A stretch of DNA of 64,000 bases from Gammaproteobacteria bacterium (lineage in GTDB: Bacteria > Pseudomonadota > Gammaproteobacteria > Pseudomonadales > Azotimanducaceae): assembly GCA_003248125.1 (NCBI GenBank), contig QJXZ01000026.1, positions 1 through 64,000 on the forward strand. Direction: 5' to 3'. A program made the position numbers and the translations under genes. The notes under the pieces are model-generated. The model had not been told where the DNA came from. It did no database searches and saw only the letters and a list, made by a program, of their open reading frames with translations. Positions 1-64,000 of this stretch are shown here, piece by piece (within the stretch, counting starts at the first letter, position 1; the number at the start of each line of letters is the position of its first letter).

Positions 1-830
1 CCGAGGTGGCGCTACCCGATCGCAGACGTTTCGATCACTACGGGCGGCGGCTGAAGATCGGTGGAGTCAAGTTGCTGCTGGATGGCTCACCACAGGGCAA
101 GACCGCGTATCTGAGCGAGCCATATTTCGTGCCGCCGCCGGGTGGCGAGCCCACTTATCGCGGCTATCCGATGGCAGACGCGGCGACCATCGATGCGCTG
201 GTAGCGCGCTACACCCGACTAGGGGTGCAGATCATTGCGCACGCCAACGGCGACGCGGCTGCGGAAATGTTGATCGACGCCGTCGAGCGCGCGGCACCGG
301 CCGCCAATCACCGCACCGTGATGATTCACGCGCAGACGGTGCGTGACGACCAACTCGATCGCATGGCGCGACTCGGCATCATGCCGTCGTACTTCTCCGC
401 GCATACGTTCTATTGGGGTGACTGGCATCGCGATTCCGTGCTCGGGCCAACGCGCGCCGCGCGCATCTCGCCAATGCGCTCGACGGTCGATCGCGGCATG
501 CACTTCACGGTGCACAACGACGCACCCGTGGTGCCGCCGGACATGATTCGGTTGCTTTGGGCGAGTACCAATCGCATCACCCGCACCGACAAAGTGCTGG
601 GAGCGGATCAACGGCTGACGACGCTCGAAGCACTGAAAGCCATGACGTGGGACGCCGCGTATCAGTACTTCGAGGAGAACCAGAAGGGCTCCATCACCGT
701 GGGCAAGCTCGCTGACTTCGTGGTGCTCGATGCCGATCCGCTCGAGATGGCTACGGAGGACTTACTCGATTTGAGTATCATCGAAACCATTAGCCACGGA
801 AGAACCGTGTATAGAAGGGAGCAACAATGA
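1..830 (+). CDS. YtcJ-type amidohydrolase, 5'-truncated by the window edge
   Basis: Only the last ~276 residues are present. The frame is open from base 3, so the GTG at 6 is probably an internal valine and the true start lies to the left. The fragment resembles the C-terminal part of metal-dependent amidohydrolases of the YtcJ/amidohydrolase-3 group, TIM-barrel hydrolases of amide or ring substrates. Visible family features are KLLLDGSPQGKTA near the beginning, HANGDAA around residue 80, MIHAQ around 107, HNDAPVVPPD around 170 and the C-terminal stretch GSITVGKLADFVVLDADP that closes the beta-sandwich domain. The stop overlaps the next start as ATGA, so it is probably co-translated with two CMD proteins. 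The substrate cannot be told. Confidence 0.85.
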   Translation, partial: EVALPDRRRFDHYGRRLKIGGVKLLLDGSPQGKTAYLSEPYFVPPPGGEPTYRGYPMADAATIDALVARYTRLGVQIIAHANGDAAAEMLIDAVERAAPAANHRTVMIHAQTVRDDQLDRMARLGIMPSYFSAHTFYWGDWHRDSVLGPTRAARISPMRSTVDRGMHFTVHNDAPVVPPDMIRLLWASTNRITRTDKVLGADQRLTTLEALKAMTWDAAYQYFEENQKGSITVGKLADFVVLDADPLEMATEDLLDLSIIETISHGRTVYRREQQ

Positions 831-1324
831 GCTGGCTCGGCACATCGCACGGCGCAACGCCCTTCGAAGATGTTCTCGGCCTGCGACCGGAGCTGCTCGA
901 GGGCTATCGACGGTTCTACGGCGCGCTGTGGGATCAACGGCGCGTTCCGCCTCGTCTCTTGGAGATCGCACGTCTGCGTGTGGCCTGGGTGCATGGATGC
1001 GCGGCCGAGGCCGCGATTTCACATCGCGAAAGCGAGGTGACGATCGCGGAACGCGAAGCCCTCGCGCGCGGCCAAGTGGCGTCCTTCCATGGCCTCGAAG
1101 CCACGGTGCTCGAAGTAGCCGAGAAGATGACCCACCAGCATCACAGCATCGCCGATGGAGAAATCGCGACGATACGGAATGCCTTGGGTGAGGCCGCGAC
1201 GGTAGCGTTGATTACGGGCATTGCGCTGTTCGACGCGAATTGCCGATTGAAGCTCACATTCGAGGTCGACGTGCGTACGGCGGTTGTCGATGCACCGGCC
1301 ACCGCCGCCGGGCCCATTTACTGA
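827..1324 (+). CDS. Carboxymuconolactone decarboxylase (AhpD-like) family protein
   Basis: This 165-residue protein has the all-helical CMD/AhpD pattern: a helix ending RRVPPRLLEIARLRVAWVHG, then CAAEAAISH, then a helix around residues 80-130. Family members are either gamma-carboxymuconolactone decarboxylases or AhpD-type peroxidase partners using a CxxC pair. Here only the first cysteine (in HGCAAEA) is visible and the second is missing, so a thiol-disulfide role of the AhpD kind is doubtful. It overlaps the upstream amidohydrolase by 4 bp (ATGA) and is followed 7 bp later by a second CMD gene, so the three probably form one operon. Function beyond the fold is not known. Confidence 0.8.
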   Translation: MSWLGTSHGATPFEDVLGLRPELLEGYRRFYGALWDQRRVPPRLLEIARLRVAWVHGCAAEAAISHRESEVTIAEREALARGQVASFHGLEATVLEVAEKMTHQHHSIADGEIATIRNALGEAATVALITGIALFDANCRLKLTFEVDVRTAVVDAPATAAGPIY

Positions 1325-1331
1325 GGCTGCC

Positions 1332-1844
1332 ATGTCCACCACACCACGTATCAGCTCGGCAATTCCCGGACAAGCGGCGGAGTTCGCATCGGTCTTGCGC
1401 CACGCACCGGAGTTGGCGGACGCCTTCTTCGAACTTTACGGCCAATTCTGGCAACGGGGCTTGATCGACCAGCCAACCAAGGAGATCACGCGTATTCGTA
1501 ACGCACGCGTCACCGACTGTGGCTTCTGCAAACGGGTACGGTTTGCCGGCGCGCGGGATCGAGGGCTCACCGAAGATCGTGCCGCCTTGATCGAGGACGG
1601 CTTTGAGGCCCATTTCGATGGCCGCGAACGGGCCGCGCTCGTGCTCACCGATGCCATCATCGGCGTTCCGGCGCCGCTCGATGCCGACACGCGCCGCGCG
1701 CTGCTCGAACACTACTCGCCCGAGCAGATTGCCGAGTTGGGTCTCGGCGTTGGTTTGTTCATCGCGCTCGCCAAGGTGCTCATCACGCTCGGCCTCGAGC
1801 CCGAGTCGATGGCGGTGACCGTCGTACCCACACCGGGCTCGTAG
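1332..1844 (+). CDS. Carboxymuconolactone decarboxylase family protein with CxxC
   Basis: The product is 170 residues from the ATG at 1332; an in-frame upstream ATG at 1284 lies inside the preceding gene and is less likely. It shows the CMD layout with [19 protein letters not shown] around residues 48-67, where CGFC is the redox-type CxxC of AhpD-like proteins; the histidine that usually follows is replaced in the run KRVRFAG. The C-terminal half ([20 protein letters not shown]) is the second conserved helix. It sits just behind a paralogue that lacks the second cysteine, so the two may form a heteromer. Its substrate is unknown. Confidence 0.8.
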
Positions 1845-1942
1845 TCGAGCGCACATCGCTTGGCGGGTCGCGTCGAACTCGGCGCGAAGCAAAGCCAGGA
1901 TCGGGTACCATGGCGCGCTTTACCATGGACGGAGACATGCCG

Positions 1943-2443
1943 ATGCTCGCAGCCACCATCAAGACCAACCGTGGCGAAATTCACCTCGAGTTGTACCCCG
2001 ACGACGCGCCGCTCACGGTTGCCAACTTCGTGAACTTGAGCCGCCGAGGCTACTACGACGGACTCAAGTTCCACCGGGTAATCGCGGACTTCATGATTCA
2101 AGGGGGTTGCCCGCACGGCACTGGGACCGGTGGACCGGGCTATAAATTCAAAGATGAATTTACCAAGAAGCTGCGTCACGACGCGCCCGGTAAGCTGTCG
2201 ATGGCCAATGCCGGCAAGGGCACCAACGGCTCGCAGTTCTTCATCACGCACGTGCCGACACCTTGGCTGGATGACAATCACACCATCTTCGGTGCCGTGA
2301 AGAGTAGAGCCGATCAAGCGGTCGTAGATGCCATTGCCCAAGGCGACCGCATCGACTCGATTGAGATCAATGGTGATGTCGAAGCGCTGCTCGATGCACA
2401 ATCCGAGCAGATTCAAGCGTGGAACGCCATTCTCGATCGGTGA
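1943..2443 (+). CDS. Cyclophilin-type peptidyl-prolyl cis-trans isomerase
   Basis: The protein catalyses proline cis-trans isomerisation and should be cytoplasmic, as no signal peptide is seen. Family marks are [36 protein letters not shown] (FHR and MIQGG are active-site segments), [17 protein letters not shown] and the [10 protein letters not shown] loop. Length is about 166 residues, normal for bacterial PpiB-type cyclophilins. I chose the ATG at 1943 because GGAG lies 8 bases before it; ATGs at 1937, 1925 and 1910 are in frame, and the last would add 11 residues. Promoter-sized space (1845-1942) separates it from the CMD genes, so it is probably a separate housekeeping unit. Confidence 0.93.
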
Positions 2444-2513
2444 TCGGTCGCCTTTCACCGCGCGCGGCGGCGTGGTAAAAGAAAACCGTCAGATCTGCCG
2501 GTAATTAGCACCA

Positions 2514-3716
2514 ATGGGGATGGACAGTCGCGCGCAGCTCGTCAGCATGGCCAAGCACAGCTTCGTGCATGCCAAAGCAGGCACCATCGACCAAGAGCCG
2601 GAGGTCCTCAAGGTGCCGGCCCGCCACTACTACGAGGAGAGTCGCTGGCGCGCGGAGATGGACCGCGTTTTCAAGCGCATGCCGCTGATGCTCGCGACCA
2701 GCGCAGAGCTCAAAAACCCAGGTGACTACAAGTCGCTGGAAGCGGTCGGCGTGCCGGTGCTCATAAGCCGCGGCCAGGACGGCGACGTGCGCGCGTTCGT
2801 CAACATGTGCCGACATCGAGGCGCCGTCATTCAGCCGGCCGGCCGCGGCAACACCAAGCGATTCATTTGCCCGTATCACGCCTGGAACTACGACGGCGAC
2901 GGCGCGTTGGTGGCGGTCTTCAAGGAAAAAGAATTCGGCCACGTCGACAAGTCGTGCAACGGCCTCATCCGGCTACCGGTCGCCGAACGCGCAGGTCTCA
3001 TTTGGGTGCATCTCGATCCGCACGCCGCGCTCGACATCGACACGTTTCTATGCGGCTACGACAAGGTGCTCGCGCATTTCGATTTTCAGGACTGGCATTT
3101 CTTCGCCGATCGCCGCATCGACGGGCCGAACTGGAAGATCGCCTATGACGGTTACATGGATCTGTACCATCTGCCGATTCTGCACAAGAACACCTTCGGG
3201 CCGAACATGCCAAGCCAAGCGCTGTACACCGCTTGGGGCCCGCATCAGCGCGTGAGTTCGCCCGATCCGCGCTTCGCCGCGCTCGAAGACATGCCCGAGT
3301 CCGAATGGACGGACGAGATGCTCATGCAAGGCGTGTGGACGATCTTCCCACACATTTCGATTGCCTCGTTCGATGGCGGCGGTCGCGGAGTGATGATCTC
3401 CCAGCTGTTTCCCGGCGATACGCCGCAATCGTCGTTTACCGTGCAGAACTACCTGATGGAGAAGCGACCCGACGATGCCACGGCGGAAGCGGCCAAGGCG
3501 CAATTCGCGCTACTCGAATACGTGGTGAAAGAAGAGGATTACGCCACGGGCCTCAGGCAACAGCGTGCGCTCATGACTGGCGCGATGTCGCACATCCTGT
3601 TCGGCCGCAACGAAGGCGGCGGTCATCGATTTCATGGCTGGGTCGACCGACTGATCCAAACAGACGACGACCAACTGGAGCGGCTGTTTGCGCAATCGGA
3701 GCGCTATGGCGTCTGA
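2514..3716 (+). CDS. Rieske-type aromatic-ring-hydroxylating oxygenase, alpha subunit
   Basis: This 400-residue protein would use a Rieske [2Fe-2S] cluster and a mononuclear iron to add oxygen to a ring or other hydrophobic substrate. The Rieske ligands are seen in NMCRHRGAV (C99, H101) and CPYHAW (C119, H122). The catalytic iron site is DGYMDLYHLPILHK, giving the Y-H-x4-H spacing of the family. No beta subunit, ferredoxin or reductase gene is adjacent, so electrons must come from elsewhere. It stands alone on the plus strand and its 3' end overlaps the convergent membrane-protein gene by 13 bp. ATGs at 2514 and 2520 both fit; no strong ribosome-binding site decides between them. Confidence 0.92.
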   Translation: MGMDSRAQLVSMAKHSFVHAKAGTIDQEPEVLKVPARHYYEESRWRAEMDRVFKRMPLMLATSAELKNPGDYKSLEAVGVPVLISRGQDGDVRAFVNMCRHRGAVIQPAGRGNTKRFICPYHAWNYDGDGALVAVFKEKEFGHVDKSCNGLIRLPVAERAGLIWVHLDPHAALDIDTFLCGYDKVLAHFDFQDWHFFADRRIDGPNWKIAYDGYMDLYHLPILHKNTFGPNMPSQALYTAWGPHQRVSSPDPRFAALEDMPESEWTDEMLMQGVWTIFPHISIASFDGGGRGVMISQLFPGDTPQSSFTVQNYLMEKRPDDATAEAAKAQFALLEYVVKEEDYATGLRQQRALMTGAMSHILFGRNEGGGHRFHGWVDRLIQTDDDQLERLFAQSERYGV

Positions 3717-4129
3717 GGCGTAGATTGGAATCGCGATCGCGCACGCCATAACGCAATCGTTGGCGCCATGAAAACTGCGGCGGCAATCAGGCCAGAGAAC
3801 CAACCTTGGCCGTCGCCGACCCTCAAGTTCCAAACCAGCATCGCCACTGCGATCTGCGCCACGTACAGCGCAGCCCACGGCCACATCCATGCCTTCATCT
3901 TCCAGAAGCCGTATGCACCCGCACCGTAGATGAGCCAATGTAGCGGCTCGGTGGCTTTTGCGGCCCAGCCATGCAACACGAATCCGAACCACACCTCCTC
4001 GTCTTGCGCGACGGGCTTCAAAAACAGGTCGAACGGCATGTAGACGAAGGTCATGTAAAGACAGAAGAACCACATGAGGTTCATCCACCACGGTCGTTTG
4101 CGCCACTCCGCTTTCGCATCGAATGCCAT
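3704..4129 (-). CDS. Small integral membrane protein of unknown function
   Basis: The ATG at 4129 is preceded by AAGGATGG, so the longer reading frame (from 4186) is not needed. The 141-residue product begins MAFDAKAEWRKRPWW and then has about four hydrophobic segments: LMWFFCLYMTFVYMPFDLF, a second around WLIYGAGAYGFW, a third around WPWAALYVAQIAVAMLVW and a last around LIAAAVFMAPTIALW. It is rich in Trp. I do not recognise a named family. Its end overlaps the Rieske gene convergently by 13 bp, which may mean the two are not highly transcribed at the same time. Confidence 0.75.
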   Translation of the reverse strand: MAFDAKAEWRKRPWWMNLMWFFCLYMTFVYMPFDLFLKPVAQDEEVWFGFVLHGWAAKATEPLHWLIYGAGAYGFWKMKAWMWPWAALYVAQIAVAMLVWNLRVGDGQGWFSGLIAAAVFMAPTIALWRARSRFQSTPQTP

Positions 4130-4284
4130 GGAACCATCCTTTTTGCTGGTCGTTTCGAGTGCACGCGCCGGTAAGCCCGCTCCCAAACAAGCCTACTCCG
4201 CAACTTTCGCGCCGCGTCATCGACGGTCGCGAGCGTGCCGACACCACAGTAGACTGTGACCCACGTTGGGCAGAGGTTACCGGC

Positions 4285-5511
4285 ATGACACGCAACGAGA
4301 AAGGTGCGTTTGCGCGACGCAGCTTCCTGCAGGCGGGCGCGGCCGGTGCTGCAGCGGGCCTGCTACCGACCAGGTCGCGTGCAACGGCCGGCAAGCGTGC
4401 GGAAGTCAAACGGTACGTCGTGCTGGGTCGCACCGGCCTCGAGATCTCCGACATCACCTTCGGCTCGAGTCGACTGCGTACCGGCGAGGAGGATCTGGTC
4501 GCCTACGCCTACGACCGCGGCGTCACCTATTTCGACACTGCCGAAGGCTACACCGGTGGCCAATCCGAATCCGTCATCGGCAATGCCCTGCTCGGCAAAC
4601 GCGATCAAGTGGTCATCGCATCGAAAACCTCGACGCGGCCGTCGACGACGCGCGACGAGATGATGAGTGCGCTAGAAGGCAGCCTGCGCCGACTGCGCAC
4701 GGACTACATCGACGTGTTTTTCAACCACGCGGTGAACTCCGTCGCGCAGATGTCGAACCCGGAATGGCACGCGTTCGCCGAACAGGCCAAACGCCAGGGC
4801 AAGATCCGCTTCACCGGCATGTCCGGTCACGCCGGGCATCTGGTCGAATGCCTCGACTACGCGTTCGACGAGGACATGGTCGACGTGGTGTTGGTTGCCT
4901 ACAACTTCGGCCAAGACCCGAAGTTCTACGAGCGACTGACACAGTCGTTCGATTTCGTCGCCACCCAACCCGACCTCCCCCGCGTTCTCGAAAAGGGCAA
5001 GCGCAAAGGAGTTGGCGTGGTCACGATGAAGAATCTGATGGGCGCGCGGCTCAACGATATGCGCCCCTTCGAGACTGGTGGAGCGACCTTCGCTCAGGCC
5101 GCATTCCGCTGGGTGCTGTCCAATGCCAATGTCGATGCGGTGACCATCTCGATGACGAGTCATGCCCTGATCGACGAATACCTGGGCGCATCGGGCGCGA
5201 CTGCGCTGGTCCATGGCGACTTCGAGCTATTGAAGCAATACGCCCGGTTGAACGGCGCCAGCTACTGCCGGCACGCCTGCAACGATTGCGAGGGCGCCTG
5301 TCCATATGGCGTGCCCATTGCCGATGTGCTGCGCACTCGCATGTATGCCACGCACTACAAGGATCTCGAGTTTGCGCGTAGCGAGTATGCGCAGCTCGCA
5401 GTCAACGCTGCCGCATGCGCGTCCTGTAGCGGTCAACCGTGTCGCGAAGCCTGCACTCACGACCTGCGCATCGACCAGCTGTGCGGGCCGGCCCACTCGC
5501 TGTTGGCATGA
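4285..5511 (+). CDS. Tat-exported aldo/keto reductase with C-terminal Fe-S ferredoxin-like domain
   Basis: The 408-residue product starts at the ATG at 4285. Residues 11-18 are RRSFLQAG followed by an Ala-rich hydrophobic stretch, a twin-arginine signal, so it is probably folded with cofactors and exported or membrane anchored. The central domain is an aldo/keto reductase barrel with the full catalytic tetrad visible: D and Y in FDTAEGYTGG, K in VVIASKTS and H in YIDVFFNH. The tail has two cysteine groups, CRHACNDCEGACPYG and CASCSGQPCREAC, as in AKRs carrying [4Fe-4S] clusters. The stop overlaps the larE start (ATGA at 5508), so it is translationally coupled to the nickel-pincer biosynthesis genes. 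Confidence 0.88.
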   Translation: MTRNEKGAFARRSFLQAGAAGAAAGLLPTRSRATAGKRAEVKRYVVLGRTGLEISDITFGSSRLRTGEEDLVAYAYDRGVTYFDTAEGYTGGQSESVIGNALLGKRDQVVIASKTSTRPSTTRDEMMSALEGSLRRLRTDYIDVFFNHAVNSVAQMSNPEWHAFAEQAKRQGKIRFTGMSGHAGHLVECLDYAFDEDMVDVVLVAYNFGQDPKFYERLTQSFDFVATQPDLPRVLEKGKRKGVGVVTMKNLMGARLNDMRPFETGGATFAQAAFRWVLSNANVDAVTISMTSHALIDEYLGASGATALVHGDFELLKQYARLNGASYCRHACNDCEGACPYGVPIADVLRTRMYATHYKDLEFARSEYAQLAVNAAACASCSGQPCREACTHDLRIDQLCGPAHSLLA

Positions 5512-6377
5512 CCGTGACTTCGCCTACGCATACGCAGCTCATCGCTTCGGACGCGCAATCCTGGCCAGAAAAGCTGAACGCGCTGCGCGCGCATTTGCGC
5601 GACTGTCAGCGCGTGATCGTGGCCGTCTCCGGCGGCATCGACTCGACGTTTCTCTGGGCGATAGCAACGCAAGAACTTGGCCACCACGCGCTCGGCGTCA
5701 CCGGTGTTTCGCCGTCGCTCGCATCCTGGGAACGCGAAGCGCTCGCCGGTCTCGCCGACGAGGTGAACGGCCGCCACGAGTTGCTCGACACGCACGAACT
5801 CGACAACCCGAACTACGCCGCCAACCCATCGAATCGCTGCTTCTACTGCAAGGATACGTTGTGGTCTGCGGTCACCGCGCTGGCTGCCGCCGAAGGTGTC
5901 GTGCACGTCATGGACGGCTACAACGTCGACGACGTCGGCGACTATCGACCTGGTCAGGACGCTGGTCGCAAGCACGCCATCGCCAGTCCGCTCAAGGCAT
6001 TCGGATTCCGCAAAGTCGACATCCGCGCAGCCGCCGAGTCGATTGGACTTTCCATCTGGGCGAAGCCGGCCATGGCCTGCTTATCGTCACGATTCGCCTA
6101 CGGCGTACCCGTCGACGCCGATGGGCTGACCCGGGTAGATGGCGCTGAACGCTGGTTGCGCGAGCGCGGCTTCGCGCAATTACGCGTGCGCGTGCATGGC
6201 GATCGTCTAGCACGGCTAGAGTTACCGACCGCAGAGATCGACCGTTTTCTAGCGCTGCGCGAGGCGTTTGTCGCGCACATGAAAGCGCTGGGCTTCCTGT
6301 ATGTCAGTCTGGATCTAGAAGGCTTCCGCAGCGGCAGCATGAATGCCGTGCTGGAATTCGAGCCGGCTGCCCAGTGA
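5508..6377 (+). CDS. larE: ATP-dependent sacrificial sulfur transferase LarE
   Basis: LarE adds sulfur to the pyridinium dinucleotide that becomes the nickel-pincer nucleotide (NPN) cofactor, giving up its own cysteine sulfur in the known enzyme. The 289-residue product has a PP-loop, SGGIDS, at residues 41-46, the conserved NRCFYCKDTLW around 109-119, and KPAMACLSSRFAYG where Cys191 sits at the position of the sacrificial cysteine. Only this one cysteine is seen in that segment, so it looks like the single-cysteine type rather than the three-cysteine Fe-S type. The start overlaps the aldo/keto reductase stop; the gene is followed by larB with a stop/start overlap. Confidence 0.93.
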   Translation: MTVTSPTHTQLIASDAQSWPEKLNALRAHLRDCQRVIVAVSGGIDSTFLWAIATQELGHHALGVTGVSPSLASWEREALAGLADEVNGRHELLDTHELDNPNYAANPSNRCFYCKDTLWSAVTALAAAEGVVHVMDGYNVDDVGDYRPGQDAGRKHAIASPLKAFGFRKVDIRAAAESIGLSIWAKPAMACLSSRFAYGVPVDADGLTRVDGAERWLRERGFAQLRVRVHGDRLARLELPTAEIDRFLALREAFVAHMKALGFLYVSLDLEGFRSGSMNAVLEFEPAAQ

Positions 6378-7048
6378 ACGAGCCGTTCGCCCGCCTGGAT
6401 CACGATCGCGTAGCGCGCCAGGGATTTCCCGAAGTGGTGTTTGCGTCCGGCAAGACGCCGGCGCAGCTCGCGGCCATCGTCGCTGAGTTCACGGCTAGAT
6501 CGAATCGTGCGCTGGCGACGCGCGCGCATGCCGAGCACGCCGCCGCCGTGCAGGCGAGCGTACCCACCGCCAGTTACGACGCCTTGTCTGGCCTCATCCG
6601 CGTCGGCCGCCTCGAGCCACCGTCCGGCATGTCGCGCCACCGTGTCGCCGTTTGTTGCGCAGGCACGAGTGATTCGCCCGTCGCCGAGGAGTGCGCGCAA
6701 ACACTCGAATGGGCGGGCATCGACATTCGACGCTTCTACGATATCGGTGTTGCCAACCTCGACCGCATGCTGGCGGTGGAAGACGAGCTGCGGGCGGCGT
6801 CGGTGTGCATCGTCATCGCCGGCATGGAGGGCGCGCTGCCGAGCGTACTGGGCGGTCGTGTCGCGTGTCCCGTCATCGCCGTGCCGACCAGTGTCGGCTA
6901 CGGCGCCAATTTCGGGGGCATCTCGGCGCTGCTCGGTATGCTGACCAGCTGCGTACCCGGTGTCACGGTGGTGAATATCGACAATGGCTTCGGCGCCGCA
7001 GCCGCAGCGAATCGCATGCTTCGCGCGATGGTGGCGGCTGCATCGTGA
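6374..7048 (+). CDS. larB: Nickel-pincer cofactor biosynthesis protein LarB
   Basis: LarB carboxylates and hydrolyses nicotinic acid adenine dinucleotide to start NPN synthesis. The 224-residue product opens with LDHDRVARQGFPEVVFASGK, the N-terminal LarB signature, and its C-terminal half is the PurE-like domain with VAVCCAGTSDSPVAEE, IVIAGMEGALPSVLGG, VIAVPTSVGYGANFGG and VNIDNGFGAA. The GTG start at 6374 overlaps the larE stop, and its own stop overlaps the larC start, so the three lar genes are tightly coupled. The order larE-larB-larC differs from the classic larABCDE operon and no larA is in the window. Confidence 0.93.
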   Translation: MNEPFARLDHDRVARQGFPEVVFASGKTPAQLAAIVAEFTARSNRALATRAHAEHAAAVQASVPTASYDALSGLIRVGRLEPPSGMSRHRVAVCCAGTSDSPVAEECAQTLEWAGIDIRRFYDIGVANLDRMLAVEDELRAASVCIVIAGMEGALPSVLGGRVACPVIAVPTSVGYGANFGGISALLGMLTSCVPGVTVVNIDNGFGAAAAANRMLRAMVAAAS

Positions 7049-8226
7049 GCCGCGTCGCACATCTAGATCTCTTCTGCGGTGCGAGCGGCGACATGTTGCT
7101 TGGCGCACTCGTCGATTGCGGCGTACCGATCGAGATCATTCGCGATGCGATCACGGCACTCGGGCTCGATCGGTTGCAGGTCACGGTAGAGCGCCTGGAC
7201 AAGCTCGGCATCGCCGCGACCAAAGTGCACGTTGTGGCACCGCACGAGCACGTGCATCGGCATCTACCGGACATCGTCGAAATCATCACGCGGTCGTCGC
7301 TCAGCGATGAGGTCAAGCACTCGGCATGCGGCGCGTTTCGCGCCTTGGCGGTCGCGGAAGCCAAAGTCCACGACATCCCCGTCGACCACGTGCACTTTCA
7401 CGAAGTCGGCGCCCTAGACGCCATCGCAGACGTCGTCGGCGTGGTGGCAGGCTTCACCCACCTCGGCCTCGCGCAGCTCAGTTGCCGCGGCATACCGGTC
7501 AGCCATGGCACCGTGCGCTGCGCGCACGGCGTGCTACCGGTTCCTGCGCCGGCCGTGGTGCACCTGATGGAGGGACTGCCGACGTATCCACTCGACATCG
7601 ACGGCGAGACGGTGACACCGACCGCTGCAGCGTTGCTCAAGGTGCTCGTCACACGCTGGCAAGCGCCAGGTGCGATGACCATCGAACGTAACGGCTTTGG
7701 TGCAGGCAGCAAGGATTTTCCGCGTGCCAACGTGCTTCGGCTAATCGTGGGACGGAGCGCGCCCGATGCAAGCATCGAAGCCAACCAGTCGCTTTCCTTG
7801 CTCGCGACCAATCTCGACGACATGAATCCGGAGTGGTTGCCGCCGCTCATGGAACGCCTACTCGCTGCCGGGGCACGCGACGTTTGGCTGACACCCATCC
7901 TGATGAAAAAGGGCCGGCCCGCACACACACTGAACGTGCTCTGCGATCCAACGGCGAGCCGGGCGCTACGCGAGCTGATCTATCGACACACCTCCACGCT
8001 CGGTATCCGCGAGACGATGGTCGATCGCCATAGCTTGCCGCGCGAATCCCGCAACGTCGCAACCCCGTGGGGCGAGATCACGATCAAGATCGCGACGCTA
8101 CCCGACGGCAGCGTGCGGGCCGCACCCGAGCACGACGATTGCCGGCGTGCGAGCGACGCGCACGGCGTATCGCTGGCCACAGTACACGAAGCCGCCATTG
8201 CTGCCTGGCGCGCAAGCGAGCATTGA
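7045..8226 (+). CDS. larC: Nickel insertion protein LarC
   Basis: LarC is the CTP-dependent cyclometallase that inserts nickel into the pincer nucleotide. The 393-residue product begins at the GTG at 7045, giving SRVAHLDLFCGASGDMLLGA, the standard LarC N-terminus. A His-rich segment HEHVHRHLP and the motif DHVHFHEVGALDAIADVVG are typical metal-handling parts, and LLATNLDDMNPEWLPPLME opens the C-terminal half. In some bacteria larC is split and joined by programmed frameshifting; here it is one continuous frame. The ORF is open further upstream (from 6691) but that part overlaps larB. It is the last gene of the operon, followed by an 83-bp gap. Confidence 0.93.
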   Translation: MSRVAHLDLFCGASGDMLLGALVDCGVPIEIIRDAITALGLDRLQVTVERLDKLGIAATKVHVVAPHEHVHRHLPDIVEIITRSSLSDEVKHSACGAFRALAVAEAKVHDIPVDHVHFHEVGALDAIADVVGVVAGFTHLGLAQLSCRGIPVSHGTVRCAHGVLPVPAPAVVHLMEGLPTYPLDIDGETVTPTAAALLKVLVTRWQAPGAMTIERNGFGAGSKDFPRANVLRLIVGRSAPDASIEANQSLSLLATNLDDMNPEWLPPLMERLLAAGARDVWLTPILMKKGRPAHTLNVLCDPTASRALRELIYRHTSTLGIRETMVDRHSLPRESRNVATPWGEITIKIATLPDGSVRAAPEHDDCRRASDAHGVSLATVHEAAIAAWRASEH

Positions 8227-8309
8227 AACGCCGCGCGTGCGGATCGAAAAACTACCCCCCTCGGCCGCCGACATAGTAGGCTCGAACCGAAGTTCAAGAG
8301 GGTAGCACC

Positions 8310-9524
8310 ATGGCAACCGCAATCCCGGCGCCCGACGAGCACAATCGCTGGCGAATGGATAGTCCAGGCCACGATGGCTGGTCACGAACGGCCCGACCCG
8401 ACGATCCACACAAATACTTCATGGTCTCCACTGATGGCCACGTGCAAGAGCCATCCGATCTATGGCGCACGCGCATCGAGGAGAAATATCGCGATCGGCT
8501 ACCCGGTGTGGTCGTCGACTCGAGCGGTAAGAAGTTCCAGAAGACAGAAGGATTCCGGCCACTGCGGCTGCGCGACATTCCATTTGCGGGCGAGGATCTG
8601 CTGCGCAACAAGTCGGGCACGACCCCGGAAGAACGGCTGGCCGATCACGCCGCCGACGGCATCGATTGCGAAATCCTGTTCCCCAACAAGGGCCTCACGA
8701 TCTGGGCCACGCCCGACGCCGAGTTCAGTCAGGCCATGTGCCGCGTCTACAACACATGGGCCTGGGAGGTGTTCGGTGCCTACAACGACCGCTTGTCGCC
8801 CATGGCATGCGTCGCGGCCGCCGACATCCCCGGCGCAATTGCGGAGATCGAACGCTGCGCCAAGCTCGGCTTCCGCGGCCTGTCGCTACCTTGCAAGCCG
8901 GTTTGGGGTGCACCCGATCACGAGGCACTGAACTACAACCTGCCGCAGTTCGATCCCTTGTGGGCCTGTATTCAAGACGCCGACTTACCCATCACGTTCC
9001 ACGTTTCGACGGGCCGCGACCCGCGCACCTCGCGGGGCAACGGCGGCGCCGTCATCAACTACGCCGTGCACTCGTTGGCACCGACCATGGAACCGATTGC
9101 CAATCTCTGTGCATCCGGCGTCATCGAGCGCTTCCCCAAGATCCGCTTCGGTAGCGTCGAGGCCGGCATCGGCTGGGTGGCTTGGGCGCTCGGCGCGCTG
9201 GACGAGGCCTACAAGAAGCACCACATGTGGGTGCGTCCCAAGCTCTCGCGCCTGCCGAGCGAGTATTTCAAGAGCAACGGCTTCGCGACCTTCCAGGAGG
9301 ACAAGGCGGGTCTCGATCTCGCCCGCGAGCACGATCTGATCGACAACTTCATGTGGGCCAACGACTACCCCCATCACGAAGGCACTTGGCCGCACTCGGC
9401 CGCTGCCATCGAGCGAACGATGAACCAACTCACGGACGACGAGCGCGCCAAGATTCTCGGTCTCAACGCCGCGCGCGTCTTCAAGTTCGACATTCCCGCG
9501 CGCTATAGGACCGCGCACGCATGA
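8310..9524 (+). CDS. ACMSD-like amidohydrolase (amidohydrolase 2 family)
   Basis: This 404-residue protein belongs to the amidohydrolase-2 family, metal-dependent decarboxylases and hydrolases related to aminocarboxymuconate semialdehyde decarboxylase. It shows VSTDGHVQEPSDLW (the D-x-H metal motif with the EP that follows) at about residues 40-53, ITFHVSTG near 230 (metal-binding His) and FMWANDYPHHEGTWP near 345 (catalytic Asp). Members of this subgroup often sit in steroid and aromatic degradation clusters. The ATG at 8310 follows AGAGGG with good spacing. Its stop overlaps the next start as ATGA, so it is the first gene of a three-gene operon with an Ltp2-like thiolase and a DUF35 protein. 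Confidence 0.87.
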   Translation: MATAIPAPDEHNRWRMDSPGHDGWSRTARPDDPHKYFMVSTDGHVQEPSDLWRTRIEEKYRDRLPGVVVDSSGKKFQKTEGFRPLRLRDIPFAGEDLLRNKSGTTPEERLADHAADGIDCEILFPNKGLTIWATPDAEFSQAMCRVYNTWAWEVFGAYNDRLSPMACVAAADIPGAIAEIERCAKLGFRGLSLPCKPVWGAPDHEALNYNLPQFDPLWACIQDADLPITFHVSTGRDPRTSRGNGGAVINYAVHSLAPTMEPIANLCASGVIERFPKIRFGSVEAGIGWVAWALGALDEAYKKHHMWVRPKLSRLPSEYFKSNGFATFQEDKAGLDLAREHDLIDNFMWANDYPHHEGTWPHSAAAIERTMNQLTDDERAKILGLNAARVFKFDIPARYRTAHA

Positions 9525-10699
9525 CGCGTACCTTGCGCGGCAAAGCCGCGGTGGCAGGCGTGGGTCAAACGACCTATTACAAGCACGGCCAGTCACCGGA
9601 TGCCGAGAGCAAGCTGGCACTCGAAGCCATCGTCAACGCGTGTGTCGATGCTGGTGTCTCACCAAAGGAGATCGATGGCTTCGCCTCGTTCTCGAACGAC
9701 CGTAACGACGGTCCACGGCTGGCGGCCGCACTCGATTGCAAAGAGCTGCGCTACTCGAACATGTTCTGGGGCGGTGGTGGCGGCGGCACGGCCGGTGCAA
9801 TAGAGAACGCCGCGGCTGCAATCGCCTGCGGCATTGCCGATTGCGTGGTGGTGTACCGTTCGCTCGCGCAAGGTCAGTTCGGTCGTTTCGGGCGCGGTGC
9901 GCAAGTTCGACATGTGTCGGGTGACGCCGCACACACAGTGCCCTACGGGCTCATGTCGGCCGCGCAGATGTTCGCCATGAAAGCAATGCGTTTCATGCAC
10001 GACTACGGCATACGACAAGAAGCTTTGCGTGCCATCGCGCTGGCGTCCTACACCCATGCGCAGAGCAACCCCCAAGCCATCATGCATGGGCGACCGCTAA
10101 CCGAGGAACAATACGACGCGTCACGTTGGATCGTCGAGCCGTTCCGGCTCTTCGATTGCTGCCAAGAAAACGACGGCGCCGCGGCCATGGTGCTCGTGCC
10201 CGCCGAACGCGCAAAGGACTTCGCGCATCGTCCCTGCTATGTGCTCGGTACGGCGAGCGGCGGGCCGAACCGATCGGCGGCACCGGTGCACAATGCACCG
10301 CTGTATGGCAGCTCACACTTCACGACCGTCGCGAAGCATCTCTATCGAATGGCAGAACTCACGCCGAATGATGTCGACGTGCTGCAGAGCTACGAAAACT
10401 TCACGGGCGGCGTGCTCATGGCCATGGTCGAGCATGGCTTCTGCGCGGCCGAGGAAGTGAACGACTTCTTCGTGCTCGACAACCTGCTTGCACCCGACGG
10501 TCGTCTGCCCCTGAACACCAGCGGCGGTAATCTCGCCGAGTGCTACATGCATGGCCTTGGCCTCACCATCGAAGCCGTGCGGCAGGTCCGCGGCACCTCG
10601 TGCAACCAAATCGACGGGGCCGAAGTGTCCATGATGATCGCGGGCCCCATGGTCACGCCGGTGAGTTCGGTGATCTTCGGTGCGGAGTCGACGCTATGA
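9521..10699 (+). CDS. Thiolase-fold lipid-transfer protein, possible Ltp2-like retro-aldolase
   Basis: The 392-residue protein has the SCP-x/lipid-transfer thiolase fold. Where true thiolases have the acylated cysteine, it reads FWGGGGGGTAGAIENAAAA, with no cysteine, so it probably is not a thiolase. It keeps the tyrosines in QSYENFTGGV and AECYMHGLG, at the positions used by the steroid side-chain aldolase Ltp2. QGQFGRFG is also typical of this subgroup. Ltp2 works as a complex with a DUF35 protein, and a DUF35 gene overlaps directly downstream by ATGA. I therefore infer C-C cleavage of a beta-hydroxyacyl-CoA, but the substrate is unknown and a non-steroid ring acid is possible. Confidence 0.85.
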   Translation: MTRTLRGKAAVAGVGQTTYYKHGQSPDAESKLALEAIVNACVDAGVSPKEIDGFASFSNDRNDGPRLAAALDCKELRYSNMFWGGGGGGTAGAIENAAAAIACGIADCVVVYRSLAQGQFGRFGRGAQVRHVSGDAAHTVPYGLMSAAQMFAMKAMRFMHDYGIRQEALRAIALASYTHAQSNPQAIMHGRPLTEEQYDASRWIVEPFRLFDCCQENDGAAAMVLVPAERAKDFAHRPCYVLGTASGGPNRSAAPVHNAPLYGSSHFTTVAKHLYRMAELTPNDVDVLQSYENFTGGVLMAMVEHGFCAAEEVNDFFVLDNLLAPDGRLPLNTSGGNLAECYMHGLGLTIEAVRQVRGTSCNQIDGAEVSMMIAGPMVTPVSSVIFGAESTL

Positions 10700-11139
10700 G
10701 TAGTCACTACTTGGCGCCCGGGTTGCCGATGCCCGCCCCTGCTCGCGACCGCTTGGATGCCCCGTTCTGGGAAGGGCTCCGCGACGAGCGGTTGCTGCTG
10801 CAACGATGCCGAGCGTGCACGCGCTTTCAATGGGGTCCGGAGTGGATCTGTCATCGCTGCGCGAGCTTCGATGTCGAATTTGCGGCGGTCGAGCCGCGCG
10901 GGCGCATCTACAGTTTCGAGCGCGTCTGGCACCCGGTGCACCCCGCACTCAAGGACCAGGGACCCTACCTGGTGGTGTTGGTGGAGTTGCCGCACGCCGA
11001 CAACGTGCGGCTGGTAGGGAATCTGCTCGGCGATGCCACACAGCCGGTGGAGATCGGTGCGGCGGTCACTGGCGTCTTCGAGCACCATCGGGATGCCGAG
11101 CCGCCGTTCACCCTGCTGCAATGGCAGATTTCTGACTAG
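10696..11139 (+). CDS. DUF35 Zn-ribbon/OB-fold protein (ChsH2-type aldolase partner)
   Basis: The 147-residue product starts at the ATG at 10696 inside an ATGA overlap. It has the two parts of the DUF35 family: a rubredoxin-like zinc ribbon with CRAC (at about 34-37) and CHRC (49-52), then an OB fold including GRIYSFERVWHPVHPAL and LVGNLLGD. DUF35 proteins bind acyl-CoA and act as obligate partners of thiolase-fold enzymes, as in Ltp2-ChsH2 of steroid side-chain degradation. The gene order here supports that partnership with the preceding gene. No MaoC hydratase domain is fused, unlike ChsH2 itself, so this is the stand-alone DUF35 form. Confidence 0.87.
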   Translation: MSSHYLAPGLPMPAPARDRLDAPFWEGLRDERLLLQRCRACTRFQWGPEWICHRCASFDVEFAAVEPRGRIYSFERVWHPVHPALKDQGPYLVVLVELPHADNVRLVGNLLGDATQPVEIGAAVTGVFEHHRDAEPPFTLLQWQISD

Positions 11140-11287
11140 TTGCCGCTTTAGATTCAGCTACTTACAGAATCTTTACAGATTCGATCACACGATTGGATTA
11201 GCGTCGGCCGGGTAAGGGACAACGACGGCGCGGCGACGACCGCGCCGCGTCAGATCGCGGCAATCAAGCCACGTTCAGGGAGGGACC
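11140..11287. promoter_or_regulatory. Intergenic region with a small inverted repeat and possible promoter
   Basis: This 148-bp gap holds a tandem near-repeat, TTACAGAATC (11162) and TTACAGATTC (11173), which also forms GAATC-TTTACA-GATTC. TTTACA at 11172 could be a -35 box, but the hexamer 17 bases later is GGATTA, a poor -10. A strong ribosome-binding sequence AGGGAGG lies just before the ATG at 11288. The promoter call is tentative; an operator is equally possible. Confidence 0.25.
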
Positions 11288-11833
11288 ATGGCACGCTACC
11301 CCGACGACGTCGTGCAGTTCATCGCCCGTCATTTTCATCGCAACGACATCACCAAGGCCTATGCGCTGCTGCGCGAAGCGGACTTCAAGACGCCACGCGT
11401 GCTGCGCGCGGTGCTGTACCTGTCGAACGGCAGCGTGAGCGCCTTGCGACATTACATCGCGGCTTGCCAACAGGATCTGCGGCAGGTGCTGATTGAAGCC
11501 GAATGCGTCGTCGGTGTCGCGGAGACGCCAATGCCGGTGCGCGACATGTCGCTGCCGTTGACGCATCCACGCAACGTCGGTGACATCGACGGCACCACGC
11601 ACGACGTCACGCGGCGCACCGCCTCTAAGCGCATCGAGCACTTCCACCTGCACTTGCTGCGTCTCGCATTTACGCTCGGCAAGGTGCAGTACCGCGTGGC
11701 TGCCGTGCAGCGGCACCCACGCTGGGTGCGTTGCTATCGAACGGAGAACAACGTGGTGAGTAGCGTGCGGTTGCCGCTGGCGTTCGTGATGGAGCAAGTG
11801 GCTGAGCAGATCGACTTGACCGTCGCAAGCTGA
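11288..11833 (+). CDS. Conserved-looking hypothetical protein
   Basis: I do not recognise a family for this 181-residue basic protein. It begins MARYPDDVVQFIARHFHRND, has a mostly helical look (ITKAYALLREADFKTPRVLRAVLYL), a middle rich in His and Arg, and a helical tail LPLAFVMEQVAEQIDLTV. There is no signal peptide or membrane segment. The start is supported by AGGGAGG 4 bases upstream of the ATG. It is a single gene between the DUF35 operon and the convergent GNAT gene. A 251-residue open frame on the other strand covers it, but that frame has no comparable start and shows no family features, so I prefer this strand. Confidence 0.6.
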   Translation: MARYPDDVVQFIARHFHRNDITKAYALLREADFKTPRVLRAVLYLSNGSVSALRHYIAACQQDLRQVLIEAECVVGVAETPMPVRDMSLPLTHPRNVGDIDGTTHDVTRRTASKRIEHFHLHLLRLAFTLGKVQYRVAAVQRHPRWVRCYRTENNVVSSVRLPLAFVMEQVAEQIDLTVAS

Positions 11834-11843
11834 CCGCCATTTG

Positions 11844-12287
11844 CTATTCGTCGATCGACGCGCGCATCTCCGTGCCGACGACACGCAGGCCGAAGCGTTC
11901 GTAAAACGATCGATTGTGCTCGGTGGATGCAACGAGGTAGAGCCCATACTCCGCGCAACCGCGCTCGCGCGCGGCCGCAATCGTCGCCTCCACCAGCAGC
12001 GCACCGACCTTCTTTCCACGCGCCTGCGGATCGACGATCAACTCCTCGAGCTGGCAGTACTCGCCGCCGTAACGCATGGCCACATTGAACGAGACGGATG
12101 CGAGGCCCACCAACCGATCTGCCTCACAGGCAACCAGCACCACGCCACGCTTGCCGTCCAGCAAATCGTCGAACACGGCCGCCGCGCGCGGTGACATCGA
12201 TCCGTCCGTGGCCGCGGCGAGCACGCCGAGTAGCGCGACACAACCGTCCCGGTCGGCAGGCTGTGCACGCCGAATCGAGACCGTCAC
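11844..12287 (-). CDS. GNAT-family N-acetyltransferase
   Basis: The 147-residue protein has the GNAT fold: an N-terminal IRRAQPADRDGCVAL, the strand LVGLASVSFNV, QLEELIVDPQARGKKVGALL (motif A, acetyl-CoA pyrophosphate loop) and YLVASTEHNRSFYERFGLR (motif B). It transfers an acetyl group to an amine of an unknown substrate. The GTG at 12287 is the likely start since it lies just after the stop of the upstream lipoprotein gene; the frame is open further but would run inside that gene. It is the last gene of a minus-strand operon that otherwise encodes envelope proteins, which hints at an envelope or protein-maturation substrate, but this is only context. Confidence 0.83.
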   Translation of the reverse strand: MTVSIRRAQPADRDGCVALLGVLAAATDGSMSPRAAAVFDDLLDGKRGVVLVACEADRLVGLASVSFNVAMRYGGEYCQLEELIVDPQARGKKVGALLVEATIAAARERGCAEYGLYLVASTEHNRSFYERFGLRVVGTEMRASIDE

Positions 12288-12288
12288 T

Positions 12289-12807
12289 TCATTGGCTCGG
12301 ACTGTGGCTACGGCTGCGCAGCGCCTGCCGGATCGCCTCGAGTTGACCTTCGTTGATCGGCTGGAATTCACCGAGTGAGCAAGGCACACCCGACGACCAG
12401 GTCGAACCCCAATGCCATGGCCAGCGACGGTACCAGGTCAGATCGAACCAATCGCCGGCTTCGAAACGATCGAGCTCGCAGATTCTGCTCGACGAGAATG
12501 TCGATTTCACGCGCAATGCCGTCGCGAAGCGCAGATCGGGGCAACGCATGGGTAGCGTGTTGAGCCAGAGCTTACCGTGTGCCCCCTCGAACACGATGCG
12601 ACGGTCGTCGAGCACGTGAAAGCTGCGGTAGTCGTGGGCTGAGAGGCACCGTTGTACTTGCTCGTAGTCGGCTTCTTCCGCGGGCGCGGCGAGAATGTTC
12701 GCGATTACGTCTTCCACCGCCGGGCTCTCCGCCGGTGCCCTGGGCGTACCCGCACAACCAGCCATGGCCGCGAGCCATGCGACGGCGACGAAACGGACCA
12801 CCCTCAC
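12289..12807 (-). CDS. Small lipoprotein, unknown function
   Basis: The 172-residue product has a lipoprotein signal, MRVVRFVAVAWLAAMAGC, with the lipobox cysteine at residue 18. The mature part is unremarkable: a linker rich in Ala, Pro and Glu, then CLSAHDYRSFHVLDDRRIVF, a DUF6491-like pattern (short beta-rich segments and several Cys residues), and a tail ending RSRSHSPSQ. Its start overlaps the upstream lipoprotein stop by 4 bp and the GNAT gene starts 1 bp after its stop, so it is inside an operon. The protein is expected to sit in the periplasm, anchored to a membrane. Confidence 0.72.
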   Translation of the reverse strand: MRVVRFVAVAWLAAMAGCAGTPRAPAESPAVEDVIANILAAPAEEADYEQVQRCLSAHDYRSFHVLDDRRIVFEGAHGKLWLNTLPMRCPDLRFATALRVKSTFSSSRICELDRFEAGDWFDLTWYRRWPWHWGSTWSSGVPCSLGEFQPINEGQLEAIRQALRSRSHSPSQ

Positions 12808-13403
12808 GTCGCTATGCGCCGAGCAGACGCCACGATGGCTTCGCCGCGCGACCGGTCGCGTTCACTGTAATAGGGATGGGCGCCTAGGTAGGCGACGAAT
12901 GAAAGCTGATCGTCGATCACGAACGCGCCTACCACGCCGCGCTGTTCGGGTGCGTCCGCAAACGACAACGAGATGTCGAACACGATGCCAGGTGCATCTC
13001 CATAGCGGGCCGGACGGAGATTGCTCGAGGTTGCCAAAACTTCCCCTTCGCCGGCGATCTTGGTGAGCGACGACTCGACGAATGCTGCCACCTCGTGCGG
13101 CAACATGTCGGCCCGAAACTTCGGGTAGGCGGCCGACGCCTTGGGCTCTTTGAATAGCGGCTCACCGGCAGCGGTGCTGGGCACGACGATGATGCGGTTC
13201 AGCAACAGACCGTCGCGGGTCCATGTCGCGCCACCTTTGCGCAGATATGCCACGTACGCAGGATTGACCTCATTCCACCCCGCTTCGACCTGAATCGTGA
13301 CAGAACCCACTGTCACAGCGCCTGGCGTCACCAACGTGAACGCTTGCGGCACGCATCCGCTCATGACCATCAGTAGTAGGAACGCCGCTAAGGGTCTGCT
13401 CAT
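12804..13403 (-). CDS. Lipoprotein, unknown function
   Basis: The product is about 199 residues with signal MSRPLAAFLLLMVMSGC and a lipobox cysteine at 17. The mature part (VTIQVEAGWNEVNPAYVAYL, then a mixed alpha/beta domain with AYPKFRADMLPHEVAAFVESSL and FVIDDQLSFVAYLGAHPYYS) looks like a single globular domain; I do not know its family. The ATG at 13403 has GGAG 8 bases upstream; the ATG at 13409 overlaps the M48 stop (ATGA) and would add MT at the front, so both are possible. It lies between the M48 protease gene and another lipoprotein gene in one operon, suggesting a shared role in the envelope. Confidence 0.72.
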   Translation of the reverse strand: MSRPLAAFLLLMVMSGCVPQAFTLVTPGAVTVGSVTIQVEAGWNEVNPAYVAYLRKGGATWTRDGLLLNRIIVVPSTAAGEPLFKEPKASAAYPKFRADMLPHEVAAFVESSLTKIAGEGEVLATSSNLRPARYGDAPGIVFDISLSFADAPEQRGVVGAFVIDDQLSFVAYLGAHPYYSERDRSRGEAIVASARRIAT

Positions 13404-13405
13404 CG

Positions 13406-14572
13406 TCATTGCTCCTGCAGGTAGAACTCGATCATCGCCTTATCCGTTGCGCCCGGCGCTCGTGCCAGATATTCACCGAAGTGCTCGCGCGCGCGCTCCA
13501 CGTCGCCGTCCTTCATGAACGCGTAGCCGAGGTTGCGAAATGCCTCGGCCACCGGCTCCGGCGCGGCGGCGGCTTGCTCGTAGGCAGTGCGGGCCGCCGC
13601 CAAGTCTCCCGCGCCAGCCCGCTGCGCCAACATTACACCCCGAAAGTAGTGCACCAAGCCCTCGGGTACACCGAGGGCAGCGTGACGTTCGAGCAGGTAC
13701 TCCGTGCGACCGTAGCGCGCGGTTCGAATCTGATCGTCCATCAACCATTTGTAGTTGTTCGCGAGCACCGCCAAGAAAACCTCGTCGCGTGCTGCTTCTG
13801 GCGGTGGACCGTAGGTGGCGCTGGCAAACTGTTCGAGCACCTCGGCGCGATCGACCGGATCGGGGTGTGTCTGGGTAAACAACCCGGGCTCCTCGCGCTT
13901 CACCTCGGCCCGCTGATCCTCCTCGATCAGATTGCGCCAGATGCGATAGGCCGCGTGCGGGTCTAGATCGACGTCGGCGATTAGCTTGGCGCCGAGCAGA
14001 TCGGCTTCGGACTCTTGCTCGCGCGAGAACTTGAGTGCGCTGGCGATCGCCACCATCTCGCCAATGGGCATCAACACGCCAGTCGCGATGCCCAGTCCAA
14101 AGCTGAAGATCGTACCCACGGTCATACCCTTTCGAATCTTGCGAAATCGCGCGAGCGTATGCAGACGCGTGTAGTGCGCGATCTCGTGCCCGACGACGGC
14201 GGCGAGCTCATCGGTACTGGCGACGCGTGTCAAAAGCCCCGTCCAAATCACCATCATGCCGTTCGCCGCCATGGACGCATTGAAGTGAGGATTGCGCACC
14301 ACATAGAGGCGAAAGTCACCGCAGTAGCCCTGTGCGACGCGGCATACTAGGTCGTCGATGTAGTCGTTCAGCGCCGGGTCGGTGATGCGCAGCGGCGACC
14401 GCTCCAGTTCCTTCTCGAAGTCCTCGAGTTCGCGCCAGATACCCCGCTCGTCGCGCGCGACTTCCGGTTTGTAGCCCGGTGGAATGGCGTGCTCTGGTAC
14501 CTCGAACGCGGCATCACCGGCCAACGCGGCGACCGCCACCACCGCCAACATGCCGAACGTCATCAGGCGCAC
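13406..14572 (-). CDS. Periplasmic M48-family zinc metalloprotease with TPR-like tail
   Basis: The product is about 388 residues: a signal peptide (MRLMTFGMLAVVAVAALAGDA), a peptidase M48 domain with the zinc motif HEIAH at about 129-133 and the third-ligand region EQESEADLLGAKLI, then a C-terminal helical-repeat tail with a TPR-like unit AFRNLGYAFMKDGDVERARE. This is the plan of BepA/YfgC-like proteases that assist outer-membrane protein assembly or degrade misfolded ones. The start is uncertain: GTG 14572 has GAGG 9 bases upstream, TTG 14581 overlaps the preceding stop, and ATG 14563 is also in frame. It is flanked by lipoprotein genes in the same operon. Confidence 0.87.
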   Translation of the reverse strand: MRLMTFGMLAVVAVAALAGDAAFEVPEHAIPPGYKPEVARDERGIWRELEDFEKELERSPLRITDPALNDYIDDLVCRVAQGYCGDFRLYVVRNPHFNASMAANGMMVIWTGLLTRVASTDELAAVVGHEIAHYTRLHTLARFRKIRKGMTVGTIFSFGLGIATGVLMPIGEMVAIASALKFSREQESEADLLGAKLIADVDLDPHAAYRIWRNLIEEDQRAEVKREEPGLFTQTHPDPVDRAEVLEQFASATYGPPPEAARDEVFLAVLANNYKWLMDDQIRTARYGRTEYLLERHAALGVPEGLVHYFRGVMLAQRAGAGDLAAARTAYEQAAAAPEPVAEAFRNLGYAFMKDGDVERAREHFGEYLARAPGATDKAMIEFYLQEQ

Positions 14573-14577
14573 TGACT

Positions 14578-15270
14578 TCAACCTCGTGGCATTGACCCGA
14601 GCAGCACGCCGACCGTGTTCTTCGCCCCTTCGGGTTCGCGCAGATCGCCGGTGCCGACCGAGACGCGGTTGAACCACACCACATCGCCGGTATTGAGATC
14701 CACGAGCGAGGCAAAGCCGCCCTGCCCACCCGTCGCGACGCCGACGCCGACGGCAGCGGCAAAGATCGCCAGCGCCATGCGGCCGCCACTCGAGCGATAG
14801 TCGCGATAGAACACGAACATCGCGTAGTCGGCGCCGTAGCGATCCTTCAGCACCGATACGCCTGGCCCCAGCGACAAGTCGAACTTCTCGCCTTTAGACG
14901 GCAGCTTGTACTGCCCCAGATGGTGATCGAGGATCGTCACACCGACTGCTTGGTGTAGTTTTTCGTAGGCTACGAGCGACTCGTCGATGATGCTTTCATC
15001 CATGATCTGAATGTTCGCGCCGCGGAGTTCCGTCTCGCTGCGCGCGGCGTTCAAGAAATTTCGCTCCGCCGTGTCGGTCCAATCCGGCTGGGGCTCGGGC
15101 ACGCCGCCGGCGGTGAGCACGTAAAACTTGATGTCGGGGTCGACGAGCAGGATGCGCGCCGAGCTGGCATCACCGCGGCCTGAGAGTTTGTCGATTTGGC
15201 TGACTTGGCTGGTCGCCGTACAGCCGGCCAACACAAGCACCACTACCATCGCGACCGGTATCCGACGCAT
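14578..15270 (-). CDS. Lipoprotein, first gene of an envelope operon
   Basis: The 230-residue product starts at the ATG at 15270, preceded by AAGAAGGATCG; its signal MRRIPVAMVVVLVLAGC ends in a lipobox cysteine. The mature region includes ARILLVDPDIKFYVLTAGG, a helical part, and a small glycine-rich hydrophobic stretch MALAIFAAAVGVGVATGG followed by SLVDLNTGDVVWFNRV. The last segment resembles the end of CsgG-like or DUF4136-like lipoproteins that assemble at the outer membrane, but this is weak. It is the first gene of the unit that runs on to the M48 protease, two more lipoproteins and a GNAT enzyme. The function is unknown. Confidence 0.75.
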   Translation of the reverse strand: MRRIPVAMVVVLVLAGCTATSQVSQIDKLSGRGDASSARILLVDPDIKFYVLTAGGVPEPQPDWTDTAERNFLNAARSETELRGANIQIMDESIIDESLVAYEKLHQAVGVTILDHHLGQYKLPSKGEKFDLSLGPGVSVLKDRYGADYAMFVFYRDYRSSGGRMALAIFAAAVGVGVATGGQGGFASLVDLNTGDVVWFNRVSVGTGDLREPEGAKNTVGVLLGSMPRG

Positions 15271-15404
15271 AGATCGATCCTTCTTACTATCCTTGCGTCC
15301 AATGCTAGCCGGTTCACGCCGACTGAACGAGTAGTGCATCACCGGGTTTTACATCCGATGCAGACCTTGGCAGGCTGCTTGTTTCGACTTGCGGAGTAGT
15401 GGAC

Positions 15405-16730
15405 ATGTCCGAGCTGGAAACCGATGCCGGTCGTGAGCGCGATGTCACCAACCAAGAGTGGCGCGATACGTGGCGCATCGATGTCGACCGGGATCCCTAT
15501 GACATCCCGCTCGAGGAGCTCAATCCCGCCCACGGCGACCTTTTCGAAGCCAACAAGGCCCTTCGCTACTTCGAACGGTTACGTGCGGAGGCGCCGGTGC
15601 ACCACTGCGCCAACAGTCAGTTCGGCTCCTATTGGTCGGTGACCAGATACGACGACGTCAAGGCCATCGATCAGAATCACGAGTTGTTCTCGTCCGACAT
15701 CAAGAACGGCGGCATTCGTCTCGGCGGCCAACCGCTAGAGGGCGAACCTGACCCCATGTTCTACCTGCCGATGTTCATCATGCAGGACCCACCCAAGCAC
15801 GACGACCAGCGCAAGGTCATCGCGCCGATGTTCGCGCCGCGTCACCTGCACACGCTGCAGGAGCTCATCCGCGAGCGGGCCGGTAACATTCTCGACGGAT
15901 TACCCGTTGGCGAGGACTTCAATTGGGTGCGTCGCGTCTCCGTCGAACTCACGGGGCAAATGCTGGCCACCTTGTTCGACGTGCCACAAGAAGACCGTCA
16001 CAAGCTCATTCACTGGTCTGACACGGTCGAGCGCATCGGTGACCCGCGCTACTTCGAAACACCGCAGCAGGCCTTTCAAGAGTTGTGGAAGTGTTGGGAA
16101 TACTTCGATGCCGTGTGGAAGGAGCGCGTTGCGCGCGACGAGCCGGGCACCGATCTGATCTCATTCCTGGCGCAAGGTGAGTCCACCAAGAACATGCCGC
16201 CGAACGAGTTCTTGGGTAACATTTTGCTGCTCATCGTCGGCGGCAACGACACCACGCGCAACTCGATCTCGGGCGGTGTACTCGCGCTCAATGAGCATCC
16301 CGATCAGTACGACAAGTTGAAGCGCGATCCCAGCCTCGTTGCCAACATGGTGCCGGAAATCATCCGCTGGCAATCACCGGTCGCACACATGTGTCGCACC
16401 GCCATGGAGGACACCGAGATCCGCGGCCAGAAGATCAAGAAGTGGGACAAGATCGCGATCTGGTACGTATCGGGGAATCGCGATGACGAGCGGATTCCGA
16501 ACGCCAATCAGTTTCTGATCGATCGGCCCGACGTGCGCCAGCATTTGTCGTTCGGCTTCGGTATCCATCGCTGCGTGGGCAACCGATTGGCAGAGATGCA
16601 GCTACGTACCATCTGGGAAGAGATACTGAAGCGCTTCTCTCACGTCGAAGTCGTTGGCGAGCCGAAGTATCTCAATTCGAGCTTCATTCGCGGCATCACC
16701 GACCTGCCGGTACGCGTGCACGCACGGTGA
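15405..16730 (+). CDS. Cytochrome P450 monooxygenase
   Basis: This 441-residue bacterial P450 would hydroxylate a hydrophobic substrate with electrons from a ferredoxin. The I-helix reads LIVGGNDTTRNSISGG, with the usual acid-threonine pair, the ExxR helix lies in NMVPEIIRWQSP, and the heme loop is FGFGIHRCVGNRLAE with Cys390 as the iron ligand. The run MCRTAMEDTEIRGQKI resembles P450s acting on steroid or terpenoid side chains (CYP125/142-like), though I cannot assign a CYP family. The ATG at 15405 has GGAG 9 bases upstream. No ferredoxin is next to it; the nearest is at 18.2-18.4 kb with the other P450. Confidence 0.93.
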   Translation: MSELETDAGRERDVTNQEWRDTWRIDVDRDPYDIPLEELNPAHGDLFEANKALRYFERLRAEAPVHHCANSQFGSYWSVTRYDDVKAIDQNHELFSSDIKNGGIRLGGQPLEGEPDPMFYLPMFIMQDPPKHDDQRKVIAPMFAPRHLHTLQELIRERAGNILDGLPVGEDFNWVRRVSVELTGQMLATLFDVPQEDRHKLIHWSDTVERIGDPRYFETPQQAFQELWKCWEYFDAVWKERVARDEPGTDLISFLAQGESTKNMPPNEFLGNILLLIVGGNDTTRNSISGGVLALNEHPDQYDKLKRDPSLVANMVPEIIRWQSPVAHMCRTAMEDTEIRGQKIKKWDKIAIWYVSGNRDDERIPNANQFLIDRPDVRQHLSFGFGIHRCVGNRLAEMQLRTIWEEILKRFSHVEVVGEPKYLNSSFIRGITDLPVRVHAR

Positions 16731-16766
16731 CAGTTACCGATTTCGGCGAAATTCGTAACTGTCACC
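16726..16766. repeat. Hairpin repeat with GGTGACAGTTAC arms (copy 1)
   Basis: Arms GGTGACAGTTAC (16726-16737) and GTAACTGTCACC (16755-16766) are perfect 12-bp inverted repeats separated by 17 bases. The left arm includes the P450 stop codon, so the hairpin fills the gap between two convergent genes. A related element lies at 31388-31463 and a single arm at 60392-60410. Confidence 0.75.
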
Positions 16767-16779
16767 GATTTCAGGCGTA

Positions 16780-17283
16780 CTAGAGCTTGGCAACCATCGC
16801 TTGGTAGTCGGCGCGGGTCGACTTGAATCGCTCGAACGGAAACTTGATCGGCACCCCCTCGATCGCGGCCAGCAGCATTTCGAGGTGCGCTTCCCAGCCC
16901 GCCGCGGATCGCGCAACATCTTCGTCGGCCGGCACCTTCAGCGTGAGCGTCAGGCGGCTACCGCCCGCCTCGCTTGCTACCTGCCATCGCACCGGTCGCA
17001 GCGGCTCACCGGGCCCGCTCCAGGAGTATTCGAGCAACCGCGGCGGATCGATGGCGGATACCTTGCTGTCGATCACGATGCCGCTATCGGTGAAGTTGAG
17101 CTTCGCCGCACCGCCTTGTTTGAGCTCCATCGTGCCCGGCGCCAGCCAGTCGACGAAACGATCCGGCTCCGTCAACATGGCCCACACCGCGTCCACATCG
17201 TGATCGAGATGGCGCGTGAGGCGCGCCTCGTAGCCGGCATCGACGCGCCGTATGGTGCCGAGATCGATGGATTCGTCCGCCAT
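16780..17283 (-). CDS. SRPBCC/AHSA1-like protein
   Basis: This 167-residue protein has the START-like SRPBCC fold, a hydrophobic-ligand binding domain. Typical pieces are YEARLTRHLDHDVDAVWAML, FVDWLAPGTMEL, RLLEYSWSGPGEPLRPVRWQ and the end helix AGWEAHLEMLLAAIEG. Proteins of this activator-of-Hsp90-like group bind lipophilic compounds; a specific ligand or reaction cannot be read from the sequence. It sits alone on the minus strand between the P450 and a nucleotidyltransferase-like gene, next to enzymes of hydrophobic compound metabolism. Confidence 0.8.
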   Translation of the reverse strand: MADESIDLGTIRRVDAGYEARLTRHLDHDVDAVWAMLTEPDRFVDWLAPGTMELKQGGAAKLNFTDSGIVIDSKVSAIDPPRLLEYSWSGPGEPLRPVRWQVASEAGGSRLTLTLKVPADEDVARSAAGWEAHLEMLLAAIEGVPIKFPFERFKSTRADYQAMVAKL

Positions 17284-17362
17284 GATGAATCACTCTCCAC
17301 GCTGCGGGACGTTCCATTCTAGAGCCGAGTGCAACTGAACGCCGATACGTAGAACACCGAAC

Positions 17363-18133
17363 GTGACGGTCACCCCCGACCAATACCGGCGAGCCGCGCT
17401 CGAAGCAGTGCTTCACGAACTGCATGAGGTGACTTGCGCGCGCGCATGTTGGGAGGGCGGATCGGCGGCGACGGGCCGGGTCGATGCATTTTCCGACATC
17501 GACCTCTGCATCGCAGCGAAGCTCTCCGACGCGGCGGTGATATTCGACGCGGTCGAGCGTGGACTCGGCCGCATCGGCACCATCGCCCATAGTTGGCACG
17601 TCGAGCCCGCGCCGTTCTCGGGTACCGCGCAACGGTTCTACATTCCGAACGATGCGCCGCCGTATTTTGCGCTCGATTGCCTAGTGATCGAGCCGAGCTC
17701 GACCCGCGCCCTTCTAGAGCGCGAACGGCACGGTGAGCCGGTCGTGTATTTCGACCATGGTGTCGACATCGCTGCAACGCCGCTGGATCGCGCGGCGCAC
17801 CACGACAAATTGCGCAAGCGGCGGGCACAGATCGCGCAGTCTGCGCCGGTATATGCAATGTTGGCCAGAAAGGAACTCGCCCGGGGTCGGGTGCTCGAAG
17901 CGTTCGGGTTCTACCAAGCACTGATTCGCGCCATGATCGAGCTACACGGCATGCAGGCTCGACCGGAGCGGTTCGACTTCGGTTTCCGCTACGTCGATAC
18001 GGACTTTCCCGCCGACATCAAGGCACGCATCGGCCACTTCGCGTTCGTAAGCAACACGTCGGAACTGGCTTCGCGTGTCGAAGAGATCGACGCCGACATC
18101 ACGCTTTTGCTGAAGTCTGCGATTCCGTCCTGA
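17363..18133 (+). CDS. Nucleotidyltransferase-fold protein, unknown substrate
   Basis: The product is 256 residues from a GTG start. The segment ACWEGGSAATGRVDAFSDIDL (around residues 30-50) is the nucleotidyltransferase motif, with GGS followed by SDIDL where the two Asp bind metal. A further acidic residue is in FALDCLVIEP. The C-terminal half is helical (KLRKRRAQIAQ, FGFYQALIRAMIELHGM), as in MNT-type and aminoglycoside nucleotidyltransferases that have a HEPN-like tail. No toxin-antitoxin partner is adjacent, so an antibiotic or small-molecule adenylyltransferase, or an orphan regulator, are both possible. Confidence 0.72.
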   Translation: MTVTPDQYRRAALEAVLHELHEVTCARACWEGGSAATGRVDAFSDIDLCIAAKLSDAAVIFDAVERGLGRIGTIAHSWHVEPAPFSGTAQRFYIPNDAPPYFALDCLVIEPSSTRALLERERHGEPVVYFDHGVDIAATPLDRAAHHDKLRKRRAQIAQSAPVYAMLARKELARGRVLEAFGFYQALIRAMIELHGMQARPERFDFGFRYVDTDFPADIKARIGHFAFVSNTSELASRVEEIDADITLLLKSAIPS

Positions 18134-18190
18134 CCGCACCGCTCGACGACGGTCGAAGCAGCCGTTTGGCGCATCCACTTCAGTTGCGAG

Positions 18191-18400
18191 TCACCTACCG
18201 TTCTGGAGTCGAATTGCCTGTCCTGGGCACATGGTGATCGCGTCTTCGGCCTTGGCGATCAATTTCGGATCGCCGATGTCGCCGACCAGCACGATCGGAT
18301 CGCCATCGCCTTCCAGGTCCATTTCGAACAACTCGGGCTGTAGATAGGCGCATTGGCCGGATCGCAGACACAGCTCTCTGTCGATGACGATGCGCGGCAT
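18191..18400 (-). CDS. Small ferredoxin of the P450-partner type
   Basis: The 69-residue protein begins MPRIVIDRELCLRSGQC. Its cysteines are C-x2-S-x2-C in CLRSGQC and a later CPGQAI, so the middle Cys of a usual CxxCxxC is Ser here, fitting a [3Fe-4S]-type cluster. Such small ferredoxins are electron donors to bacterial P450s. The ATG at 18400 lies 1 bp after the P450 stop, so the pair is one transcription unit and this is the likely donor for that enzyme. No ferredoxin reductase is nearby. Confidence 0.9.
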   Translation of the reverse strand: MPRIVIDRELCLRSGQCAYLQPELFEMDLEGDGDPIVLVGDIGDPKLIAKAEDAITMCPGQAIRLQNGR

Positions 18401-18401
18401 C

Positions 18402-19598
18402 TCACGCTCCTCCGGCCGGTGCGTCCCACGCAACGGGCAGCGTGTCCACACCGTGCAACACGTGCGCCGAAATCTCCTTCGGCTCACCCGTGAGACGCAG
18501 ATTGGGCAATCGATCCAGGACCGCCTTCACGGCAACACGCGCCTCCATGCGCGCAAGCGGCGCGCCCATGCAATAGTGAATGCCCTTGCCGAACGAATAA
18601 TGACGTTTGGTCGACTGAAACGGCCGCTCGACATCGAAACGCTCAGGATGGTCCCAGAACTCTGGGTCGTGATTGGCGGCGCCGAACATGCAGAGCACCT
18701 TGGTGTCCTTCGGTAGCTTCCGGCCATGCAGCTCGGTATCGCGCGTGTTGGTGCGAAACAGGCCGTTCACCGGTGCATCGTATCTGAGCGATTCCTCGAC
18801 GGCATTCGGCAACAACGCATCGTTCGCCTTCAGTTTCGCCATCTGATCTGGATGCTCGAGAAGGCGATAGATCAAATTGCCGATCAACTGCGTCGTCGTT
18901 TGACTGCCGGCGATGAAAAGAAAACCCATGAACCCCATCACTTCGTCGTCGGTCAGCGTCCGCCCATCGAGCTCCGCGGTGACGAGTGAAGTGAGCACGT
19001 TGTTGGGCAGCGGTGTTCCGTTCGCAACCATCTTGCGACGCTCGTCGATCAGCTGCTGGAAGTAGATGGTCTGCTCCGTGACCGGCGGCGCCATGTCGAG
19101 CTTGCCGGGCGGCGTGGCGGGATGAATGACCATGTCGGCGCGCGGTCGCAGTTTGGTGGCGAGCTCGACGTCGATACCGAGCAGCCAGGCGATGACGATG
19201 AGTGGAACCGGTACGGCGAAGAGCGCCATCAAGTCGCCTTCGCCGCGTGCGACGAAGCCGTCGATCAGCTCATCGATCATGGCCGTGATCCGCGGTTCCA
19301 TGGCCAGCAACTGCGCGGGCGAAAACGCCTTGTTGATGAGCCGGCGGTCGAACAGATGCTCTGGCGGATCGACGCTGACCAGCACACCGCCGCCCTGGTG
19401 CGCAAGCCCGGGTCCGGAGTTGCTGGTCCACAATGGCCAGTCGCGAAGCAGTTCCGCAACGTCGGCCTCGCGTGTGACGGCATACCAGTCGAACGGTACG
19501 TCCGTGTGCGCGAGCGGACACTCGCGCTGCATGCGCCGGAAGTGGCTTTGAACGTCGCTTTGGAAGTCCTCGGCGAAGAAATCGAAGTCCCCGGCCAT
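18402..19598 (-). CDS. Cytochrome P450 with atypical I-helix, ferredoxin-linked
   Basis: This 398-residue P450 has the heme loop FGKGIHYCMGAPLARMEA with Cys343 as ligand and the ExxR helix in NAVEESLRYDAPV. In the I-helix (FIAGSQTTTQLIG, 229-241) the residue normally Asp or Glu before the catalytic Thr is Gln233, which may alter proton delivery or substrate choice. MFGAANHDPEFWDHPERFD is the usual CYP meander. It is immediately upstream of a small ferredoxin gene and starts at the ATG at 19598. A 14-bp operator-like site lies 16 bp upstream (19614-19627). Confidence 0.93.
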   Translation of the reverse strand: MAGDFDFFAEDFQSDVQSHFRRMQRECPLAHTDVPFDWYAVTREADVAELLRDWPLWTSNSGPGLAHQGGGVLVSVDPPEHLFDRRLINKAFSPAQLLAMEPRITAMIDELIDGFVARGEGDLMALFAVPVPLIVIAWLLGIDVELATKLRPRADMVIHPATPPGKLDMAPPVTEQTIYFQQLIDERRKMVANGTPLPNNVLTSLVTAELDGRTLTDDEVMGFMGFLFIAGSQTTTQLIGNLIYRLLEHPDQMAKLKANDALLPNAVEESLRYDAPVNGLFRTNTRDTELHGRKLPKDTKVLCMFGAANHDPEFWDHPERFDVERPFQSTKRHYSFGKGIHYCMGAPLARMEARVAVKAVLDRLPNLRLTGEPKEISAHVLHGVDTLPVAWDAPAGGA

Positions 19599-19613
19599 GC
19601 GCCTCCCAAAAGA

Positions 19614-19627
19614 TGGATCGCGTTACA
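19614..19627. promoter_or_regulatory. Putative TetR operator site D (upstream of P450-ferredoxin)
   Basis: TGGATCGCGTTACA fits TnnAACnnGTTnnA with one mismatch and has a perfect right half (GTTACA). It sits upstream of the P450 start at 19598, within the short gap after the Rieske gene. It shares the longer context GTTACAAAACC with the site at 29973. Confidence 0.4.
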
Positions 19628-19678
19628 AAACCGCGACCTTACCGCTTTCCCCTCACGATGGAAAGCGTCGCGCAGGCA

Positions 19679-21226
19679 CTAGGGCTTTGCGATCCACTCG
19701 TCGAGCAACTTGTGGAAATGGCGGATTTTGGTCTCGCCGTAGTTGGCGAAGATCACTTCGCCCTTCTTCATAGCCTTCAAGCCGCGTTGCACCTCCGGCA
19801 TGTTGACAACGTCCTGGTTGAACACCTTGGCCAGCATACCGAGCTCGGTGGCATCCACCCAGTCGTCGTCGGCACCGAGATGGTGAATCGGCGCCGCGGG
19901 TGGCCGCTCCTCGCCGGTCGGCGACGGCGCCAGATACATGCACTCCATGATGCATTCATCCGGGTTGTCGCCGTTCGGTCGAAAGCGATAGACGATGCGG
20001 TGGAACGCACCCCACGGATGAAAATTTGGGAACACGGTCAGATAGATGGAGTCGAGCAGTTCGGCATCGCTCACCTTGTCCATCTCGTCGCCGAGCATGC
20101 CGCGTAATGATTCGCGAATCGGCTCGGCGGCGACTTGACGCAAATTCTTGCCACGCGGCACAACCGGCGGCGGTGCGAGCGGCAGCGCATCGCCGCCCGG
20201 CAATTGCTTGCCGCCCACCCAATTCAGCATGTTCGGGTCGGCATGTGTGAGCGAGCCATCGACGTAGCTGCCGTCTGGATGGAAGCGGCTCACCTCACCT
20301 CGGCCGTTGGTGACGTGCACGAGGCCGTCTTCCATCTTCTCGTAGACGTGTCCCGTCAGCGCATGTCTGAGTCGCGTATACATGCGCGCCCCTTCGAGCG
20401 CTGGCCACTGCTTCGCGCCGATCAGGTGCGGGCTCGGCGTCAACGCCGGCGAAATGGCGCGACTGTAGTTGCCGAATACATCGTACTGCGTGTTGGCGTC
20501 ACCGATCGTCTCGAGAATGGTGGGATGCGTGGCAATGACGTGATAGGCCTCGCTAAACGCTTCCTGCGCCACCTTCCAATTGCAGCGAAGCACTTTTGCG
20601 ACATGCGCGACTTTGCACCGCTTCTCATAGGGCAGGTGCGGGAACTGATCGCTCAGATTGCCCAAGAAGTCTTCAAGCGGCTCGGCGTCGAGGTCGGGAT
20701 TGATGAACACGAAGCCGCCCCACCGGCCGACCAAGGTCTGCGGCAGGCTGTGGCTTTCTTGTGAGACGGTCGGGAAGTCCCACTGACACGGCACTTCCTT
20801 CAGCGAGCCGTCGGTGTTCCATGCCCAGCCGTGAAACGAGCAGCGAAACTCGCGCGCCCGCTTACCGCCGTGCGACTTCAGCATGCGCCCGCGGTGCAAA
20901 CATTGGTTGTAGAACGACCTGAACTCGTCGTCACCGGTACGAACTATCAGAAACGACAGGTGCGCGATGTCATAGATGAGATAGTCACCTACCTCCGGAA
21001 TGTCGTCTTCGTGGCAGGCCATTTGCCAGACACGCTTCCACACCTTCTCCACTTCGAGATCGTGGAACGCCTTCGAGTAGTACTGCTCGGCGGGAACCAC
21101 CGTCGGCCCTGGCGGCATGGGCGACTCGACCCGGAACAATTTCGGGACCGGGTGGCTGTCCTCATCGAGTAGTTGTTGATACGTAATACCGGCCGACCGA
21201 TCGGTGCCGGTGACAGTCTCGACCAT
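19679..21226 (-). CDS. Rieske-type ring-hydroxylating oxygenase, long alpha subunit
   Basis: The product is 515 residues, about 80-100 longer than usual single-subunit alpha proteins. The Rieske ligands are in QCLHRGRML and CSFHGWAW, and the catalytic iron site is WKVAQEAFSEAYHVIATHP, with the expected E-x2-YH-x4-H spacing. The extra length lies between about residues 300 and 390 (a region with GRGEVSRFHPDGSYVDGS and PPPVVPRGKNLRQ) and at the C-terminus. Such long forms occur in multicomponent dioxygenases of steroid and polycyclic degradation. It starts at the ATG at 21226, with an operator-like palindrome 35 bp upstream shared with a divergent aldo/keto reductase. Confidence 0.9.
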   Translation of the reverse strand: MVETVTGTDRSAGITYQQLLDEDSHPVPKLFRVESPMPPGPTVVPAEQYYSKAFHDLEVEKVWKRVWQMACHEDDIPEVGDYLIYDIAHLSFLIVRTGDDEFRSFYNQCLHRGRMLKSHGGKRAREFRCSFHGWAWNTDGSLKEVPCQWDFPTVSQESHSLPQTLVGRWGGFVFINPDLDAEPLEDFLGNLSDQFPHLPYEKRCKVAHVAKVLRCNWKVAQEAFSEAYHVIATHPTILETIGDANTQYDVFGNYSRAISPALTPSPHLIGAKQWPALEGARMYTRLRHALTGHVYEKMEDGLVHVTNGRGEVSRFHPDGSYVDGSLTHADPNMLNWVGGKQLPGGDALPLAPPPVVPRGKNLRQVAAEPIRESLRGMLGDEMDKVSDAELLDSIYLTVFPNFHPWGAFHRIVYRFRPNGDNPDECIMECMYLAPSPTGEERPPAAPIHHLGADDDWVDATELGMLAKVFNQDVVNMPEVQRGLKAMKKGEVIFANYGETKIRHFHKLLDEWIAKP

Positions 21227-21260
21227 GGGCTCGTTCCTCCGAACGCGAACTCGGTGAATA

Positions 21261-21274
21261 TGAAACTTGTTTCA
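21261..21274. promoter_or_regulatory. Putative TetR operator site A (divergent promoter)
   Basis: TGAAACTTGTTTCA has perfect 6-bp arms around TT and matches TnnAACnnGTTnnA exactly. It lies in the 106-bp gap between divergent genes at 21226 (minus) and 21333 (plus), so one bound protein could act on both promoters. Confidence 0.5.
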
Positions 21275-21332
21275 AGGCGAATTCATCCGTAATTTCCCCT
21301 AACAGCCCATCCATCGGGTTCGGAGGACACCT

Positions 21333-22343
<1,011 letters not shown>

Positions 22344-22346
22344 CTC

Positions 22347-22787
22347 ATGACCGAAACCGTGCAACAACCTCGTTCGCCCTTCGAGATCCTCGGCGACGCC
22401 GGCATCAGGCGTCTCGCTGCTGCGTTCTATGACGTCATGGATGAGGCACCCGAGTTTCGGGAGATCCGTGCCATGCATGGCGCTGATCTCACACCCATGA
22501 AACGTAAGCTCGCAATGTATTTGGTCGGATGGATGGGCGGGCCGCCGGTATATCTCGCAGTCAATGGCACTGTCTGCTTGAACGAGCCGCACGCGCCGTA
22601 CCACATCGGTCCAAGGCAACGCGACCTTTGGCTCGCGTGCATGGACGAGGCACTCACGCGTATCGACGCAAGCGCGGATTTGCGCGCGCTGCTGAAGGCA
22701 CCGCTGTTTCACATCGCCGATACGGTACGCAATCGCGACGAGTCGGATCCGAAGCCCCGCGATGACAACATCATCGCGGTTGGCTGA
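22347..22787 (+). CDS. Group II truncated hemoglobin
   Basis: The 146-residue protein has the two-over-two globin pattern: AFYDVMDE (Tyr at B10), then KRKLAMYLVGWMGGPPVY, the proximal histidine in PHAPYHIG (F8) and RDLWLACMDEAL with the group II Trp at G8. Members bind oxygen and NO and may supply oxygen or detoxify NO. The gene follows the aldo/keto reductase by 3 bp, so it is in the same transcript, beside oxygenase genes that consume oxygen; a supply or protection role is an inference. It has an N-terminal Gln/Pro-rich leader of about 10 residues. Confidence 0.85.
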   Translation: MTETVQQPRSPFEILGDAGIRRLAAAFYDVMDEAPEFREIRAMHGADLTPMKRKLAMYLVGWMGGPPVYLAVNGTVCLNEPHAPYHIGPRQRDLWLACMDEALTRIDASADLRALLKAPLFHIADTVRNRDESDPKPRDDNIIAVG

Positions 22788-22858
22788 CGACGGTGATGGC
22801 GATGCACGTCAGGACTTGCTCGCGCTGCGACCAACGCTAACGACACGAGGAAGTCACC

Positions 22859-24403
22859 ATGTCGATTGCCACGGCGACGTTTGCCGCCGCAACTCCAGAC
22901 GCCGCTGCCTTGTGTGATGACCGCGGCGTCATCACATGGCACACGCTCGACAGCATCCTGAATCGCGCCACCAACGCACTGCTCGCCTCGAGTCTCGACG
23001 AACAGCAGCGCGTCGCGGTGTTCGCCGAGAATGCGGCGGAGACGGTCATCGCGCATTTGTCCGGCATTCAAGCCGGTATCTCGACCGTGCCCATCAACTT
23101 CCATCTCACTGCGACCGAGCTTCAATACATCCTCGAAGACTCCGCGGCGGGCATCCTGTTCGTCGGGCCCGAAACGGCAACCATTGGCGTCGAGGCTGCG
23201 CGAGCCGCCGACGTACCGCTCGTTGTGGGCTGGCGCTGCGATGCCACTGCAGGCGTGATCACCTGGGAAGAATTCCTGGCACGCGGCCGCGACGAGGAGC
23301 CGCCGACCGACCGCAAACCGCGGCCGTTCTTGCACTACACCTCTGGCACCACCGGCCGGCCAAAGGGTGCCGAGACGCCCCCTACCATGTTCGTTGGTGG
23401 TGCAACGATCGCCGAGCATTTCGACCGCGTACGGCAGAATCCACGCTTACCTGGCCGCGGTGTATCGCTTGTGGTGAGCCCCCTCTACCACACCGGTCCG
23501 CTCGGCAGCGTTCGCGCGCTGGGCGTAGGACAAACGCTGGTGATCCTGGGCCGCTTCAACGCCGAGCACGTGCTGCAAGCGATCGATCGCTACAAAGTCA
23601 CCAATACGCTGATGGTGCCAACGCATTTCGCGCGCCTGCTCGCACTGCCCGAAACGGTACGCAAGAAATACGACGTTTCGAGCTTGGAGTTGGTAAGCCA
23701 CACCGGCGCAGCCTGTCCCGTCGACGTCAAACGAGCGATGATCGATTGGTTCGGACCGGTGTTCTTCGAGGCGTACGGAGCAACCGAAGCGGGGAGCACG
23801 AACGCCATCACCTCCGAAGAGTGGCTCGTACACCCGGGCTCTGTAGGCAAGACGTTGCCGCCGTTCGAATGCCTCATTCTCGACGAGGATGGCAAGCAAC
23901 TGCCCGCGGGCCAGTCAGGCCAGATCTACTTCCGTGACACGACCGGGCGCGGCATCGTCTATCACAACGATGTCGAGAAGACCAAGGCCGCGCACCGCGA
24001 GCCCGGCGTGTTCACGCTTGGCGAAATCGGCTATCTCGATGCCGACGGCTACCTGTACATAACGGACCGTTCGTCGGACATGGTCGTGTCGGGTGGCGTG
24101 AACATCTATCCGGCCGAAACCGAGCAGGTGTTGATCGAGCACCCTGCGATCGAGGATTGCGCCGTGATCGGTGTGCCCAACAAGGACATGGGCGAAGAAC
24201 TAAAGGCGCTCATCGTACTGAAACCTGGTGTCGCAGAGCCGTCCACCAAAGCGCTCGACGCATTTTGCCGTGAGCACTTGGCGGGCTACAAATGTCCGCG
24301 TACATACGACTTCGTCGCCGACATCGGCCGCAACACAATGGGCAAGATCAACAAACGCAAGCTGCGCGCGCCATACTGGCCGACCGAGCGCAGCATTGGA
24401 TAG
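22859..24403 (+). CDS. Acyl-CoA ligase (AMP-forming, ANL superfamily)
   Basis: The 514-residue protein activates a carboxylic acid to its CoA thioester through an acyl-AMP. Motif A3 is YTSGTTGRPKG near residue 160, the adenine-binding EAYGATEAG is near 305, the hinge motif is TDRSSDMVVSGG near 400 and the C-terminal catalytic lysine lies in NTMGKINKRKLR. SD-like GAGGAAG precedes the ATG at 22859. Its downstream partner is an enoyl-CoA hydratase that begins 9 bp after the stop, so it probably feeds a beta-oxidation-like route for the product of the nearby oxygenases. Confidence 0.92.
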   Translation: MSIATATFAAATPDAAALCDDRGVITWHTLDSILNRATNALLASSLDEQQRVAVFAENAAETVIAHLSGIQAGISTVPINFHLTATELQYILEDSAAGILFVGPETATIGVEAARAADVPLVVGWRCDATAGVITWEEFLARGRDEEPPTDRKPRPFLHYTSGTTGRPKGAETPPTMFVGGATIAEHFDRVRQNPRLPGRGVSLVVSPLYHTGPLGSVRALGVGQTLVILGRFNAEHVLQAIDRYKVTNTLMVPTHFARLLALPETVRKKYDVSSLELVSHTGAACPVDVKRAMIDWFGPVFFEAYGATEAGSTNAITSEEWLVHPGSVGKTLPPFECLILDEDGKQLPAGQSGQIYFRDTTGRGIVYHNDVEKTKAAHREPGVFTLGEIGYLDADGYLYITDRSSDMVVSGGVNIYPAETEQVLIEHPAIEDCAVIGVPNKDMGEELKALIVLKPGVAEPSTKALDAFCREHLAGYKCPRTYDFVADIGRNTMGKINKRKLRAPYWPTERSIG

Positions 24404-24412
24404 GTGCACACC

Positions 24413-25246
24413 ATGACCCAAGCCGAGAAGACCGTTCGCTACGAAGTGCTCGAAGGCAACATTGCTCGTATCACGCTAGATCGTCCAGCCGTGCGCAATG
24501 CGCAAAACCGCCGCATGACCTACGACCTGAATGACGCGTTCACAAAAGCTGCGTTCGACGACGACGTGAAAGTGATCGTGCTGGCCGGCGACGGTCCACA
24601 CTTCTCTTCCGGTCACGATCTGCGCGACCGTGAGCCCTACGAGATGAAACCGATCGGTATCTCCGGCGGCATGGGTAGACCCGGCGCCGAAGGCCACATG
24701 GCGTTCGAGGAAGAGGTGTACCTCAACATGTGCCGTCGCTGGCAACAGCTACCGAAGCCGACGATCGCGCAAGTGCATGGCAAGACCATTGCAGGCGGTC
24801 TCATGTTGATGTGGGTGTGCGATTTGATCGTTGCAGCCGACGATGCCGTGTTTTCGGATCCAACCGTCGATTTCGGCGTCAACGGCGTCGAGTGGTTCGC
24901 CCATCCCTGGGAACTCGGCATCCGCAAGGCCAAGGAAATGTTGTTCACGGGCGAGCCCGTGACCGCCCAGCAAGCGTACAACCTCGGCATGATCAACCAC
25001 GTCGTCCCACGCGCCGAGCTGGCCGAGTTCACGCACACGCTCGCGGCAAAGATCGCCAAGCGGCCAAGCTTTTCCTTGAAGCTCGCCAAGCTCTCGTGTA
25101 ACCAAGCGCTCGACGCGCAAGGTTTCTGGACGGCACAACAGGCGGCGTTCAATCTTCAACATCTCGGCCATAGCTCGATGCGCGAGCAACACTTGGCGCA
25201 ACGGCTCAAGGAAGCACGCGAGACCAAGAGCGAAGGCAAACCATGA
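24413..25246 (+). CDS. Enoyl-CoA hydratase/isomerase (crotonase) family protein
   Basis: The product is 277 residues from the ATG at 24413. Crotonase marks include HFSSGHDLRD for the first oxyanion-hole backbone, KTIAGGLMLMWVCDLIVAAD for the second, and SDPTVDFGVNGVEWF as the following helix; the latter carries no obvious Glu in the usual catalytic position, so the exact reaction (hydration, isomerisation or ring opening) is uncertain. It overlaps the next gene (SDR) by 4 bp and belongs to the same operon as the CoA ligase. Confidence 0.88.
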   Translation: MTQAEKTVRYEVLEGNIARITLDRPAVRNAQNRRMTYDLNDAFTKAAFDDDVKVIVLAGDGPHFSSGHDLRDREPYEMKPIGISGGMGRPGAEGHMAFEEEVYLNMCRRWQQLPKPTIAQVHGKTIAGGLMLMWVCDLIVAADDAVFSDPTVDFGVNGVEWFAHPWELGIRKAKEMLFTGEPVTAQQAYNLGMINHVVPRAELAEFTHTLAAKIAKRPSFSLKLAKLSCNQALDAQGFWTAQQAAFNLQHLGHSSMREQHLAQRLKEARETKSEGKP

Positions 25247-26037
25247 TTCACCCCTCAGATTGGATCGATCTGACTGGCAAAGTCGCGCACGTGACCGGCG
25301 CAGCACACGGCATCGGTGAAGCGATCGCTACTGCGCTCGCGGCGGCAGGTGCGAAGGTCGTGGTCAGCGACGTAAACGGCGAGGGTGCGGCGAAAGTCGC
25401 TGCTGCGATCGGCGGTGCGAGTATGGTGCTCGATGTCGCCGATCGTGACGCAGTCGATTCGGCACTCGAGCAAACGGCGACGGAGCATGGCGCGCTCGAC
25501 ATCCTGGTGAACAACGCCGGCGTCTACATCGGCTTGGGCGGTCCAGTGCGCGACATCACCGACGAGATGTGGCGCAAGCTCTGGTCGATCAACGTCGACG
25601 GCGTATTCTACTGCTGTCGTGCGGCGGCCCGAATCATGATTGCAGCGGGCACGCGCGGCCGCATCATCAACATCGCATCCACGCAATCGGTTACGCCGGG
25701 GGTGGGCGTGACCTACGATGGCTCTAAAGCGGCCGTTTTGCAGATCACCAAGGCACTCGCGCTGGAACTCGCCCCGCACGGAATCAACGTCAATGCGCTG
25801 GCACCGGGCCCAACCTGGGTGCAAGGCGGAGCGCCACCCAAGGTAGACGGCAGACCGCCTTCGCCGAGTGGTGATCCGCTTGCCGACACCGTCGCCGATC
25901 GCATTGCGCGTTTGCCAGCCGGTCATTGGGGCGACCCGATGGAGCAAGGGAAAGCGGCTGTCTTTCTCGCCTCGGCGATGAGCGATTTCGTCACCGGAGC
26001 CTACTTGCCGGTGGATGGCGGCTGGCTATTGCTGTAG
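25243..26037 (+). CDS. Short-chain dehydrogenase/reductase
   Basis: This 264-residue SDR has TGAAHGIGEAI (TGxxxGxG dinucleotide site), NNAGVYIG, catalytic Ser in NIASTQSV, YDGSKAA (YxxxK) and the C-terminal GAYLPVDGGWLLL. As a classic SDR it oxidises or reduces a hydroxyl/keto group with NAD(P). It overlaps the preceding enoyl-CoA hydratase by ATGA and is followed 8 bp later by an alpha/beta hydrolase, consistent with an oxidation-then-hydrolysis step. The insertion PPKVDGRPPSPSGDPLADTV near residue 210 is a long substrate loop. Confidence 0.9.
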   Translation: MIHPSDWIDLTGKVAHVTGAAHGIGEAIATALAAAGAKVVVSDVNGEGAAKVAAAIGGASMVLDVADRDAVDSALEQTATEHGALDILVNNAGVYIGLGGPVRDITDEMWRKLWSINVDGVFYCCRAAARIMIAAGTRGRIINIASTQSVTPGVGVTYDGSKAAVLQITKALALELAPHGINVNALAPGPTWVQGGAPPKVDGRPPSPSGDPLADTVADRIARLPAGHWGDPMEQGKAAVFLASAMSDFVTGAYLPVDGGWLLL

Positions 26038-26045
26038 GCCCGCAC

Positions 26046-26957
26046 GTGACGAAGCAGACACCCGTCCAACACGACGCACTCGTCAACGGCGTCCGCTTGA
26101 CCTACTTCGAGCGCAATCCAACCGCACGCGGCGCACATCCGACGCTTCTGTTCGCGCATGCCAACGGCTATCACGCCCGCATTTGGGATCACATCATCGC
26201 GCGCTTGCCGAGCTACCACAGCATTGCGGTCGATCAACGCGGCCACGGCCGAAGCGAAAAACGCCGCATTACGCATTGGCGGCAATTGATCGAGGACATC
26301 GCCGCGCTCGTCGAGGCACTGCACCTCGAGCGCATCGTGGCGATCGGCCACAGCATGGGCGGTCACGCCATCATTGGTGCCGCCGCCCTTTGCCCCCATC
26401 GTTTCGCACGCCTGATCGCGATCGACCCCGTCATCGGACCGCGCGAGTCGTACGAAGGGGAATCATCGGCGCCGTTACCCGAAGGCGGCGTGCACCCCGC
26501 CAGTCGGCGTCACAATCACTTCACGTCAGCCGAGTCGATGGCCGCGCGGTTACTCGGCAAGGGATCCTTCGCGAAATTCGACGCTCAGATGTTGCACGAT
26601 TACTGCGAACACGGGCTGCTGCCCGATCCCTCGGGCGACGGTTTCGTGCTCGCCTGCCCGCCCGAAATCGAGGCCAGCGTGTACATGACGAGCCGTTCGA
26701 ACGGTGCGATCTACGACGCAATTCGCGCGATCGACATCCCAACGCTCATCTTGCGCGCCCATGAGCCCGAACCCTCACGCGGCGCCATGAATTTCGCAGC
26801 TTCACCAACCGCGCCAGGCCTGGTGCAAGAATTCAAGCATGGCCGTGAGATCTACTACCCGCACCTCACCCACTTCATTCCCATGGAGATTCCTGACGAA
26901 GTCGCTCGGCTGATTGCCGAAGAGGTCGATGCCGCGAGTGCGCAATCGCGCACCTGA
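26046..26957 (+). CDS. Alpha/beta hydrolase
   Basis: The start is taken as the GTG at 26046, 8 bp after the SDR stop; the frame is open upstream but overlaps that gene. The 303-residue product has LLFAHANGYHARIWDHI (oxyanion region), VDQRGHGRSEK, the nucleophile elbow IGHSMGGHAI near residue 105, and a terminal His in YYPHLTHFIPME. It is of the meta-cleavage-product hydrolase/epoxide-hydrolase type fold; the lack of a clear W pair does not let me choose. Operon context suggests C-C or ester cleavage late in the pathway. Confidence 0.87.
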   Translation: MTKQTPVQHDALVNGVRLTYFERNPTARGAHPTLLFAHANGYHARIWDHIIARLPSYHSIAVDQRGHGRSEKRRITHWRQLIEDIAALVEALHLERIVAIGHSMGGHAIIGAAALCPHRFARLIAIDPVIGPRESYEGESSAPLPEGGVHPASRRHNHFTSAESMAARLLGKGSFAKFDAQMLHDYCEHGLLPDPSGDGFVLACPPEIEASVYMTSRSNGAIYDAIRAIDIPTLILRAHEPEPSRGAMNFAASPTAPGLVQEFKHGREIYYPHLTHFIPMEIPDEVARLIAEEVDAASAQSRT

Positions 26958-26976
26958 AGTCGCTGCCACTGCGGCA

Positions 26977-28266
26977 CTACCCGGCCGCCGCAAGCCCCTC
27001 CCGCATTAGCGCAATACGTGGATCGTTCGGATAGATCCATTCCTCACCAATCACCTGTGCAACACGCAGCTCCGGCGGGATGTTGTCGATGCCGATCATG
27101 CGATCGGCAAACTGATTCCAATGATAGATGCGTGCCTCCTGATAGCTCAGTGGCACACCCTGAAAGCCGTACGACTCCATCGATTTCTGAATCCATTCAC
27201 CGAATTGTGTGTCTTCCTGAAGCACGGCGCCGAGTTCCACGCCGCTGTCGGTCTCGACCGTCCACATGTCGGTGAGCTCAGGCGCGGGGCCGTCACCCCA
27301 ATCGTGCACCATGGTCCAAGTCTCGAGCCGACACGTGTTGATGGACGTTGGCCAGAACAGGAGTGGCGGAATCGAACGATCGCTCAAAGGGGACACCCAA
27401 TTCGGAAAGATGCCGTAGGACTGCGTACAGGTGCGGCCGATCACACCAACGGTGTCGATGAGCCGGATGTTCTTCGGCGTCATCGTTTCGCGCAGCTGCG
27501 AGCCAGCATCACGGCCTGGCGCGATCATTCGGCCGTGCCCGTTTGCATAAAGCGTATTCACATTGCGGCGGTGGTCGAGCATCTGTGCAACGGTCTTCGG
27601 ATGGATGCTCGGCACATGGTAGACCTCGGTGTTCGCTTCCATCGCAATTTTCCAATTGCACTTCAAGTCGAAGATATGGCGGCCGGCCAGCCGGCACTTG
27701 TCGAACTGAAACTCCTGCCACTCGTTCGCAATCGGACCGAGCCACTCGATCAGTGTGGGTGCGTGCGGATCGAAGTTGATGAAGATGAGGTTGCCGAAGC
27801 GCTCGCACCGCACACGCTTCAAGCCACGGCAAGAGAAGTCGAGGTCGCGGAAGTCTTCGGGGTCGCGCATACCGACCAGTTCACCGTCGTGCGTGTAACT
27901 CCAACCATGATATTTGCAGGTCAGTCGAGCTCGCTTGCCCGATGGCTCTGTGACCACGGGTGCGCCACGATGACTACACGTGTTGTAGAAGGCGTTGATC
28001 GTCCCGCTTTCTGCATGGACGATCACCACCGGCTGGCCGGCTTTCTCCCAAAGCATGAAACAACCCGGCTCCGGTACTTCGTCGATGTGTGCAGCGAGTA
28101 GCCATGTCTTGCGCCAGATGTGCTGCTTCTCGAGTTCGAAGAAGCGAGGGTCGGTATATCGCCCGCCGGGAATGTCCGGCAGAGTCGGGAAGGATTTCGG
28201 CGGCGCTGTACGGCCCGCTTCGTATTCCATGAGCTGCCGCAGCGTGTGGATTTCTTGCTGATTCAT
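26977..28266 (-). CDS. Rieske-type ring-hydroxylating oxygenase, alpha subunit
   Basis: The start is the ATG at 28266, preceded by GGGAGG. The 429-residue product has the Rieske ligands in NTCSHRGAP and CKYHGWSY, and the mononuclear iron site MEANTEVYHVPSIHPK. The size and the motif EANTEVYH are typical of the alpha subunits of Rieske non-heme oxygenases from bacterial steroid, carnitine-like and aromatic routes. It stands alone on the minus strand, facing the convergent alpha/beta hydrolase gene. An operator-like site (28327-28340) lies 60 bp upstream, between it and the TetR gene. Confidence 0.92.
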   Translation of the reverse strand: MNQQEIHTLRQLMEYEAGRTAPPKSFPTLPDIPGGRYTDPRFFELEKQHIWRKTWLLAAHIDEVPEPGCFMLWEKAGQPVVIVHAESGTINAFYNTCSHRGAPVVTEPSGKRARLTCKYHGWSYTHDGELVGMRDPEDFRDLDFSCRGLKRVRCERFGNLIFINFDPHAPTLIEWLGPIANEWQEFQFDKCRLAGRHIFDLKCNWKIAMEANTEVYHVPSIHPKTVAQMLDHRRNVNTLYANGHGRMIAPGRDAGSQLRETMTPKNIRLIDTVGVIGRTCTQSYGIFPNWVSPLSDRSIPPLLFWPTSINTCRLETWTMVHDWGDGPAPELTDMWTVETDSGVELGAVLQEDTQFGEWIQKSMESYGFQGVPLSYQEARIYHWNQFADRMIGIDNIPPELRVAQVIGEEWIYPNDPRIALMREGLAAAG

Positions 28267-28326
28267 TCGGCCTCCCGCTCGTGCGTCGCGACCACGCTGG
28301 CCCACCTCGACGATTCGCTCAATTTG

Positions 28327-28340
28327 TGAAACATGATACA
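28327..28340. promoter_or_regulatory. Putative TetR operator site B (upstream of Rieske gene)
   Basis: TGAAACATGATACA matches TnnAACnnGTTnnA with one mismatch (GTT to GAT) and has a complete left half identical to site A. It lies between the TetR stop (28370) and the start of the Rieske oxygenase (28266), in position to control the latter. Confidence 0.4.
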
Positions 28341-28369
28341 GCGAATTTTGGTATGCGCGCCTTCGATAC

Positions 28370-28990
28370 TTAGTTCGCCAGCGCTGCGTATCTCTTCTGC
28401 GCGCTCGGCGTCATCGCCGGCATGACGGTCAATACGTGCGCGCGTACGTATTCATCGACCAAGTCGTGCAGGGCGATAAAGCCCTTGAGCCAAAGCAAAA
28501 TGGTCGCCCAACCATTGCCGAGTAACAGCCGTACGAAGCGATCGACGTTCACGTCGGCACGCAGTTCTTTACGGCGCTGCATCTCGAACAGCAGATCTTC
28601 GAAGTCTCTTACCGCCGAGGTCATCAAGATGCGCGTGATCGCATCGGTCGGCCCGGCCGCAAACAGCATGCGCGCCATCGCCTCGGCATAGCGTGGCGTT
28701 TCGGTAATCTGTGTGGCAATGGCGCGCGCACGCGCAACGAGTCGCTCGAGGCCTGCCGTGTGCGTCGCCTGAATCGCGACACCCAACTCGGCCAGGAGAT
28801 CCTCCAGCGCTGCAAGCACGAGCCCGTCCTTGCTCTCATAGAGGTTGTAGAGCGTGGTGGGCGAAACGCCCGCATTGGCGGCCACGTCGCGCATGCTCAA
28901 GCCGTCGTAACCCGCACTGGAGAGCTGGTCGCGGACTTCCTTCAGAATCGAGCGCCGGCGTTGGGTCTGCCGGGGCGTGAGCGTACTCAT
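28370..28990 (-). CDS. TetR-family transcriptional regulator
   Basis: The 206-residue protein begins at the ATG at 28990, preceded by AGGAG; a longer open frame to 29185 overlaps the upstream gene. The N-terminal helix-turn-helix reads LSMRDVAANAGVSPTTLYNL with YESKDGLV after it, the TetR consensus; the remaining C-terminal domain is helical, with hydrophobic segments for ligand binding and dimerisation. The start overlaps the stop of a FMN split-barrel gene (ATGA), so the two are co-expressed. It is the only TetR gene in the window, and five operator-like palindromes lie within 10 kb, making it the candidate regulator of the oxygenase genes. Confidence 0.9.
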   Translation of the reverse strand: MSTLTPRQTQRRRSILKEVRDQLSSAGYDGLSMRDVAANAGVSPTTLYNLYESKDGLVLAALEDLLAELGVAIQATHTAGLERLVARARAIATQITETPRYAEAMARMLFAAGPTDAITRILMTSAVRDFEDLLFEMQRRKELRADVNVDRFVRLLLGNGWATILLWLKGFIALHDLVDEYVRAHVLTVMPAMTPSAQKRYAALAN

Positions 28991-29949
28991 GCCGAACTCC
29001 TGCGCGCCACGGGCATGGATTGGCCACGGCGCTGAAGCTCGCTTTCGAGGCGACCACGCAATGTAGCGAGTTGATCGTCGTTCGCAGCAAAGATGTTCGG
29101 TAGGTCGCCGAGTACTCGCGCAACGTCGAAGGCCTCGCCGCGAAGCGTTCCGACGAACGTCGCCAACGCCCCGAACGAGAGGCATGCCTTACCCGATGCC
29201 GGCCACGGCTTGTGCAGCGGCAAGTGCAAGTTGAAGCCGGTCTTTGTGAGCTTCGCCGCCAACATCGGGAATGGCAGTGGAAATCCCTCCTCGTCAACGG
29301 CCGTCAATACCGGCTGCGGAAATTGTTCGAGCACACGCGCGGCGCGCGTTCGCCAATCTTCCGATGGCCAACGCGCCATCGGTGTGGGCGGTGCGGTAGG
29401 GGCAGAATCCGATACCGGATAGGAAATATCTTCCGGCGCACGCCAAACCCGTGGCGCTTCGCGATCGACGCGTCCAGTCGGCCAATACAGGATCTTCGCC
29501 GGCACACATTCCACCCAGATGCGCGCCCAGTAGTGCAGCATTCCGCGTACGTCTTCCCACGCCGGCCCAATCTTCGGGTGCTCGGCGATGAACAACTTCA
29601 CGTAACGATCGGTATTCGACTGAATGTCGGCATCGCGAACCGCAGCACACGCCGCGATCACGATCACGGGCGAGTCTGCGAGGGCGTCCATTCGGGGCGG
29701 TCCTTGTTCGAGCATCGCGATCGGATCGTACGCATGCACTGCGGGGCTGATGAGTAATCCAACTTTCGGATTGGCGCGGGCACGTTCTGCCTTGGCCGGG
29801 TACGCGAGCCCGGTCGCCACATCGATCGACGGATCACCGGGTTGGAAGTAGTGGAAGAGCGGGTTGGCGATCGGCTGACCGCTCGGCGTCAGCGTCGCGA
29901 ATTCGGCCTCACGAGTCGCCGCAATGGCGCGCTCGAGCGTTGCCTGCAT
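28987..29949 (-). CDS. Two-domain FMN split-barrel protein (PNPOx-like)
   Basis: The product is about 320 residues from the ATG at 29949 (AGGGAG upstream). The N-terminal part AATREAEFATLTPSGQP..., followed by FHYFQPGDPSIDVATG, matches pyridoxamine-phosphate-oxidase-like proteins that bind FMN or similar; a second similar segment (VLTAVDEEGFPLPFPMLAAK) begins near residue 230. Such proteins act as flavin or F420-dependent reductases, or heme-type binders. It shares an operon with the TetR gene and diverges from an LLM oxidoreductase gene across a 73-bp gap holding operator-like site C. No substrate can be assigned. Confidence 0.8.
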   Translation of the reverse strand: MQATLERAIAATREAEFATLTPSGQPIANPLFHYFQPGDPSIDVATGLAYPAKAERARANPKVGLLISPAVHAYDPIAMLEQGPPRMDALADSPVIVIAACAAVRDADIQSNTDRYVKLFIAEHPKIGPAWEDVRGMLHYWARIWVECVPAKILYWPTGRVDREAPRVWRAPEDISYPVSDSAPTAPPTPMARWPSEDWRTRAARVLEQFPQPVLTAVDEEGFPLPFPMLAAKLTKTGFNLHLPLHKPWPASGKACLSFGALATFVGTLRGEAFDVARVLGDLPNIFAANDDQLATLRGRLESELQRRGQSMPVARRSSA

Positions 29950-29972
29950 CGATGCATCTCCCTGCCCTGGTG

Positions 29973-29986
29973 TGGAGTATGTTACA
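29973..29986. promoter_or_regulatory. Putative TetR operator site C (autoregulatory position)
   Basis: TGGAGTATGTTACA has a perfect right half GTTACA and two mismatches in the left half of TnnAACnnGTTnnA. It lies in the 73-bp gap between the minus-strand FMN protein/TetR unit and the plus-strand LLM gene, so it could regulate both, including the TetR gene itself. The context GTTACAAAACC is the same as at site D. Confidence 0.35.
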
Positions 29987-30022
29987 AAACCTGCCGACCA
30001 AGGAGCGACGTCGCATACCGTC

Positions 30023-30919
30023 ATGGAATATTTCGTCAACTTTCCAGCAGGCAGCGTCACAGATCCCGGTGCTTGGGCCACGGAGAAGGAACGCGAAGGC
30101 TGGCACGGCGTGTGTGCGAGTGATCATCTTTGGGTTGGGGCGACGCGCTATCCGCACGTGTTCGTTGCTGCCACGCAAATGGCGTGTGCCACCAGGCGCA
30201 TGCGCATTACCACCTCGTTCTGCAACAACCTATTTCGCTCGCCCGTCGAATTCGCGCAAGCGGCGCTCGCGCTGCAGGCGGCATCACAGGGTCGCTTCGA
30301 AGCCGGGCTCGGCGCCGGCTGGGCGCGTGATGAAATCGAGGCGATGGGCGAGCGGTATCCCGATGGGGCAACGCGTGTTGCCAGATACGTCGAAGCGCTC
30401 GCCGTCGTGCGGCAACTGCTCGCAACTGGACAGTGCACCTTCAGCGGTGACCACTATCGCGTCGACATCCAAGGCGAGCAACAGCTTGCGCAGGTGAGCC
30501 CAACGCCGCCGCCACTGATCGCGTCGGCCGGTGGGCCGCGTGCGCTGCGCGAAGTCGCGCCACTCGTCGATCGTGTGGAGATCAAAGCCAGTGCCCGCGC
30601 GACCCGCGCCGGTCATCTCGACTTCTCGATCATGGCGAGCGTCACCGAGGACGAAGTACGCGAACAGGCCGCGCGCGTGCGGCGCGTGCGCGCCAACGTG
30701 CCGCTAGGCATCTTCATTCTCACCGGCGTCGGGGCAGACGATCCCGCCGTCGCAGCCATCAAAGGCGCCCTCGGCAACGGCTATCTCGGTCGCTTTCTGG
30801 GCGCGCCCGCCGACGTCGCCACGGCACTCGACGAACTGACAGAACTCGGCATCGACCGCGTGCAACTCACCGAGTTGGTGCCCGGTTCCCACAGCAAGCT
30901 CGCGCCCCATCTGCTCTAG
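30023..30919 (+). CDS. LLM-class flavin-dependent oxidoreductase (possibly F420-type)
   Basis: The product is 298 residues from the ATG at 30023. It has a luciferase-like TIM-barrel: WHGVCASDHLWVG near 30, FVAATQMACATRRMRITTSF, RFEAGLGAGWARDEIEAMG near 105 and ASAGGPRALREVAPLVDRV near 190. The GLGAGW and SAGGPRAL segments are common in TIGR03621-type F420-dependent enzymes, but FMN is equally possible. It is followed 8 bp later by a NTF2-fold gene. It diverges from the FMN split-barrel gene and could be its redox partner, though this is inferred only from position. Confidence 0.85.
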   Translation: MEYFVNFPAGSVTDPGAWATEKEREGWHGVCASDHLWVGATRYPHVFVAATQMACATRRMRITTSFCNNLFRSPVEFAQAALALQAASQGRFEAGLGAGWARDEIEAMGERYPDGATRVARYVEALAVVRQLLATGQCTFSGDHYRVDIQGEQQLAQVSPTPPPLIASAGGPRALREVAPLVDRVEIKASARATRAGHLDFSIMASVTEDEVREQAARVRRVRANVPLGIFILTGVGADDPAVAAIKGALGNGYLGRFLGAPADVATALDELTELGIDRVQLTELVPGSHSKLAPHLL

Positions 30920-30927
30920 GAGGTAGC

Positions 30928-31383
30928 GTGTCGGACTTCACCGACATCACGTCAAGGGTCTATGAGTACGCATACGGCATCGACACGAGGGATTGGGCGC
31001 TGTACCGAAGCATCTTCACAGACCAGATCACCATGGATTTCTCGTCGTACAACGCCGCGCCGGTCACAACGATGTCGGCGGATACTTGGGTAGATGCATG
31101 CAAATCGTTGTTCATGGGCCTGGATGCGACACAACACACGATGTCGAATCCATTGGTGGAGGTCGATGGCGATCGCGCACGGTGCCGGATGTACATGCAA
31201 GCCGAACACTTCTTGAAGAACGACGCGGGCAGTTTCGACTTCGCGCTCGGCGGCTACTACGACGACCGACTCGTACGCACGGATACCGGCTGGCGCATTG
31301 CCGCCGTGACGCTCAACGTCTTCTGGAGCCGCGGCAACCGCCACATCATGACCCTGGCGCCGGAAATAGGCCGCAAGCGCTGA
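30928..31383 (+). CDS. SnoaL/NTF2-like protein
   Basis: The 151-residue protein has a cone-shaped alpha+beta barrel pattern: YEYAYGIDTRDWALYRSIFT, then FMGLDATQHTMSNPLVEVDG, then FALGGYYDDRLVRTDTGWRI. SnoaL-like members bind or isomerise polycyclic ligands (for example ketosteroid isomerase-type, polyketide cyclase-type). The start is GTG with AGGAGGT directly before it, the clearest ribosome-binding site in this area. It follows the LLM gene by 8 bp, so both are co-transcribed. The catalytic residues are not obvious, so a binding role is possible. Confidence 0.82.
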   Translation: MSDFTDITSRVYEYAYGIDTRDWALYRSIFTDQITMDFSSYNAAPVTTMSADTWVDACKSLFMGLDATQHTMSNPLVEVDGDRARCRMYMQAEHFLKNDAGSFDFALGGYYDDRLVRTDTGWRIAAVTLNVFWSRGNRHIMTLAPEIGRKR

Positions 31384-31387
31384 AGCT

Positions 31388-31463
31388 GGTGACAGTTACC
31401 TATTCCGCATGGGGTGTCAGACAATTGCCATCATACCTCGTAGCGAAATAGGTAACTGTCACC
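31388..31463. repeat. Hairpin repeat with GGTGACAGTTAC arms (copy 2)
   Basis: The left arm (31388-31408) and right arm (31443-31463) are 21-bp inverted repeats that match at 20 of 21 positions, separated by 34 bases. Both arms contain GGTGACAGTTACCTATT in the same relative order. The element sits between the convergent NTF2-fold gene (ends 31383) and SDR gene (ends 31470), as at 16726, where the same 12-bp arm is seen. Confidence 0.8.
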
Positions 31464-31469
31464 AATTTT

Positions 31470-32204
31470 TCACCGATTGACGTCGATCGGCGGCACCACG
31501 AACGCGGGTTTGTGCTTGAGCTTGGCGCGCACTTCACCGTTCGCCCCGCTTTCGAGCAAATCGACCACCTCGGCGGCCATCATCGATGGCGGCATCACGC
31601 CGAATTGCTCGCCCTTGAACGAGTCGGGCACGATCGCGGTGTCGACCACGCCCGGACAGATGACGTTGATGCGCACTCTGCCCCCATCGTTCGCGGCCGC
31701 TACGCTACGTGCGAATCCGACCAGCGCATGCTTCGTTGCCGAGTACAGCGGATCGATCGACAACATTCCGAACGCAGCCACCGAGGCCGTGATGGTGATG
31801 GCGCCGCCCTTCTCGCGCATACCCGGCAACAACGCCTTGATACCGAAGAACACACCGTCGAGGTTGACGCCGATGATGCGGCGGTATTGCTCGACCGAGA
31901 CGTCTTCAATGGCGAGGAACGGCTCGCCGGTCGGCACGGTCATGATACCGGCGTTCAAGTGCGCATAGTCCGGTACGCCCATTCGCCCGACACACGAATT
32001 CACGGCCTGCACCACGGACTCGAACCGTGTTACGTCGCACGCAATGAATTCGCCACCCACTTCACTTGCGGTCGCTCGACCAACCCGCTCATTGATGTCA
32101 CACACCGCCACGCGCGCGCCGCGTTCGGCAAGTTGCGTCGCGACCGCGGCCCCGATCCCTGTCGCGCCACCGGTCACCAGTGCAATCTTCCCTCGCATCG
32201 ACAT
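31470..32204 (-). CDS. Short-chain dehydrogenase/reductase
   Basis: This 244-residue SDR has TGGATGIGAAVA as the dinucleotide site, LNAGIMTVP in place of the usual NNAG, catalytic Ser in ITITASVAAFG and YSATKHALVG (YxxxK). The NAG change is accepted in many SDRs. GGAGG lies 7 bases before the ATG at 32204. It is divergent from a limonene-epoxide-hydrolase-like gene and shares the operator-like palindrome at 32239 with it. The specific alcohol or ketone substrate cannot be assigned. Confidence 0.9.
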   Translation of the reverse strand: MSMRGKIALVTGGATGIGAAVATQLAERGARVAVCDINERVGRATASEVGGEFIACDVTRFESVVQAVNSCVGRMGVPDYAHLNAGIMTVPTGEPFLAIEDVSVEQYRRIIGVNLDGVFFGIKALLPGMREKGGAITITASVAAFGMLSIDPLYSATKHALVGFARSVAAANDGGRVRINVICPGVVDTAIVPDSFKGEQFGVMPPSMMAAEVVDLLESGANGEVRAKLKHKPAFVVPPIDVNR

Positions 32205-32238
32205 GCACAGTCCTCCCCGCCCGACTGTCGCCAGAACC

Positions 32239-32252
32239 AGTAACGCGTTACA
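32239..32252. promoter_or_regulatory. Putative TetR operator site E (divergent promoter)
   Basis: AGTAACGCGTTACA contains the perfect 12-bp palindrome GTAACGCGTTAC and matches TnnAACnnGTTnnA except at the first base. It lies in the 66-bp gap between a minus-strand SDR (32204) and a plus-strand gene (32271). Confidence 0.45.
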
Positions 32253-32270
32253 GTTCGCGAGCAGTGGACC

Positions 32271-32786
32271 ATGGTCCGCGCAAGTGTGTCAACGCGGTGG
32301 GAAGCCACATTGATCGACCTCGACATCGCTGCCAATGACAACGAGCGGCTGGCGCTTCGTCTCCTGAAGGCGATGGAGGACGGCGATCTCATCGCGCAGC
32401 TGAGCGAACTCTGCACGAACGACTTCGTGTGGTCGAATAGCGGTCTACCCACACTCATGGGACTCAATGCGATCGAGGCGCACTTAACGAACGGCGGCTT
32501 CGCAATTCACGTGCCGATCCTGCGCACCATGACGTCGTTCAGCGCGGATGTCCTGAATATCGCCAGTCGTGGCCAAGTCGTGTTCACCGAGCGGATCGAC
32601 CACCATTGGGACAGCGATGGCCGCGACCTCATGACGCCGCACATCGCGGGCATCGTGGAGATACGTGACGGCAAGGTCGCGGCGCTGCGCGATTTCTACG
32701 ATACCGCCTGCTATCAGCAAGCGCCGACTGCGCCGAACCCCGGCCACGCCAGCCGCAGATCGACTACCGAGGAATACCGACGATGA
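32271..32786 (+). CDS. NTF2-fold protein resembling limonene-1,2-epoxide hydrolase
   Basis: The 171-residue product resembles the limonene-1,2-epoxide hydrolase branch of the NTF2 fold: RLALRLLKAMEDGDL, then VFTERIDHHWDSDG, giving the R-x-D pair at about 108-110, and IVEIRDGKVAALRDFYD, giving the third Asp near 144. These three residues match the Asp-Arg-Asp triad that activates water on an epoxide. It overlaps the nitroreductase start by 4 bp. A TTG start at 32310 is also possible. The epoxide would fit oxygenase-made arene or terpene oxides, but this is inferred. Confidence 0.72.
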   Translation: MVRASVSTRWEATLIDLDIAANDNERLALRLLKAMEDGDLIAQLSELCTNDFVWSNSGLPTLMGLNAIEAHLTNGGFAIHVPILRTMTSFSADVLNIASRGQVVFTERIDHHWDSDGRDLMTPHIAGIVEIRDGKVAALRDFYDTACYQQAPTAPNPGHASRRSTTEEYRR

Positions 32787-33451
32787 GCAACCAGACTGTG
32801 CGCGCGCTACCCGTAGGTCGCGACCCGACCAACGACATTTGGCAGGCAATGTTCACGCAGCGCGCGATTCGCTACTGGCAACCGGAGAAGGTGCCTCGCG
32901 AACTCCTCGAACTTGTCGTCGAAGCCGCCGCCAAAGCACCAAGCGGATCGAATTTGCAGCCATGGATGTTCGTAGTCGTCGACGACGATGCGCAGCGCAA
33001 CGCGATTGGTGCCGCGCTCCGACGGGTTTACGAAGCCGCGGAACCGCTCAAGAACCTCATCGCGGCAGGCGAGAAGTCCGACGACAAGACGCAGCGATTG
33101 ATGCTGAAGGGGGCGCGCGCCTTCTTCTCGCAACTCGAAAAGGCACCCGCCTTGATCGTGCCGTGTCTGTACCACCTGGCATCGCCGGTGACCGATACGT
33201 CGACGTTGCTGGCCGGCAGCTCGATCTACCTCGCGGTTCAAAATCTACTGCTCGCGGCCCGCGCACTGGGACTCGGTACGGTGATGACGACGGCGCACAA
33301 CCTGATTGCACCGGCACTGCGCGACATCCTCAATCTACCTGGCGACGCTACTCCGGTCGCGCTCATCCCGATCGGTTTTCCCGATGCAAACTTCGGACCC
33401 ACCGTACGCAAAGACGTCACTGAGATCCTGCGTTGGAATCGGTGGCAGTAG
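32783..33451 (+). CDS. Nitroreductase family protein
   Basis: This 222-residue FMN-type protein has AMFTQRAIRYWQPEKVPREL, then AAAKAPSGSNLQPWMFVVV, then AVQNLLLAARALGLGTVM and a final GDATPVALIPIGFPDAN. The order and spacing match the nitroreductase fold, whose members reduce nitro, quinone, ene or iodotyrosine substrates with NAD(P)H. The start overlaps the epoxide-hydrolase-like stop (ATGA). Because neighbours act on oxygenated aromatics, a quinone or enone substrate is a reasonable guess, no more. Confidence 0.85.
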   Translation: MSNQTVRALPVGRDPTNDIWQAMFTQRAIRYWQPEKVPRELLELVVEAAAKAPSGSNLQPWMFVVVDDDAQRNAIGAALRRVYEAAEPLKNLIAAGEKSDDKTQRLMLKGARAFFSQLEKAPALIVPCLYHLASPVTDTSTLLAGSSIYLAVQNLLLAARALGLGTVMTTAHNLIAPALRDILNLPGDATPVALIPIGFPDANFGPTVRKDVTEILRWNRWQ

Positions 33452-33512
33452 AATCTCGCGCGCAATCCGCTACAGTCCGCTGCAAGCATTTCGTTTTCGC
33501 ACGGAGGAACCA

Positions 33513-34355
33513 GTGACCGAGACGACGGCATACACGCCGCCCAAAGTGTGGCAGTGGAACAAAGAAAACGGCGGCCGCTTCGCCAACATCAATCGACCAA
33601 CCGCCGGTGCAACGCACGAGAAAGAACTGCCCGTAGGCGACCATCCACTGCAGCTTTACTCGCTCGGTACACCGAACGGCGTGAAGGTGACCATCTTGCT
33701 CGAGGAGCTTCTTGCGGTAGGTGTGGGCGACGCCGAGTACGACGCCTGGCTCGTCAACATCGGCGACGGCTCACAATTCGGGAGTGGCTTCGTCGCGATC
33801 AATCCAAACTCCAAGATTCCTGCCCTCGTCGATCGCAGCGTCAACCCGCCAGCCCGCGTCTTCGAGTCGGGCGCCATCCTGCTGTATCTCGCCGAAAAGT
33901 TCGGCAAGTTCATTCCCTCCGATCCGGCTGCCCGAGCCGAGTGCTACTCGTGGCTGTTCTGGCAGATGGGGAGTGCGCCGTTTCTGGGCGGTGGCTTCGG
34001 GCACTTCTACGCCTATGCACCCGAGAAGTTCGAATACCCCATCGACCGCTACGCCATGGAAACCAAGCGGCTGCTCGACGTGCTCAATCGCAATCTCGCC
34101 GAGCGCGAGTACATGATTGGCAACGAGTACACCATCGCCGACATGGCGAACTATCCCTGGTGGGGCGCGTTAGTGCTGCACAACATTTACGACGCGTCAG
34201 AATTTCTCGACGTCGGTTCGTACGAGCACGTCGTGCGGTGGGCGAAGGTCATCGAGGCACGCCCAGCCGTGCAGCGCGGCCGTCGAGTCAACCGTCCGTG
34301 GGGGTCCGAAGAAACCCGCGTCGTCGAGCGTCACAGCGCCGCAGACTTCCGCTAG
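33513..34355 (+). CDS. Glutathione S-transferase family protein, YghU-like
   Basis: The 280-residue protein matches the YghU/YfcG (Nu-class) thiol-transferases: RFANINRPTAGATHEKELPV near residue 20, QLYSLGTPNGVKVTILLEEL near 48, NPNSKIPALVDRS near 92, then an all-helical C-terminal domain with FLGGGFGHFYAYAPEKFEYP and IADMANYPWWGALV. Nu-class enzymes have disulfide-bond reductase or glutathionyl activity. The start is taken as the GTG at 33513 because GGAGG is just upstream; the open frame continues further but no other start fits. It is probably a detoxification or glutathione-adduct step linked with the epoxide hydrolase and nitroreductase genes. Confidence 0.9.
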   Translation: MTETTAYTPPKVWQWNKENGGRFANINRPTAGATHEKELPVGDHPLQLYSLGTPNGVKVTILLEELLAVGVGDAEYDAWLVNIGDGSQFGSGFVAINPNSKIPALVDRSVNPPARVFESGAILLYLAEKFGKFIPSDPAARAECYSWLFWQMGSAPFLGGGFGHFYAYAPEKFEYPIDRYAMETKRLLDVLNRNLAEREYMIGNEYTIADMANYPWWGALVLHNIYDASEFLDVGSYEHVVRWAKVIEARPAVQRGRRVNRPWGSEETRVVERHSAADFR

Positions 34356-34385
34356 CGCTGTTGACGAGCACTCGGCGCCGATCCA

Positions 34386-35141
34386 TCACACGACCAGCGC
34401 GCGGACTGCTTCGGGCTTCGGCGCGCCCGCCTGAAACATCACCACGGCGTCGTCGAATCCCGCCTCGGCGAACCGCGCGAGAAGTTCGCGCAAGTCGCCT
34501 AGATCGGTCTGTGCACCGAGCAAGATGGACGAGACGACGGCACGCGTTCCGCCTGCCGCGCGATAGTGTGCAATGGCCGCAACGACCTCGTCTGGCGAAC
34601 GGTGCAGCGCCGAGGCGATCCAACCATCGAACTCACGCGCGGCAATCGCCACACCTTTACCCCACGTGCCATAGAAGATGCGGGTTCCACCTCGTACCGC
34701 TGGCCACGGGTCGAGGCTGACATCGTTGAGACGTCCGGTTTCAAACAATTCGCGGAGACTGGCGACACTCGCCCGAAACGTTCGGAAGCGTTCTGCGTAG
34801 TCGGCGCCGAAGGCATCGAAGTCCTTGGCCGTGGAGCCCGGTCCCACACCCAGAATCAGACGACCACCACATGCTTGCGCCAACGAGAACGCGCGATGCG
34901 CGACGTCGACGGGTTGATAGAGCGGCAGTTGTAGCACCGCCGTACCAAGCTCCACCCGTTCCGTCGCCGCGGCCGCAACCGCAAGTGCAATGAGCGGGTC
35001 GCTCAACATGAAGCCGCGACCAACGGCGTGCACCGACCAAAGGCTGTCGAAACCGACCGACTCCAAGGCATGGGCCTGATTGGCCAAGAACTTGGCGGCG
35101 CGACCGTCGCCCACCGGCCCCAGCAGCGCACCTAATCTCAC
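34386..35141 (-). CDS. LLM-class flavin-dependent oxidoreductase
   Basis: This 251-residue protein is shorter than usual LLM members. It starts MRLGALLGPVGDGRAAKFLA and has ESVGFDSLWSVHAVGRGF, ATERVELGTAVLQLPLYQP and CGGRLILGVGPGSTAKDFDA. These fit the luciferase-like barrel, including the F420/FMN site, but the C-terminal part (after 180) is compact. Its start overlaps the preceding ATC-hydrolase-like gene by 4 bp. No specific reaction can be assigned; it is one of three LLM genes in the window. Confidence 0.82.
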   Translation of the reverse strand: MRLGALLGPVGDGRAAKFLANQAHALESVGFDSLWSVHAVGRGFMLSDPLIALAVAAAATERVELGTAVLQLPLYQPVDVAHRAFSLAQACGGRLILGVGPGSTAKDFDAFGADYAERFRTFRASVASLRELFETGRLNDVSLDPWPAVRGGTRIFYGTWGKGVAIAAREFDGWIASALHRSPDEVVAAIAHYRAAGGTRAVVSSILLGAQTDLGDLRELLARFAEAGFDDAVVMFQAGAPKPEAVRALVV

Positions 35142-35584
35142 GATCCAGTACCGGCTCTACGTCGCCAGCAAAAGTCGCAATGGTCGGCCCCCATCATCAA
35201 CGTTTGCGTGCGCTCGAGGGTCCAGCCCGGATTGACGCGGCGTGTCACGGCGAAGTCGACGCCGCATGTCAAAAGCGCGCCGATCTCCGGCTCACCGATG
35301 TTGCGGAAGTACTGCGCGAATTCGCAGCGCGTCATGTTTACCGCGTACTCGTCGTCGGTGTCCTTGACGATCACCGAGTCGACCGGATAGCTCATGTTGT
35401 CGTCACGTGGGTGGCCGCTGCCTTCATCTCGACTGGCAATGAACGCGGCCCAGCTTTCGGCGATCGCATCACCCACCAATCGATGTGCATCGGGCTTGCC
35501 GAGCTTCGCTTCCAACGCACGAACGATGGGAATCACCGCCCGTGCCTGAATCTTCACCGCCTCGAGCGCACTGATCTTGGCCAT
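35138..35584 (-). CDS. L-2-amino-thiazoline-4-carboxylate hydrolase-like protein
   Basis: The 148-residue product (start at ATG 35584 after GGGAGGTGTC) shows the C-terminal pattern of the ATC-hydrolase family: MTRCEFAQYFRNIGEPEIGA, then LLTCGVDFAV, then ERTQTLMMGADHCDFCW. That family opens thiazoline rings but its members are widely used as unknown hydrolases. The conserved Cys residues in this segment are the most notable feature. It overlaps an LLM gene and is divergent from an acyl-CoA dehydrogenase gene across 60 bp. The reaction here is unknown. Confidence 0.75.
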   Translation of the reverse strand: MAKISALEAVKIQARAVIPIVRALEAKLGKPDAHRLVGDAIAESWAAFIASRDEGSGHPRDDNMSYPVDSVIVKDTDDEYAVNMTRCEFAQYFRNIGEPEIGALLTCGVDFAVTRRVNPGWTLERTQTLMMGADHCDFCWRRRAGTGS

Positions 35585-35644
35585 TGACACCTCCCTGGCC
35601 GTCGCGATCGTATGGTACGTCAACTTCAAACGTGCGGGGTTCGC

Positions 35645-36880
35645 ATGACTGCCATCGCCATGCCGTTGCCGGAGGAGGTCGCGACCGCACGCGACGGTAT
35701 CGTTGCGTTCGCGGAAGCCGAGGTGATTCCACGCCACGCGGCCAATCGCGATCTATTCGACGATCCGCGCGTGCTGTACCGCACCGATGGCCGATTTTCA
35801 GACGACTTGCTCGCACTCATCCGCGAAGTGCGCACGGCATCCGCGCGCGCCGGCTTCTATCAGATGTGTGTGCCCGAGTCGCTCGGTGGCGGCGGCCTCG
35901 GTCACCTTGCGTACTACACCGCTTGGCAGGCGCTCTTTCACCGCTGCGGCCCGCAGAATTGGCTGATGCTCTATGCGCTGGCTCATTGGGCGTTCGGACC
36001 TAGCCGACTGCTGACGCAAGTCACCGAGCAGGCACGTGAGCGCATCCTCAAAGGCCTCATGGCCGGCACCGAATCCATGTGCTTCGGACTTACCGAACCG
36101 AACGCCGGCTCCGATGCGAGCATGATCAAGACCCGTGCTACCAAGCAAGGCGACGGCTGGCGCATCAATGGTCGTAAGATCTGGACCAGCAACGCACCGG
36201 TTGCCGACTACTGCATCGTTTTCGCCGTCACCGATGCCGAGCGTGCCGCGGCCAAGAAGGGCGGGATCAGTGCGTTTCTAGTGCCTACGAATGCGGCCGG
36301 CTTCACAGTCCAGCGCGTCATCAAGCTGTTCGGCCACATCGGCGGTGACGAAGCAGAACTCGCGCTCGAAGACGTATACGTCGAGCCATGGCAAGTCGTC
36401 GGCAAGCTCGACGAAGGATTCGGCGCTGCCCTGTACGGGGTCTCGTTGGGTCGTATCTACAACTCGGCGCGTGCGGTGGGATACGGCCGCTGGGCACTCG
36501 AACTCGCACTCGACTACGCCAAGACGCGCGAAACGTTTGGTGCCCGGATAGCTGACTATCAGGGTGTGACCTTTCCCCTCGCGGAATCGGCTACCGAGCT
36601 TCACGCCGCGCACCTGATGGGACTCAACGCCGCTACGTTGCTCGATCGAGGTGACGCCGCGATCAAGGAACTCAGCATGGCGAAGGCCTATTCGGTGCAG
36701 GTGGGATATCGCGCCGTCGATCGCGCCATGCAGACGCACGGCGCGATGGGCCTCACCAACGAACTGGGGCTCACGGAGGCATGGCATTCGCTACGCATAG
36801 TCAACATCGCCGACGGCACCAACGAGATATTGAACCGCACGATCGCGCAGCGATTGCTGAAGGGTGACGTAGAGGTCTAG
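35645..36880 (+). CDS. Acyl-CoA dehydrogenase
   Basis: The 411-residue FAD enzyme would put an alpha-beta double bond into an acyl-CoA. Seen are CFGLTEPNAGSDASMIKTRA (substrate/FAD site), GWRINGRKIWTSNAPVADY, then FGHIGGDEAELALEDVYV, YAKTRETFGARIADYQGV, and a last MQTHGAMGLTNELGLTEAWH. The catalytic Glu is expected near the final helix, and the stretch NIADGTNEILNRTIAQ supports a classic ACAD. I take the ATG at 35645; an upstream ATG at 35612 is possible. It probably acts in the same route as the CoA ligase and enoyl-CoA hydratase at 22.9-25.2 kb. Confidence 0.92.
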   Translation: MTAIAMPLPEEVATARDGIVAFAEAEVIPRHAANRDLFDDPRVLYRTDGRFSDDLLALIREVRTASARAGFYQMCVPESLGGGGLGHLAYYTAWQALFHRCGPQNWLMLYALAHWAFGPSRLLTQVTEQARERILKGLMAGTESMCFGLTEPNAGSDASMIKTRATKQGDGWRINGRKIWTSNAPVADYCIVFAVTDAERAAAKKGGISAFLVPTNAAGFTVQRVIKLFGHIGGDEAELALEDVYVEPWQVVGKLDEGFGAALYGVSLGRIYNSARAVGYGRWALELALDYAKTRETFGARIADYQGVTFPLAESATELHAAHLMGLNAATLLDRGDAAIKELSMAKAYSVQVGYRAVDRAMQTHGAMGLTNELGLTEAWHSLRIVNIADGTNEILNRTIAQRLLKGDVEV

Positions 36881-36883
36881 TCG

Positions 36884-36952
36884 GATCGCGAGCAAGCTCG
36901 CTCCCACATCGCCAGGTACCTGCCCACGCCCCTCGTGGGAGCGGCCTTGAAA
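36884..36952. repeat. REP-like pair between convergent genes
   Basis: GATCGCGAGCAAGCTCGC followed by TCCCAC (36884-36907) and GTGGGAGCGGCCTTGA (36935-36950) are an inverted pair of REP units. The left one contains GCGAGC-AA-GCTCGC. Similar elements are at 46957, 50455 and 63236. The pair separates the ACAD and VOC genes at their 3' ends and could act as a two-way terminator. Confidence 0.7.
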
Positions 36953-37639
36953 TCAGGCCACCTTCACCGGCGGCTCGTTCTCGCTCATCGCGAGCACAGC
37001 TTCGTCGGAAAGCGTGATCAGCCGCTCGTAGCCGCCAGGCGGATAGTTGCTCATGTGTGGGCCCGGTGCATCCGGCGGCGGCTGCTTTACACCACCGCCC
37101 TGATCTCGATAGTCAGACGGTTTCTTGTAGCGCGCGAGCTCCCCCGCACTGATTCCGGCAAGCGCAACTACTTCGGGATCGATCCACGCCTCCGCATCGA
37201 TGGGCGCCTCGGAGCAGGACAATTCGAGCGCCAACTTCTCGGGGCCGGCAAAGTAGATGGATTTGCACATGCCGTGATCGAGCGGACCGAGCACCGGTAC
37301 GCCCTTGGAACGCAAACGATCGCGCATGGCGTACAGATCGCGTTCGTCCTTCACCTTCAGAGCAACGTGCTGCATGGTGCCTTTCGCACTGTTGGCGCCG
37401 GGATTGCCGGCATGCGAGACGCCGAGCGTAACGGGAATCTTGCCGATGTCGGGGTTCTGCACGAAGGCAATGGCGCTCTCGTCGTTCAAGCGCAAGAATC
37501 CGTGCCACGTGTTCGGCACACCATGCATCCAATACAAGGCCACCAGCTCCATGCCGAGCTTGTCGGTGAAAAATTCGATCTGTTCCTTCATGTTCGCCGT
37601 GCAAATCGCCAAGTGATGCAAGCCCGCCACTTTGTTCAT
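36953..37639 (-). CDS. VOC/glyoxalase-fold protein, extradiol-dioxygenase-like
   Basis: The product is 228 residues from ATG 37639 (GAGGACGACCG upstream). It has two vicinal-oxygen-chelate motifs with His, His and Glu at the metal positions: VAGLHHLAIC near residue 8, TMQHVALKV near 90 and KLALELSC near 132. Extradiol ring-cleavage enzymes and glyoxalases use this triad. The C-terminal 80 residues extend past the second motif with a proline-rich part PPPDAPGPHMSNYPPGGYE of unknown role. A catechol-type ring cleavage is plausible here beside Rieske oxygenases, but not certain. Confidence 0.82.
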   Translation of the reverse strand: MNKVAGLHHLAICTANMKEQIEFFTDKLGMELVALYWMHGVPNTWHGFLRLNDESAIAFVQNPDIGKIPVTLGVSHAGNPGANSAKGTMQHVALKVKDERDLYAMRDRLRSKGVPVLGPLDHGMCKSIYFAGPEKLALELSCSEAPIDAEAWIDPEVVALAGISAGELARYKKPSDYRDQGGGVKQPPPDAPGPHMSNYPPGGYERLITLSDEAVLAMSENEPPVKVA

Positions 37640-37710
37640 CGGTCGTCCTCTGATTGCCGCTCGCCGCAGTGTAACCGCTGACCGGCCCCGGCGCGCCGAA
37701 GAGCTCATGT

Positions 37711-37908
37711 GTGCCATACGCGCGGAGCGCGCCGACACCTTCACGTGTCTGGTGGTCGACATACGAGGCGCAGTGGCTGAACATCACCCTCTTCGATCGC
37801 GCTGCGCCTGACCTGGTCGTGCGCAAGGTAGCGGCGCTCGACACCCACCATCCCGCGGTCGTCGAAGCTGCCGAGTTCTTGGCGATGCGGGTTGGCCGAT
37901 CAATCTGA
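37711..37908 (+). CDS. Small hypothetical ORF, possibly a remnant
   Basis: This 65-residue frame is the only plus-strand ORF in the 290-bp gap between the VOC and SDR genes. It begins MPYARSAPTPSRVWW and ends VVEAAEFLAMRVGRSI. It lacks a good ribosome-binding site and I recognise no family. The rest of the gap (37640-37710 and 37909-37929) shows nothing. It could be a real small protein or the decayed end of a larger gene. Confidence 0.25.
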   Translation: MPYARSAPTPSRVWWSTYEAQWLNITLFDRAAPDLVVRKVAALDTHHPAVVEAAEFLAMRVGRSI

Positions 37909-37929
37909 CTAGTGGGGCAAGGTCGAGTC

Positions 37930-38766
37930 GTGGCGAACTACATCGCGGGCAAGGTGATCGTGGTGACGGGCGGCGGCGGCGGCTTCGGCCGGTTGGTGAG
38001 CCAGAAAGTCGGGGCGCGCGGGGCGCGGGTGGTGTGCGCGGACATCGATGGCGGCGCCGCGGCAGCGACGGTAGAGACCATCGTCGGCGCTGGCGGCGAA
38101 GCGATCGCCGTGCCAACGGACGTCAGGATCGCCGCGCAGATGCATGAACTCGCCGCGCGCGCCCGCGGCCAATTCGGCCGCATCGATGTGATGATCAACA
38201 ATGCCGGTATCATGCCGCTCGCCTTCTACGCCGATCATGCTCAGGCGGCAGCGGCCTGGGAGCGTTGCATCGACATCAACATCAAGGGTGTGCTGAACGG
38301 CATCGTCGCCGTGTACGACACGATGATCGCGCAAGGTCGAGGCCACATCGTCAACCTGTCGTCGATCTACAGCAATTTCCCGGTGGTCGGCGCCGGCGTA
38401 TACGGCGCCACCAAGGCGGCAGTCAACTTCCTCTCCGAGTCATTGCGCGTCGAGTCGCAAGGCAAGATCAAAGTGACCATTGTCCGTCCAACCGGCGTAC
38501 CGACCACGGGACTGTCGGCGGGCATCGTCAATCGCGAAGCGATCGTCGGCATCCTCGGTCAGAACGCCGCCCGCTATGGACAGCTCATGGCCGCGCATGT
38601 CGCCGGAGAACTCCCGGCGGAGCACACCTCGGCCGATCACATCGAGTACTACGCGCTCGAGCCCGAGCATCTCGCGAATCAAATCGTCTACGCGATCGAT
38701 CAGCCCTGGGGCGTATCGATCGGCGACATCACCGTGCGCGCTTCCGGCGACGGCTACATCCTCTAG
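37930..38766 (+). CDS. Short-chain dehydrogenase/reductase
   Basis: The product is about 278 residues. It has IVVTGGGGGFGRLV, an unusual run of five glycines in the dinucleotide site, INNAGIMPLAF, catalytic Ser in VNLSSIYSNF and VYGATKAAVNFL (YxxxK). The C-terminal part, HTSADHIEYYALEPEHLANQ, is longer than in many SDRs and fits a substrate lid. I chose the GTG at 37930 (AAGGTCG upstream); the GTG at 37912 is also in frame. It is followed by a convergent methyltransferase-like gene only 1 bp away. Confidence 0.85.
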   Translation: MANYIAGKVIVVTGGGGGFGRLVSQKVGARGARVVCADIDGGAAAATVETIVGAGGEAIAVPTDVRIAAQMHELAARARGQFGRIDVMINNAGIMPLAFYADHAQAAAAWERCIDINIKGVLNGIVAVYDTMIAQGRGHIVNLSSIYSNFPVVGAGVYGATKAAVNFLSESLRVESQGKIKVTIVRPTGVPTTGLSAGIVNREAIVGILGQNAARYGQLMAAHVAGELPAEHTSADHIEYYALEPEHLANQIVYAIDQPWGVSIGDITVRASGDGYIL

Positions 38767-38767
38767 T

Positions 38768-39508
38768 TCACCCGGGTTTGCGCAGCTTGAGCAGGAACTG
38801 GTCGGTTTGCCCTCGCACCGCGGGGTCGAATACCGCCTTGGTGTGGTCGTCCGCCGGATTGTTCAGAACCTCGGAGTCCGCTTCGACCACGAAGCCCGCA
38901 GCCTTGGCTTGTTCGATGGCAATCGACTTCTCGACACGATGGAGCTTGGCGTTGTCCTGACCTGCCGCGCCGACATGATCGATGACACCGAATACACCGC
39001 CCGGCTTCAATACCGTGTAGATGGCAGCCAGAAAGCCTTGCGCGGCATCGACACCCTGGCCGTTGTAGACGTCATGGAAGTTGAGCGCCGTGATCGCCCC
39101 GTCGATCGAACCCGGCGCCAAGCCCATATCGGCAATATCGCGGTCGAGCCGCTCGACGTTGGCCAAGCGCCCCCCGGCGAGACGTGCCGAGATTGCCTTT
39201 TCGTTGGCGCCATCGCGCATATCGAGCACGAAGCGACTGTTCTGTGCGTATACCTTGCCGGTGGCGCCGACCGTATGCGACAGCACCTCCGTGAAATAGC
39301 CACCCGCGGCAATCACATCGAGCACGGTCATGCCAGGCCCGAATCCCAGTACCTGCATGACCGCCACTGGCTTGCGACTGGCGTCGCGCGCACGGTCTTC
39401 GGCGGGCCGTAGCTCGCTCGCGAGCGCAGTTGCGAGCGCAGCAGAGTCGACCTCGGCGCGTAACGGCAGCGCGGCCAAGACACCCAGAACGAACAGCATT
39501 CCCTTCAC
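38768..39508 (-). CDS. Exported class I SAM-dependent methyltransferase-like protein
   Basis: The product is about 246 residues and begins with a signal peptide (MKGMLFVLGVLAALPLRAEV). The mature part has MTVLDVIAAGGYFTEVLSHT, the class I methyltransferase motif I region, then GSIDGAITALNFHDVYNGQG and KPGGVFGVIDHVGAAG. It belongs to the COG4798-type predicted methyltransferases, which are often exported; SAM is not normally found outside the cytoplasm, so the activity is unclear. The start is uncertain: GTG 39508 has AGGAG 9 bases upstream, ATG 39517 lies too near the same sequence. Confidence 0.75.
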   Translation of the reverse strand: MKGMLFVLGVLAALPLRAEVDSAALATALASELRPAEDRARDASRKPVAVMQVLGFGPGMTVLDVIAAGGYFTEVLSHTVGATGKVYAQNSRFVLDMRDGANEKAISARLAGGRLANVERLDRDIADMGLAPGSIDGAITALNFHDVYNGQGVDAAQGFLAAIYTVLKPGGVFGVIDHVGAAGQDNAKLHRVEKSIAIEQAKAAGFVVEADSEVLNNPADDHTKAVFDPAVRGQTDQFLLKLRKPG

Positions 39509-39604
39509 AGCTCGCATCTCCTCCAATTGGTCGCGCGAAGCCTGGTCCCCTTTCCAGCCACATGCAAGTTCGCCTATCGTCGCCTAGAGACTCGAGGGGA
39601 CGGC

Positions 39605-40762
39605 ATGCAAAATCCACCCAATCCCGTACAACGGGTGACGGCACTACATCCGCTCATCCGTGCGCATGCAGATGCTGCCGAGGCCGAGCGTCGTTTGCCG
39701 GTGCCGGTGGCGCAAGCATTCGCGGCCGAGCGCCTGTATCGAATCGGCGCGCCGGAGTCATGTGGCGGCGAGTCAGCGAATCCGGCAACGCAGATTCGAA
39801 CCATCGAAGCCGCATCGATCGCGGATGGCAGCGCGGGCTGGAATCTCATGATCGGCATCGAGACCTTCGGTCTCATCGCACCCGCGTTTGCGCGCTGCGG
39901 CGAGCTCATCGCCGATCCCAACGTCGTGCTCTGCAGTTCGACCGCCGCCGTCGGGCGTGCTGACGCCGTGCCGGGTGGCTACCGCGTCAATGGCCGCTGG
40001 GCGTTCGTGAGCGGCTGCCACAACAGCGCTGTGTTCGGCGCCACGGTACGCCTGTACCGCAACGGCGAGCCGATCGCCGGCACCGCCAACGTCTACGCGA
40101 TGCTGGAGCGTCCCCATTGGCAGATTCTGGACACTTGGCACGTGGCAGGATTGTGCGGCTCGGGGTCGCACGATGTCGTGGTTGAAGACGCGTTCGTGAC
40201 CGAAGCGCGCATCGTGGCGCCTATCGGCGGCTTCACGAACGATTCCCCTTTGCTGCGATTCCCCCTTGGAGCACGGCTTGCCTACAACAAAGTCGCAGTC
40301 GCGCTCGGCATCGCGCGTCATGCTCTCGATGCGTTCGTCGACTTGGCGGAAAACAAGGTGCCTCGGTTCACGTCGCAGACCCTGCGCATGCGGCCCAGCG
40401 CGCAGCGCGCCATTGCGGCCGCGGAGGTGCGGGTTCGCGGATCACGCGCCCTGTTGTTCGAGTCGGTCGAGGAGATCTGGCAACAGGTCGTGGACCAAGC
40501 GCGTGTACCGCGCAAGACGCTCGCGCTGTTCCAGGCGGCTTGCTCGGACGCCGTCTCTGGCTGCGCCGAAGCAGTCGATGGGGTCGCCGAGGCCGCCGGC
40601 ACCACTGCGAATGCAAAGGGCCATCCGTTGGAACGCGTCGCACGCGACGTGCGCGTGGTGCGCCAACACGCAACCGTTGCGATCCACCACATGGAGGATG
40701 CGGGTCGTGTGTTGCTCGGCCTGCCGGCCGAGGGATTGATGCTGCGCAGCCTGTCGTCTTAG
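39605..40762 (+). CDS. Acyl-CoA-dehydrogenase-fold flavoprotein (monooxygenase-type)
   Basis: The 385-residue product has an ACAD-like fold with an N-terminal helical domain (ADAAEAERRLPVPVAQAFAA), GWNLMIGIETFGLIA, GYRVNGRWAFVSGCHNSAVF near 145 (mid beta domain), VAGLCGSGSHDVVVEDAFV and a C-terminal helical domain (AIHHMEDAGRVLLGLPAEGL). The pattern is that of flavin-dependent monooxygenases of the HsaA/HpaB-type group rather than classic dehydrogenases, because the usual catalytic base motif is absent. GAGGGGACGG precedes the ATG. It may hydroxylate a phenolic intermediate of ring degradation, but needs a reductase partner, not seen here. Confidence 0.82.
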   Translation: MQNPPNPVQRVTALHPLIRAHADAAEAERRLPVPVAQAFAAERLYRIGAPESCGGESANPATQIRTIEAASIADGSAGWNLMIGIETFGLIAPAFARCGELIADPNVVLCSSTAAVGRADAVPGGYRVNGRWAFVSGCHNSAVFGATVRLYRNGEPIAGTANVYAMLERPHWQILDTWHVAGLCGSGSHDVVVEDAFVTEARIVAPIGGFTNDSPLLRFPLGARLAYNKVAVALGIARHALDAFVDLAENKVPRFTSQTLRMRPSAQRAIAAAEVRVRGSRALLFESVEEIWQQVVDQARVPRKTLALFQAACSDAVSGCAEAVDGVAEAAGTTANAKGHPLERVARDVRVVRQHATVAIHHMEDAGRVLLGLPAEGLMLRSLSS

Positions 40763-40853
40763 CAACACCGCACCGATAGCGGTTATTCCTTATGGGGCCC
40801 GACTGGCCCGTGAACTAGCGTTGCCGATGTAGCCTGCGAGAGGGGTGAGCGCG

Positions 40854-42320
40854 ATGGATGACCTGTCTCTCAACGATGCGGCCTTTCTGTACATGGAAAC
40901 GGACAAGGCCCCCACTCACGCAGCGACGCTCCAGGTCTTCGAGGTGCCGGCAGAAAAACGAGCGTCCTACGTCGATGACCTCAAGCACCTGATGTACGAC
41001 CGCCGCTACCTGGTGCCCTATCTCACGCGTCGCCTGCGTTTCGTGCCCGGCAACATCGACCATCCGGTGTGGGTGGATTCCGGCACGTTCGATCCGGATT
41101 TTCACGTGCAGTCGGTGGACCTCGGCGGCGAAGGCACGTTGCGCGACCTGGAGGACACCGTTGCACGGTTGCACGAGCAGCGCATACCACTGAATCGCCC
41201 CATGTGGCGCATCGTGGTCGTCGAGGGATTAGGGGGTGGACGCGTCGCGCACTACAGCGCCGTACACCACGCTTGTGTGGACGGCATGGGCGGCCAACAA
41301 CCGCTCAATCTGCTCTCCGATCCGACACCCGAGCCCCGGCACTTCGATCCCAATGCGCGAGCACCGGAGCGGGAGCCGTCCGCCATCGGTCTGTATCTGC
41401 ACGCGATAAACAAGCTGGCACGGGCTAACGTCGAGCAATGGATGTCGGTGCCCAAGTCATTGAAGACGGCGCGCGCGGTGATCGGCAGAGCCATCGATCC
41501 GAACAAGAGTTTCGGTGCTCTTGCAATGGGCGCGCCGAAGACTTCGTTCAACGTCGAGATCGACACCGCACGCCGATTGGCTCTCGGCCAGATGCCGCTG
41601 GCTACCGTGAAGGCCATGAGCAAGACGCTCGGGTGCACCGTGAACGACGTCTTCATGTGCATGGCGGCCGGTGCCCTGCGCCGCTTCTTCCGACGCCGCG
41701 GCGAATTGCCCGCCGAACCGCTCATTGCCGGCTGCCCAGTATCGGTGCGCAGCAGCGACGACACGGCTACGAACAACCAAGTCACCGTGATGATGGTGAG
41801 TCTCGAGACGCACGTTGCGGATCCACTCGCTAGGCTCGCCGGCATCCGTGAGTCGGCCCGGATCGGCAAAGCCGTGACGGCCGAATTGTTCGGCGCAGGC
41901 TCGGTGGATCTACGGACCTTTGGCCTGCCGAATTTCATGCGCGCCACCATGCGTCTCGCCGAACGTACGCACGTGATGGGACGCATTTCCATGCCGATGA
42001 ACATCACGATCTCGAACGTTCCCGGTCCGCGCGGTCCCTTGTACAGCAATGGCGCGGAGATGGTGGCGATGTATCCGGTGTCTGTGCCGACGCACGGCTG
42101 CGGCGTGAACTTAACGGTGATCAGCTACCGCGGATCGATGGATTTCGCCTTCACCACCGCGGCGTGTGCGCTCGACGAGCCGCAGGAACTGCGTGATGAC
42201 CTTCTCGCCGAGTACCAGGACATGGTCACCCTGGTGCTGCCGGCCAGCCCGGGCGACGACCGCAAACGAACGGTTCGCGATGCGAGCACGGAGGCACCAA
42301 GCGAAGCACGCGCGGCCTAG
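40854..42320 (+). CDS. Wax ester synthase/diacylglycerol acyltransferase (WS/DGAT)
   Basis: This 488-residue acyltransferase makes wax esters or triacylglycerol from acyl-CoA. The catalytic HHxxxDG motif is HHACVDG near 138-144, inside YSAVHHACVDGMGGQQ, preceded by RPMWRIVVVEGL. Later family segments are CTVNDVFMCMAAGALRRF, ISNVPGPRGPLYSNGAEM and YPVSVPTHGCGVNLTVISY. GAGGGGTG lies before the ATG at 40854, and a GTG at 40845 is also in frame. It leads a lipid operon with an esterase, hemerythrin and SDR. A GGCCTA-GTGAGT-TAGGCC stem (42314-42331) lies at the stop. Confidence 0.92.
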   Translation: MDDLSLNDAAFLYMETDKAPTHAATLQVFEVPAEKRASYVDDLKHLMYDRRYLVPYLTRRLRFVPGNIDHPVWVDSGTFDPDFHVQSVDLGGEGTLRDLEDTVARLHEQRIPLNRPMWRIVVVEGLGGGRVAHYSAVHHACVDGMGGQQPLNLLSDPTPEPRHFDPNARAPEREPSAIGLYLHAINKLARANVEQWMSVPKSLKTARAVIGRAIDPNKSFGALAMGAPKTSFNVEIDTARRLALGQMPLATVKAMSKTLGCTVNDVFMCMAAGALRRFFRRRGELPAEPLIAGCPVSVRSSDDTATNNQVTVMMVSLETHVADPLARLAGIRESARIGKAVTAELFGAGSVDLRTFGLPNFMRATMRLAERTHVMGRISMPMNITISNVPGPRGPLYSNGAEMVAMYPVSVPTHGCGVNLTVISYRGSMDFAFTTAACALDEPQELRDDLLAEYQDMVTLVLPASPGDDRKRTVRDASTEAPSEARAA

Positions 42321-42360
42321 TGAGTTAGGCCAGTCGATGGACAACTAAACGCGGTGGTAG

Positions 42361-43266
42361 ATGCCAAGCATTCAATCGCAGTTGCTGAGCAGGCTCGCCG
42401 ATCAGGCGATGAAAACCATCTTCCGCGACTTCAACGTCGACAAGGCGCGCAGCCGGCTGGCCATGATCGATCGCCTCAACCCGGCACCGACCGGAGTGCA
42501 AATCGAATCCCGCGATCTGTCCAGCTGTGCAGCGGAATGGATACGCACCGGCAGGAACACCGACCGCGTCGTCATGTACTTGCCTGGCGGCGCGTGGGTG
42601 CTGCGTAGCCCGAACACCCACCGGGGTATCGCTGCGAAACTCGCCAAGGCGGCGAACGTCGACGTCTTGCTCGTGTTCTACCGGCTAGCGCCCGAGCACC
42701 CGTTTCCCGCCGGATTGCAAGATTGCATCGAAGGATACGAGACGCTGCTACGTGACGGCGTGAAGCCGTCGCGCATCGTGATCGGTGGCGACTCCGCAGG
42801 CGGCAACCTGGCACTCGCGACGTTGCTGGCCCTGCGCGACGGCAATGCACCGCTACCTGCCGGCGCGTTCGCACTGTCGCCCTGCACCGACATGAGTCTC
42901 GAGGAAGGCGGTGCGCGCATGGCCATGCGTGAATTCGATCTGTTGATTTCGGAGGTGGAGGGACGCATCGACGCAGACCCGAGGCTCTTGTACACGGGAG
43001 GTAACGCCGACGTGTTGGATCATCCGTATGCCTCACCGCTACGCGGCAATCTCGCCGGCCTCTGCCCGCTACTGCTGCAAGTCGGCGGTGCCGAGTTCCT
43101 GGTCGATCAATCGACGCTATTCGCCGACAAGGCACGTGCCGCCGGCGTGGATGCGGAAGTGGAAGTTTGGGAGGGACAACCACACGTCTGGCACGTCATG
43201 CCTTTCCCCGAGGCCAATCAGGCGTTCGACCATCTCGGCGATTTCGTGCGGCGATGCTGCCCATGA
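42361..43266 (+). CDS. HSL-type alpha/beta hydrolase (esterase/lipase)
   Basis: The 301-residue esterase has the hormone-sensitive-lipase plan: the oxyanion-hole element is YLPGGAWVL, where the usual HGGG appears as PGGA, and the nucleophile elbow is IGGDSAGGNLAL around residue 145. LVGGAEFLVDQS has the acid (Glu) and QPHVWHVMPF the catalytic His. The missing first His is a notable deviation that could affect the oxyanion hole. The gene overlaps the hemerythrin gene (ATGA) and follows a WS/DGAT, so it may release fatty acids from storage lipid or act on wax esters. Confidence 0.87.
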   Translation: MPSIQSQLLSRLADQAMKTIFRDFNVDKARSRLAMIDRLNPAPTGVQIESRDLSSCAAEWIRTGRNTDRVVMYLPGGAWVLRSPNTHRGIAAKLAKAANVDVLLVFYRLAPEHPFPAGLQDCIEGYETLLRDGVKPSRIVIGGDSAGGNLALATLLALRDGNAPLPAGAFALSPCTDMSLEEGGARMAMREFDLLISEVEGRIDADPRLLYTGGNADVLDHPYASPLRGNLAGLCPLLLQVGGAEFLVDQSTLFADKARAAGVDAEVEVWEGQPHVWHVMPFPEANQAFDHLGDFVRRCCP

Positions 43267-44153
43267 AGAATCGGACGCACACGGTGCGAGAAACGAGCGA
43301 ACGATACGTGCGCGGGTTGCTGGAAGATCACGCCCGATTCTCTCGCGTGCTGACCATGATCGGTCGCGACGCGCGTCGACTGGTGGATGCCCCAAGCGAC
43401 GTGTTGCCGCTGTTCGCAGAAGCGGTCGACTACGTCGTGAACTTTCAGAACGTGTATCACCATCCGCGCGAAGAAATCATGTTTTCAAGGGTAGGCGAGA
43501 AATCCGAATCGCTCGCCGCCGCAGCGAAGAAGCTTGCTCAGGAACACGGCGGCACGGCCTACGCCGGCAAGGAACTACTGGCGCTCATCGAGCATGTGTC
43601 ACGCGCACCCGGCGAGCGCGCTGGCCGAGAGCAATTGGCGAAGGGGCTCGAACGCTTCGCGCGCTCCATGCGCAGTCATATCGCGCAAGAAGAGGATCTG
43701 CTGTATTCGCAAGTCTGGATTGAACTGACGCGCCGCGACTGGGACAAGTTGATCGGCCAAGCGGCCGCACTCGATCCGCTCGACCACGATCACAGCGCGA
43801 AATACCCCCTCCTCGTGCGGTATGTCAGCGAAGGACGCACCCGCAGCGACGTCACGACAGAATCGAGCCCATTTGGCGAAGCGCTCGGCTCGGCGATGGA
43901 TCGGATCGGCACTCTGCTCGACGGTCTCGCTGTCATCGATAGAACCATGAGCCGACAACGCAAAGAAGCGTGTGCACTCGCCCGCAAGTCGATCCGTGCC
44001 ATGCCGATCATCCCGGCGCTGCAGCCAATGGATTCCGTACGCGCCGGCATGCAGTCCGCGGGTGAGTTCGCAAGCGCGTACCGGCGCTGGTTCAGGGAAT
44101 GGAACGCGCTCTACTCGCGTTCCGACACGGCCACCAGGAGGCCGCATGCGTAA
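43263..44153 (+). CDS. Hemerythrin-domain protein
   Basis: The 296-residue product starts at the ATG at 43263, overlapping the esterase stop. It has a helical bundle of the hemerythrin HHE kind: LLEDHARFSRVL (His), VYHHPREEIMF (His/Glu), HGGTAYAGKELLAL (His) and SMRSHIAQEEDLLYS (His, Glu). A further HDHSAKYPLL segment may add a ligand. Such proteins bind a diiron site for oxygen or redox sensing. The C-terminal third is a second helical region of unknown role. It shares an operon with lipid enzymes and overlaps the SDR gene by 8 bp, suggesting coupling to lipid oxidation or stress. Confidence 0.85.
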   Translation: MKNRTHTVRETSERYVRGLLEDHARFSRVLTMIGRDARRLVDAPSDVLPLFAEAVDYVVNFQNVYHHPREEIMFSRVGEKSESLAAAAKKLAQEHGGTAYAGKELLALIEHVSRAPGERAGREQLAKGLERFARSMRSHIAQEEDLLYSQVWIELTRRDWDKLIGQAAALDPLDHDHSAKYPLLVRYVSEGRTRSDVTTESSPFGEALGSAMDRIGTLLDGLAVIDRTMSRQRKEACALARKSIRAMPIIPALQPMDSVRAGMQSAGEFASAYRRWFREWNALYSRSDTATRRPHA

Positions 44154-44931
44154 ATGGGCATTGGTCACTGGGGCTTCGTCTGGTATCGGCGAGGAACTCG
44201 CTCGCGTCTACGCACAGCACGATCACAACCTGATCGTCGTCGCCCGGCGTGAGGACCGCCTCGAGTCCCTCGCTCGCGAATTGCGGGCCAAAGGTACCGA
44301 GGTTCGTGTCGTCGCCGAGGATTTGGCGCAGCCGGGGGCCGCGAACGAGCTATTCCTCACGGTGCAACGACTCGGCATCCACGTTGATGTGCTGGTCAAC
44401 AACGCTGGGTTTACGTACCACGGCAAATTCACTGCCATGGACGCGGGGAAAGTCACCGACATGGTGCAGCTCAACGTGTCGACACTGGCCGCACTCAGCC
44501 ACCGCTTCGCGGCTCCCATGATCGCGGCAGGTGACGGCCGCATCCTCAACATCTCGTCGGTCACGGCGTTTCAGCCGGTACCCGGATTCGCACTCTATGC
44601 CGCAGGCAAGGCGTTCGTGCTGTCGTTCACCGAAGCATTGGCAGAAGAGCTGAAAGGCACGGGCGTGAGCGCAACCGCACTGTGCCCGGGCCTCACCGAC
44701 ACAGCAATGGTGGACGGCGTGTCCGACGATGGCGGGTTGCCCGCGATTCCGACATTCATGATCAGCGATGTCCGAGCCGTGGCGAACGAAGGTTTCGAGG
44801 CCGCCGAGCGACGGGAAGTGGTCCGGGTACCTGGTATCGCCAATCAAATGACCACGCTTTGGGTGCAAAGTCAGCCGCGCTGGCTAGTGCGCACGCTCGG
44901 CGGTATTTTCGGTCGACAGTTCATGAAGTAG
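44146..44931 (+). CDS. Short-chain dehydrogenase/reductase
   Basis: The 261-residue SDR begins at the ATG at 44146, preceded by AGGAGG. It has VTGASSGIGEELA (TGxxxGxG), VNNAGFTYHGK, catalytic Ser in NISSVTAFQ and LYAAGKAFVLSF (YxxxK). The C-terminal tail with LWVQSQPRWLVRTLGGIFGR may be a short membrane-near helix, as found in SDRs linked to lipid synthesis. As the last gene of the WS/DGAT operon it is probably an acyl-aldehyde or keto-lipid reductase, inferred from context. Confidence 0.85.
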   Translation: MRKWALVTGASSGIGEELARVYAQHDHNLIVVARREDRLESLARELRAKGTEVRVVAEDLAQPGAANELFLTVQRLGIHVDVLVNNAGFTYHGKFTAMDAGKVTDMVQLNVSTLAALSHRFAAPMIAAGDGRILNISSVTAFQPVPGFALYAAGKAFVLSFTEALAEELKGTGVSATALCPGLTDTAMVDGVSDDGGLPAIPTFMISDVRAVANEGFEAAERREVVRVPGIANQMTTLWVQSQPRWLVRTLGGIFGRQFMK

Positions 44932-46024
44932 AACTCGTCAGCTCCGAAAGCGCATCCCCATCGCGCCATGGCGACAGTTGATCGGCATACACCTCAGGTC
45001 CCTTACGAAAGTGCGCCGCTTCTTCGAGCGTCTCCACGAACGGCATGCGCGCCGGATAGATCCGCTCCCCGCGAGGCCTCGGTCCCGACTTCGACACGTG
45101 ACCCCAGAGCGGATGACCCACGACTTCCTCCGCTATGGCAGCGGCCTCGATCAACTTGTCGAGGTGATAACCGGTCGCGATGCCCATTTCGTGGCAGAGG
45201 TCGACGAAATCCTCGGTAGGCACGTGACCAGCAGCACGACCATTGCCGCAGTACGGACAGCCACCCATCCCGCCGATCGAGGTATCGAACTCGCGTACAC
45301 CGAGCATCAAGCCCTCGTAGTAACTCGCGATCGTCTGGCCACGGGTGTTGTGCAGATGGAAATGGAAGTCGGTGATCTCCGGCCAGCGATCGCGAATGGC
45401 CGTCAGCGTCTCGCGCACCTGGTGCGGAAGGTTCCACCCCATGGCCTCGAGGAACGAGCATCGCTTCACATCGAATCCCGCTTGGTGCCATCTGTCGATC
45501 ATCAATGCCAGCAAGGCCATGCGCTGTTCGAGTGAAAACGGCCCTTCGAAGTTCGAGCCGAACGGGTTGCCGATCGCGACTGCACCGGCTTCTGCGCCGG
45601 CCGCGCGAGCACCGGCGATGGTCGCATCCATGGCGGCGATCTGTTGCGCTTGCGAGCGGTTGTAGTTGCGGCGCGCAAACGTGTCGCACAGCTCGACATG
45701 GGTGGAGAATCGCCGGCCACTGCGAATGTCGATCTTCGGATAGTACGCGTCGGCGCGATCGTAGCCTTTCTTGTTGAACACGGCGGCGGTATAGCGCACG
45801 CCCGGTTTCGGGACGAACCGCTCCGCGATTTCGTCGATACACGCCATTTGTGGTGTCCACTTCGGATGCGCAAAGGAGCCGATGGAGATCACCTTTGCCC
45901 CTGTTTCGCCCAAGGCATCTAGCAGACGCAGCTTGGCATCGACGGGGATGTCCGCACTTTCGATCTGCAAACCCTCGCGCATGGTGTCGTCGGTGATCAC
46001 GACGGATTTCGGTAGCAAGCTCAT
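44921..46024 (-). CDS. HMG-CoA lyase-like (DRE-TIM metallolyase) protein
   Basis: The product is 367 residues from the ATG at 46024 (AGGGCC upstream). It belongs to the HMG-CoA lyase/isopropylmalate synthase TIM-barrel family: DDTMREGLQIE has the R-E-G form of the usual R-D-G metal motif, then SIGSFAHPKWTPQMAC, DFHFHLHNTRGQTIAS (His ligands) and GGMGGCPYCGN with the catalytic Cys. It would split a beta-hydroxy-beta-methyl acyl-CoA, or a related substrate. An upstream open frame to 46375 has no fitting start. It is convergent with the SDR (11-bp overlap) and divergent from another SDR. Confidence 0.87.
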   Translation of the reverse strand: MSLLPKSVVITDDTMREGLQIESADIPVDAKLRLLDALGETGAKVISIGSFAHPKWTPQMACIDEIAERFVPKPGVRYTAAVFNKKGYDRADAYYPKIDIRSGRRFSTHVELCDTFARRNYNRSQAQQIAAMDATIAGARAAGAEAGAVAIGNPFGSNFEGPFSLEQRMALLALMIDRWHQAGFDVKRCSFLEAMGWNLPHQVRETLTAIRDRWPEITDFHFHLHNTRGQTIASYYEGLMLGVREFDTSIGGMGGCPYCGNGRAAGHVPTEDFVDLCHEMGIATGYHLDKLIEAAAIAEEVVGHPLWGHVSKSGPRPRGERIYPARMPFVETLEEAAHFRKGPEVYADQLSPWRDGDALSELTSSTS

Positions 46025-46097
46025 TGCGGCCCTCCCCGATTGACACGACCCCATTATCGACCACACGGTTGGCAACCGCACCCAAGAGGAGATCGAC

Positions 46098-46913
46098 ATG
46101 AGCCTGGCTGGAAAAACCGTATTGGTAACCGGCGCGGGACGAGGCATCGGCGCCGGCATTGCCCGTTGCTTCGCGAACCGCGGCGCGAAGGTCGCGGTTA
46201 CCGACCTGGACGCAACGATTGCACGCGACACCGCGACCTCGCTGCCTTCCCAGTCACTCGGCCTCGTCGCCGACGCCGCCAGCCAGGCCTCCATGGGCGA
46301 ATGCATCGACCGTGTACAGCGCGAACTCGGCAAGCTCGACGTGCTGGTCAACAACGCCGGTATCGGCGGCCTCAACTTGGGCGCGTTCGAAGTCGGCGAA
46401 GAAGGACCCGCCGTGATGTCGGATGCCGCGTGGGACGAGCAGCTGGTCTACAACCTTCGCACCGCCTACTCGTCGAGTCGCGCCGCCATCGCACGCATGA
46501 ACGACGGCGGCAGCATCGTCAACATCGCATCGATCGCGGCGTTGTCGCCAGCCGTAGAGCTACCCGCATATGGGGCGGCGAAGGCCGGTGTCGTGCATCT
46601 CACGCGCACGTTGGCAGTCGAGCTTGCGCCGCGCCGCATTCGCGTCAACTGCATCTGCCCCGGGCTGCTGTGGACGCGGGCGTGGGAAATGCTCACTGCA
46701 CGCATGCAACAACGGCAACCCGAACTGGCCAATCTGTCGCAGCGGCAGATCTTCGACAACGTGGTCGCACAAATGACGCCACTTGGCGGCGAGCAAACGC
46801 CCGAGGACATCGGCAATCTGGCCGTGTTCTATGCCTCGGACGACGCGCGCATGATCACCGGGCAGGTGGTCGCCGTCGATGGTGGCATCTCGCTGCGCGG
46901 GGGCCGGCTCTGA
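46098..46913 (+). CDS. Short-chain dehydrogenase/reductase
   Basis: This 271-residue SDR has VTGAGRGIGAGIA, VNNAGIGGLNLGAF with an insertion at 95-115 (GEEGPAVMSDAAWDEQLV), Ser in VNIASIAALS and AYGAAKAGVVHL (YxxxK), ending TGQVVAVDGGISLRGG. The start ATG follows AGAGGAGA at about 6-8 bases. The SDR appears as a single gene, divergent from the HMG-CoA lyase-like gene across 73 bp, and may act with it. Its substrate is not known. Confidence 0.9.
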   Translation: MSLAGKTVLVTGAGRGIGAGIARCFANRGAKVAVTDLDATIARDTATSLPSQSLGLVADAASQASMGECIDRVQRELGKLDVLVNNAGIGGLNLGAFEVGEEGPAVMSDAAWDEQLVYNLRTAYSSSRAAIARMNDGGSIVNIASIAALSPAVELPAYGAAKAGVVHLTRTLAVELAPRRIRVNCICPGLLWTRAWEMLTARMQQRQPELANLSQRQIFDNVVAQMTPLGGEQTPEDIGNLAVFYASDDARMITGQVVAVDGGISLRGGRL

Positions 46914-46956
46914 CGGCGCGGCGAGATCGAGTCCTCTTGACATCGCACCGGGTCTA

Positions 46957-46979
46957 GTTGGAGCGGCTTTGGCCGCGAT
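46957..46979. repeat. REP-like element
   Basis: GTTGGAGCGGCTTTGGCCGC followed by GAT matches the GTGGGAGCGGCC-TT-GGCCGCGAT elements elsewhere, with two differences. The unit forms an imperfect GCGGC/GCCGC hairpin. It lies between the SDR (ends 46913) and the convergent GMC gene (ends 46983). Confidence 0.6.
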
Positions 46980-46982
46980 GTC

Positions 46983-48575
46983 TCAGGCGTCTGCAAGCAC
47001 GAACTCGGCACCCTTCTCGGCGATCATCACGGTCGGTGCATTGGTGTTGCCGGACGTGATGGTGGGCATGACCGACGCATCGATCACCCACAATGCGTCC
47101 ATGCCGTGCACCGCGAGCCGATCGCTGACGACGGCCTCGGGGTCAGCGCCCATCTTGCAGGTGCCGACCGGATGAAAGATGGTGGCACCGAGCTCGCGTG
47201 CAGCTTGCAGCAGCTCGGCGTCGCTGGTCACGGTCGCCCCCGGCTTCCACTCTTGCGGCTCGAACCGCTGCAATGCCGTGGCCGCCATGATGCGTCGCGT
47301 AAACCGCAGTCCTGCAACTGCCACGGCCTCGTCCTCCGACGTGGCCAAGTAGTTGGTCTGGATAATCGGCGCATCATCTGGATCGGCACTGCGCGCCGCC
47401 ACGAATCCACGGCTGGTGGGACGCAGATTGCACACACTTGGCGTGATCGCATCGAACGCGTGCAACGGTTCGCCGAACCGGTCGAGCGAAAGCGGCTGCA
47501 CGTGCCACTCGATGTTGGCTGTAGGTTGTGCGGCATCCGACTTCGCGAACGCACCAAGCTGGGACGGTGGCATCGTCAGAGGACCGGTGCGGAAGAAGAG
47601 GTATTCGAGCCCCATCGCGGCCTTACCTAACAGCGAGTTCGCGCGCCGGTTCAGCGTGCGGGTGTTGCGCACCTTGTAGATCGTGCGAATCTGCAAATGG
47701 TCCTGCAAGTTGCGACCGACGCCCTCGAGCTCGTGGCAAACCGGAACACCGATGCGCCCCAGCACGTCGCGCGGACCGATGCCGGACAACTGCAGCAAGT
47801 GCGGTGAACCGATCGCTCCGGCCGCCAACACCACACCCCGTCGCGCGGTGACCCTCTGCGAGCCGTCGCGTTTTGTACGAATGTCGACACCCGTTGCGCG
47901 TTTGCCATCGAGCCGCACGCCCGTGACCAAACAATCGGTCATCACGGTGAGATTGGTACGGTGTGCGACCGGGCGTATGAAGGCTTTACTCGCGCTCCAT
48001 CGGACGCCGCGACGCTGATTCATCTGAAAGTATGCATTGCCGAAATTGTCGCCGCGATTGAACTCCTCGATCTTCGGAATGCCACACTCGGCGGCGGCCT
48101 CGCGCCAAGCATCGAGGATCTCCCAGTTGACGCGCCGCTCCTCCACGCGTAGCTCGCCGCCCACGCCATGGAACTCGCTCGCACCGTGCTGGTAGTCCTC
48201 GCTCTTCTTGAAGACAGGCAGCACGTCGTCCCAGCCCCAGCCGCGATTGCCCAGCGCCGCCCACTGATCGTAGTCGCTGCGCTGGCCACGCATGTAGATC
48301 ATCGCGTTGATCGACGAGCACCCACCGAGCACTTTGCCGCGCGCGTACTGAATCACGCGCCCCGCCAGCCCGGGCACGGGTTCCGTTCGAAAGCACCAAT
48401 CGGTGCGAGGGTTGTCGATGGTGTAGAGATAGCCGACTGGTATGTCGATCCAGAAATAGTCGTCCTTGCCACCAGCTTCCAGCAGTAGTACCGAGTTCGC
48501 AGGATCGGCGCTCAACCGGTTCGCAAGCACACACCCTGCCGTGCCCGCGCCAATCACCACGAAATCGAAATTCAC
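46983..48575 (-). CDS. GMC-family FAD-dependent oxidoreductase
   Basis: This 530-residue protein has the GMC pattern: FDFVVIGAGTAGCVLANRLS (FAD site), RGKVLGGCSSINAMIYMRG, then GAIGSPHLLQLSGIG near 270 and GATIFHPVGTCKMG near the end with the catalytic His region. Choline-dehydrogenase-like GMC enzymes oxidise alcohols in the cytoplasm or periplasm, here without any signal peptide. Its start overlaps the MFS gene stop by 4 bp, so the two are co-translated and could form an uptake-oxidation pair. The alcohol substrate is unknown. Confidence 0.9.
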   Translation of the reverse strand: MNFDFVVIGAGTAGCVLANRLSADPANSVLLLEAGGKDDYFWIDIPVGYLYTIDNPRTDWCFRTEPVPGLAGRVIQYARGKVLGGCSSINAMIYMRGQRSDYDQWAALGNRGWGWDDVLPVFKKSEDYQHGASEFHGVGGELRVEERRVNWEILDAWREAAAECGIPKIEEFNRGDNFGNAYFQMNQRRGVRWSASKAFIRPVAHRTNLTVMTDCLVTGVRLDGKRATGVDIRTKRDGSQRVTARRGVVLAAGAIGSPHLLQLSGIGPRDVLGRIGVPVCHELEGVGRNLQDHLQIRTIYKVRNTRTLNRRANSLLGKAAMGLEYLFFRTGPLTMPPSQLGAFAKSDAAQPTANIEWHVQPLSLDRFGEPLHAFDAITPSVCNLRPTSRGFVAARSADPDDAPIIQTNYLATSEDEAVAVAGLRFTRRIMAATALQRFEPQEWKPGATVTSDAELLQAARELGATIFHPVGTCKMGADPEAVVSDRLAVHGMDALWVIDASVMPTITSGNTNAPTVMIAEKGAEFVLADA

Positions 48576-49906
48576 GGCATGCCCGGCCCGGCGCCGTGAC
48601 CGGGGAGCATCGCATCTTCGCCGTGACCTTTGTGGATGTGCCGCAACTCCGGGTAGGCGGCACCCAGCCCGAGCATACTGATCGCGAGCAGCGCGCCGGC
48701 AAGCAACAACGCCACGTGTATACCGATCGATTCTGCAGCGCCGCTGATCGGAATGATGCCGAGTGGCATGAGACCGTGCGCCATCATCATGATGCTCATC
48801 ACGCGGCCACGGATCTCGGGCTGAATTGCAAGCTGCACGATGCTCATATTCATCGAGCCGAACACCGCGCCGAAGAATCCGGTGAGCGCGCCCATGGCCA
48901 TCGCGAGCCAGAGGGTCTTGGTCAGCGCAAACGCGGCCAGGCTCACGGCCCAGCAGTAGGCAGTGGCGAACATCATGCGTCCCTTGCTGCCGATATCGCC
49001 GAGCCGCGCGAGCGCAAGCGAACCGGCAAGGGCGCCTACGCCCATCGCCGTCATCAAGAAGCCGAGGTCCTCCGGACCGCCAGCGATGACGTCCTTATTG
49101 AACGCAGGCAACAAAAATGATGCCGAAAAGCCGAACGTCATCGGCAAGAAACCCATGATGAGCAGGCCGAGAATCAGCCGCTCGGTGCGCATGTAGCGAA
49201 ACCCTTCGGCAACGTCTTCGAGCGGCGTACTCGGTGGTCGCTCCTGCGGCTTACCGACGTAATGCATCAAGGAGGTAGCCACGACCGAGACCAAGTACAG
49301 CCCCGCGATCACGAAGAACACGGTACCAACGCCGCGCATGCCGCTGGCGCCGCCCGCCGCGAACAGAGCGATCAGACCGCCGGCGAGGGCAGGGCCGAGG
49401 ATACGCGACAAGTTGAACGTTGCGCTCTGCAGCGCCATCGCGTTTACCAGCGATTCGCGATCGACCACCTCGGGAATCACCGCAGTTCTAGCGGGCATGC
49501 TGAACGACAGCACGGTGCCGTTGAACAGACCGAAATAAATGAAGTGCGCGAACGTGACCTGCTCGCTAAATATGATCACCGCGAGCACCGTCGTGGCGAC
49601 GGCGTTCAGAATCTGGGACGCGATCATGATCGGTTTCTTGTGTAGTCGATCGGCAATCACGCCACCGGCCAGCGAGAACAGGAAGGACGGCAGCATGAAC
49701 GACAACATCACCCACGTGAGCGCCATCGGCGAATTCGTCATGTCGTAGATGAGCCAGCCACGCGCGACCATCTGCATCTGCATCGCGAAGGTAGCGGCCA
49801 GGCTCGAAAACCACAGATATCGGAAATCGCGGACGCGCAGCGACTCGAACATACCTTTTTTGTAAAGGCTACCCGACGCACCGCGGCTCCGCGCCATCTC
49901 CGCCAT
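48572..49906 (-). CDS. MFS-type transporter (MFS_3/enterobactin exporter-like)
   Basis: The 444-residue membrane protein has about 12 hydrophobic segments and the conserved loop AGGVIADRLHKKPIMIA (between helices 2 and 3), typical of the MFS_3 group with drug or metabolite exporters. A cytoplasmic loop (KPQERPPSTPLEDVAEGFRY) precedes the second half, and helices 7-12 include MTAMGVGALAGSLALARLG. The tail HIHKGHGEDAMLPGHGAG is His-rich and unusual. It overlaps the GMC oxidoreductase downstream by 4 bp. Export or import of the GMC substrate or product is possible. Confidence 0.87.
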   Translation of the reverse strand: MAEMARSRGASGSLYKKGMFESLRVRDFRYLWFSSLAATFAMQMQMVARGWLIYDMTNSPMALTWVMLSFMLPSFLFSLAGGVIADRLHKKPIMIASQILNAVATTVLAVIIFSEQVTFAHFIYFGLFNGTVLSFSMPARTAVIPEVVDRESLVNAMALQSATFNLSRILGPALAGGLIALFAAGGASGMRGVGTVFFVIAGLYLVSVVATSLMHYVGKPQERPPSTPLEDVAEGFRYMRTERLILGLLIMGFLPMTFGFSASFLLPAFNKDVIAGGPEDLGFLMTAMGVGALAGSLALARLGDIGSKGRMMFATAYCWAVSLAAFALTKTLWLAMAMGALTGFFGAVFGSMNMSIVQLAIQPEIRGRVMSIMMMAHGLMPLGIIPISGAAESIGIHVALLLAGALLAISMLGLGAAYPELRHIHKGHGEDAMLPGHGAGPGMP

Positions 49907-49996
49907 GACTATCCGCCCTCGATCGAGACGTCAGTGTAGCGCATCGCGATTTGCGCCTCGCCTAGGTATGCTCCGCACCTGCTGTCTGGGGCAACC

Positions 49997-50440
49997 ATGG
50001 CTAACGACGTAAGACGCGCAGAGGGTGTCACATGGGGCGGGTTCGGACTGCGGTTCATCCTCGCCTCGCTGCTGGTACTCGCAACCTACAACCCTTCGGG
50101 TTACTCGTTCGCGGATTGGGTTTGGGACGCCTGGAACGGCGACGGTCTGGGACCGGTGCACTATCTCGCCGGGGTCGTCTTACTCATCGGCTGGATCGTG
50201 CTGATCCAGGCGACGTTGAATTCGCTCGGACCGCTCGGCCTTCTGCTCGGCGCCGCGTTGCTCGGCGCGTTGGTGTGGCTGCTCTTCGATCTCGGTGTGC
50301 TCGCGGGCTCTGGCGTATCGTTTTACACCTGGATCGTCGAGGTTTGCCTCGGCGCACTGCTCGCGGTGGGGTTGGTGTGGTCGCATCTGTGGCGGCGGCT
50401 CACCGGGCAGGTCGACGTGGACGACTTCGACGGTCGATAA
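49997..50440 (+). CDS. Inner-membrane protein of the DUF6524 type
   Basis: The 147-residue product has four hydrophobic segments: FGLRFILASLLVLATYN, LAGVVLLIGWIVLIQATL, LLGAALLGALVWLLFDLGVL and TWIVEVCLGALLAVGLVW, and a short charged tail VDVDDFDGR. The motif LVLATYNPSGYSF near residue 28-40 resembles the conserved N-terminal piece of the DUF6524 family. Function is unknown. It is a single gene and is followed by a REP-like element. Confidence 0.72.
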   Translation: MANDVRRAEGVTWGGFGLRFILASLLVLATYNPSGYSFADWVWDAWNGDGLGPVHYLAGVVLLIGWIVLIQATLNSLGPLGLLLGAALLGALVWLLFDLGVLAGSGVSFYTWIVEVCLGALLAVGLVWSHLWRRLTGQVDVDDFDGR

Positions 50441-50454
50441 CCATTTACTGGCCT

Positions 50455-50477
50455 GTGGGAGCGGCCTTGGCCGCGAT
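50455..50477. repeat. REP-like element
   Basis: GTGGGAGCGGCCTTGGCCGC followed by GAT forms a clean GCGGCC-TT-GGCCGC hairpin. It is the most regular copy of the REP family in the window. It follows the DUF6524 gene and precedes the ECF sigma factor gene, both on the plus strand. Confidence 0.75.
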
Positions 50478-50571
50478 GCGCCTCAATTGAAAGGTAAGTC
50501 GTAGAGAACCACCCGACCGGAATCGACAGAAATCTAGACCCGGTGCCCTCAAACTGTGCACCCCAGGCATC

Positions 50572-51225
50572 GTGGACCAGCCACTGGCGATGACCCGAGA
50601 AGAGCGCGACGACGCGGCCAGGATCTCGATTGCGCGCGATCGCGCACTCGCCCGCCGCATGCAACGTGGCGACGAGCGCGCCATCACCGAGTTCTGCGAC
50701 GAGTACTTGCCAAAACTTTATCGCTACGCATTGCGTCGGCTCGGTAATGAACACGACGTTGCCGACCTCGTTCAGGTGGTATTGACGAACGCAGCGCGGC
50801 GCATCGAAACATATAGAGGCGAGGCCTCGCTGCTCACTTGGCTGGTGCAGATCTGTCGCCACGAGGTCGCAAAGCACTATGCCTATCGTGCGCGGCGCGA
50901 TACGGCGTTCGCCGTGTTCGACGACGACGTGCTGCGCGCGATGGTTGAGTCCTTGGAGGCACCCCCGACCGACGAGCCGGAGGCAAGCGTTCGGCGCAGC
51001 GAGGTCATTGCCATGGTGCAAGTCGTTCTCGACCAGCTCCCCGCCAGACATGCCGAAGCGTTGGAGTTGAAGTACGTGCACGGTTTCACCTCACAGGAGA
51101 TCGCCACCCACATGGGCATTGGTGATGCCGCGACGCAGTCGCTACTTGCCCGCGCGCGGCAGGCATTCCGCGAGATTTGCTCGGCAGCGGTGCTCCAAGC
51201 CGACCTATTGGAAAACGAATCATGA
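50572..51225 (+). CDS. ECF-type RNA polymerase sigma factor
   Basis: This 217-residue sigma-70 factor has region 2 (FCDEYLPKLYRYALRRLGNE, then HDVADLVQVVLTNAARRIET) and region 4 (LPARHAEALELKYVHGFTSQ, then EIATHMGIGDAATQSLLARA). With the FecR-like protein and TonB receptor next to it, it fits cell-surface signalling. The start may be the GTG at 50572 or the ATG at 50590. The stop overlaps the anti-sigma start by 4 bp, so both should be made in fixed ratio. Confidence 0.88.
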   Translation: MDQPLAMTREERDDAARISIARDRALARRMQRGDERAITEFCDEYLPKLYRYALRRLGNEHDVADLVQVVLTNAARRIETYRGEASLLTWLVQICRHEVAKHYAYRARRDTAFAVFDDDVLRAMVESLEAPPTDEPEASVRRSEVIAMVQVVLDQLPARHAEALELKYVHGFTSQEIATHMGIGDAATQSLLARARQAFREICSAAVLQADLLENES

Positions 51226-52244
51226 CCAGTGACGATCGAACCGATCACCACTCCGAGTCCGCCCCAGCCGATGCGTTGATCGCGCGGGTGTTGCGCGCGG
51301 CCGGTCCCCGTCGCGAGCTGCCAGCCGCGCTCGCGGCACGATGGCGGGCGTCGTTTACCGACGAATTGCTCGCCATCGCTCGACGGCGACGTAGGCGCCG
51401 CTGGTTCGGCGCAGCCGCCATGGCTGCGGCGCTCGCGGCCGTGTCGTTCGGTGCCCTGCTGCTCGATCGCACGACTACGAAAGCGCCGTCCGCCGTGGTC
51501 GCCCAGGTCGTGCATGCCACGGGTACGAGCGGTGATGAACACGGCGCGGACGTAGCGGCCGGTTCCGAGTGGCGAGTCGGCGCCACCCTTCATACCGGTC
51601 GAGACGGCTACCTCGGTATCGCATACCGCAATGCGGACGTGCGATTGGGCCGCGACTCCGTGCTGACGATCGGCGAAGCCACGCTCGAGCTGACGCGCGG
51701 CAGCCTGTACGTCGATACCGGCGTCTCCGGGGTTGCGCCAGCCATACCGATCGTGGTCGAAACACCTTGGGGCACGCTGAGCCATGTCGGTACGCAATTT
51801 CTCGTCGAAGCATCGGATACGGCGCTTGTTGCCGCGGTTCGAGAAGGCGCCATTGCCCTGCGTGCGGCGCGCGCGCAGCGCCAGGTGAGCGCGCGACCCG
51901 GTCGCGCCGCCGTGCTGACGGTCGGCGCGCACGGCATCACCAGCGAATTCGAATCGATCATGGACGCGCGCTGGCGCTGGATCGAGTCGGCTACACCCGG
52001 ACTTGCGATCGCAGGTCAATCGGCCTTCGACGCGCTCACATGGGCTGCACGTGAGTCGGGACGCGCCCTCGTGTTCGATGCGCCCGCCGCAAAGGCGCAC
52101 GCGCAATCCACCCGTTTAGCGAGCAACGAGACCGCTCGCGCGACGTCGCTCGACGATGTACTGGTCATCGTTCGGCACTTGACGCGCCTACGCATCACGG
52201 ACGGTGATGACCACGCGATCCACGTCTCACTCGAATCGACGTGA
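51222..52244 (+). CDS. FecR-type anti-sigma factor with C-terminal STN-like domain
   Basis: The product is 340 residues. A cytosolic N-terminal part (sigma-binding) is followed by a seven-Arg run and one hydrophobic segment WFGAAAMAAALAAVSFGALL. The FecR domain is then seen as SRDGYLGIAYRNADVRLGRDS-like and VETPWGTLSHVGTQFLVE, with AAVREGAIAL. The last 80 residues, SAFDALTWAARESGRALVFD and ARATSLDDVLVIVRHLTRLR, look like an STN/secretin short N-terminal domain. The TonB receptor is convergent, 12 bp downstream, and would transmit a signal to it. Confidence 0.85.
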   Translation: MTSDDRTDHHSESAPADALIARVLRAAGPRRELPAALAARWRASFTDELLAIARRRRRRRWFGAAAMAAALAAVSFGALLLDRTTTKAPSAVVAQVVHATGTSGDEHGADVAAGSEWRVGATLHTGRDGYLGIAYRNADVRLGRDSVLTIGEATLELTRGSLYVDTGVSGVAPAIPIVVETPWGTLSHVGTQFLVEASDTALVAAVREGAIALRAARAQRQVSARPGRAAVLTVGAHGITSEFESIMDARWRWIESATPGLAIAGQSAFDALTWAARESGRALVFDAPAAKAHAQSTRLASNETARATSLDDVLVIVRHLTRLRITDGDDHAIHVSLEST

Positions 52245-52256
52245 GGGCTCGGCCGT

Positions 52257-54362
52257 CTAGAACGATAGCCGCAGGCCAACGGATGGAATGAACGGCAGCA
52301 GCGTTTCCGAGTCTGGAACGAACGCGTAGCCGCCACCCACGTCGGCCACGTCGTAATCGACGCCCGCCGCATTGTTTCGATCGAGCACATTGGCGAGATC
52401 CGCGAACAGGGTCAGCTGGCTGCGCCCGATGCGAAATGTGCGCGCAAGGCGAACATCGACTGCGATGTAGTCATCGAGTTCCCGGTTGTTGAGCAGTGTC
52501 TCGATGTCGAGCGGCGTGCTCGTGAACGAAGGCGGCTGCGACGTGCGCCAGCCGGAATGCCAGGTCAACGTCGCGGCAAGTTGTGTGCTTCGGCCCTGCC
52601 AAGCGGCGAGCCCGCGCAGCGTGTGACGTTGCGACCAACGCCTTGGCACCCAAACGCCGTTGACGCGATCGTCCGCGTCCAGGTGTCCGTAGCCGAAGGA
52701 AGCGGCCCAGCCGTTGTCGAAGTTCGCTCGCGCCTCCAGATCGAAACCCTTGGCGCGCGCTTCGCTCGGCCGAATGGCTACACGGTCTGCCTCGAGCTCG
52801 GGCAGTATGACGAACGGATTGAAGACGTTCTCGAAGCGCGGTTTCGGATTCTCGTAACGTTTATGAAAGCCATCCGCTCGGATGGACCAGACACCATGCT
52901 GCCATTCCATGGCGGCGACAAAGTGGTCGGCGCGCTGCGTCGCAAAGTAATGATCGACACCGTCCGTGACTTGCATCTCGTAGATGGCCTCGGGTTGATG
53001 GAACCGTCCGGCAGCCAGCCGCACCGTGACGTCCTCAATCGGCAGCCATTCCACGCCCAACCTGGGCGACACGTGAAGCGAGCGCCCTTCGGGATCGTAA
53101 TCCTGACTGTCGATACGCAGCCCTGGCTGTATCGATATTCGATCAGCGATGGGCACATCGACCGAGGCGTACCCGCCCCAAGATGGCCCAGCGACGTGCT
53201 GAAGGATGTCGATCTCTTCGACCTCCGGCCGGCCGAGCAAAACGCCCATCGTGCCGCGGTCGACCAATCCGGCCGCAAAGTAGTCTGTCTCGGCCTGCTC
53301 CACGAACCCGCCGAACTCGAGCAGCACCTCGCCAGACGACCACGTCCAGTCGGTGCGCAACGATGCCCGCAGCGCGTCTCGCGAGTAATCGAGAAATCCC
53401 GCGGTGTCCTGGTCGGGATCGGGACTACGCTCGGTCTTGCGGCGTGAAGAGTCGACGAATGCGAGCACTGTGGTGCTGCTCAATCGCTTGTCGAGACGCG
53501 CATCCAATCGCAGCCACAGATAGCGGTTGTCGATTCTGGAGTGCGCTTCCTCGACGTCGTCGCGAAACACCACGTCGTCTTCGGTGACGAGCGCGCCGAC
53601 CGACAATGACGTCGCATCACTCAATCGATGCCCAATCGAGGCATGGGCATCCCAATATTTCGGACTACCGCTTCGCGAGTTGATGCGGTCGACCATGAGA
53701 TCCAGATTGCCTCTACGCGCGGAGCCGAGCCACCAAGTCGAGGCATCGTCGTTGTGACCGCGCGTGTTCGCAGTCGCGGCGAACATCGACAGCCCCACTT
53801 CACTCCCCTTCGACGGCGGCATTTTGACTGTCGACATCTCCATGACGCCGCTCATGCGGTTGCCGTATCGCGCCGGGAAGCCCCCCGTGTAGACATCGAT
53901 GGACTCCACCGTCCGATCGTCGACTGCGCTGAAGATGCTCTGGAAGTCGGCGAGGTGAAACGGTTCGATCAAATCGACGCCGTCGATGCGAATCAGGGTT
54001 TCGTCTTGCAGTCCGCCTCGAACCAGCGGACTGGCCGAGATGCCGACCGACGACATGCCCGGCAAGTGATTCACCACCCGGATCGAATCGCCGCCCAATG
54101 CCGGGATCGACTCCAGCTGTTCCGCCGTGAGCGTTTTTGCGCTTCCCGAATTGAGCCCCTTCGGCAGCTGATGGCGCGTACCGGTGACGATGAGCGTCTC
54201 GAGTGAGGCATGCGGCGCTGGAGGTGTTGGCCGCTCGTCGGGTTCAGGCTCACGCGCAAGCGGGACAACGATCCAAAAGCGGCCGTCCTGGGTCAACGCG
54301 AGATCGAATGCATGCAGAGCCTGGTCGATCGTTGCCGGCGTGACGTCTGCCACCTCGAGCAC
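52257..54362 (-). CDS. TonB-dependent receptor, signal peptide out of frame
   Basis: This outer-membrane receptor frame covers about 701 residues. LETLIVTGTRHQ near residue 55 is a TonB box-like sequence, then the plug domain (ESIPALGGDSIRVVNHLPG, then GGLQDETLIRIDGVDLIEPF, YTGGFPARYGNRMSG), then a beta barrel ending LLPFIPSVGLRLSF with the usual C-terminal Phe. The N-terminal 40 residues (LEVADVTPATIDQALHAF...) resemble only the end of an STN domain. No signal peptide is in this frame; one lies just upstream in another frame, so a one-base shift is likely. It should take up a substrate induced through the adjacent sigma/FecR pair. Confidence 0.8.
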   Translation of the reverse strand: MLEVADVTPATIDQALHAFDLALTQDGRFWIVVPLAREPEPDERPTPPAPHASLETLIVTGTRHQLPKGLNSGSAKTLTAEQLESIPALGGDSIRVVNHLPGMSSVGISASPLVRGGLQDETLIRIDGVDLIEPFHLADFQSIFSAVDDRTVESIDVYTGGFPARYGNRMSGVMEMSTVKMPPSKGSEVGLSMFAATANTRGHNDDASTWWLGSARRGNLDLMVDRINSRSGSPKYWDAHASIGHRLSDATSLSVGALVTEDDVVFRDDVEEAHSRIDNRYLWLRLDARLDKRLSSTTVLAFVDSSRRKTERSPDPDQDTAGFLDYSRDALRASLRTDWTWSSGEVLLEFGGFVEQAETDYFAAGLVDRGTMGVLLGRPEVEEIDILQHVAGPSWGGYASVDVPIADRISIQPGLRIDSQDYDPEGRSLHVSPRLGVEWLPIEDVTVRLAAGRFHQPEAIYEMQVTDGVDHYFATQRADHFVAAMEWQHGVWSIRADGFHKRYENPKPRFENVFNPFVILPELEADRVAIRPSEARAKGFDLEARANFDNGWAASFGYGHLDADDRVNGVWVPRRWSQRHTLRGLAAWQGRSTQLAATLTWHSGWRTSQPPSFTSTPLDIETLLNNRELDDYIAVDVRLARTFRIGRSQLTLFADLANVLDRNNAAGVDYDVADVGGGYAFVPDSETLLPFIPSVGLRLSF

Positions 54363-54363
54363 G

Positions 54364-54459
54364 ATATTCGCTGCGCAGTGTCAGGCGCATCTCCGCCACC
54401 GCGAGCATCGACATCGTGCAGCCGAGCACCAGCGTGCCGAAGCCCATCAACCGCTTCAT
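54364..54459 (-). other. Signal-peptide-coding segment displaced from the TonB receptor frame
   Basis: The frame from the ATG at 54459 codes MKRLMGFGTLVLGCTMSMLA followed by VAEMRLTLRSEYR, a positively charged then hydrophobic signal sequence. It is on the receptor strand but one base out of frame with the receptor frame, which has a stop (TGA) upstream in its own frame near 54380. A single-base indel near 54362-54365 would fuse the two. Confidence 0.55.
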
Positions 54460-54538
54460 GCCGAGCAAGATACACCCTATCGAACCGGGCCGTCCGCGAC
54501 GTTTGAGTCGCGCGCGTGGCAATTTCTGTCGGTACGGC

Positions 54539-55396
54539 CTAGTGCGCGGCGAGATTGGCGAGCATGTCGAGTCGGGGTCGGCCAGCCGCGTCGGTGTTCA
54601 GCGCGATGAGGATTACCTGATCCACGCCGGCGTTCGCGTGGTCAGCCAACTTTTCGCGCACTTGGACTTCGCTGCCCCACAACACCAACGCATCCACGAA
54701 GCGATCACTCCCGCCATCGCCATAATCTTCGGGCTTCCAGCCTTGCGCAGCCCACGCGCGGTGGTAGTTGGCGAGGGACAAATAGATGCGAATCGCTCGC
54801 CGCGCGATCTTGCGCGCGATCTCTGGACTCTCCTCGATCAAGCACGGCCGCATCACCATGAGGCGCTTGTCTTGTCCAAGACGCTTGCGAGCATCTGCGT
54901 TGTAGGCATTCGTGCTCAGATAGGTGAACGCGCCATTCGCGCGCTTAGCTGCGAACGCCAACAGCTTCGGTCCATGAGCCGCGAGATACACCGGCACCGA
55001 CGATGCCGTCTTGAACATGAGTTCGGCCTTGTCCATGGCGGTGAAAAACTGCTCCAGCTTCTCGACTGGCGGCAACCAAGCATGTCCGCGCACGGTATTG
55101 CCAACCGTGTTCGACACACCTAGTCCGAGTTCGAAGCGCCCGCCGGACAACTCACCCAACGTCGCCGCAGCTGCCTTGGTGGCGATAGGGTCGCGTGCGT
55201 AAACGTTGGCGATTGCCGTGCCGATGCGAATCGTACGAGTGGCGTGCGCCAGCGCGCCCGCCGTCACGAACGGTTCGCGGCCAAACAGCTCCGGTACCCA
55301 CAGCGCAGCCATACCCGCCTGCTCGGCATCACGCGCGACGCCCGGCATGTCATGCGCGGGCAACGGGTCGGTATTGAACAGGAGTCCAAGCTTCAC
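54539..55396 (-). CDS. LLM-class flavin-dependent oxidoreductase
   Basis: The 285-residue protein has the luciferase-like barrel: KLGLLFNTDPLPAHDMPGVA at the start, AALWVPELFGREPFVTAGAL, TIRIGTAIANVYARDPIATK near 70 and GGRFELGLGVSNTVGNTVRG near 100. These fit the F420/FMN-using mer-like subgroup. It is third of its type here. It follows the aldo/keto reductase gene (starts 10 bp before that gene's stop) with both on the minus strand, so they may be one operon. Confidence 0.87.
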   Translation of the reverse strand: MKLGLLFNTDPLPAHDMPGVARDAEQAGMAALWVPELFGREPFVTAGALAHATRTIRIGTAIANVYARDPIATKAAAATLGELSGGRFELGLGVSNTVGNTVRGHAWLPPVEKLEQFFTAMDKAELMFKTASSVPVYLAAHGPKLLAFAAKRANGAFTYLSTNAYNADARKRLGQDKRLMVMRPCLIEESPEIARKIARRAIRIYLSLANYHRAWAAQGWKPEDYGDGGSDRFVDALVLWGSEVQVREKLADHANAGVDQVILIALNTDAAGRPRLDMLANLAAH

Positions 55397-55405
55397 GATT
55401 CGACC

Positions 55406-56446
55406 TCAGGCCACATTCGAGAAGTAGCTGCGCGAGGTTGCCACCGCAACGAAATTCTCGCGTAGATGATTGAGCGTCTGCATGTCGGCGTTCACGACGT
55501 CCATGCCGTGGTTCACGACGTAGGCATAGCTGCGCTGAAATGGATTCAGCGCCGAGCGCAAGAATTCCGCGCTGTAGAACCCATCGAACGCATCCGGATT
55601 GCCCCAGCCCAAGAACCGGCGACCGGCGATGTAGCGTCCGGCCTTCATGCCGACTAGACCGATCCCCGCCGCCCGCGCACGATCGAACAACGGTTTGAGA
55701 TCGCGCATGCTGGCGGTGCCCTCTTGAATCGACTTGTTGTTCCAGTCGTAGAACCCGGCGGGGGTCATGGCAACCATCGCCAGATCGATGTAGCCGACCT
55801 CGATCGCCTTCTCCAACACGCGCTGCGCATTCTGATGGGTGCTGACGCCGAAGTGCTTGACCTTGCCCGCCTCCCGAGCTCGCTCGAAGGCAAGGTGCAT
55901 CTCCTCACAGCCGACCAGCGAGGGATTGTGCGAGGCCATCATGTAGTAAGCATCGACGTGATCCACGCCGAGTTCGCTGAGACTCAGATCGAGCGCCTGT
56001 GACCAGGTCGCGGCGGCCTCGCGGCACTGTGCGGCCGTGGCTATCGCGTTCTCCTCGATGTCGACATACAGGCCCGATTTGGAGATCAGGAACACCGAAT
56101 CGCGATGCTGCTTCAAGAATGGCGCAAGGTTCATCTCGGCGTCGTCGTAGTAGCGTCGACCGCCAACGTCGAATACGTTGATGCCGGCCGCGAACGCCGT
56201 CTCCAGCAACTCGTCGGCGCGAGCTCTGGACAGCGCAGCGCCGCAGCCGAACACCAACCGACTGGCCCGATAACCGGTACGACCAAGCGTGGTGTAAGTC
56301 ATCTCAGGCCACGGTTCGCCGATACTCGCATAGTGCTTGGCTTCGGCGATGGCCGCCTGCAGGCTGCCGGACTTGAGCAACGTCTGGCCGCCGACACCCA
56401 GCATCGCAATGAGCTTGACGAGATTGCGTCGATTGAGTTCTGTCAT
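55406..56446 (-). CDS. Tat-targeted aldo/keto reductase with altered active site
   Basis: The product is 346 residues from ATG 56446 (GGGAG upstream). The N-terminus TELNRRNLVKLIAMLGVGG carries a twin-arginine-like motif and hydrophobic stretch, so it may be exported. The AKR barrel is recognisable (YTTLGRTGYRASRLVFGCGA, then FLISKSGL with the catalytic Lys), but the catalytic Tyr region reads FDVGGRRYYDDAE with one extra residue and the usual His motif reads DAYYMMASHNP, with Met at the normal His position. This may be a changed or lost reductase activity. It lies 29 bp from the HAD gene stop. Confidence 0.83.
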   Translation of the reverse strand: MTELNRRNLVKLIAMLGVGGQTLLKSGSLQAAIAEAKHYASIGEPWPEMTYTTLGRTGYRASRLVFGCGAALSRARADELLETAFAAGINVFDVGGRRYYDDAEMNLAPFLKQHRDSVFLISKSGLYVDIEENAIATAAQCREAAATWSQALDLSLSELGVDHVDAYYMMASHNPSLVGCEEMHLAFERAREAGKVKHFGVSTHQNAQRVLEKAIEVGYIDLAMVAMTPAGFYDWNNKSIQEGTASMRDLKPLFDRARAAGIGLVGMKAGRYIAGRRFLGWGNPDAFDGFYSAEFLRSALNPFQRSYAYVVNHGMDVVNADMQTLNHLRENFVAVATSRSYFSNVA

Positions 56447-56474
56447 CCTGGTTCTCCCCTGCGTCCGAGCGAGA

Positions 56475-57170
56475 CTACAAAAGTTCGTCGAGCGACGCGA
56501 TCTCGATGTCGGGGTGGGGTTCATCCGGTGACCGCGCACGACCGGTGCGGTTGAGCCATATCCCCCGGATTCGCGCTGCCTGCGCGCCGGCCACGTCGGC
56601 GCCGAGGCTGTCGCCGACATGCATTGCATGCTCCCGCGTGCCGCCGAGCATCTCGAACGCGGTGTCGAACACTGCCGGATGAGGCTTGGCGTACCCGAGT
56701 TCCCCCGACACCACGATGGCATCGAACCACTTCTCGAGCCCGAGCACTTCGATCTTCTCGCGCTGCGTGTCCGACGAGCCGTTGGTCACCAGTGCCAGTC
56801 GTGCACCCGATGCTGTCAGTGCATCGAGCGCACGTTCGACATCGTCGAACAATCGATACGTCGCGCGGGAGAACTCGAGGTGTAGGGCGAGCGCCCGCTC
56901 GACAATGGCGGCATCGTGGCATTGGCAATCGGCTAAGGTACGCCGCCAAGCCTCGCGGCTCACGCCGCGGCCGTCGATGGCGCCCAGCTGCCAAGCGGAT
57001 TCGATCGCCGGGAAGTATCGTTGCCAGATACGTGCATTGGCAACGAGCAGCTGATCGGCATCGAGCGAAGCGCGCTCCTGTGCCAACGCCCGGCACGTAT
57101 TGGCAATGGCTTGCGGGAAATGGCTGCCATCCAGCAGCGTGCCGTCCAGATCCAAGCAGACCACCGCCAT
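56475..57170 (-). CDS. HAD-superfamily phosphatase
   Basis: This 231-residue protein has the HAD motifs: I in VCLDLDGTLLD (nucleophile and acid Asp), II in LALVTNGSSDTQ, III in ELGYAKPHPAVFD (Lys) and IV in HVGDSLGADVAGA. It is like phosphoglycolate phosphatase or 2-haloacid-type HAD proteins with an alpha-helical cap (residues 20-90). The start overlaps the upstream hydrolase stop by one base (TAATG). The natural substrate is not evident. Confidence 0.87.
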   Translation of the reverse strand: MAVVCLDLDGTLLDGSHFPQAIANTCRALAQERASLDADQLLVANARIWQRYFPAIESAWQLGAIDGRGVSREAWRRTLADCQCHDAAIVERALALHLEFSRATYRLFDDVERALDALTASGARLALVTNGSSDTQREKIEVLGLEKWFDAIVVSGELGYAKPHPAVFDTAFEMLGGTREHAMHVGDSLGADVAGAQAARIRGIWLNRTGRARSPDEPHPDIEIASLDELL

Positions 57171-58405
57171 TACGCAATCCGCGCGAGCACCGGCTTCAAA
57201 TACGACAGGAATGCAGCCGGATGTTCCGACATGGGGAAGTGACCCACCCCTTTCATCTCCGCGAACGTCGAGCCCCGAATGGCCTGGTGCGCCTCGCGGC
57301 CGAGGTCGACGCGTCCACTCCAGTCGTACTCGCCCGAGAGGATGTGCACGCCAACTCTGCGCGTATCGATTTGGGTCGCAACATCGCGCAGATCGAAATC
57401 CGCAATGTAGTAGTACAGATCACCTAGGAATGCGGGTGGCCAGCCGGTCGAATAGACAAAGCCCGTTTCCTTGCGATACGGCAGCGGCGACGTGGGAGAC
57501 ACCAAACCTTCCATCGCACGGGCCTTGTATTCGTTGCTGACCTGCGGATGCCACAGCTCGCTGAGCCGCGTCAGGTCGCCTTCCACCTTGAGCGCACCTT
57601 CCACGGAGATCACCGCGCGAAACGTGTCGGCATGCCGATAGGCGAGATCGAGTGCGAGCAGACCACCGACCGAGCAGCCCATGAACACGGGCCGGTCGAG
57701 CTCCAGCATCTCGGCGAGCTCCACCGGCACCGAGCGCAAGAACTCACCCTGCAACCGGTAAGGCTCCGACCACCAGGCTTTGGTCGGTGGCGGCATCGAC
57801 TTGCCGTGATACGGCAGGTCGTAGGCAATGAGTCGGAAGCGACGGGTGATCGACTCGTCTTCGAACAGGTGCCGCCACTGACTGCCGTGGCACCCGGCAG
57901 TGTGCTGCATGAGGAGCGGAATGCCTTCGCCGGCTTCCTCGAAGTAGATGCGGTGATCGTGGCCACCGAGTGTGAGATGCACGTACCGGCCGATGGGTGA
58001 ATCGAACTTGCGCGCCGGTTCTCGCACCGGCCTCCCATCGCTTGCCGGCCGCAGCAATTCGATGGCACGCATCACGGCCGCGTAGTACTGCGCATACGCC
58101 ACGGGATCAGCCGATAAAGACAATCCGACACCGGTCGTGAGCGCGGCCATGAGGTCATTGTGATACGGCGGCGGTGTTGCCGCGAGCACACGCGCCCACA
58201 CCTCGCTCGGCCCCGACAACTCGATCGCGTTCTCGTGCGCACCTGAGCCGGCTTCCGGCACGCCGTCTCGCACAATGACGCCCAGCGCTCGATCGCCGAT
58301 ACGAAGCGTGAGGCTGCCGTTCCAATGGCGGGCCGCCAACTTGAATTCGCCGTCGCTTGCGCACGACTTCGCCCAAGATTCCGCAGTTGGCAACGACAAC
58401 ACCAT
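57170..58405 (-). CDS. SCP2-like domain fused to an alpha/beta hydrolase
   Basis: The 411-residue product has two parts. Residues 1-125 (FKLAARHWNGSLTLRIGDRA, then IELSGPSEVWARVLAATPPP) look like a sterol-carrier/SCP2-like lipid-binding fold. The rest is an alpha/beta hydrolase: LLMQHTAGCHGSQWRHLF (oxyanion), AYDLPYHGKSMPP, the nucleophile elbow VFMGCSVGGLLAL near residue 248 and a final His in KGVGHFPMSEHPAAF. The fusion would deliver a hydrophobic ester or ring product to the hydrolase, an inference. It overlaps the HAD gene by one base and starts at ATG 58405. Confidence 0.83.
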   Translation of the reverse strand: MVLSLPTAESWAKSCASDGEFKLAARHWNGSLTLRIGDRALGVIVRDGVPEAGSGAHENAIELSGPSEVWARVLAATPPPYHNDLMAALTTGVGLSLSADPVAYAQYYAAVMRAIELLRPASDGRPVREPARKFDSPIGRYVHLTLGGHDHRIYFEEAGEGIPLLMQHTAGCHGSQWRHLFEDESITRRFRLIAYDLPYHGKSMPPPTKAWWSEPYRLQGEFLRSVPVELAEMLELDRPVFMGCSVGGLLALDLAYRHADTFRAVISVEGALKVEGDLTRLSELWHPQVSNEYKARAMEGLVSPTSPLPYRKETGFVYSTGWPPAFLGDLYYYIADFDLRDVATQIDTRRVGVHILSGEYDWSGRVDLGREAHQAIRGSTFAEMKGVGHFPMSEHPAAFLSYLKPVLARIA

Positions 58406-58414
58406 CTCTCCTCC

Positions 58415-59161
58415 CTACTGAATCGATCGGCCGCCGTCGACGTCGAGTGCAACACCGGTCAAGAACTTCGCTTCGTCCGAGGCCAAGAACAGAAACGCGT
58501 CGGCGACGTCCGCGGGTGTTGCGCGCCGCCCCATCGGTATGCCGGCAATCACCGATTTCTCCACTTCGGGATTCATTTCCCGTTGGCCGCTCATCGTGTA
58601 GTCGAAGCCAGTGGCGGACGATACTGGGCACACGCAGTTGACGCGGATCTTTGGCGCGAGCTCCACGGCGAGCCCACGGGTGAGTGTGATTACCGCACCT
58701 TTGGATGCGTTATAGGGTGTGAGTCCCGGGCGCGGTCGCTTACCGCCGATGGATGCTGTGCTGATGATGCTGCCACCTTCGGGCATGTGCGGTACGCAGT
58801 ATTTGGCAGCGAGGAACACGCTGCGCACGTTGATGGCGAACATGCGATCGAAATCAGCCGTGTCCATGTAGATCATGCGCTTGGCGCGATGCGGCACACC
58901 CGCATTCGCGCACACGACATCGATCTTGCCGAATGCTGCGATCGTGGCATCGACCATTTCTCGCGTTTGCGCTTCGTCGGCCACGTCGATTCGAACCGCA
59001 ATTGCCTTTGGGAGCGCATCGGCCACCACACGAGCGCCGTCGAGATCCACATCGGCGACCACCACCGATGCGCCTTCGCGTGCGAACCCTTCGGCAATCG
59101 CCTTGCCGAATCCGGACGCAGCGCCGGTGACGATGACGCTCTTGTTAACGAACCGATTCAT
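58415..59161 (-). CDS. Short-chain dehydrogenase/reductase
   Basis: The 248-residue SDR has VTGAASGFGKAIAE, CANAGVPHRAKR (a NAG motif with Ala/Cys before it), Ser in ISTASIGGKRP and YNASKGAVITL (YxxxK). The C-terminal part has the usual VALDVDGGRSIQ. Its start overlaps the CoA-transferase stop by 4 bp (ATGA), so it is in one operon with the class III CoA transferase. It probably oxidises a hydroxyacyl-CoA or an alcohol of the pathway. Confidence 0.9.
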   Translation of the reverse strand: MNRFVNKSVIVTGAASGFGKAIAEGFAREGASVVVADVDLDGARVVADALPKAIAVRIDVADEAQTREMVDATIAAFGKIDVVCANAGVPHRAKRMIYMDTADFDRMFAINVRSVFLAAKYCVPHMPEGGSIISTASIGGKRPRPGLTPYNASKGAVITLTRGLAVELAPKIRVNCVCPVSSATGFDYTMSGQREMNPEVEKSVIAGIPMGRRATPADVADAFLFLASDEAKFLTGVALDVDGGRSIQ

Positions 59162-60372
59162 GGTGCGCTCCTGTCGATGCCGAACTCGGCGAGAACCTCA
59201 TCGGTATGCTCACCCAGGCCGGGCGGCTTGCGATAGAAGCCGGTCGGTGTCGCCGTGTACTTGATCGGGCTGCCGACGATGGCGACCTTGGGATTGGCGC
59301 CTGGCAGCTCGAACTCCGTAATCATGTCGCGCGCCTTCACGTGCGGATCGGCAAAGATGTCCGCGGCCGTGTTCACCGGCCCGCAAGGCACCTTGCCGCC
59401 AATTGCCGCGACCACTTCTTGCTTGGTGCGCGCCGCCGTCCACGCGCTGATCTCGCCTTCCACGAAGGCTTGATTGCGGCGCCGCACGTAGGTGTTGCGG
59501 GTGCGTTCGTCGTCGAGCAGATCGGGGCGCTGCATTGCTTCGCACAGTGCCTGCCAATGACCTGGTGTGGGTGCGGCAATCGCCACACCGCCATCGCGGG
59601 TGGGGAAGATGCCGAAGGGCATCAGGTTCGGATGGTGTTGCCCACGCGGCCCGAGTTCCTTGCGCTCATAGCCATAGTTGGCGATCACCGTCTCCGTGAG
59701 CGCGAGCATGGCATCGTACATGCCGACATCGAAGAACTGTCCCTCGCCCGTGGCGCGCGCGTGATGCACTGCCGAGACGAGTCCCAACGCCATCAATGTG
59801 CCGGGATAAATGTCGCCGACGCTGACACCGCTCGGATAGCCGATGCTGCCCTCGGGACCGGTGATGTGCGCATGACCGCTCATGCTCTGCGCGACGATGT
59901 CATACGCTGGCCAATTCGCGTAAGGGCTTTCGCCGGTGCGCGGATCGCCGAATCCGCGCAATGCACCATAGACGATGCGCGGGTTGCGCGCTTTGATCAC
60001 TTCGTAGCCGACACCGAGCTTGTCCATCACGCCGACGCGCATGTTTTCGACGATGGCATCGGCGTTCCCGCAAAGCGCGAGTAGCACTTCCTTGTCGGCG
60101 ACTGCCTTCAGATCGAGCACGATGCTGCGCTTGTTGCGGTTGATGCTCGCGAAGTAGCCGCCGTAATCGGCACCTGCGGGTTCTGCCGCATTGGGATTGG
60201 CATAGTCCGGCGGCAGCGGCGGCACACTGCGCGCACCATCGCCTTTCGGCGGCTCGACCTTGATGACATTGGCGCCGAGATCGGCCAACAACGCCGTGCC
60301 GAACGGGCCGGCCAGCGCCATGGTGCAGTCGATGACTGTGATATCCGAAAGCGGCCCGGTACGACCGTCCAT
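59158..60372 (-). CDS. Class III CoA transferase (CaiB/BaiF family)
   Basis: This 404-residue enzyme moves CoA between acids. It starts ITVIDCTMALAGPFGTALLA with DLGANVIKVEPPKGDGAR, both family motifs, followed by NKRSIVLDLK, GVSVGDIYPGTLMALGL where the catalytic Asp lies, and GEGQFFDVGMYDAMLAL. It may activate an acid by CoA exchange, as CaiB or bile-acid CoA transferase does. The start at 60372 is followed on the other side by a single-arm repeat and the divergent YbaN gene. Confidence 0.92.
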   Translation of the reverse strand: MDGRTGPLSDITVIDCTMALAGPFGTALLADLGANVIKVEPPKGDGARSVPPLPPDYANPNAAEPAGADYGGYFASINRNKRSIVLDLKAVADKEVLLALCGNADAIVENMRVGVMDKLGVGYEVIKARNPRIVYGALRGFGDPRTGESPYANWPAYDIVAQSMSGHAHITGPEGSIGYPSGVSVGDIYPGTLMALGLVSAVHHARATGEGQFFDVGMYDAMLALTETVIANYGYERKELGPRGQHHPNLMPFGIFPTRDGGVAIAAPTPGHWQALCEAMQRPDLLDDERTRNTYVRRRNQAFVEGEISAWTAARTKQEVVAAIGGKVPCGPVNTAADIFADPHVKARDMITEFELPGANPKVAIVGSPIKYTATPTGFYRKPPGLGEHTDEVLAEFGIDRSAP

Positions 60373-60391
60373 CGTCTCCCCCCTATAATCC

Positions 60392-60410
60392 GGGACAGTT
60401 TACCTATTTC
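60392..60410. repeat. Solo arm of the GACAGTTTACC repeat family
   Basis: GGGACAGTTTACCTATTTC resembles the arms at 16726 and 31388 but lacks the inverted partner. TATAAT at 60384 stands next to it; no -35 fits at the usual distance, so the promoter call is weak. The arm lies in the divergent gap 60373-60450. Confidence 0.5.
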
Positions 60411-60450
60411 TCCAAACGGGATCGGAGCCGCATCCGGCCCCACCCACAAA

Positions 60451-60849
60451 ATGCCGAACACCAATCGCAACCTCGTTGTCCGCTGGACATTTCTCGGCAT
60501 CGGTTGGCTGAGTCTCGCGCTCGGCCTGCTGGGCGTCGTTTTGCCCTTGCTGCCGACGACACCTTTCTTGCTACTGTCGGCGTTTGCCTTCGCGCGCGGC
60601 TCGAACGAACTGCACGTGTGGCTCATGAACCACCGCGTGTTCGGGCCACCCATCGCACGTTGGCGCCAGTATCGCGCGATCTCCAGGCGCGCGAAGTGGA
60701 CGGGCACGCTCAGTATGGTGGCGTTGGTGCTGCTGAGTTGGGCGCTCGAATTCGATGCACGACTGATTCTCGCCCAAATCGGTGCGCTCGTCGGCGTGAG
60801 CTTCTTTCTCTGGACGCGACCGGAGCCGCCGCCGGAGGCGCATCTTTAG
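60451..60849 (+). CDS. YbaN/DUF454 family inner-membrane protein
   Basis: This 132-residue protein has the family pattern GLLGVVLPLLPTTPFLLLSA followed by FAFARGSNELHVWLMNHRVF, with the hydrophobic segments at about 10-45 and 75-115. DUF454 proteins are small inner-membrane proteins of unknown role, named for E. coli YbaN. A stop-start gap of 39 bp to the GFA gene downstream suggests a shared transcript. No more can be said about function. Confidence 0.88.
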   Translation: MPNTNRNLVVRWTFLGIGWLSLALGLLGVVLPLLPTTPFLLLSAFAFARGSNELHVWLMNHRVFGPPIARWRQYRAISRRAKWTGTLSMVALVLLSWALEFDARLILAQIGALVGVSFFLWTRPEPPPEAHL

Positions 60850-60888
60850 ACCGCGCTATGATGTCGTCACTTCGGGAAGGAGCGAACG

Positions 60889-61296
60889 ATGCCTGCCACC
60901 GGCCAATGTCTCTGCGGCGCAGTCACGTACACCGCCGATGGTGTCGACACGCACATCCATGGCTGTCACTGCTCGATGTGCCGGCGCTGGTCCGGCGGAC
61001 CGGGGCTCGCCGCCGCCGTCGATTCGGTGACGTTCAACGGCCCTGAATCGATCGGTCGCTACCAGTCGTCGGCGTGGGCCGAGCGCGGTTTCTGCAAACA
61101 GTGCGGCACGAATTTGTTCTATCACTTGAAGGAAGCCGACCGCTACATCATGTGGCTCGGCACGTTCGACAATCAAACGCCGTTCGAGCTCGCAGGCGAG
61201 ATCTACATCGACGAGAAGCCCGCGAGCTACGCATTCGCAGGGGATCACCCGCGCCTGACGGGTGAGGAGTTCATGAAGTCGCTACAGCCGACTTAG
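60889..61296 (+). CDS. GFA-family zinc protein (Mss4-like fold)
   Basis: The 135-residue protein has the three zinc-ligand segments of glutathione-dependent formaldehyde-activating enzymes: GQCLCGAVTY, HGCHCSMCRRW and GFCKQCGTNLFYHL. It has the SRY... IYIDEKPASY tail of the family. Members mostly have unproven functions and bind zinc. GAAGGAG lies before the ATG. Its stop overlaps the convergent diiron-like gene by 4 bp; the overlap holds a GGCGGCC-GACTTCGC-GGCCGCC stem (61296-61317) that could end transcription both ways. Confidence 0.87.
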   Translation: MPATGQCLCGAVTYTADGVDTHIHGCHCSMCRRWSGGPGLAAAVDSVTFNGPESIGRYQSSAWAERGFCKQCGTNLFYHLKEADRYIMWLGTFDNQTPFELAGEIYIDEKPASYAFAGDHPRLTGEEFMKSLQPT

Positions 61297-62108
61297 GCGG
61301 CCGACTTCGCGGCCGCCGTCAGCTCTTCCGACAGCGCCCGAATGCTGTCCGGCACCACAAGGCTATGCGGCTTGTACCAGGGCATGATCGTGCGCAGGCA
61401 CATTGGCAGCACAATCGCCACGGCCATTGCACGCATCGGCGCCGAGACTCGATAGCTGTCGCCGTATCGCGCCGTGTCGACCGGCGACATGATGCGCATG
61501 CAATCGAGAATGAACTTCCAGATGTGCGATTGCGCGATCACGCACATCTTGGCGCGGAACAGATAGTCGCCGTACAGGTGCTCGTAGATGTCGAACGCAA
61601 CGAGCCGGTGCTCGAGTTCTTCCGCCATGTGCCAGCGAAACAGCGCACCGAAGCGCTTGTCGGTGCGTGGATGATCGAACACGCGACCCTTGAAGGAACC
61701 AAGCGCTGACTGTGTGGTGTACGCTTCGAATCCTTCCACGAAGCCCACGCACCAGCGCTCGTCCTTGGTTTTGAGAAAGCGATCGAAGTCAGCTTTCACT
61801 CGCGCAAAGCGCTCGGCGAGCCCCGGATATCCCTTGCCGAGGATCGCCTCGTTGAAGCGCTCGTGCTGCATGTAGTGCTGCGCCTCTTGGCGGCAGAAGC
61901 GATCGACGTTCTCCTTGAGCTCTGCATCGGTTACCTGATCGAGCACCCGGCGTAGCGACTTGACGAGAAACGGTTCCAAGTAGGCGACGTACAAACTTAC
62001 GCCCGTGGTCGCATACGACAGCACGATGTTGTTTGCCACCCATTTGGGATCGAAATCCTCAGGACTCGGGATCTCGAATTCCATCTTGCGCACGGGAATC
62101 GGATGCAT
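61293..62108 (-). CDS. Diiron-like metal-dependent hydrolase (PF10118-type)
   Basis: The 271-residue product begins at the ATG at 62108, which overlaps the upstream stop (TGATG). Likely metal ligands are in the helices RQEAQHYMQHERFN near residue 75 and MAEELEHRLVAFDIY near 155, giving E-x2-H pairs. The C-terminal helix MAVAIVLPMCLRTIMPW is hydrophobic and may touch the membrane. It belongs to the predicted metal-dependent hydrolase family PF10118, with no proven function. The longer open frame to 62531 runs into the upstream gene and is not used. Confidence 0.82.
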   Translation of the reverse strand: MHPIPVRKMEFEIPSPEDFDPKWVANNIVLSYATTGVSLYVAYLEPFLVKSLRRVLDQVTDAELKENVDRFCRQEAQHYMQHERFNEAILGKGYPGLAERFARVKADFDRFLKTKDERWCVGFVEGFEAYTTQSALGSFKGRVFDHPRTDKRFGALFRWHMAEELEHRLVAFDIYEHLYGDYLFRAKMCVIAQSHIWKFILDCMRIMSPVDTARYGDSYRVSAPMRAMAVAIVLPMCLRTIMPWYKPHSLVVPDSIRALSEELTAAAKSAA

Positions 62109-63181
62109 CACTGCCTCAATCGGTACACACCAACGGTGAATAGAGGAATCAGATACACGATCAGGAAGCCCCACGCAATGGTGCCATAGCCATCCGCAAT
62201 GAGACTGACGATACCCACGGTCGACATGAGGCCAGCAAATGTCATGAGACCGGCCGCCAATACCGCATGCTTCGTCCGACTGAGCGGCACGAGACCACGC
62301 TCGGCGCGCCAAGCATCCAGCCGCTCGATGAAACCTTGAATTGCACCAGCACCGGTCTCGATGAACGTACCGAACAGCACGATCACGTAACAAATGGTCA
62401 GCACTGGGGCACCCAGCAAGCCCAACATCGAGTACACGGGCATTGCTTCGTCGAGCACGTCCGGAAAGTGCGCCGCGAAACTCAAGTGAAATAGCGCGCC
62501 CGGAATCATCGCAATCAGCGCTGCAATGCATCCCGAGAGCACCGCTTGTCTTCGAGTTTCGATGGCGCGCGCCGCATACAGCAGCACCGGTAAGCCGGCC
62601 ACGTTGTACAGCAGGTATTGGAAGCCGCTCGTCGACCAGCCTTCAGCCGACGAGGCGTTGGCCAAACCTTCACTAAAGGCATCGGTCAGGCGCGTCGCGA
62701 CCAGCAGGAGGAAGCTGATGAATACCGCGTAAAGGGCCACGCTCCAAACCGTGAGCACACGCGTCACCACATTGCGGCCGAAGAAGTTGAGCACGACTAC
62801 CGCGGTGAGCATGATGCCGATGCCGATCGCGTTTGGCAGGCCGAGTTCCGATTCGAGGATGTTCCCCGCGGCGGCGCCGATGACCGCGAGCACAAGTAGG
62901 TAAAGAAGTCCTGCCAGAATCTCGAAGCTCGGCCACAGCGGCCCCAGCAGCACGCGAAAGAAACTGCGGTAGTCGTAGGCCGAGTACCGACGTGCCAGCT
63001 CGTAGCTGAGCGCAACAACCACCGCCATGCCAACGGTCGCCAGTACGATGCCGTAGGCACCGCCGGCAATGCCGTAGCGCGTGAAGAACTCCACCAACTC
63101 ACGGCCGGTACCGTAGCCACCGCCGATCATCACCGACTGCAGCACCGCGCCCGGCAGAATGTAGACGCTGATCCACTTCAT
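62108..63181 (-). CDS. YkvI-like membrane transporter
   Basis: This 357-residue protein has about ten hydrophobic segments, beginning ISVYILPGAVLQSVMIGGGY with the glycine-rich unwound helix of LeuT-type transporters (GGGYGTGRELVEFFTRYG). Other segments include LLYLLVLAVIGAAAGNILE and LVWSVALYAVFISFLLLVAT-like stretches. The YkvI group has no confirmed substrate; amino-acid-like or nucleobase-like uptake is the fold-based guess. It overlaps the diiron-like gene by one base, so both are likely co-expressed. Confidence 0.82.
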   Translation of the reverse strand: MKWISVYILPGAVLQSVMIGGGYGTGRELVEFFTRYGIAGGAYGIVLATVGMAVVVALSYELARRYSAYDYRSFFRVLLGPLWPSFEILAGLLYLLVLAVIGAAAGNILESELGLPNAIGIGIMLTAVVVLNFFGRNVVTRVLTVWSVALYAVFISFLLLVATRLTDAFSEGLANASSAEGWSTSGFQYLLYNVAGLPVLLYAARAIETRRQAVLSGCIAALIAMIPGALFHLSFAAHFPDVLDEAMPVYSMLGLLGAPVLTICYVIVLFGTFIETGAGAIQGFIERLDAWRAERGLVPLSRTKHAVLAAGLMTFAGLMSTVGIVSLIADGYGTIAWGFLIVYLIPLFTVGVYRLRQ

Positions 63182-63235
63182 GATGCCGCTACGTTTCTCC
63201 TAGTTTGCAAGAGATGGGTACCGCTGCCTTGCCAG

Positions 63236-63283
63236 GTGGGCGCGAGCTTGCTCGCGATCAAACGCGGCCAAGGCCGCTCCCAC
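63236..63283. repeat. REP-like pair, inverted
   Basis: GTGGGCGCGAGCTTGCTCGC then GATC at 63236-63259, and GCGGCCAAGGCCGCTCCCAC at 63264-63283, are two inverted REP units. They carry the GCGAGC-TT-GCTCGC and GCGGCC-AA-GGCCGC hairpins, respectively. The pair sits between the YkvI-like gene start and the ACAD gene stop (63182-63305). Confidence 0.75.
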
Positions 63284-63305
63284 GAATACACCCAAAGCTA
63301 GCGGG

Positions 63306-64000
63306 TTATTCTTTTGCGGTCGGGCCACGCTTGATATCGCGAAACGGCCCGGTGTCCATGCGCATCTCCTTCGGCATGCCCAGTACGCCTTCGGCGATGA
63401 TGTTGCGCTGAATCTCGTCCGTGCCACCGGCAATCGAGATCGCCGGCACGGAAACGAGCACCTCCGCGATCATGCCGGCCGCAGCCGAATCCGGGCCGCT
63501 GCGCATGGCGTCGGCACCGGAGATCATCGTGTGTACGTGCGCTGCTTGGCGGGCGACAACGCTGGCGGCGAGCTTGCCGATCGAGCCGGCGGGAATGATT
63601 TCGTTGGAGCCGGACTTGCGTTGCGCTTCTGCAGCGGCAGACGCCAGCGCGGCACCGCGATGCATGCAGAAGAGCCTTGCGATTTCCTGGCGCACGGCCG
63701 GATCCTCGATGGCACCCGTCTCACGCGCGCGACTCAGTACCAAATCGACGCGCCCCTGGCGCTGCGGATACCAGGTATATGGCTCGTTGGCGATCTCCAG
63801 CTCACGCGCGTACTCATCGTAGACGCGGCCGCGATGCTCGCCCTGCGCGGTCGCGAACGCGCGCGCTACACCGCCCAATCGACGTTCGTACGACAACGTC
63901 GTCTTCGCCACCGCCCAACCGTTTCCTTCGCCAGCGACCAAGTCTTCCGGTGCCACGATCGCATCCGTCAAGAACACTTCGTTGAACGACGCATGTCCGT
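63306..64000 (-). CDS. Acyl-CoA dehydrogenase, 5'-truncated by the window edge
   Basis: The gene enters from the right edge; the GTG at 63977 is internal, because the reading frame is open beyond it (GHASFNEVFLTDA is read from the last bases, a normal ACAD segment). The visible ~231 residues have YERRLGGVARAFATAQGEHR, GSNEIIPAGSIGKLAAS and VPAISIAGGTDEIQRNIIAE, the last being the C-terminal motif of the family. It would desaturate an acyl-CoA in beta-oxidation, perhaps with a second dehydrogenase gene beyond the window. It is separated from the YkvI-like gene by a REP-like pair. Confidence 0.9.
   Translation of the reverse strand, partial: GHASFNEVFLTDAIVAPEDLVAGEGNGWAVAKTTLSYERRLGGVARAFATAQGEHRGRVYDEYARELEIANEPYTWYPQRQGRVDLVLSRARETGAIEDPAVRQEIARLFCMHRGAALASAAAEAQRKSGSNEIIPAGSIGKLAASVVARQAAHVHTMISGADAMRSGPDSAAAGMIAEVLVSVPAISIAGGTDEIQRNIIAEGVLGMPKEMRMDTGPFRDIKRGPTAKE

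Follow-up and report, generated by a model that had tools for sequence, protein, structure and literature searches.

The three genes at 8310-11139 of the window (the whole stretch of gammaproteobacterial DNA analyzed, 64,000 nucleotides long) are, by a slight preference, read here as one two-step unit, in which O2-dependent beta-hydroxylation of an acyl-CoA would be followed by retro-aldol cleavage of a C-C bond. Gene structure, protein families, conservation of metal ligands and tyrosines, predicted folds, conserved linkage and exchange of partners point to this mechanism.

Gene structure of the locus

The genes are tightly packed, and each of the two junctions is an ATGA overlap.

8310..9524, + strand: predicted amidohydrolase-related dinuclear oxygenase (ARO), PtmU3-like, 404 aa
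9521..9524, + strand: ATGA, oxygenase stop and aldolase start, 4-base overlap in the DNA
9521..10699, + strand: predicted Ltp2-like thiolase-fold aldolase, YENF subclade, 392 aa
10696..10699, + strand: ATGA, aldolase stop and DUF35 start, 4-base overlap in the DNA
10696..11139, + strand: DUF35 partner (zinc ribbon CxxC...CxxC plus OB fold), 147 aa counted from the ATG at 10696

The open reading frames lie where an earlier note on this DNA had placed them, and the overlap of the DUF35 gene with the thiolase-fold gene, also claimed there, was read in the DNA. The products of the trio are annotated in relatives as acetyl-CoA acetyltransferase, OB-fold protein and amidohydrolase.

The thiolase-fold protein and its DUF35 partner

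The thiolase-fold protein matches Pfam Thiolase_C_1 (PF22691, E=7e-25), and its closest solved structure is Thermomonospora curvata Ltp2 (6ok1_A, E=2.5e-79), on which the predicted fold superposes with Z 46.1 and rmsd 2.3 over 360 aligned residues. The region of the nucleophilic thiolase Cys is a glycine run in 81 of 81 alignment rows, and the earlier remark that this Cys is absent is confirmed. The same holds for the two tyrosines said to occupy Ltp2 positions: Y291 aligns with the Tyr of YDHF and Y342 with the Tyr of GEAYIHG in 6ok1_A. Both are invariant (81/81 rows), and the Tyr pair is present in all paired-Tyr rows of a wider alignment. In Ltp2 the catalytic residues are Tyr294 and Tyr344, according to PMC12329534. 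The oxyanion His of the Ltp2 YDHF motif is replaced by Asn (YENF) in 81/81 rows.

A phylogeny had been proposed as a check. In the tree, which omits eight alignment rows (seven that nearly duplicate the window clade, and a long branch), the protein groups with paired-Tyr aldolases and not with thiolases, the sampled members of which fall outside that clade (PhlC is absent from the tree); the YENF clade (100/100) is separate from the steroid Ltp2 clade (100/100).

The DUF35 protein matches OB_ChsH2_C (PF01796, E=3e-9) and zf-ChsH2 (PF12172, E=9e-7), and the CxxC...CxxC in its translation supplies four predicted zinc cysteines. Its closest solved structure is 6ok1_B, the partner chain of Ltp2 (E=3e-18). 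The DUF35 gene adjoins the aldolase gene in 78 of 80 relatives, both exceptions being contig ends. Sequence, predicted fold and tree support the identity suggested earlier: the two proteins are predicted to form an Ltp2-like retro-aldolase, in which Y291 would be the base, Y342 the acid, and the DUF35 protein would hold the aldolase and give it shape.

The amidohydrolase-fold protein

The upstream protein belongs to PF04909 (E=6e-39). Its best solved relative by sequence is PtmU3 (E=4.7e-59), ACMSD reaching just ~1e-6. PtmU3 is also top in the comparison of the predicted fold (Z 34.6, rmsd 3.2, 348 aligned), more than 5 Z units ahead of ACMSD and other decarboxylases (Z about 26-29). The AlphaFold models of the locus have mean pLDDT of 76.5 and 76.7, with low values at some active-site loops, and no geometry is therefore claimed from them.

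The predicted metal ligands are D42, H44, H231, E284, D352 and H355, in columns kept in 36 or 37 of 37 rows. The N-terminal motif is D42-x-H44, its D invariant (37/37 rows); the corresponding metal motif of ACMSD is HxH. E357, the equivalent of the extra Glu E313 of PtmU3, is present and conserved in the oxygenase rows, and an N-terminal extension of the protein is conserved as well (N12, W14, R15, W24). The set Asp, His, His, Glu, Asp, His matches the six dinuclear ligands listed for AibH2 in PMC7782822. PtmU3, a dinuclear-iron monooxygenase of CoA thioesters, is described there as a beta-hydroxylase with CoA-ligated diterpenoids as substrates. The PF04909 protein is thus a putative PtmU3-like dinuclear oxygenase of CoA thioesters. 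The label "ACMSD-like" given to it previously was wrong; an ACMSD-type function was rejected on the D-x-H ligand motif, the E-value and the fold ranking. The gene does lie upstream of the pair, as had been noted; it had been called an unusual neighbor acting on substrate or product, but membership of the PtmU3-like group makes it the likely supplier of the hydroxyl used by the aldolase.

A small Rieske ferredoxin gene was found next to the oxygenase neither in the window, by motif scan, nor in most relatives; such a gene within a few genes is a heuristic for ARO searches and is not definitional (PMC10811679). Rieske frames of at least 237 residues occur somewhere in the fetched DNA of 4 of the 36 oxygenase-linked loci described below. 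The nearest Rieske protein to the window oxygenase is a 400-aa oxygenase at 2514-3716.

Linkage of the oxygenase to the aldolase pair

One genome collection yielded 523 relatives of the aldolase, and the loci of the best 80 of these 523, which are related sequences and not independent trials, were examined. An oxygenase ortholog adjoins the aldolase-DUF35 pair in 36 of the 80, in two gene orders (24 upstream, 12 downstream). One of the 36, L010, was counted from tblastn matches, its frame being broken; distant ARO paralogs in L043, L051 and L063, and a second copy in L049 (24-32%), were left out of the count. For the 44 loci lacking an adjacent oxygenase, 36 genomes were searched for one elsewhere: 24 carry it at E<=1.5e-184, and 10 of the 36 have none at E<=1e-60. 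The background is 2 in 185 genomes of the class, the window's own included. Single genomes with the pair and no oxygenase (G013), or with the oxygenase and no close pair (G091), were also met. The pairing of the oxygenase with the aldolase and DUF35 genes is real.

Exchange of partners

At 22 of the 80 loci an MFE-2 enoyl-CoA hydratase is encoded no more than 2 kb from the pair, and none of these 22 has an adjacent oxygenase ortholog; these and other neighbor counts rest on a codon-scored gene caller, the first calls being poor in GC-rich loci. Many gammaproteobacterial relatives have the hydratase gene next to the pair and in divergent orientation. Six Neoroseomonas/Roseomonas genomes have the hydratase and not the oxygenase; the reverse, an oxygenase with no MFE-2 hydratase found, was seen in L072, a relative of theirs, and in ten more oxygenase-linked genomes. 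L072 and L056 (Neoroseomonas), neighbors in the tree, differ exactly in this partner. In betaproteobacterial replicons the pair has a Rieske oxygenase no more than about 4 kb away, at all six loci read; these six pairs form one clade, and may therefore reflect one event. Beyond DUF35, oxygenase and hydratase, no neighbor recurs in more than 13 of the 80 loci, and neither oxygenase nor hydratase is near the pair in 16 of the 51 loci with ample flanking DNA.

A strict rule of oxygenase or hydratase, never both, fails, as a close hydratase ortholog (69-79%) is found also in 13 oxygenase-linked genomes, including that of the window (C28:5937-6767, 73%). The two are exclusive just in adjacency to the pair; strict exchange does not hold, and oxygenase and hydratase could work at separate steps.

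Proposed reaction and alternatives

In the first step, a dinuclear-metal monooxygenase (Fe/Fe or Mn/Fe) would use O2 and two electrons to hydroxylate the acyl-CoA at its beta carbon. In the second, Y291 of the aldolase, with its DUF35 partner, would deprotonate this hydroxyl; the alpha-beta bond would break to give a ketone or aldehyde and an acyl-CoA enolate, which Y342 would protonate. We infer the beta site of hydroxylation, the order of the steps and the formation of a complex. The oxygenase would replace the usual acyl-CoA dehydrogenase and hydratase; with no hydrogen on the alpha carbon, this replacement would be required. Points counted against the oxygenase-aldolase unit are the 13 genomes with both enzymes, the 10 of 36 genomes devoid of the oxygenase, G013 and G091, Asn in place of the oxyanion His, the lack of an adjacent small Rieske ferredoxin, the 16 of 51 loci with no partner, the single clade of Rieske-linked pairs, and the non-independence of the 80 loci.

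The two activities might belong to the same pathway and serve different steps, the pair cleaving a beta-hydroxyacyl-CoA made by a hydratase encoded elsewhere, the oxygenase hydroxylating substrate or product at another position. We regard this as rather unlikely, even if the window genome has an MFE-2 ortholog, the hydratase is often adjacent in gammaproteobacterial relatives, and the Ltp2 and Sal aldolases described so far cooperate with hydratases (PMC12329534). At the thresholds used, 11 oxygenase-linked genomes have no hydratase of the MFE-2 type, the family searched, and it is exactly oxygenase and hydratase that L072 and L056 swap.

Three further explanations are all improbable. A mononuclear enzyme without oxidative chemistry (an ACMSD-type decarboxylase or a hydrolase), working on the substrate or the aldolase product, would suit the Pfam family of the PF04909 protein and the fold it shares with decarboxylases, but has little probability given the D-x-H N-terminus, the E284 and D352-x-x-H355-x-E357 set as in PtmU3, and the lead of PtmU3 in Z and in E-value, the latter spanning tens of orders of magnitude. 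Slightly less probable is the steroid side-chain role formerly assigned to the pair, removal of propionyl-CoA from steroid-22-oyl-CoA. Fold and Tyr pair are as in T. curvata Ltp2, and an HsaA-like monooxygenase is encoded elsewhere in the window, at a low score (152 bits vs. a cut-off of 450); yet the clade stands apart from that of steroid Ltp2, and YENF takes the place of YDHF with its oxyanion His. The MaoC half of ChsH2 had no match in the window's genome (an assembly of 383 contigs) with one Vibrio query, from an operon taken as ChsH1-ChsH2-Ltp2-like from its gene order; the query matched six places, solely via its DUF35 part (residues 189-322). The role is unsupported, and as leading view it was rejected on YENF, the ChsH2 search and the tree. 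Least probable is an acyltransferase or Claisen enzyme of the PhlC or SCP2-thiolase type: the fold is common to PhlC, SCP2-thiolase and benzoylsuccinyl-CoA thiolase, but the nucleophile position has no Cys, the two aldolase tyrosines are there, and the sampled thiolases lie outside the paired-Tyr clade.

The oxygenase-aldolase unit may be one instance of a wider scheme, offered tentatively. The YENF aldolase and DUF35 would be a general cleavage core, served by interchangeable, unrelated makers of the beta-hydroxyl: the dinuclear oxygenase, a Rieske oxygenase with its reductase, or an acyl-CoA dehydrogenase with MFE-2 hydratase, the hydratase and Rieske oxygenase found near the pair being potential suppliers. 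With the oxygenase as partner, the core would provide an O2-dependent bypass of beta-oxidation for acyl-CoAs with a quaternary alpha carbon, which for that reason cannot be dehydrogenated, and would be the catabolic counterpart of what PtmU3 does in the making of platensimycin. If true, branched acids beyond the reach of beta-oxidation could be opened by a predicted chemistry unusual among bacterial ways of cutting carbon chains, as it dispenses with the normal dehydrogenation step. Few amidohydrolase-fold dinuclear oxygenases have a known substrate (PMC10811679); the link between their CoA-type branch and a retro-aldolase assigns the two enzymes a shared reaction that can be tested, and would account for a gene set that is widespread. 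In a search covering few subscription papers, no paper joining amidohydrolase, lipid-transfer protein and DUF35 was found, and just steroid or stand-alone work on the oxygenase group and on DUF35 retro-aldol chemistry.

Comparison with known systems

The window pair resembles Ltp2-ChsH2(DUF35) of T. curvata (6ok1) in the Cys-less thiolase fold, the two tyrosines and the four-Cys DUF35 partner. It differs in sequence (38% identity in the structural match), clade and motif (YENF for YDHF); the window DUF35 stands alone rather than forming the C-terminal part of a hydratase, and the operon has the oxygenase instead. The bile-acid aldolase Sal-Shy(DUF35) of Comamonas testosteroni (9myr; PMC12329534) is likewise a thiolase-fold retro-aldolase docked on DUF35 and shares the chemical logic, but in place of two tyrosines it has Tyr/Cys (YDCY), and its zinc site is C3H1; in the tree it falls outside the clade of the window protein.

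Among dinuclear oxygenases, AibH1H2 and SfbO share ligand set and fold group with the window protein; their known or tested substrates are free small molecules, and a Rieske ferredoxin gene is found close to their own genes (PMC10811679, PMC7782822); none was found beside the window oxygenase. PtmU3 (6omp), of platensimycin/platencin biosynthesis, is like the window protein a PF04909 TIM barrel, shares the seven predicted ligands and acts on CoA thioesters; it comes from a biosynthetic gene cluster, is about 33% identical in the structural match, and differs from the window protein, which has the conserved N-terminal extension. The C-5 hydroxyl set by PtmU3 reportedly prepares ring-A cleavage beside a quaternary alpha carbon.

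Organization of the trio

The three genes, assigned by domain search, overlap at both junctions by ATGA, and lie directly 3' of an apparent Lar set, for the nickel-pincer cofactor:

5439-8226, upstream of the trio: apparent LarE-LarB-LarC set
8310-9524, + strand: predicted oxygenase, PF04909 protein
9521-10699, + strand: predicted aldolase, thiolase-fold protein
10696-11139, + strand: DUF35 protein, zinc ribbon/OB fold

LarB and LarC are marked by the PF00731 and PF01969 domains; LarE is a tentative assignment from the sequence. Oxygenases, P450s and CoA enzymes are abundant across the whole window. The assembly spans 4.24 Mb in 383 contigs.

The predicted aldolase

Ltp2, the steroid aldolase of Thermomonospora curvata, is the top solved relative of the window aldolase by sequence (E=2.5e-79), and ranks first also against the predicted model (Foldseek E=5.8e-37; Z 46.1, rmsd 2.3, 360 residues), followed by the bile-acid aldolase Sal (Z 40.7, rmsd 2.9, 358 residues). 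In Ltp2, as given in the Sal paper, Tyr294 of the YDHF motif is the base, the His of the same motif forms the oxyanion hole, and Tyr344 is the acid (PMC12329534). The equivalent residues are Y291, N293 and Y342, the oxyanion-hole His being thus replaced by Asn. When the window protein is aligned with its 80 nearest relatives (66-78% identity, the best 80 of 523 found), all 81 rows share Y291, E292, N293, F294, E340, Y342 and H344 as well as a run of glycines spanning 84-89. Farther members differ, one Delftia copy featuring YDSF, the Burkholderia plantarii copy LQG after the second Tyr. This Tyr is absent, by alignment, from all seven other thiolase-fold relatives in the window's genome.

In a tree of 39 proteins, 28 paired-Tyr proteins form one group (support 100/98), separate from thiolases and Sal. 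The window protein falls in this group, in line with the earlier note, which had regarded it as a possible Ltp2-like aldolase. The steroid role suggested there is not supported: in the same tree the YENF group, which includes the window protein, is a clade of its own (100/100), distinct from the steroid-type Ltp2 clade (100/100; T. curvata, one Vibrio and one Rhodococcus plasmid copy). Vibrio ChsH2, used as query, matched the window's genome through DUF35 only.

The predicted amidohydrolase-fold oxygenase

The nearest solved relative of the PF04909 protein is PtmU3 (E=4.7e-59), followed by DitZ (5e-30); a decarboxylase (1e-14) and ACMSD (about 1e-6) are weaker matches. By predicted fold, PtmU3 again leads (Z 34.6, rmsd 3.2, 348 residues), ahead of an uncharacterised amidohydrolase (Z 31.3), AibH2, DitZ and SfbO-type oxygenases (Z about 28-30), and decarboxylases including ACMSD (Z about 26-29). 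The metal ligands reported for AibH2 are Asp25, His27, His211, Glu265, Asp337 and His340, Glu313 being extra in PtmU3 (PMC7782822), and LynB7 has the same pattern as AibH2/PtmU3 (PMC10127204). The ligands predicted in the window protein are D42, H44, H231, E284, D352, H355 and E357, each kept in at least 36 of the 37 aligned proteins, with a gap or another residue in one row at some positions. Such proteins are named amidohydrolase-related dinuclear oxygenases, and members can use Fe/Fe or Mn/Fe (PMC10811679); PtmU3 is described as a beta-hydroxylase acting on CoA-bound diterpenoids at C-5 (PMC7782822, PMC10127204). A motif scan found no dedicated ferredoxin gene beside the oxygenase in the window or in most of the linked loci.

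Linkage of the oxygenase to the aldolase-DUF35 pair

Among the best 80 of 523 relatives, the aldolase gene is succeeded by a DUF35 ortholog in 78, the two misses being at contig edges, and an oxygenase ortholog (at least 58% identity) adjoins the pair in 36 loci, upstream in 24 (including locus L010, where the oxygenase frame is broken) and downstream in 12. The existence of two gene orders favours a functional link over inheritance of one arrangement. In 36 further pair-bearing genomes searched, the oxygenase ortholog resides elsewhere in 24 (E<=1.5e-184), the match is weaker or partial in two, and no oxygenase was found at E<=1e-60 in 10. Within the class, ortholog-level oxygenases occur in 2/185 genomes, the window's own included, plus one weak match, and the aldolase likewise in 2/185. 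Outside the window's genome the two do not occur together: genome G013 has the pair but lacks the oxygenase, whereas G091 has only the oxygenase, beside a Rieske oxygenase gene.

Relatives (47-78%) of a major-facilitator transporter of the window (48572-49906, - strand) lie near a stand-alone oxygenase gene in several genomes (e.g. loci L135, L136, L139, L140), a hint that the transporter belongs to the same pathway. Other window genes have relatives near the pair: a glutathione-transferase-like protein (33306-34355; 67%, directly downstream of the pair in G013, locus L168), an alpha/beta hydrolase (57170-58405, - strand; 63%, L027 and L036) and a P450 (15399-16730, + strand; 51%, L040 and L047). 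An HsaA-like two-component flavin monooxygenase (39527-40762, + strand) scores 152 bits, far below the family cut-off of 450. The L035 record is titled Klebsiella pneumoniae, yet the aldolase-DUF35 locus is otherwise found here in environmental bacteria; it is probably a mislabelled metagenome bin.

Other neighbours of the pair

At loci without an adjoining oxygenase, the gene most often seen nearby encodes an enoyl-CoA hydratase of the two-domain MFE-2 type (PF22622 + PF01575), found within 2 kb of the pair, mostly divergent, in 22 of the best 80 of 523 loci; none of the 22 has an adjacent oxygenase ortholog. In six Roseomonas-type loci the pair is clustered with the hydratase and a CoA ligase, and five of the clusters also show acyl-CoA dehydrogenase genes; these six genomes lack any oxygenase at E<=1e-60. 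Locus L072, adjoining one Roseomonas-type row in the tree (fork 100/99), carries the oxygenase but lacks a hydratase of this kind, as do 10 further oxygenase-linked genomes from gamma- and alphaproteobacteria, actinobacteria and Rokubacteria. A strict rule of either oxygenase or hydratase is contradicted: of 37 oxygenase-linked genomes searched, 13, the window's included, hold a close hydratase ortholog (69-79%) as well as the oxygenase. On contig 28 of the window's genome (G000; locus L132, 4467-6767) the hydratase ortholog adjoins an apparent amidase; an amidase of the same apparent kind also flanks the pair in relatives.

A Rieske oxygenase lies about 1.3 to 4.1 kb from the pair in all six betaproteobacterial replicons read (two Delftia, two Variovorax, B. 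plantarii, Cupriavidus metallidurans), accompanied by a class III CoA transferase at every one of the six and by a VanB-type reductase at five; the six pairs form a single clade in the 39-protein tree. Plasmid pSHV1 of Sphingobium herbicidovorans carries a more divergent oxygenase homolog (41%), then a CoA ligase, a thiolase-fold protein falling outside the paired-Tyr clade, and DUF35. Betaproteobacterial and sphingomonad replicons repeatedly carry a flavoprotein of the nitroreductase family close to their aldolase-DUF35 or oxygenase genes (loci L146, L147, L150, L151, L152, L154).

A proposed oxygenase-aldolase unit

Three unrelated enzyme types able to make beta-hydroxyacyl-CoA occur near one type of aldolase pair, and the simplest common reason is that these neighbours supply the aldolase substrate. 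In the version found in the window, the dinuclear oxygenase would hydroxylate a beta C-H with O2, and retro-aldol cleavage would follow. Direct hydroxylation is needed when the alpha carbon bears no hydrogen. This is reportedly the case for the substrate of PtmU3 itself, whose hydroxylation is said to be followed by ring cleavage. Each component comes from a known family; a search of the accessible literature found no description of them joined as an oxygenase-aldolase unit.
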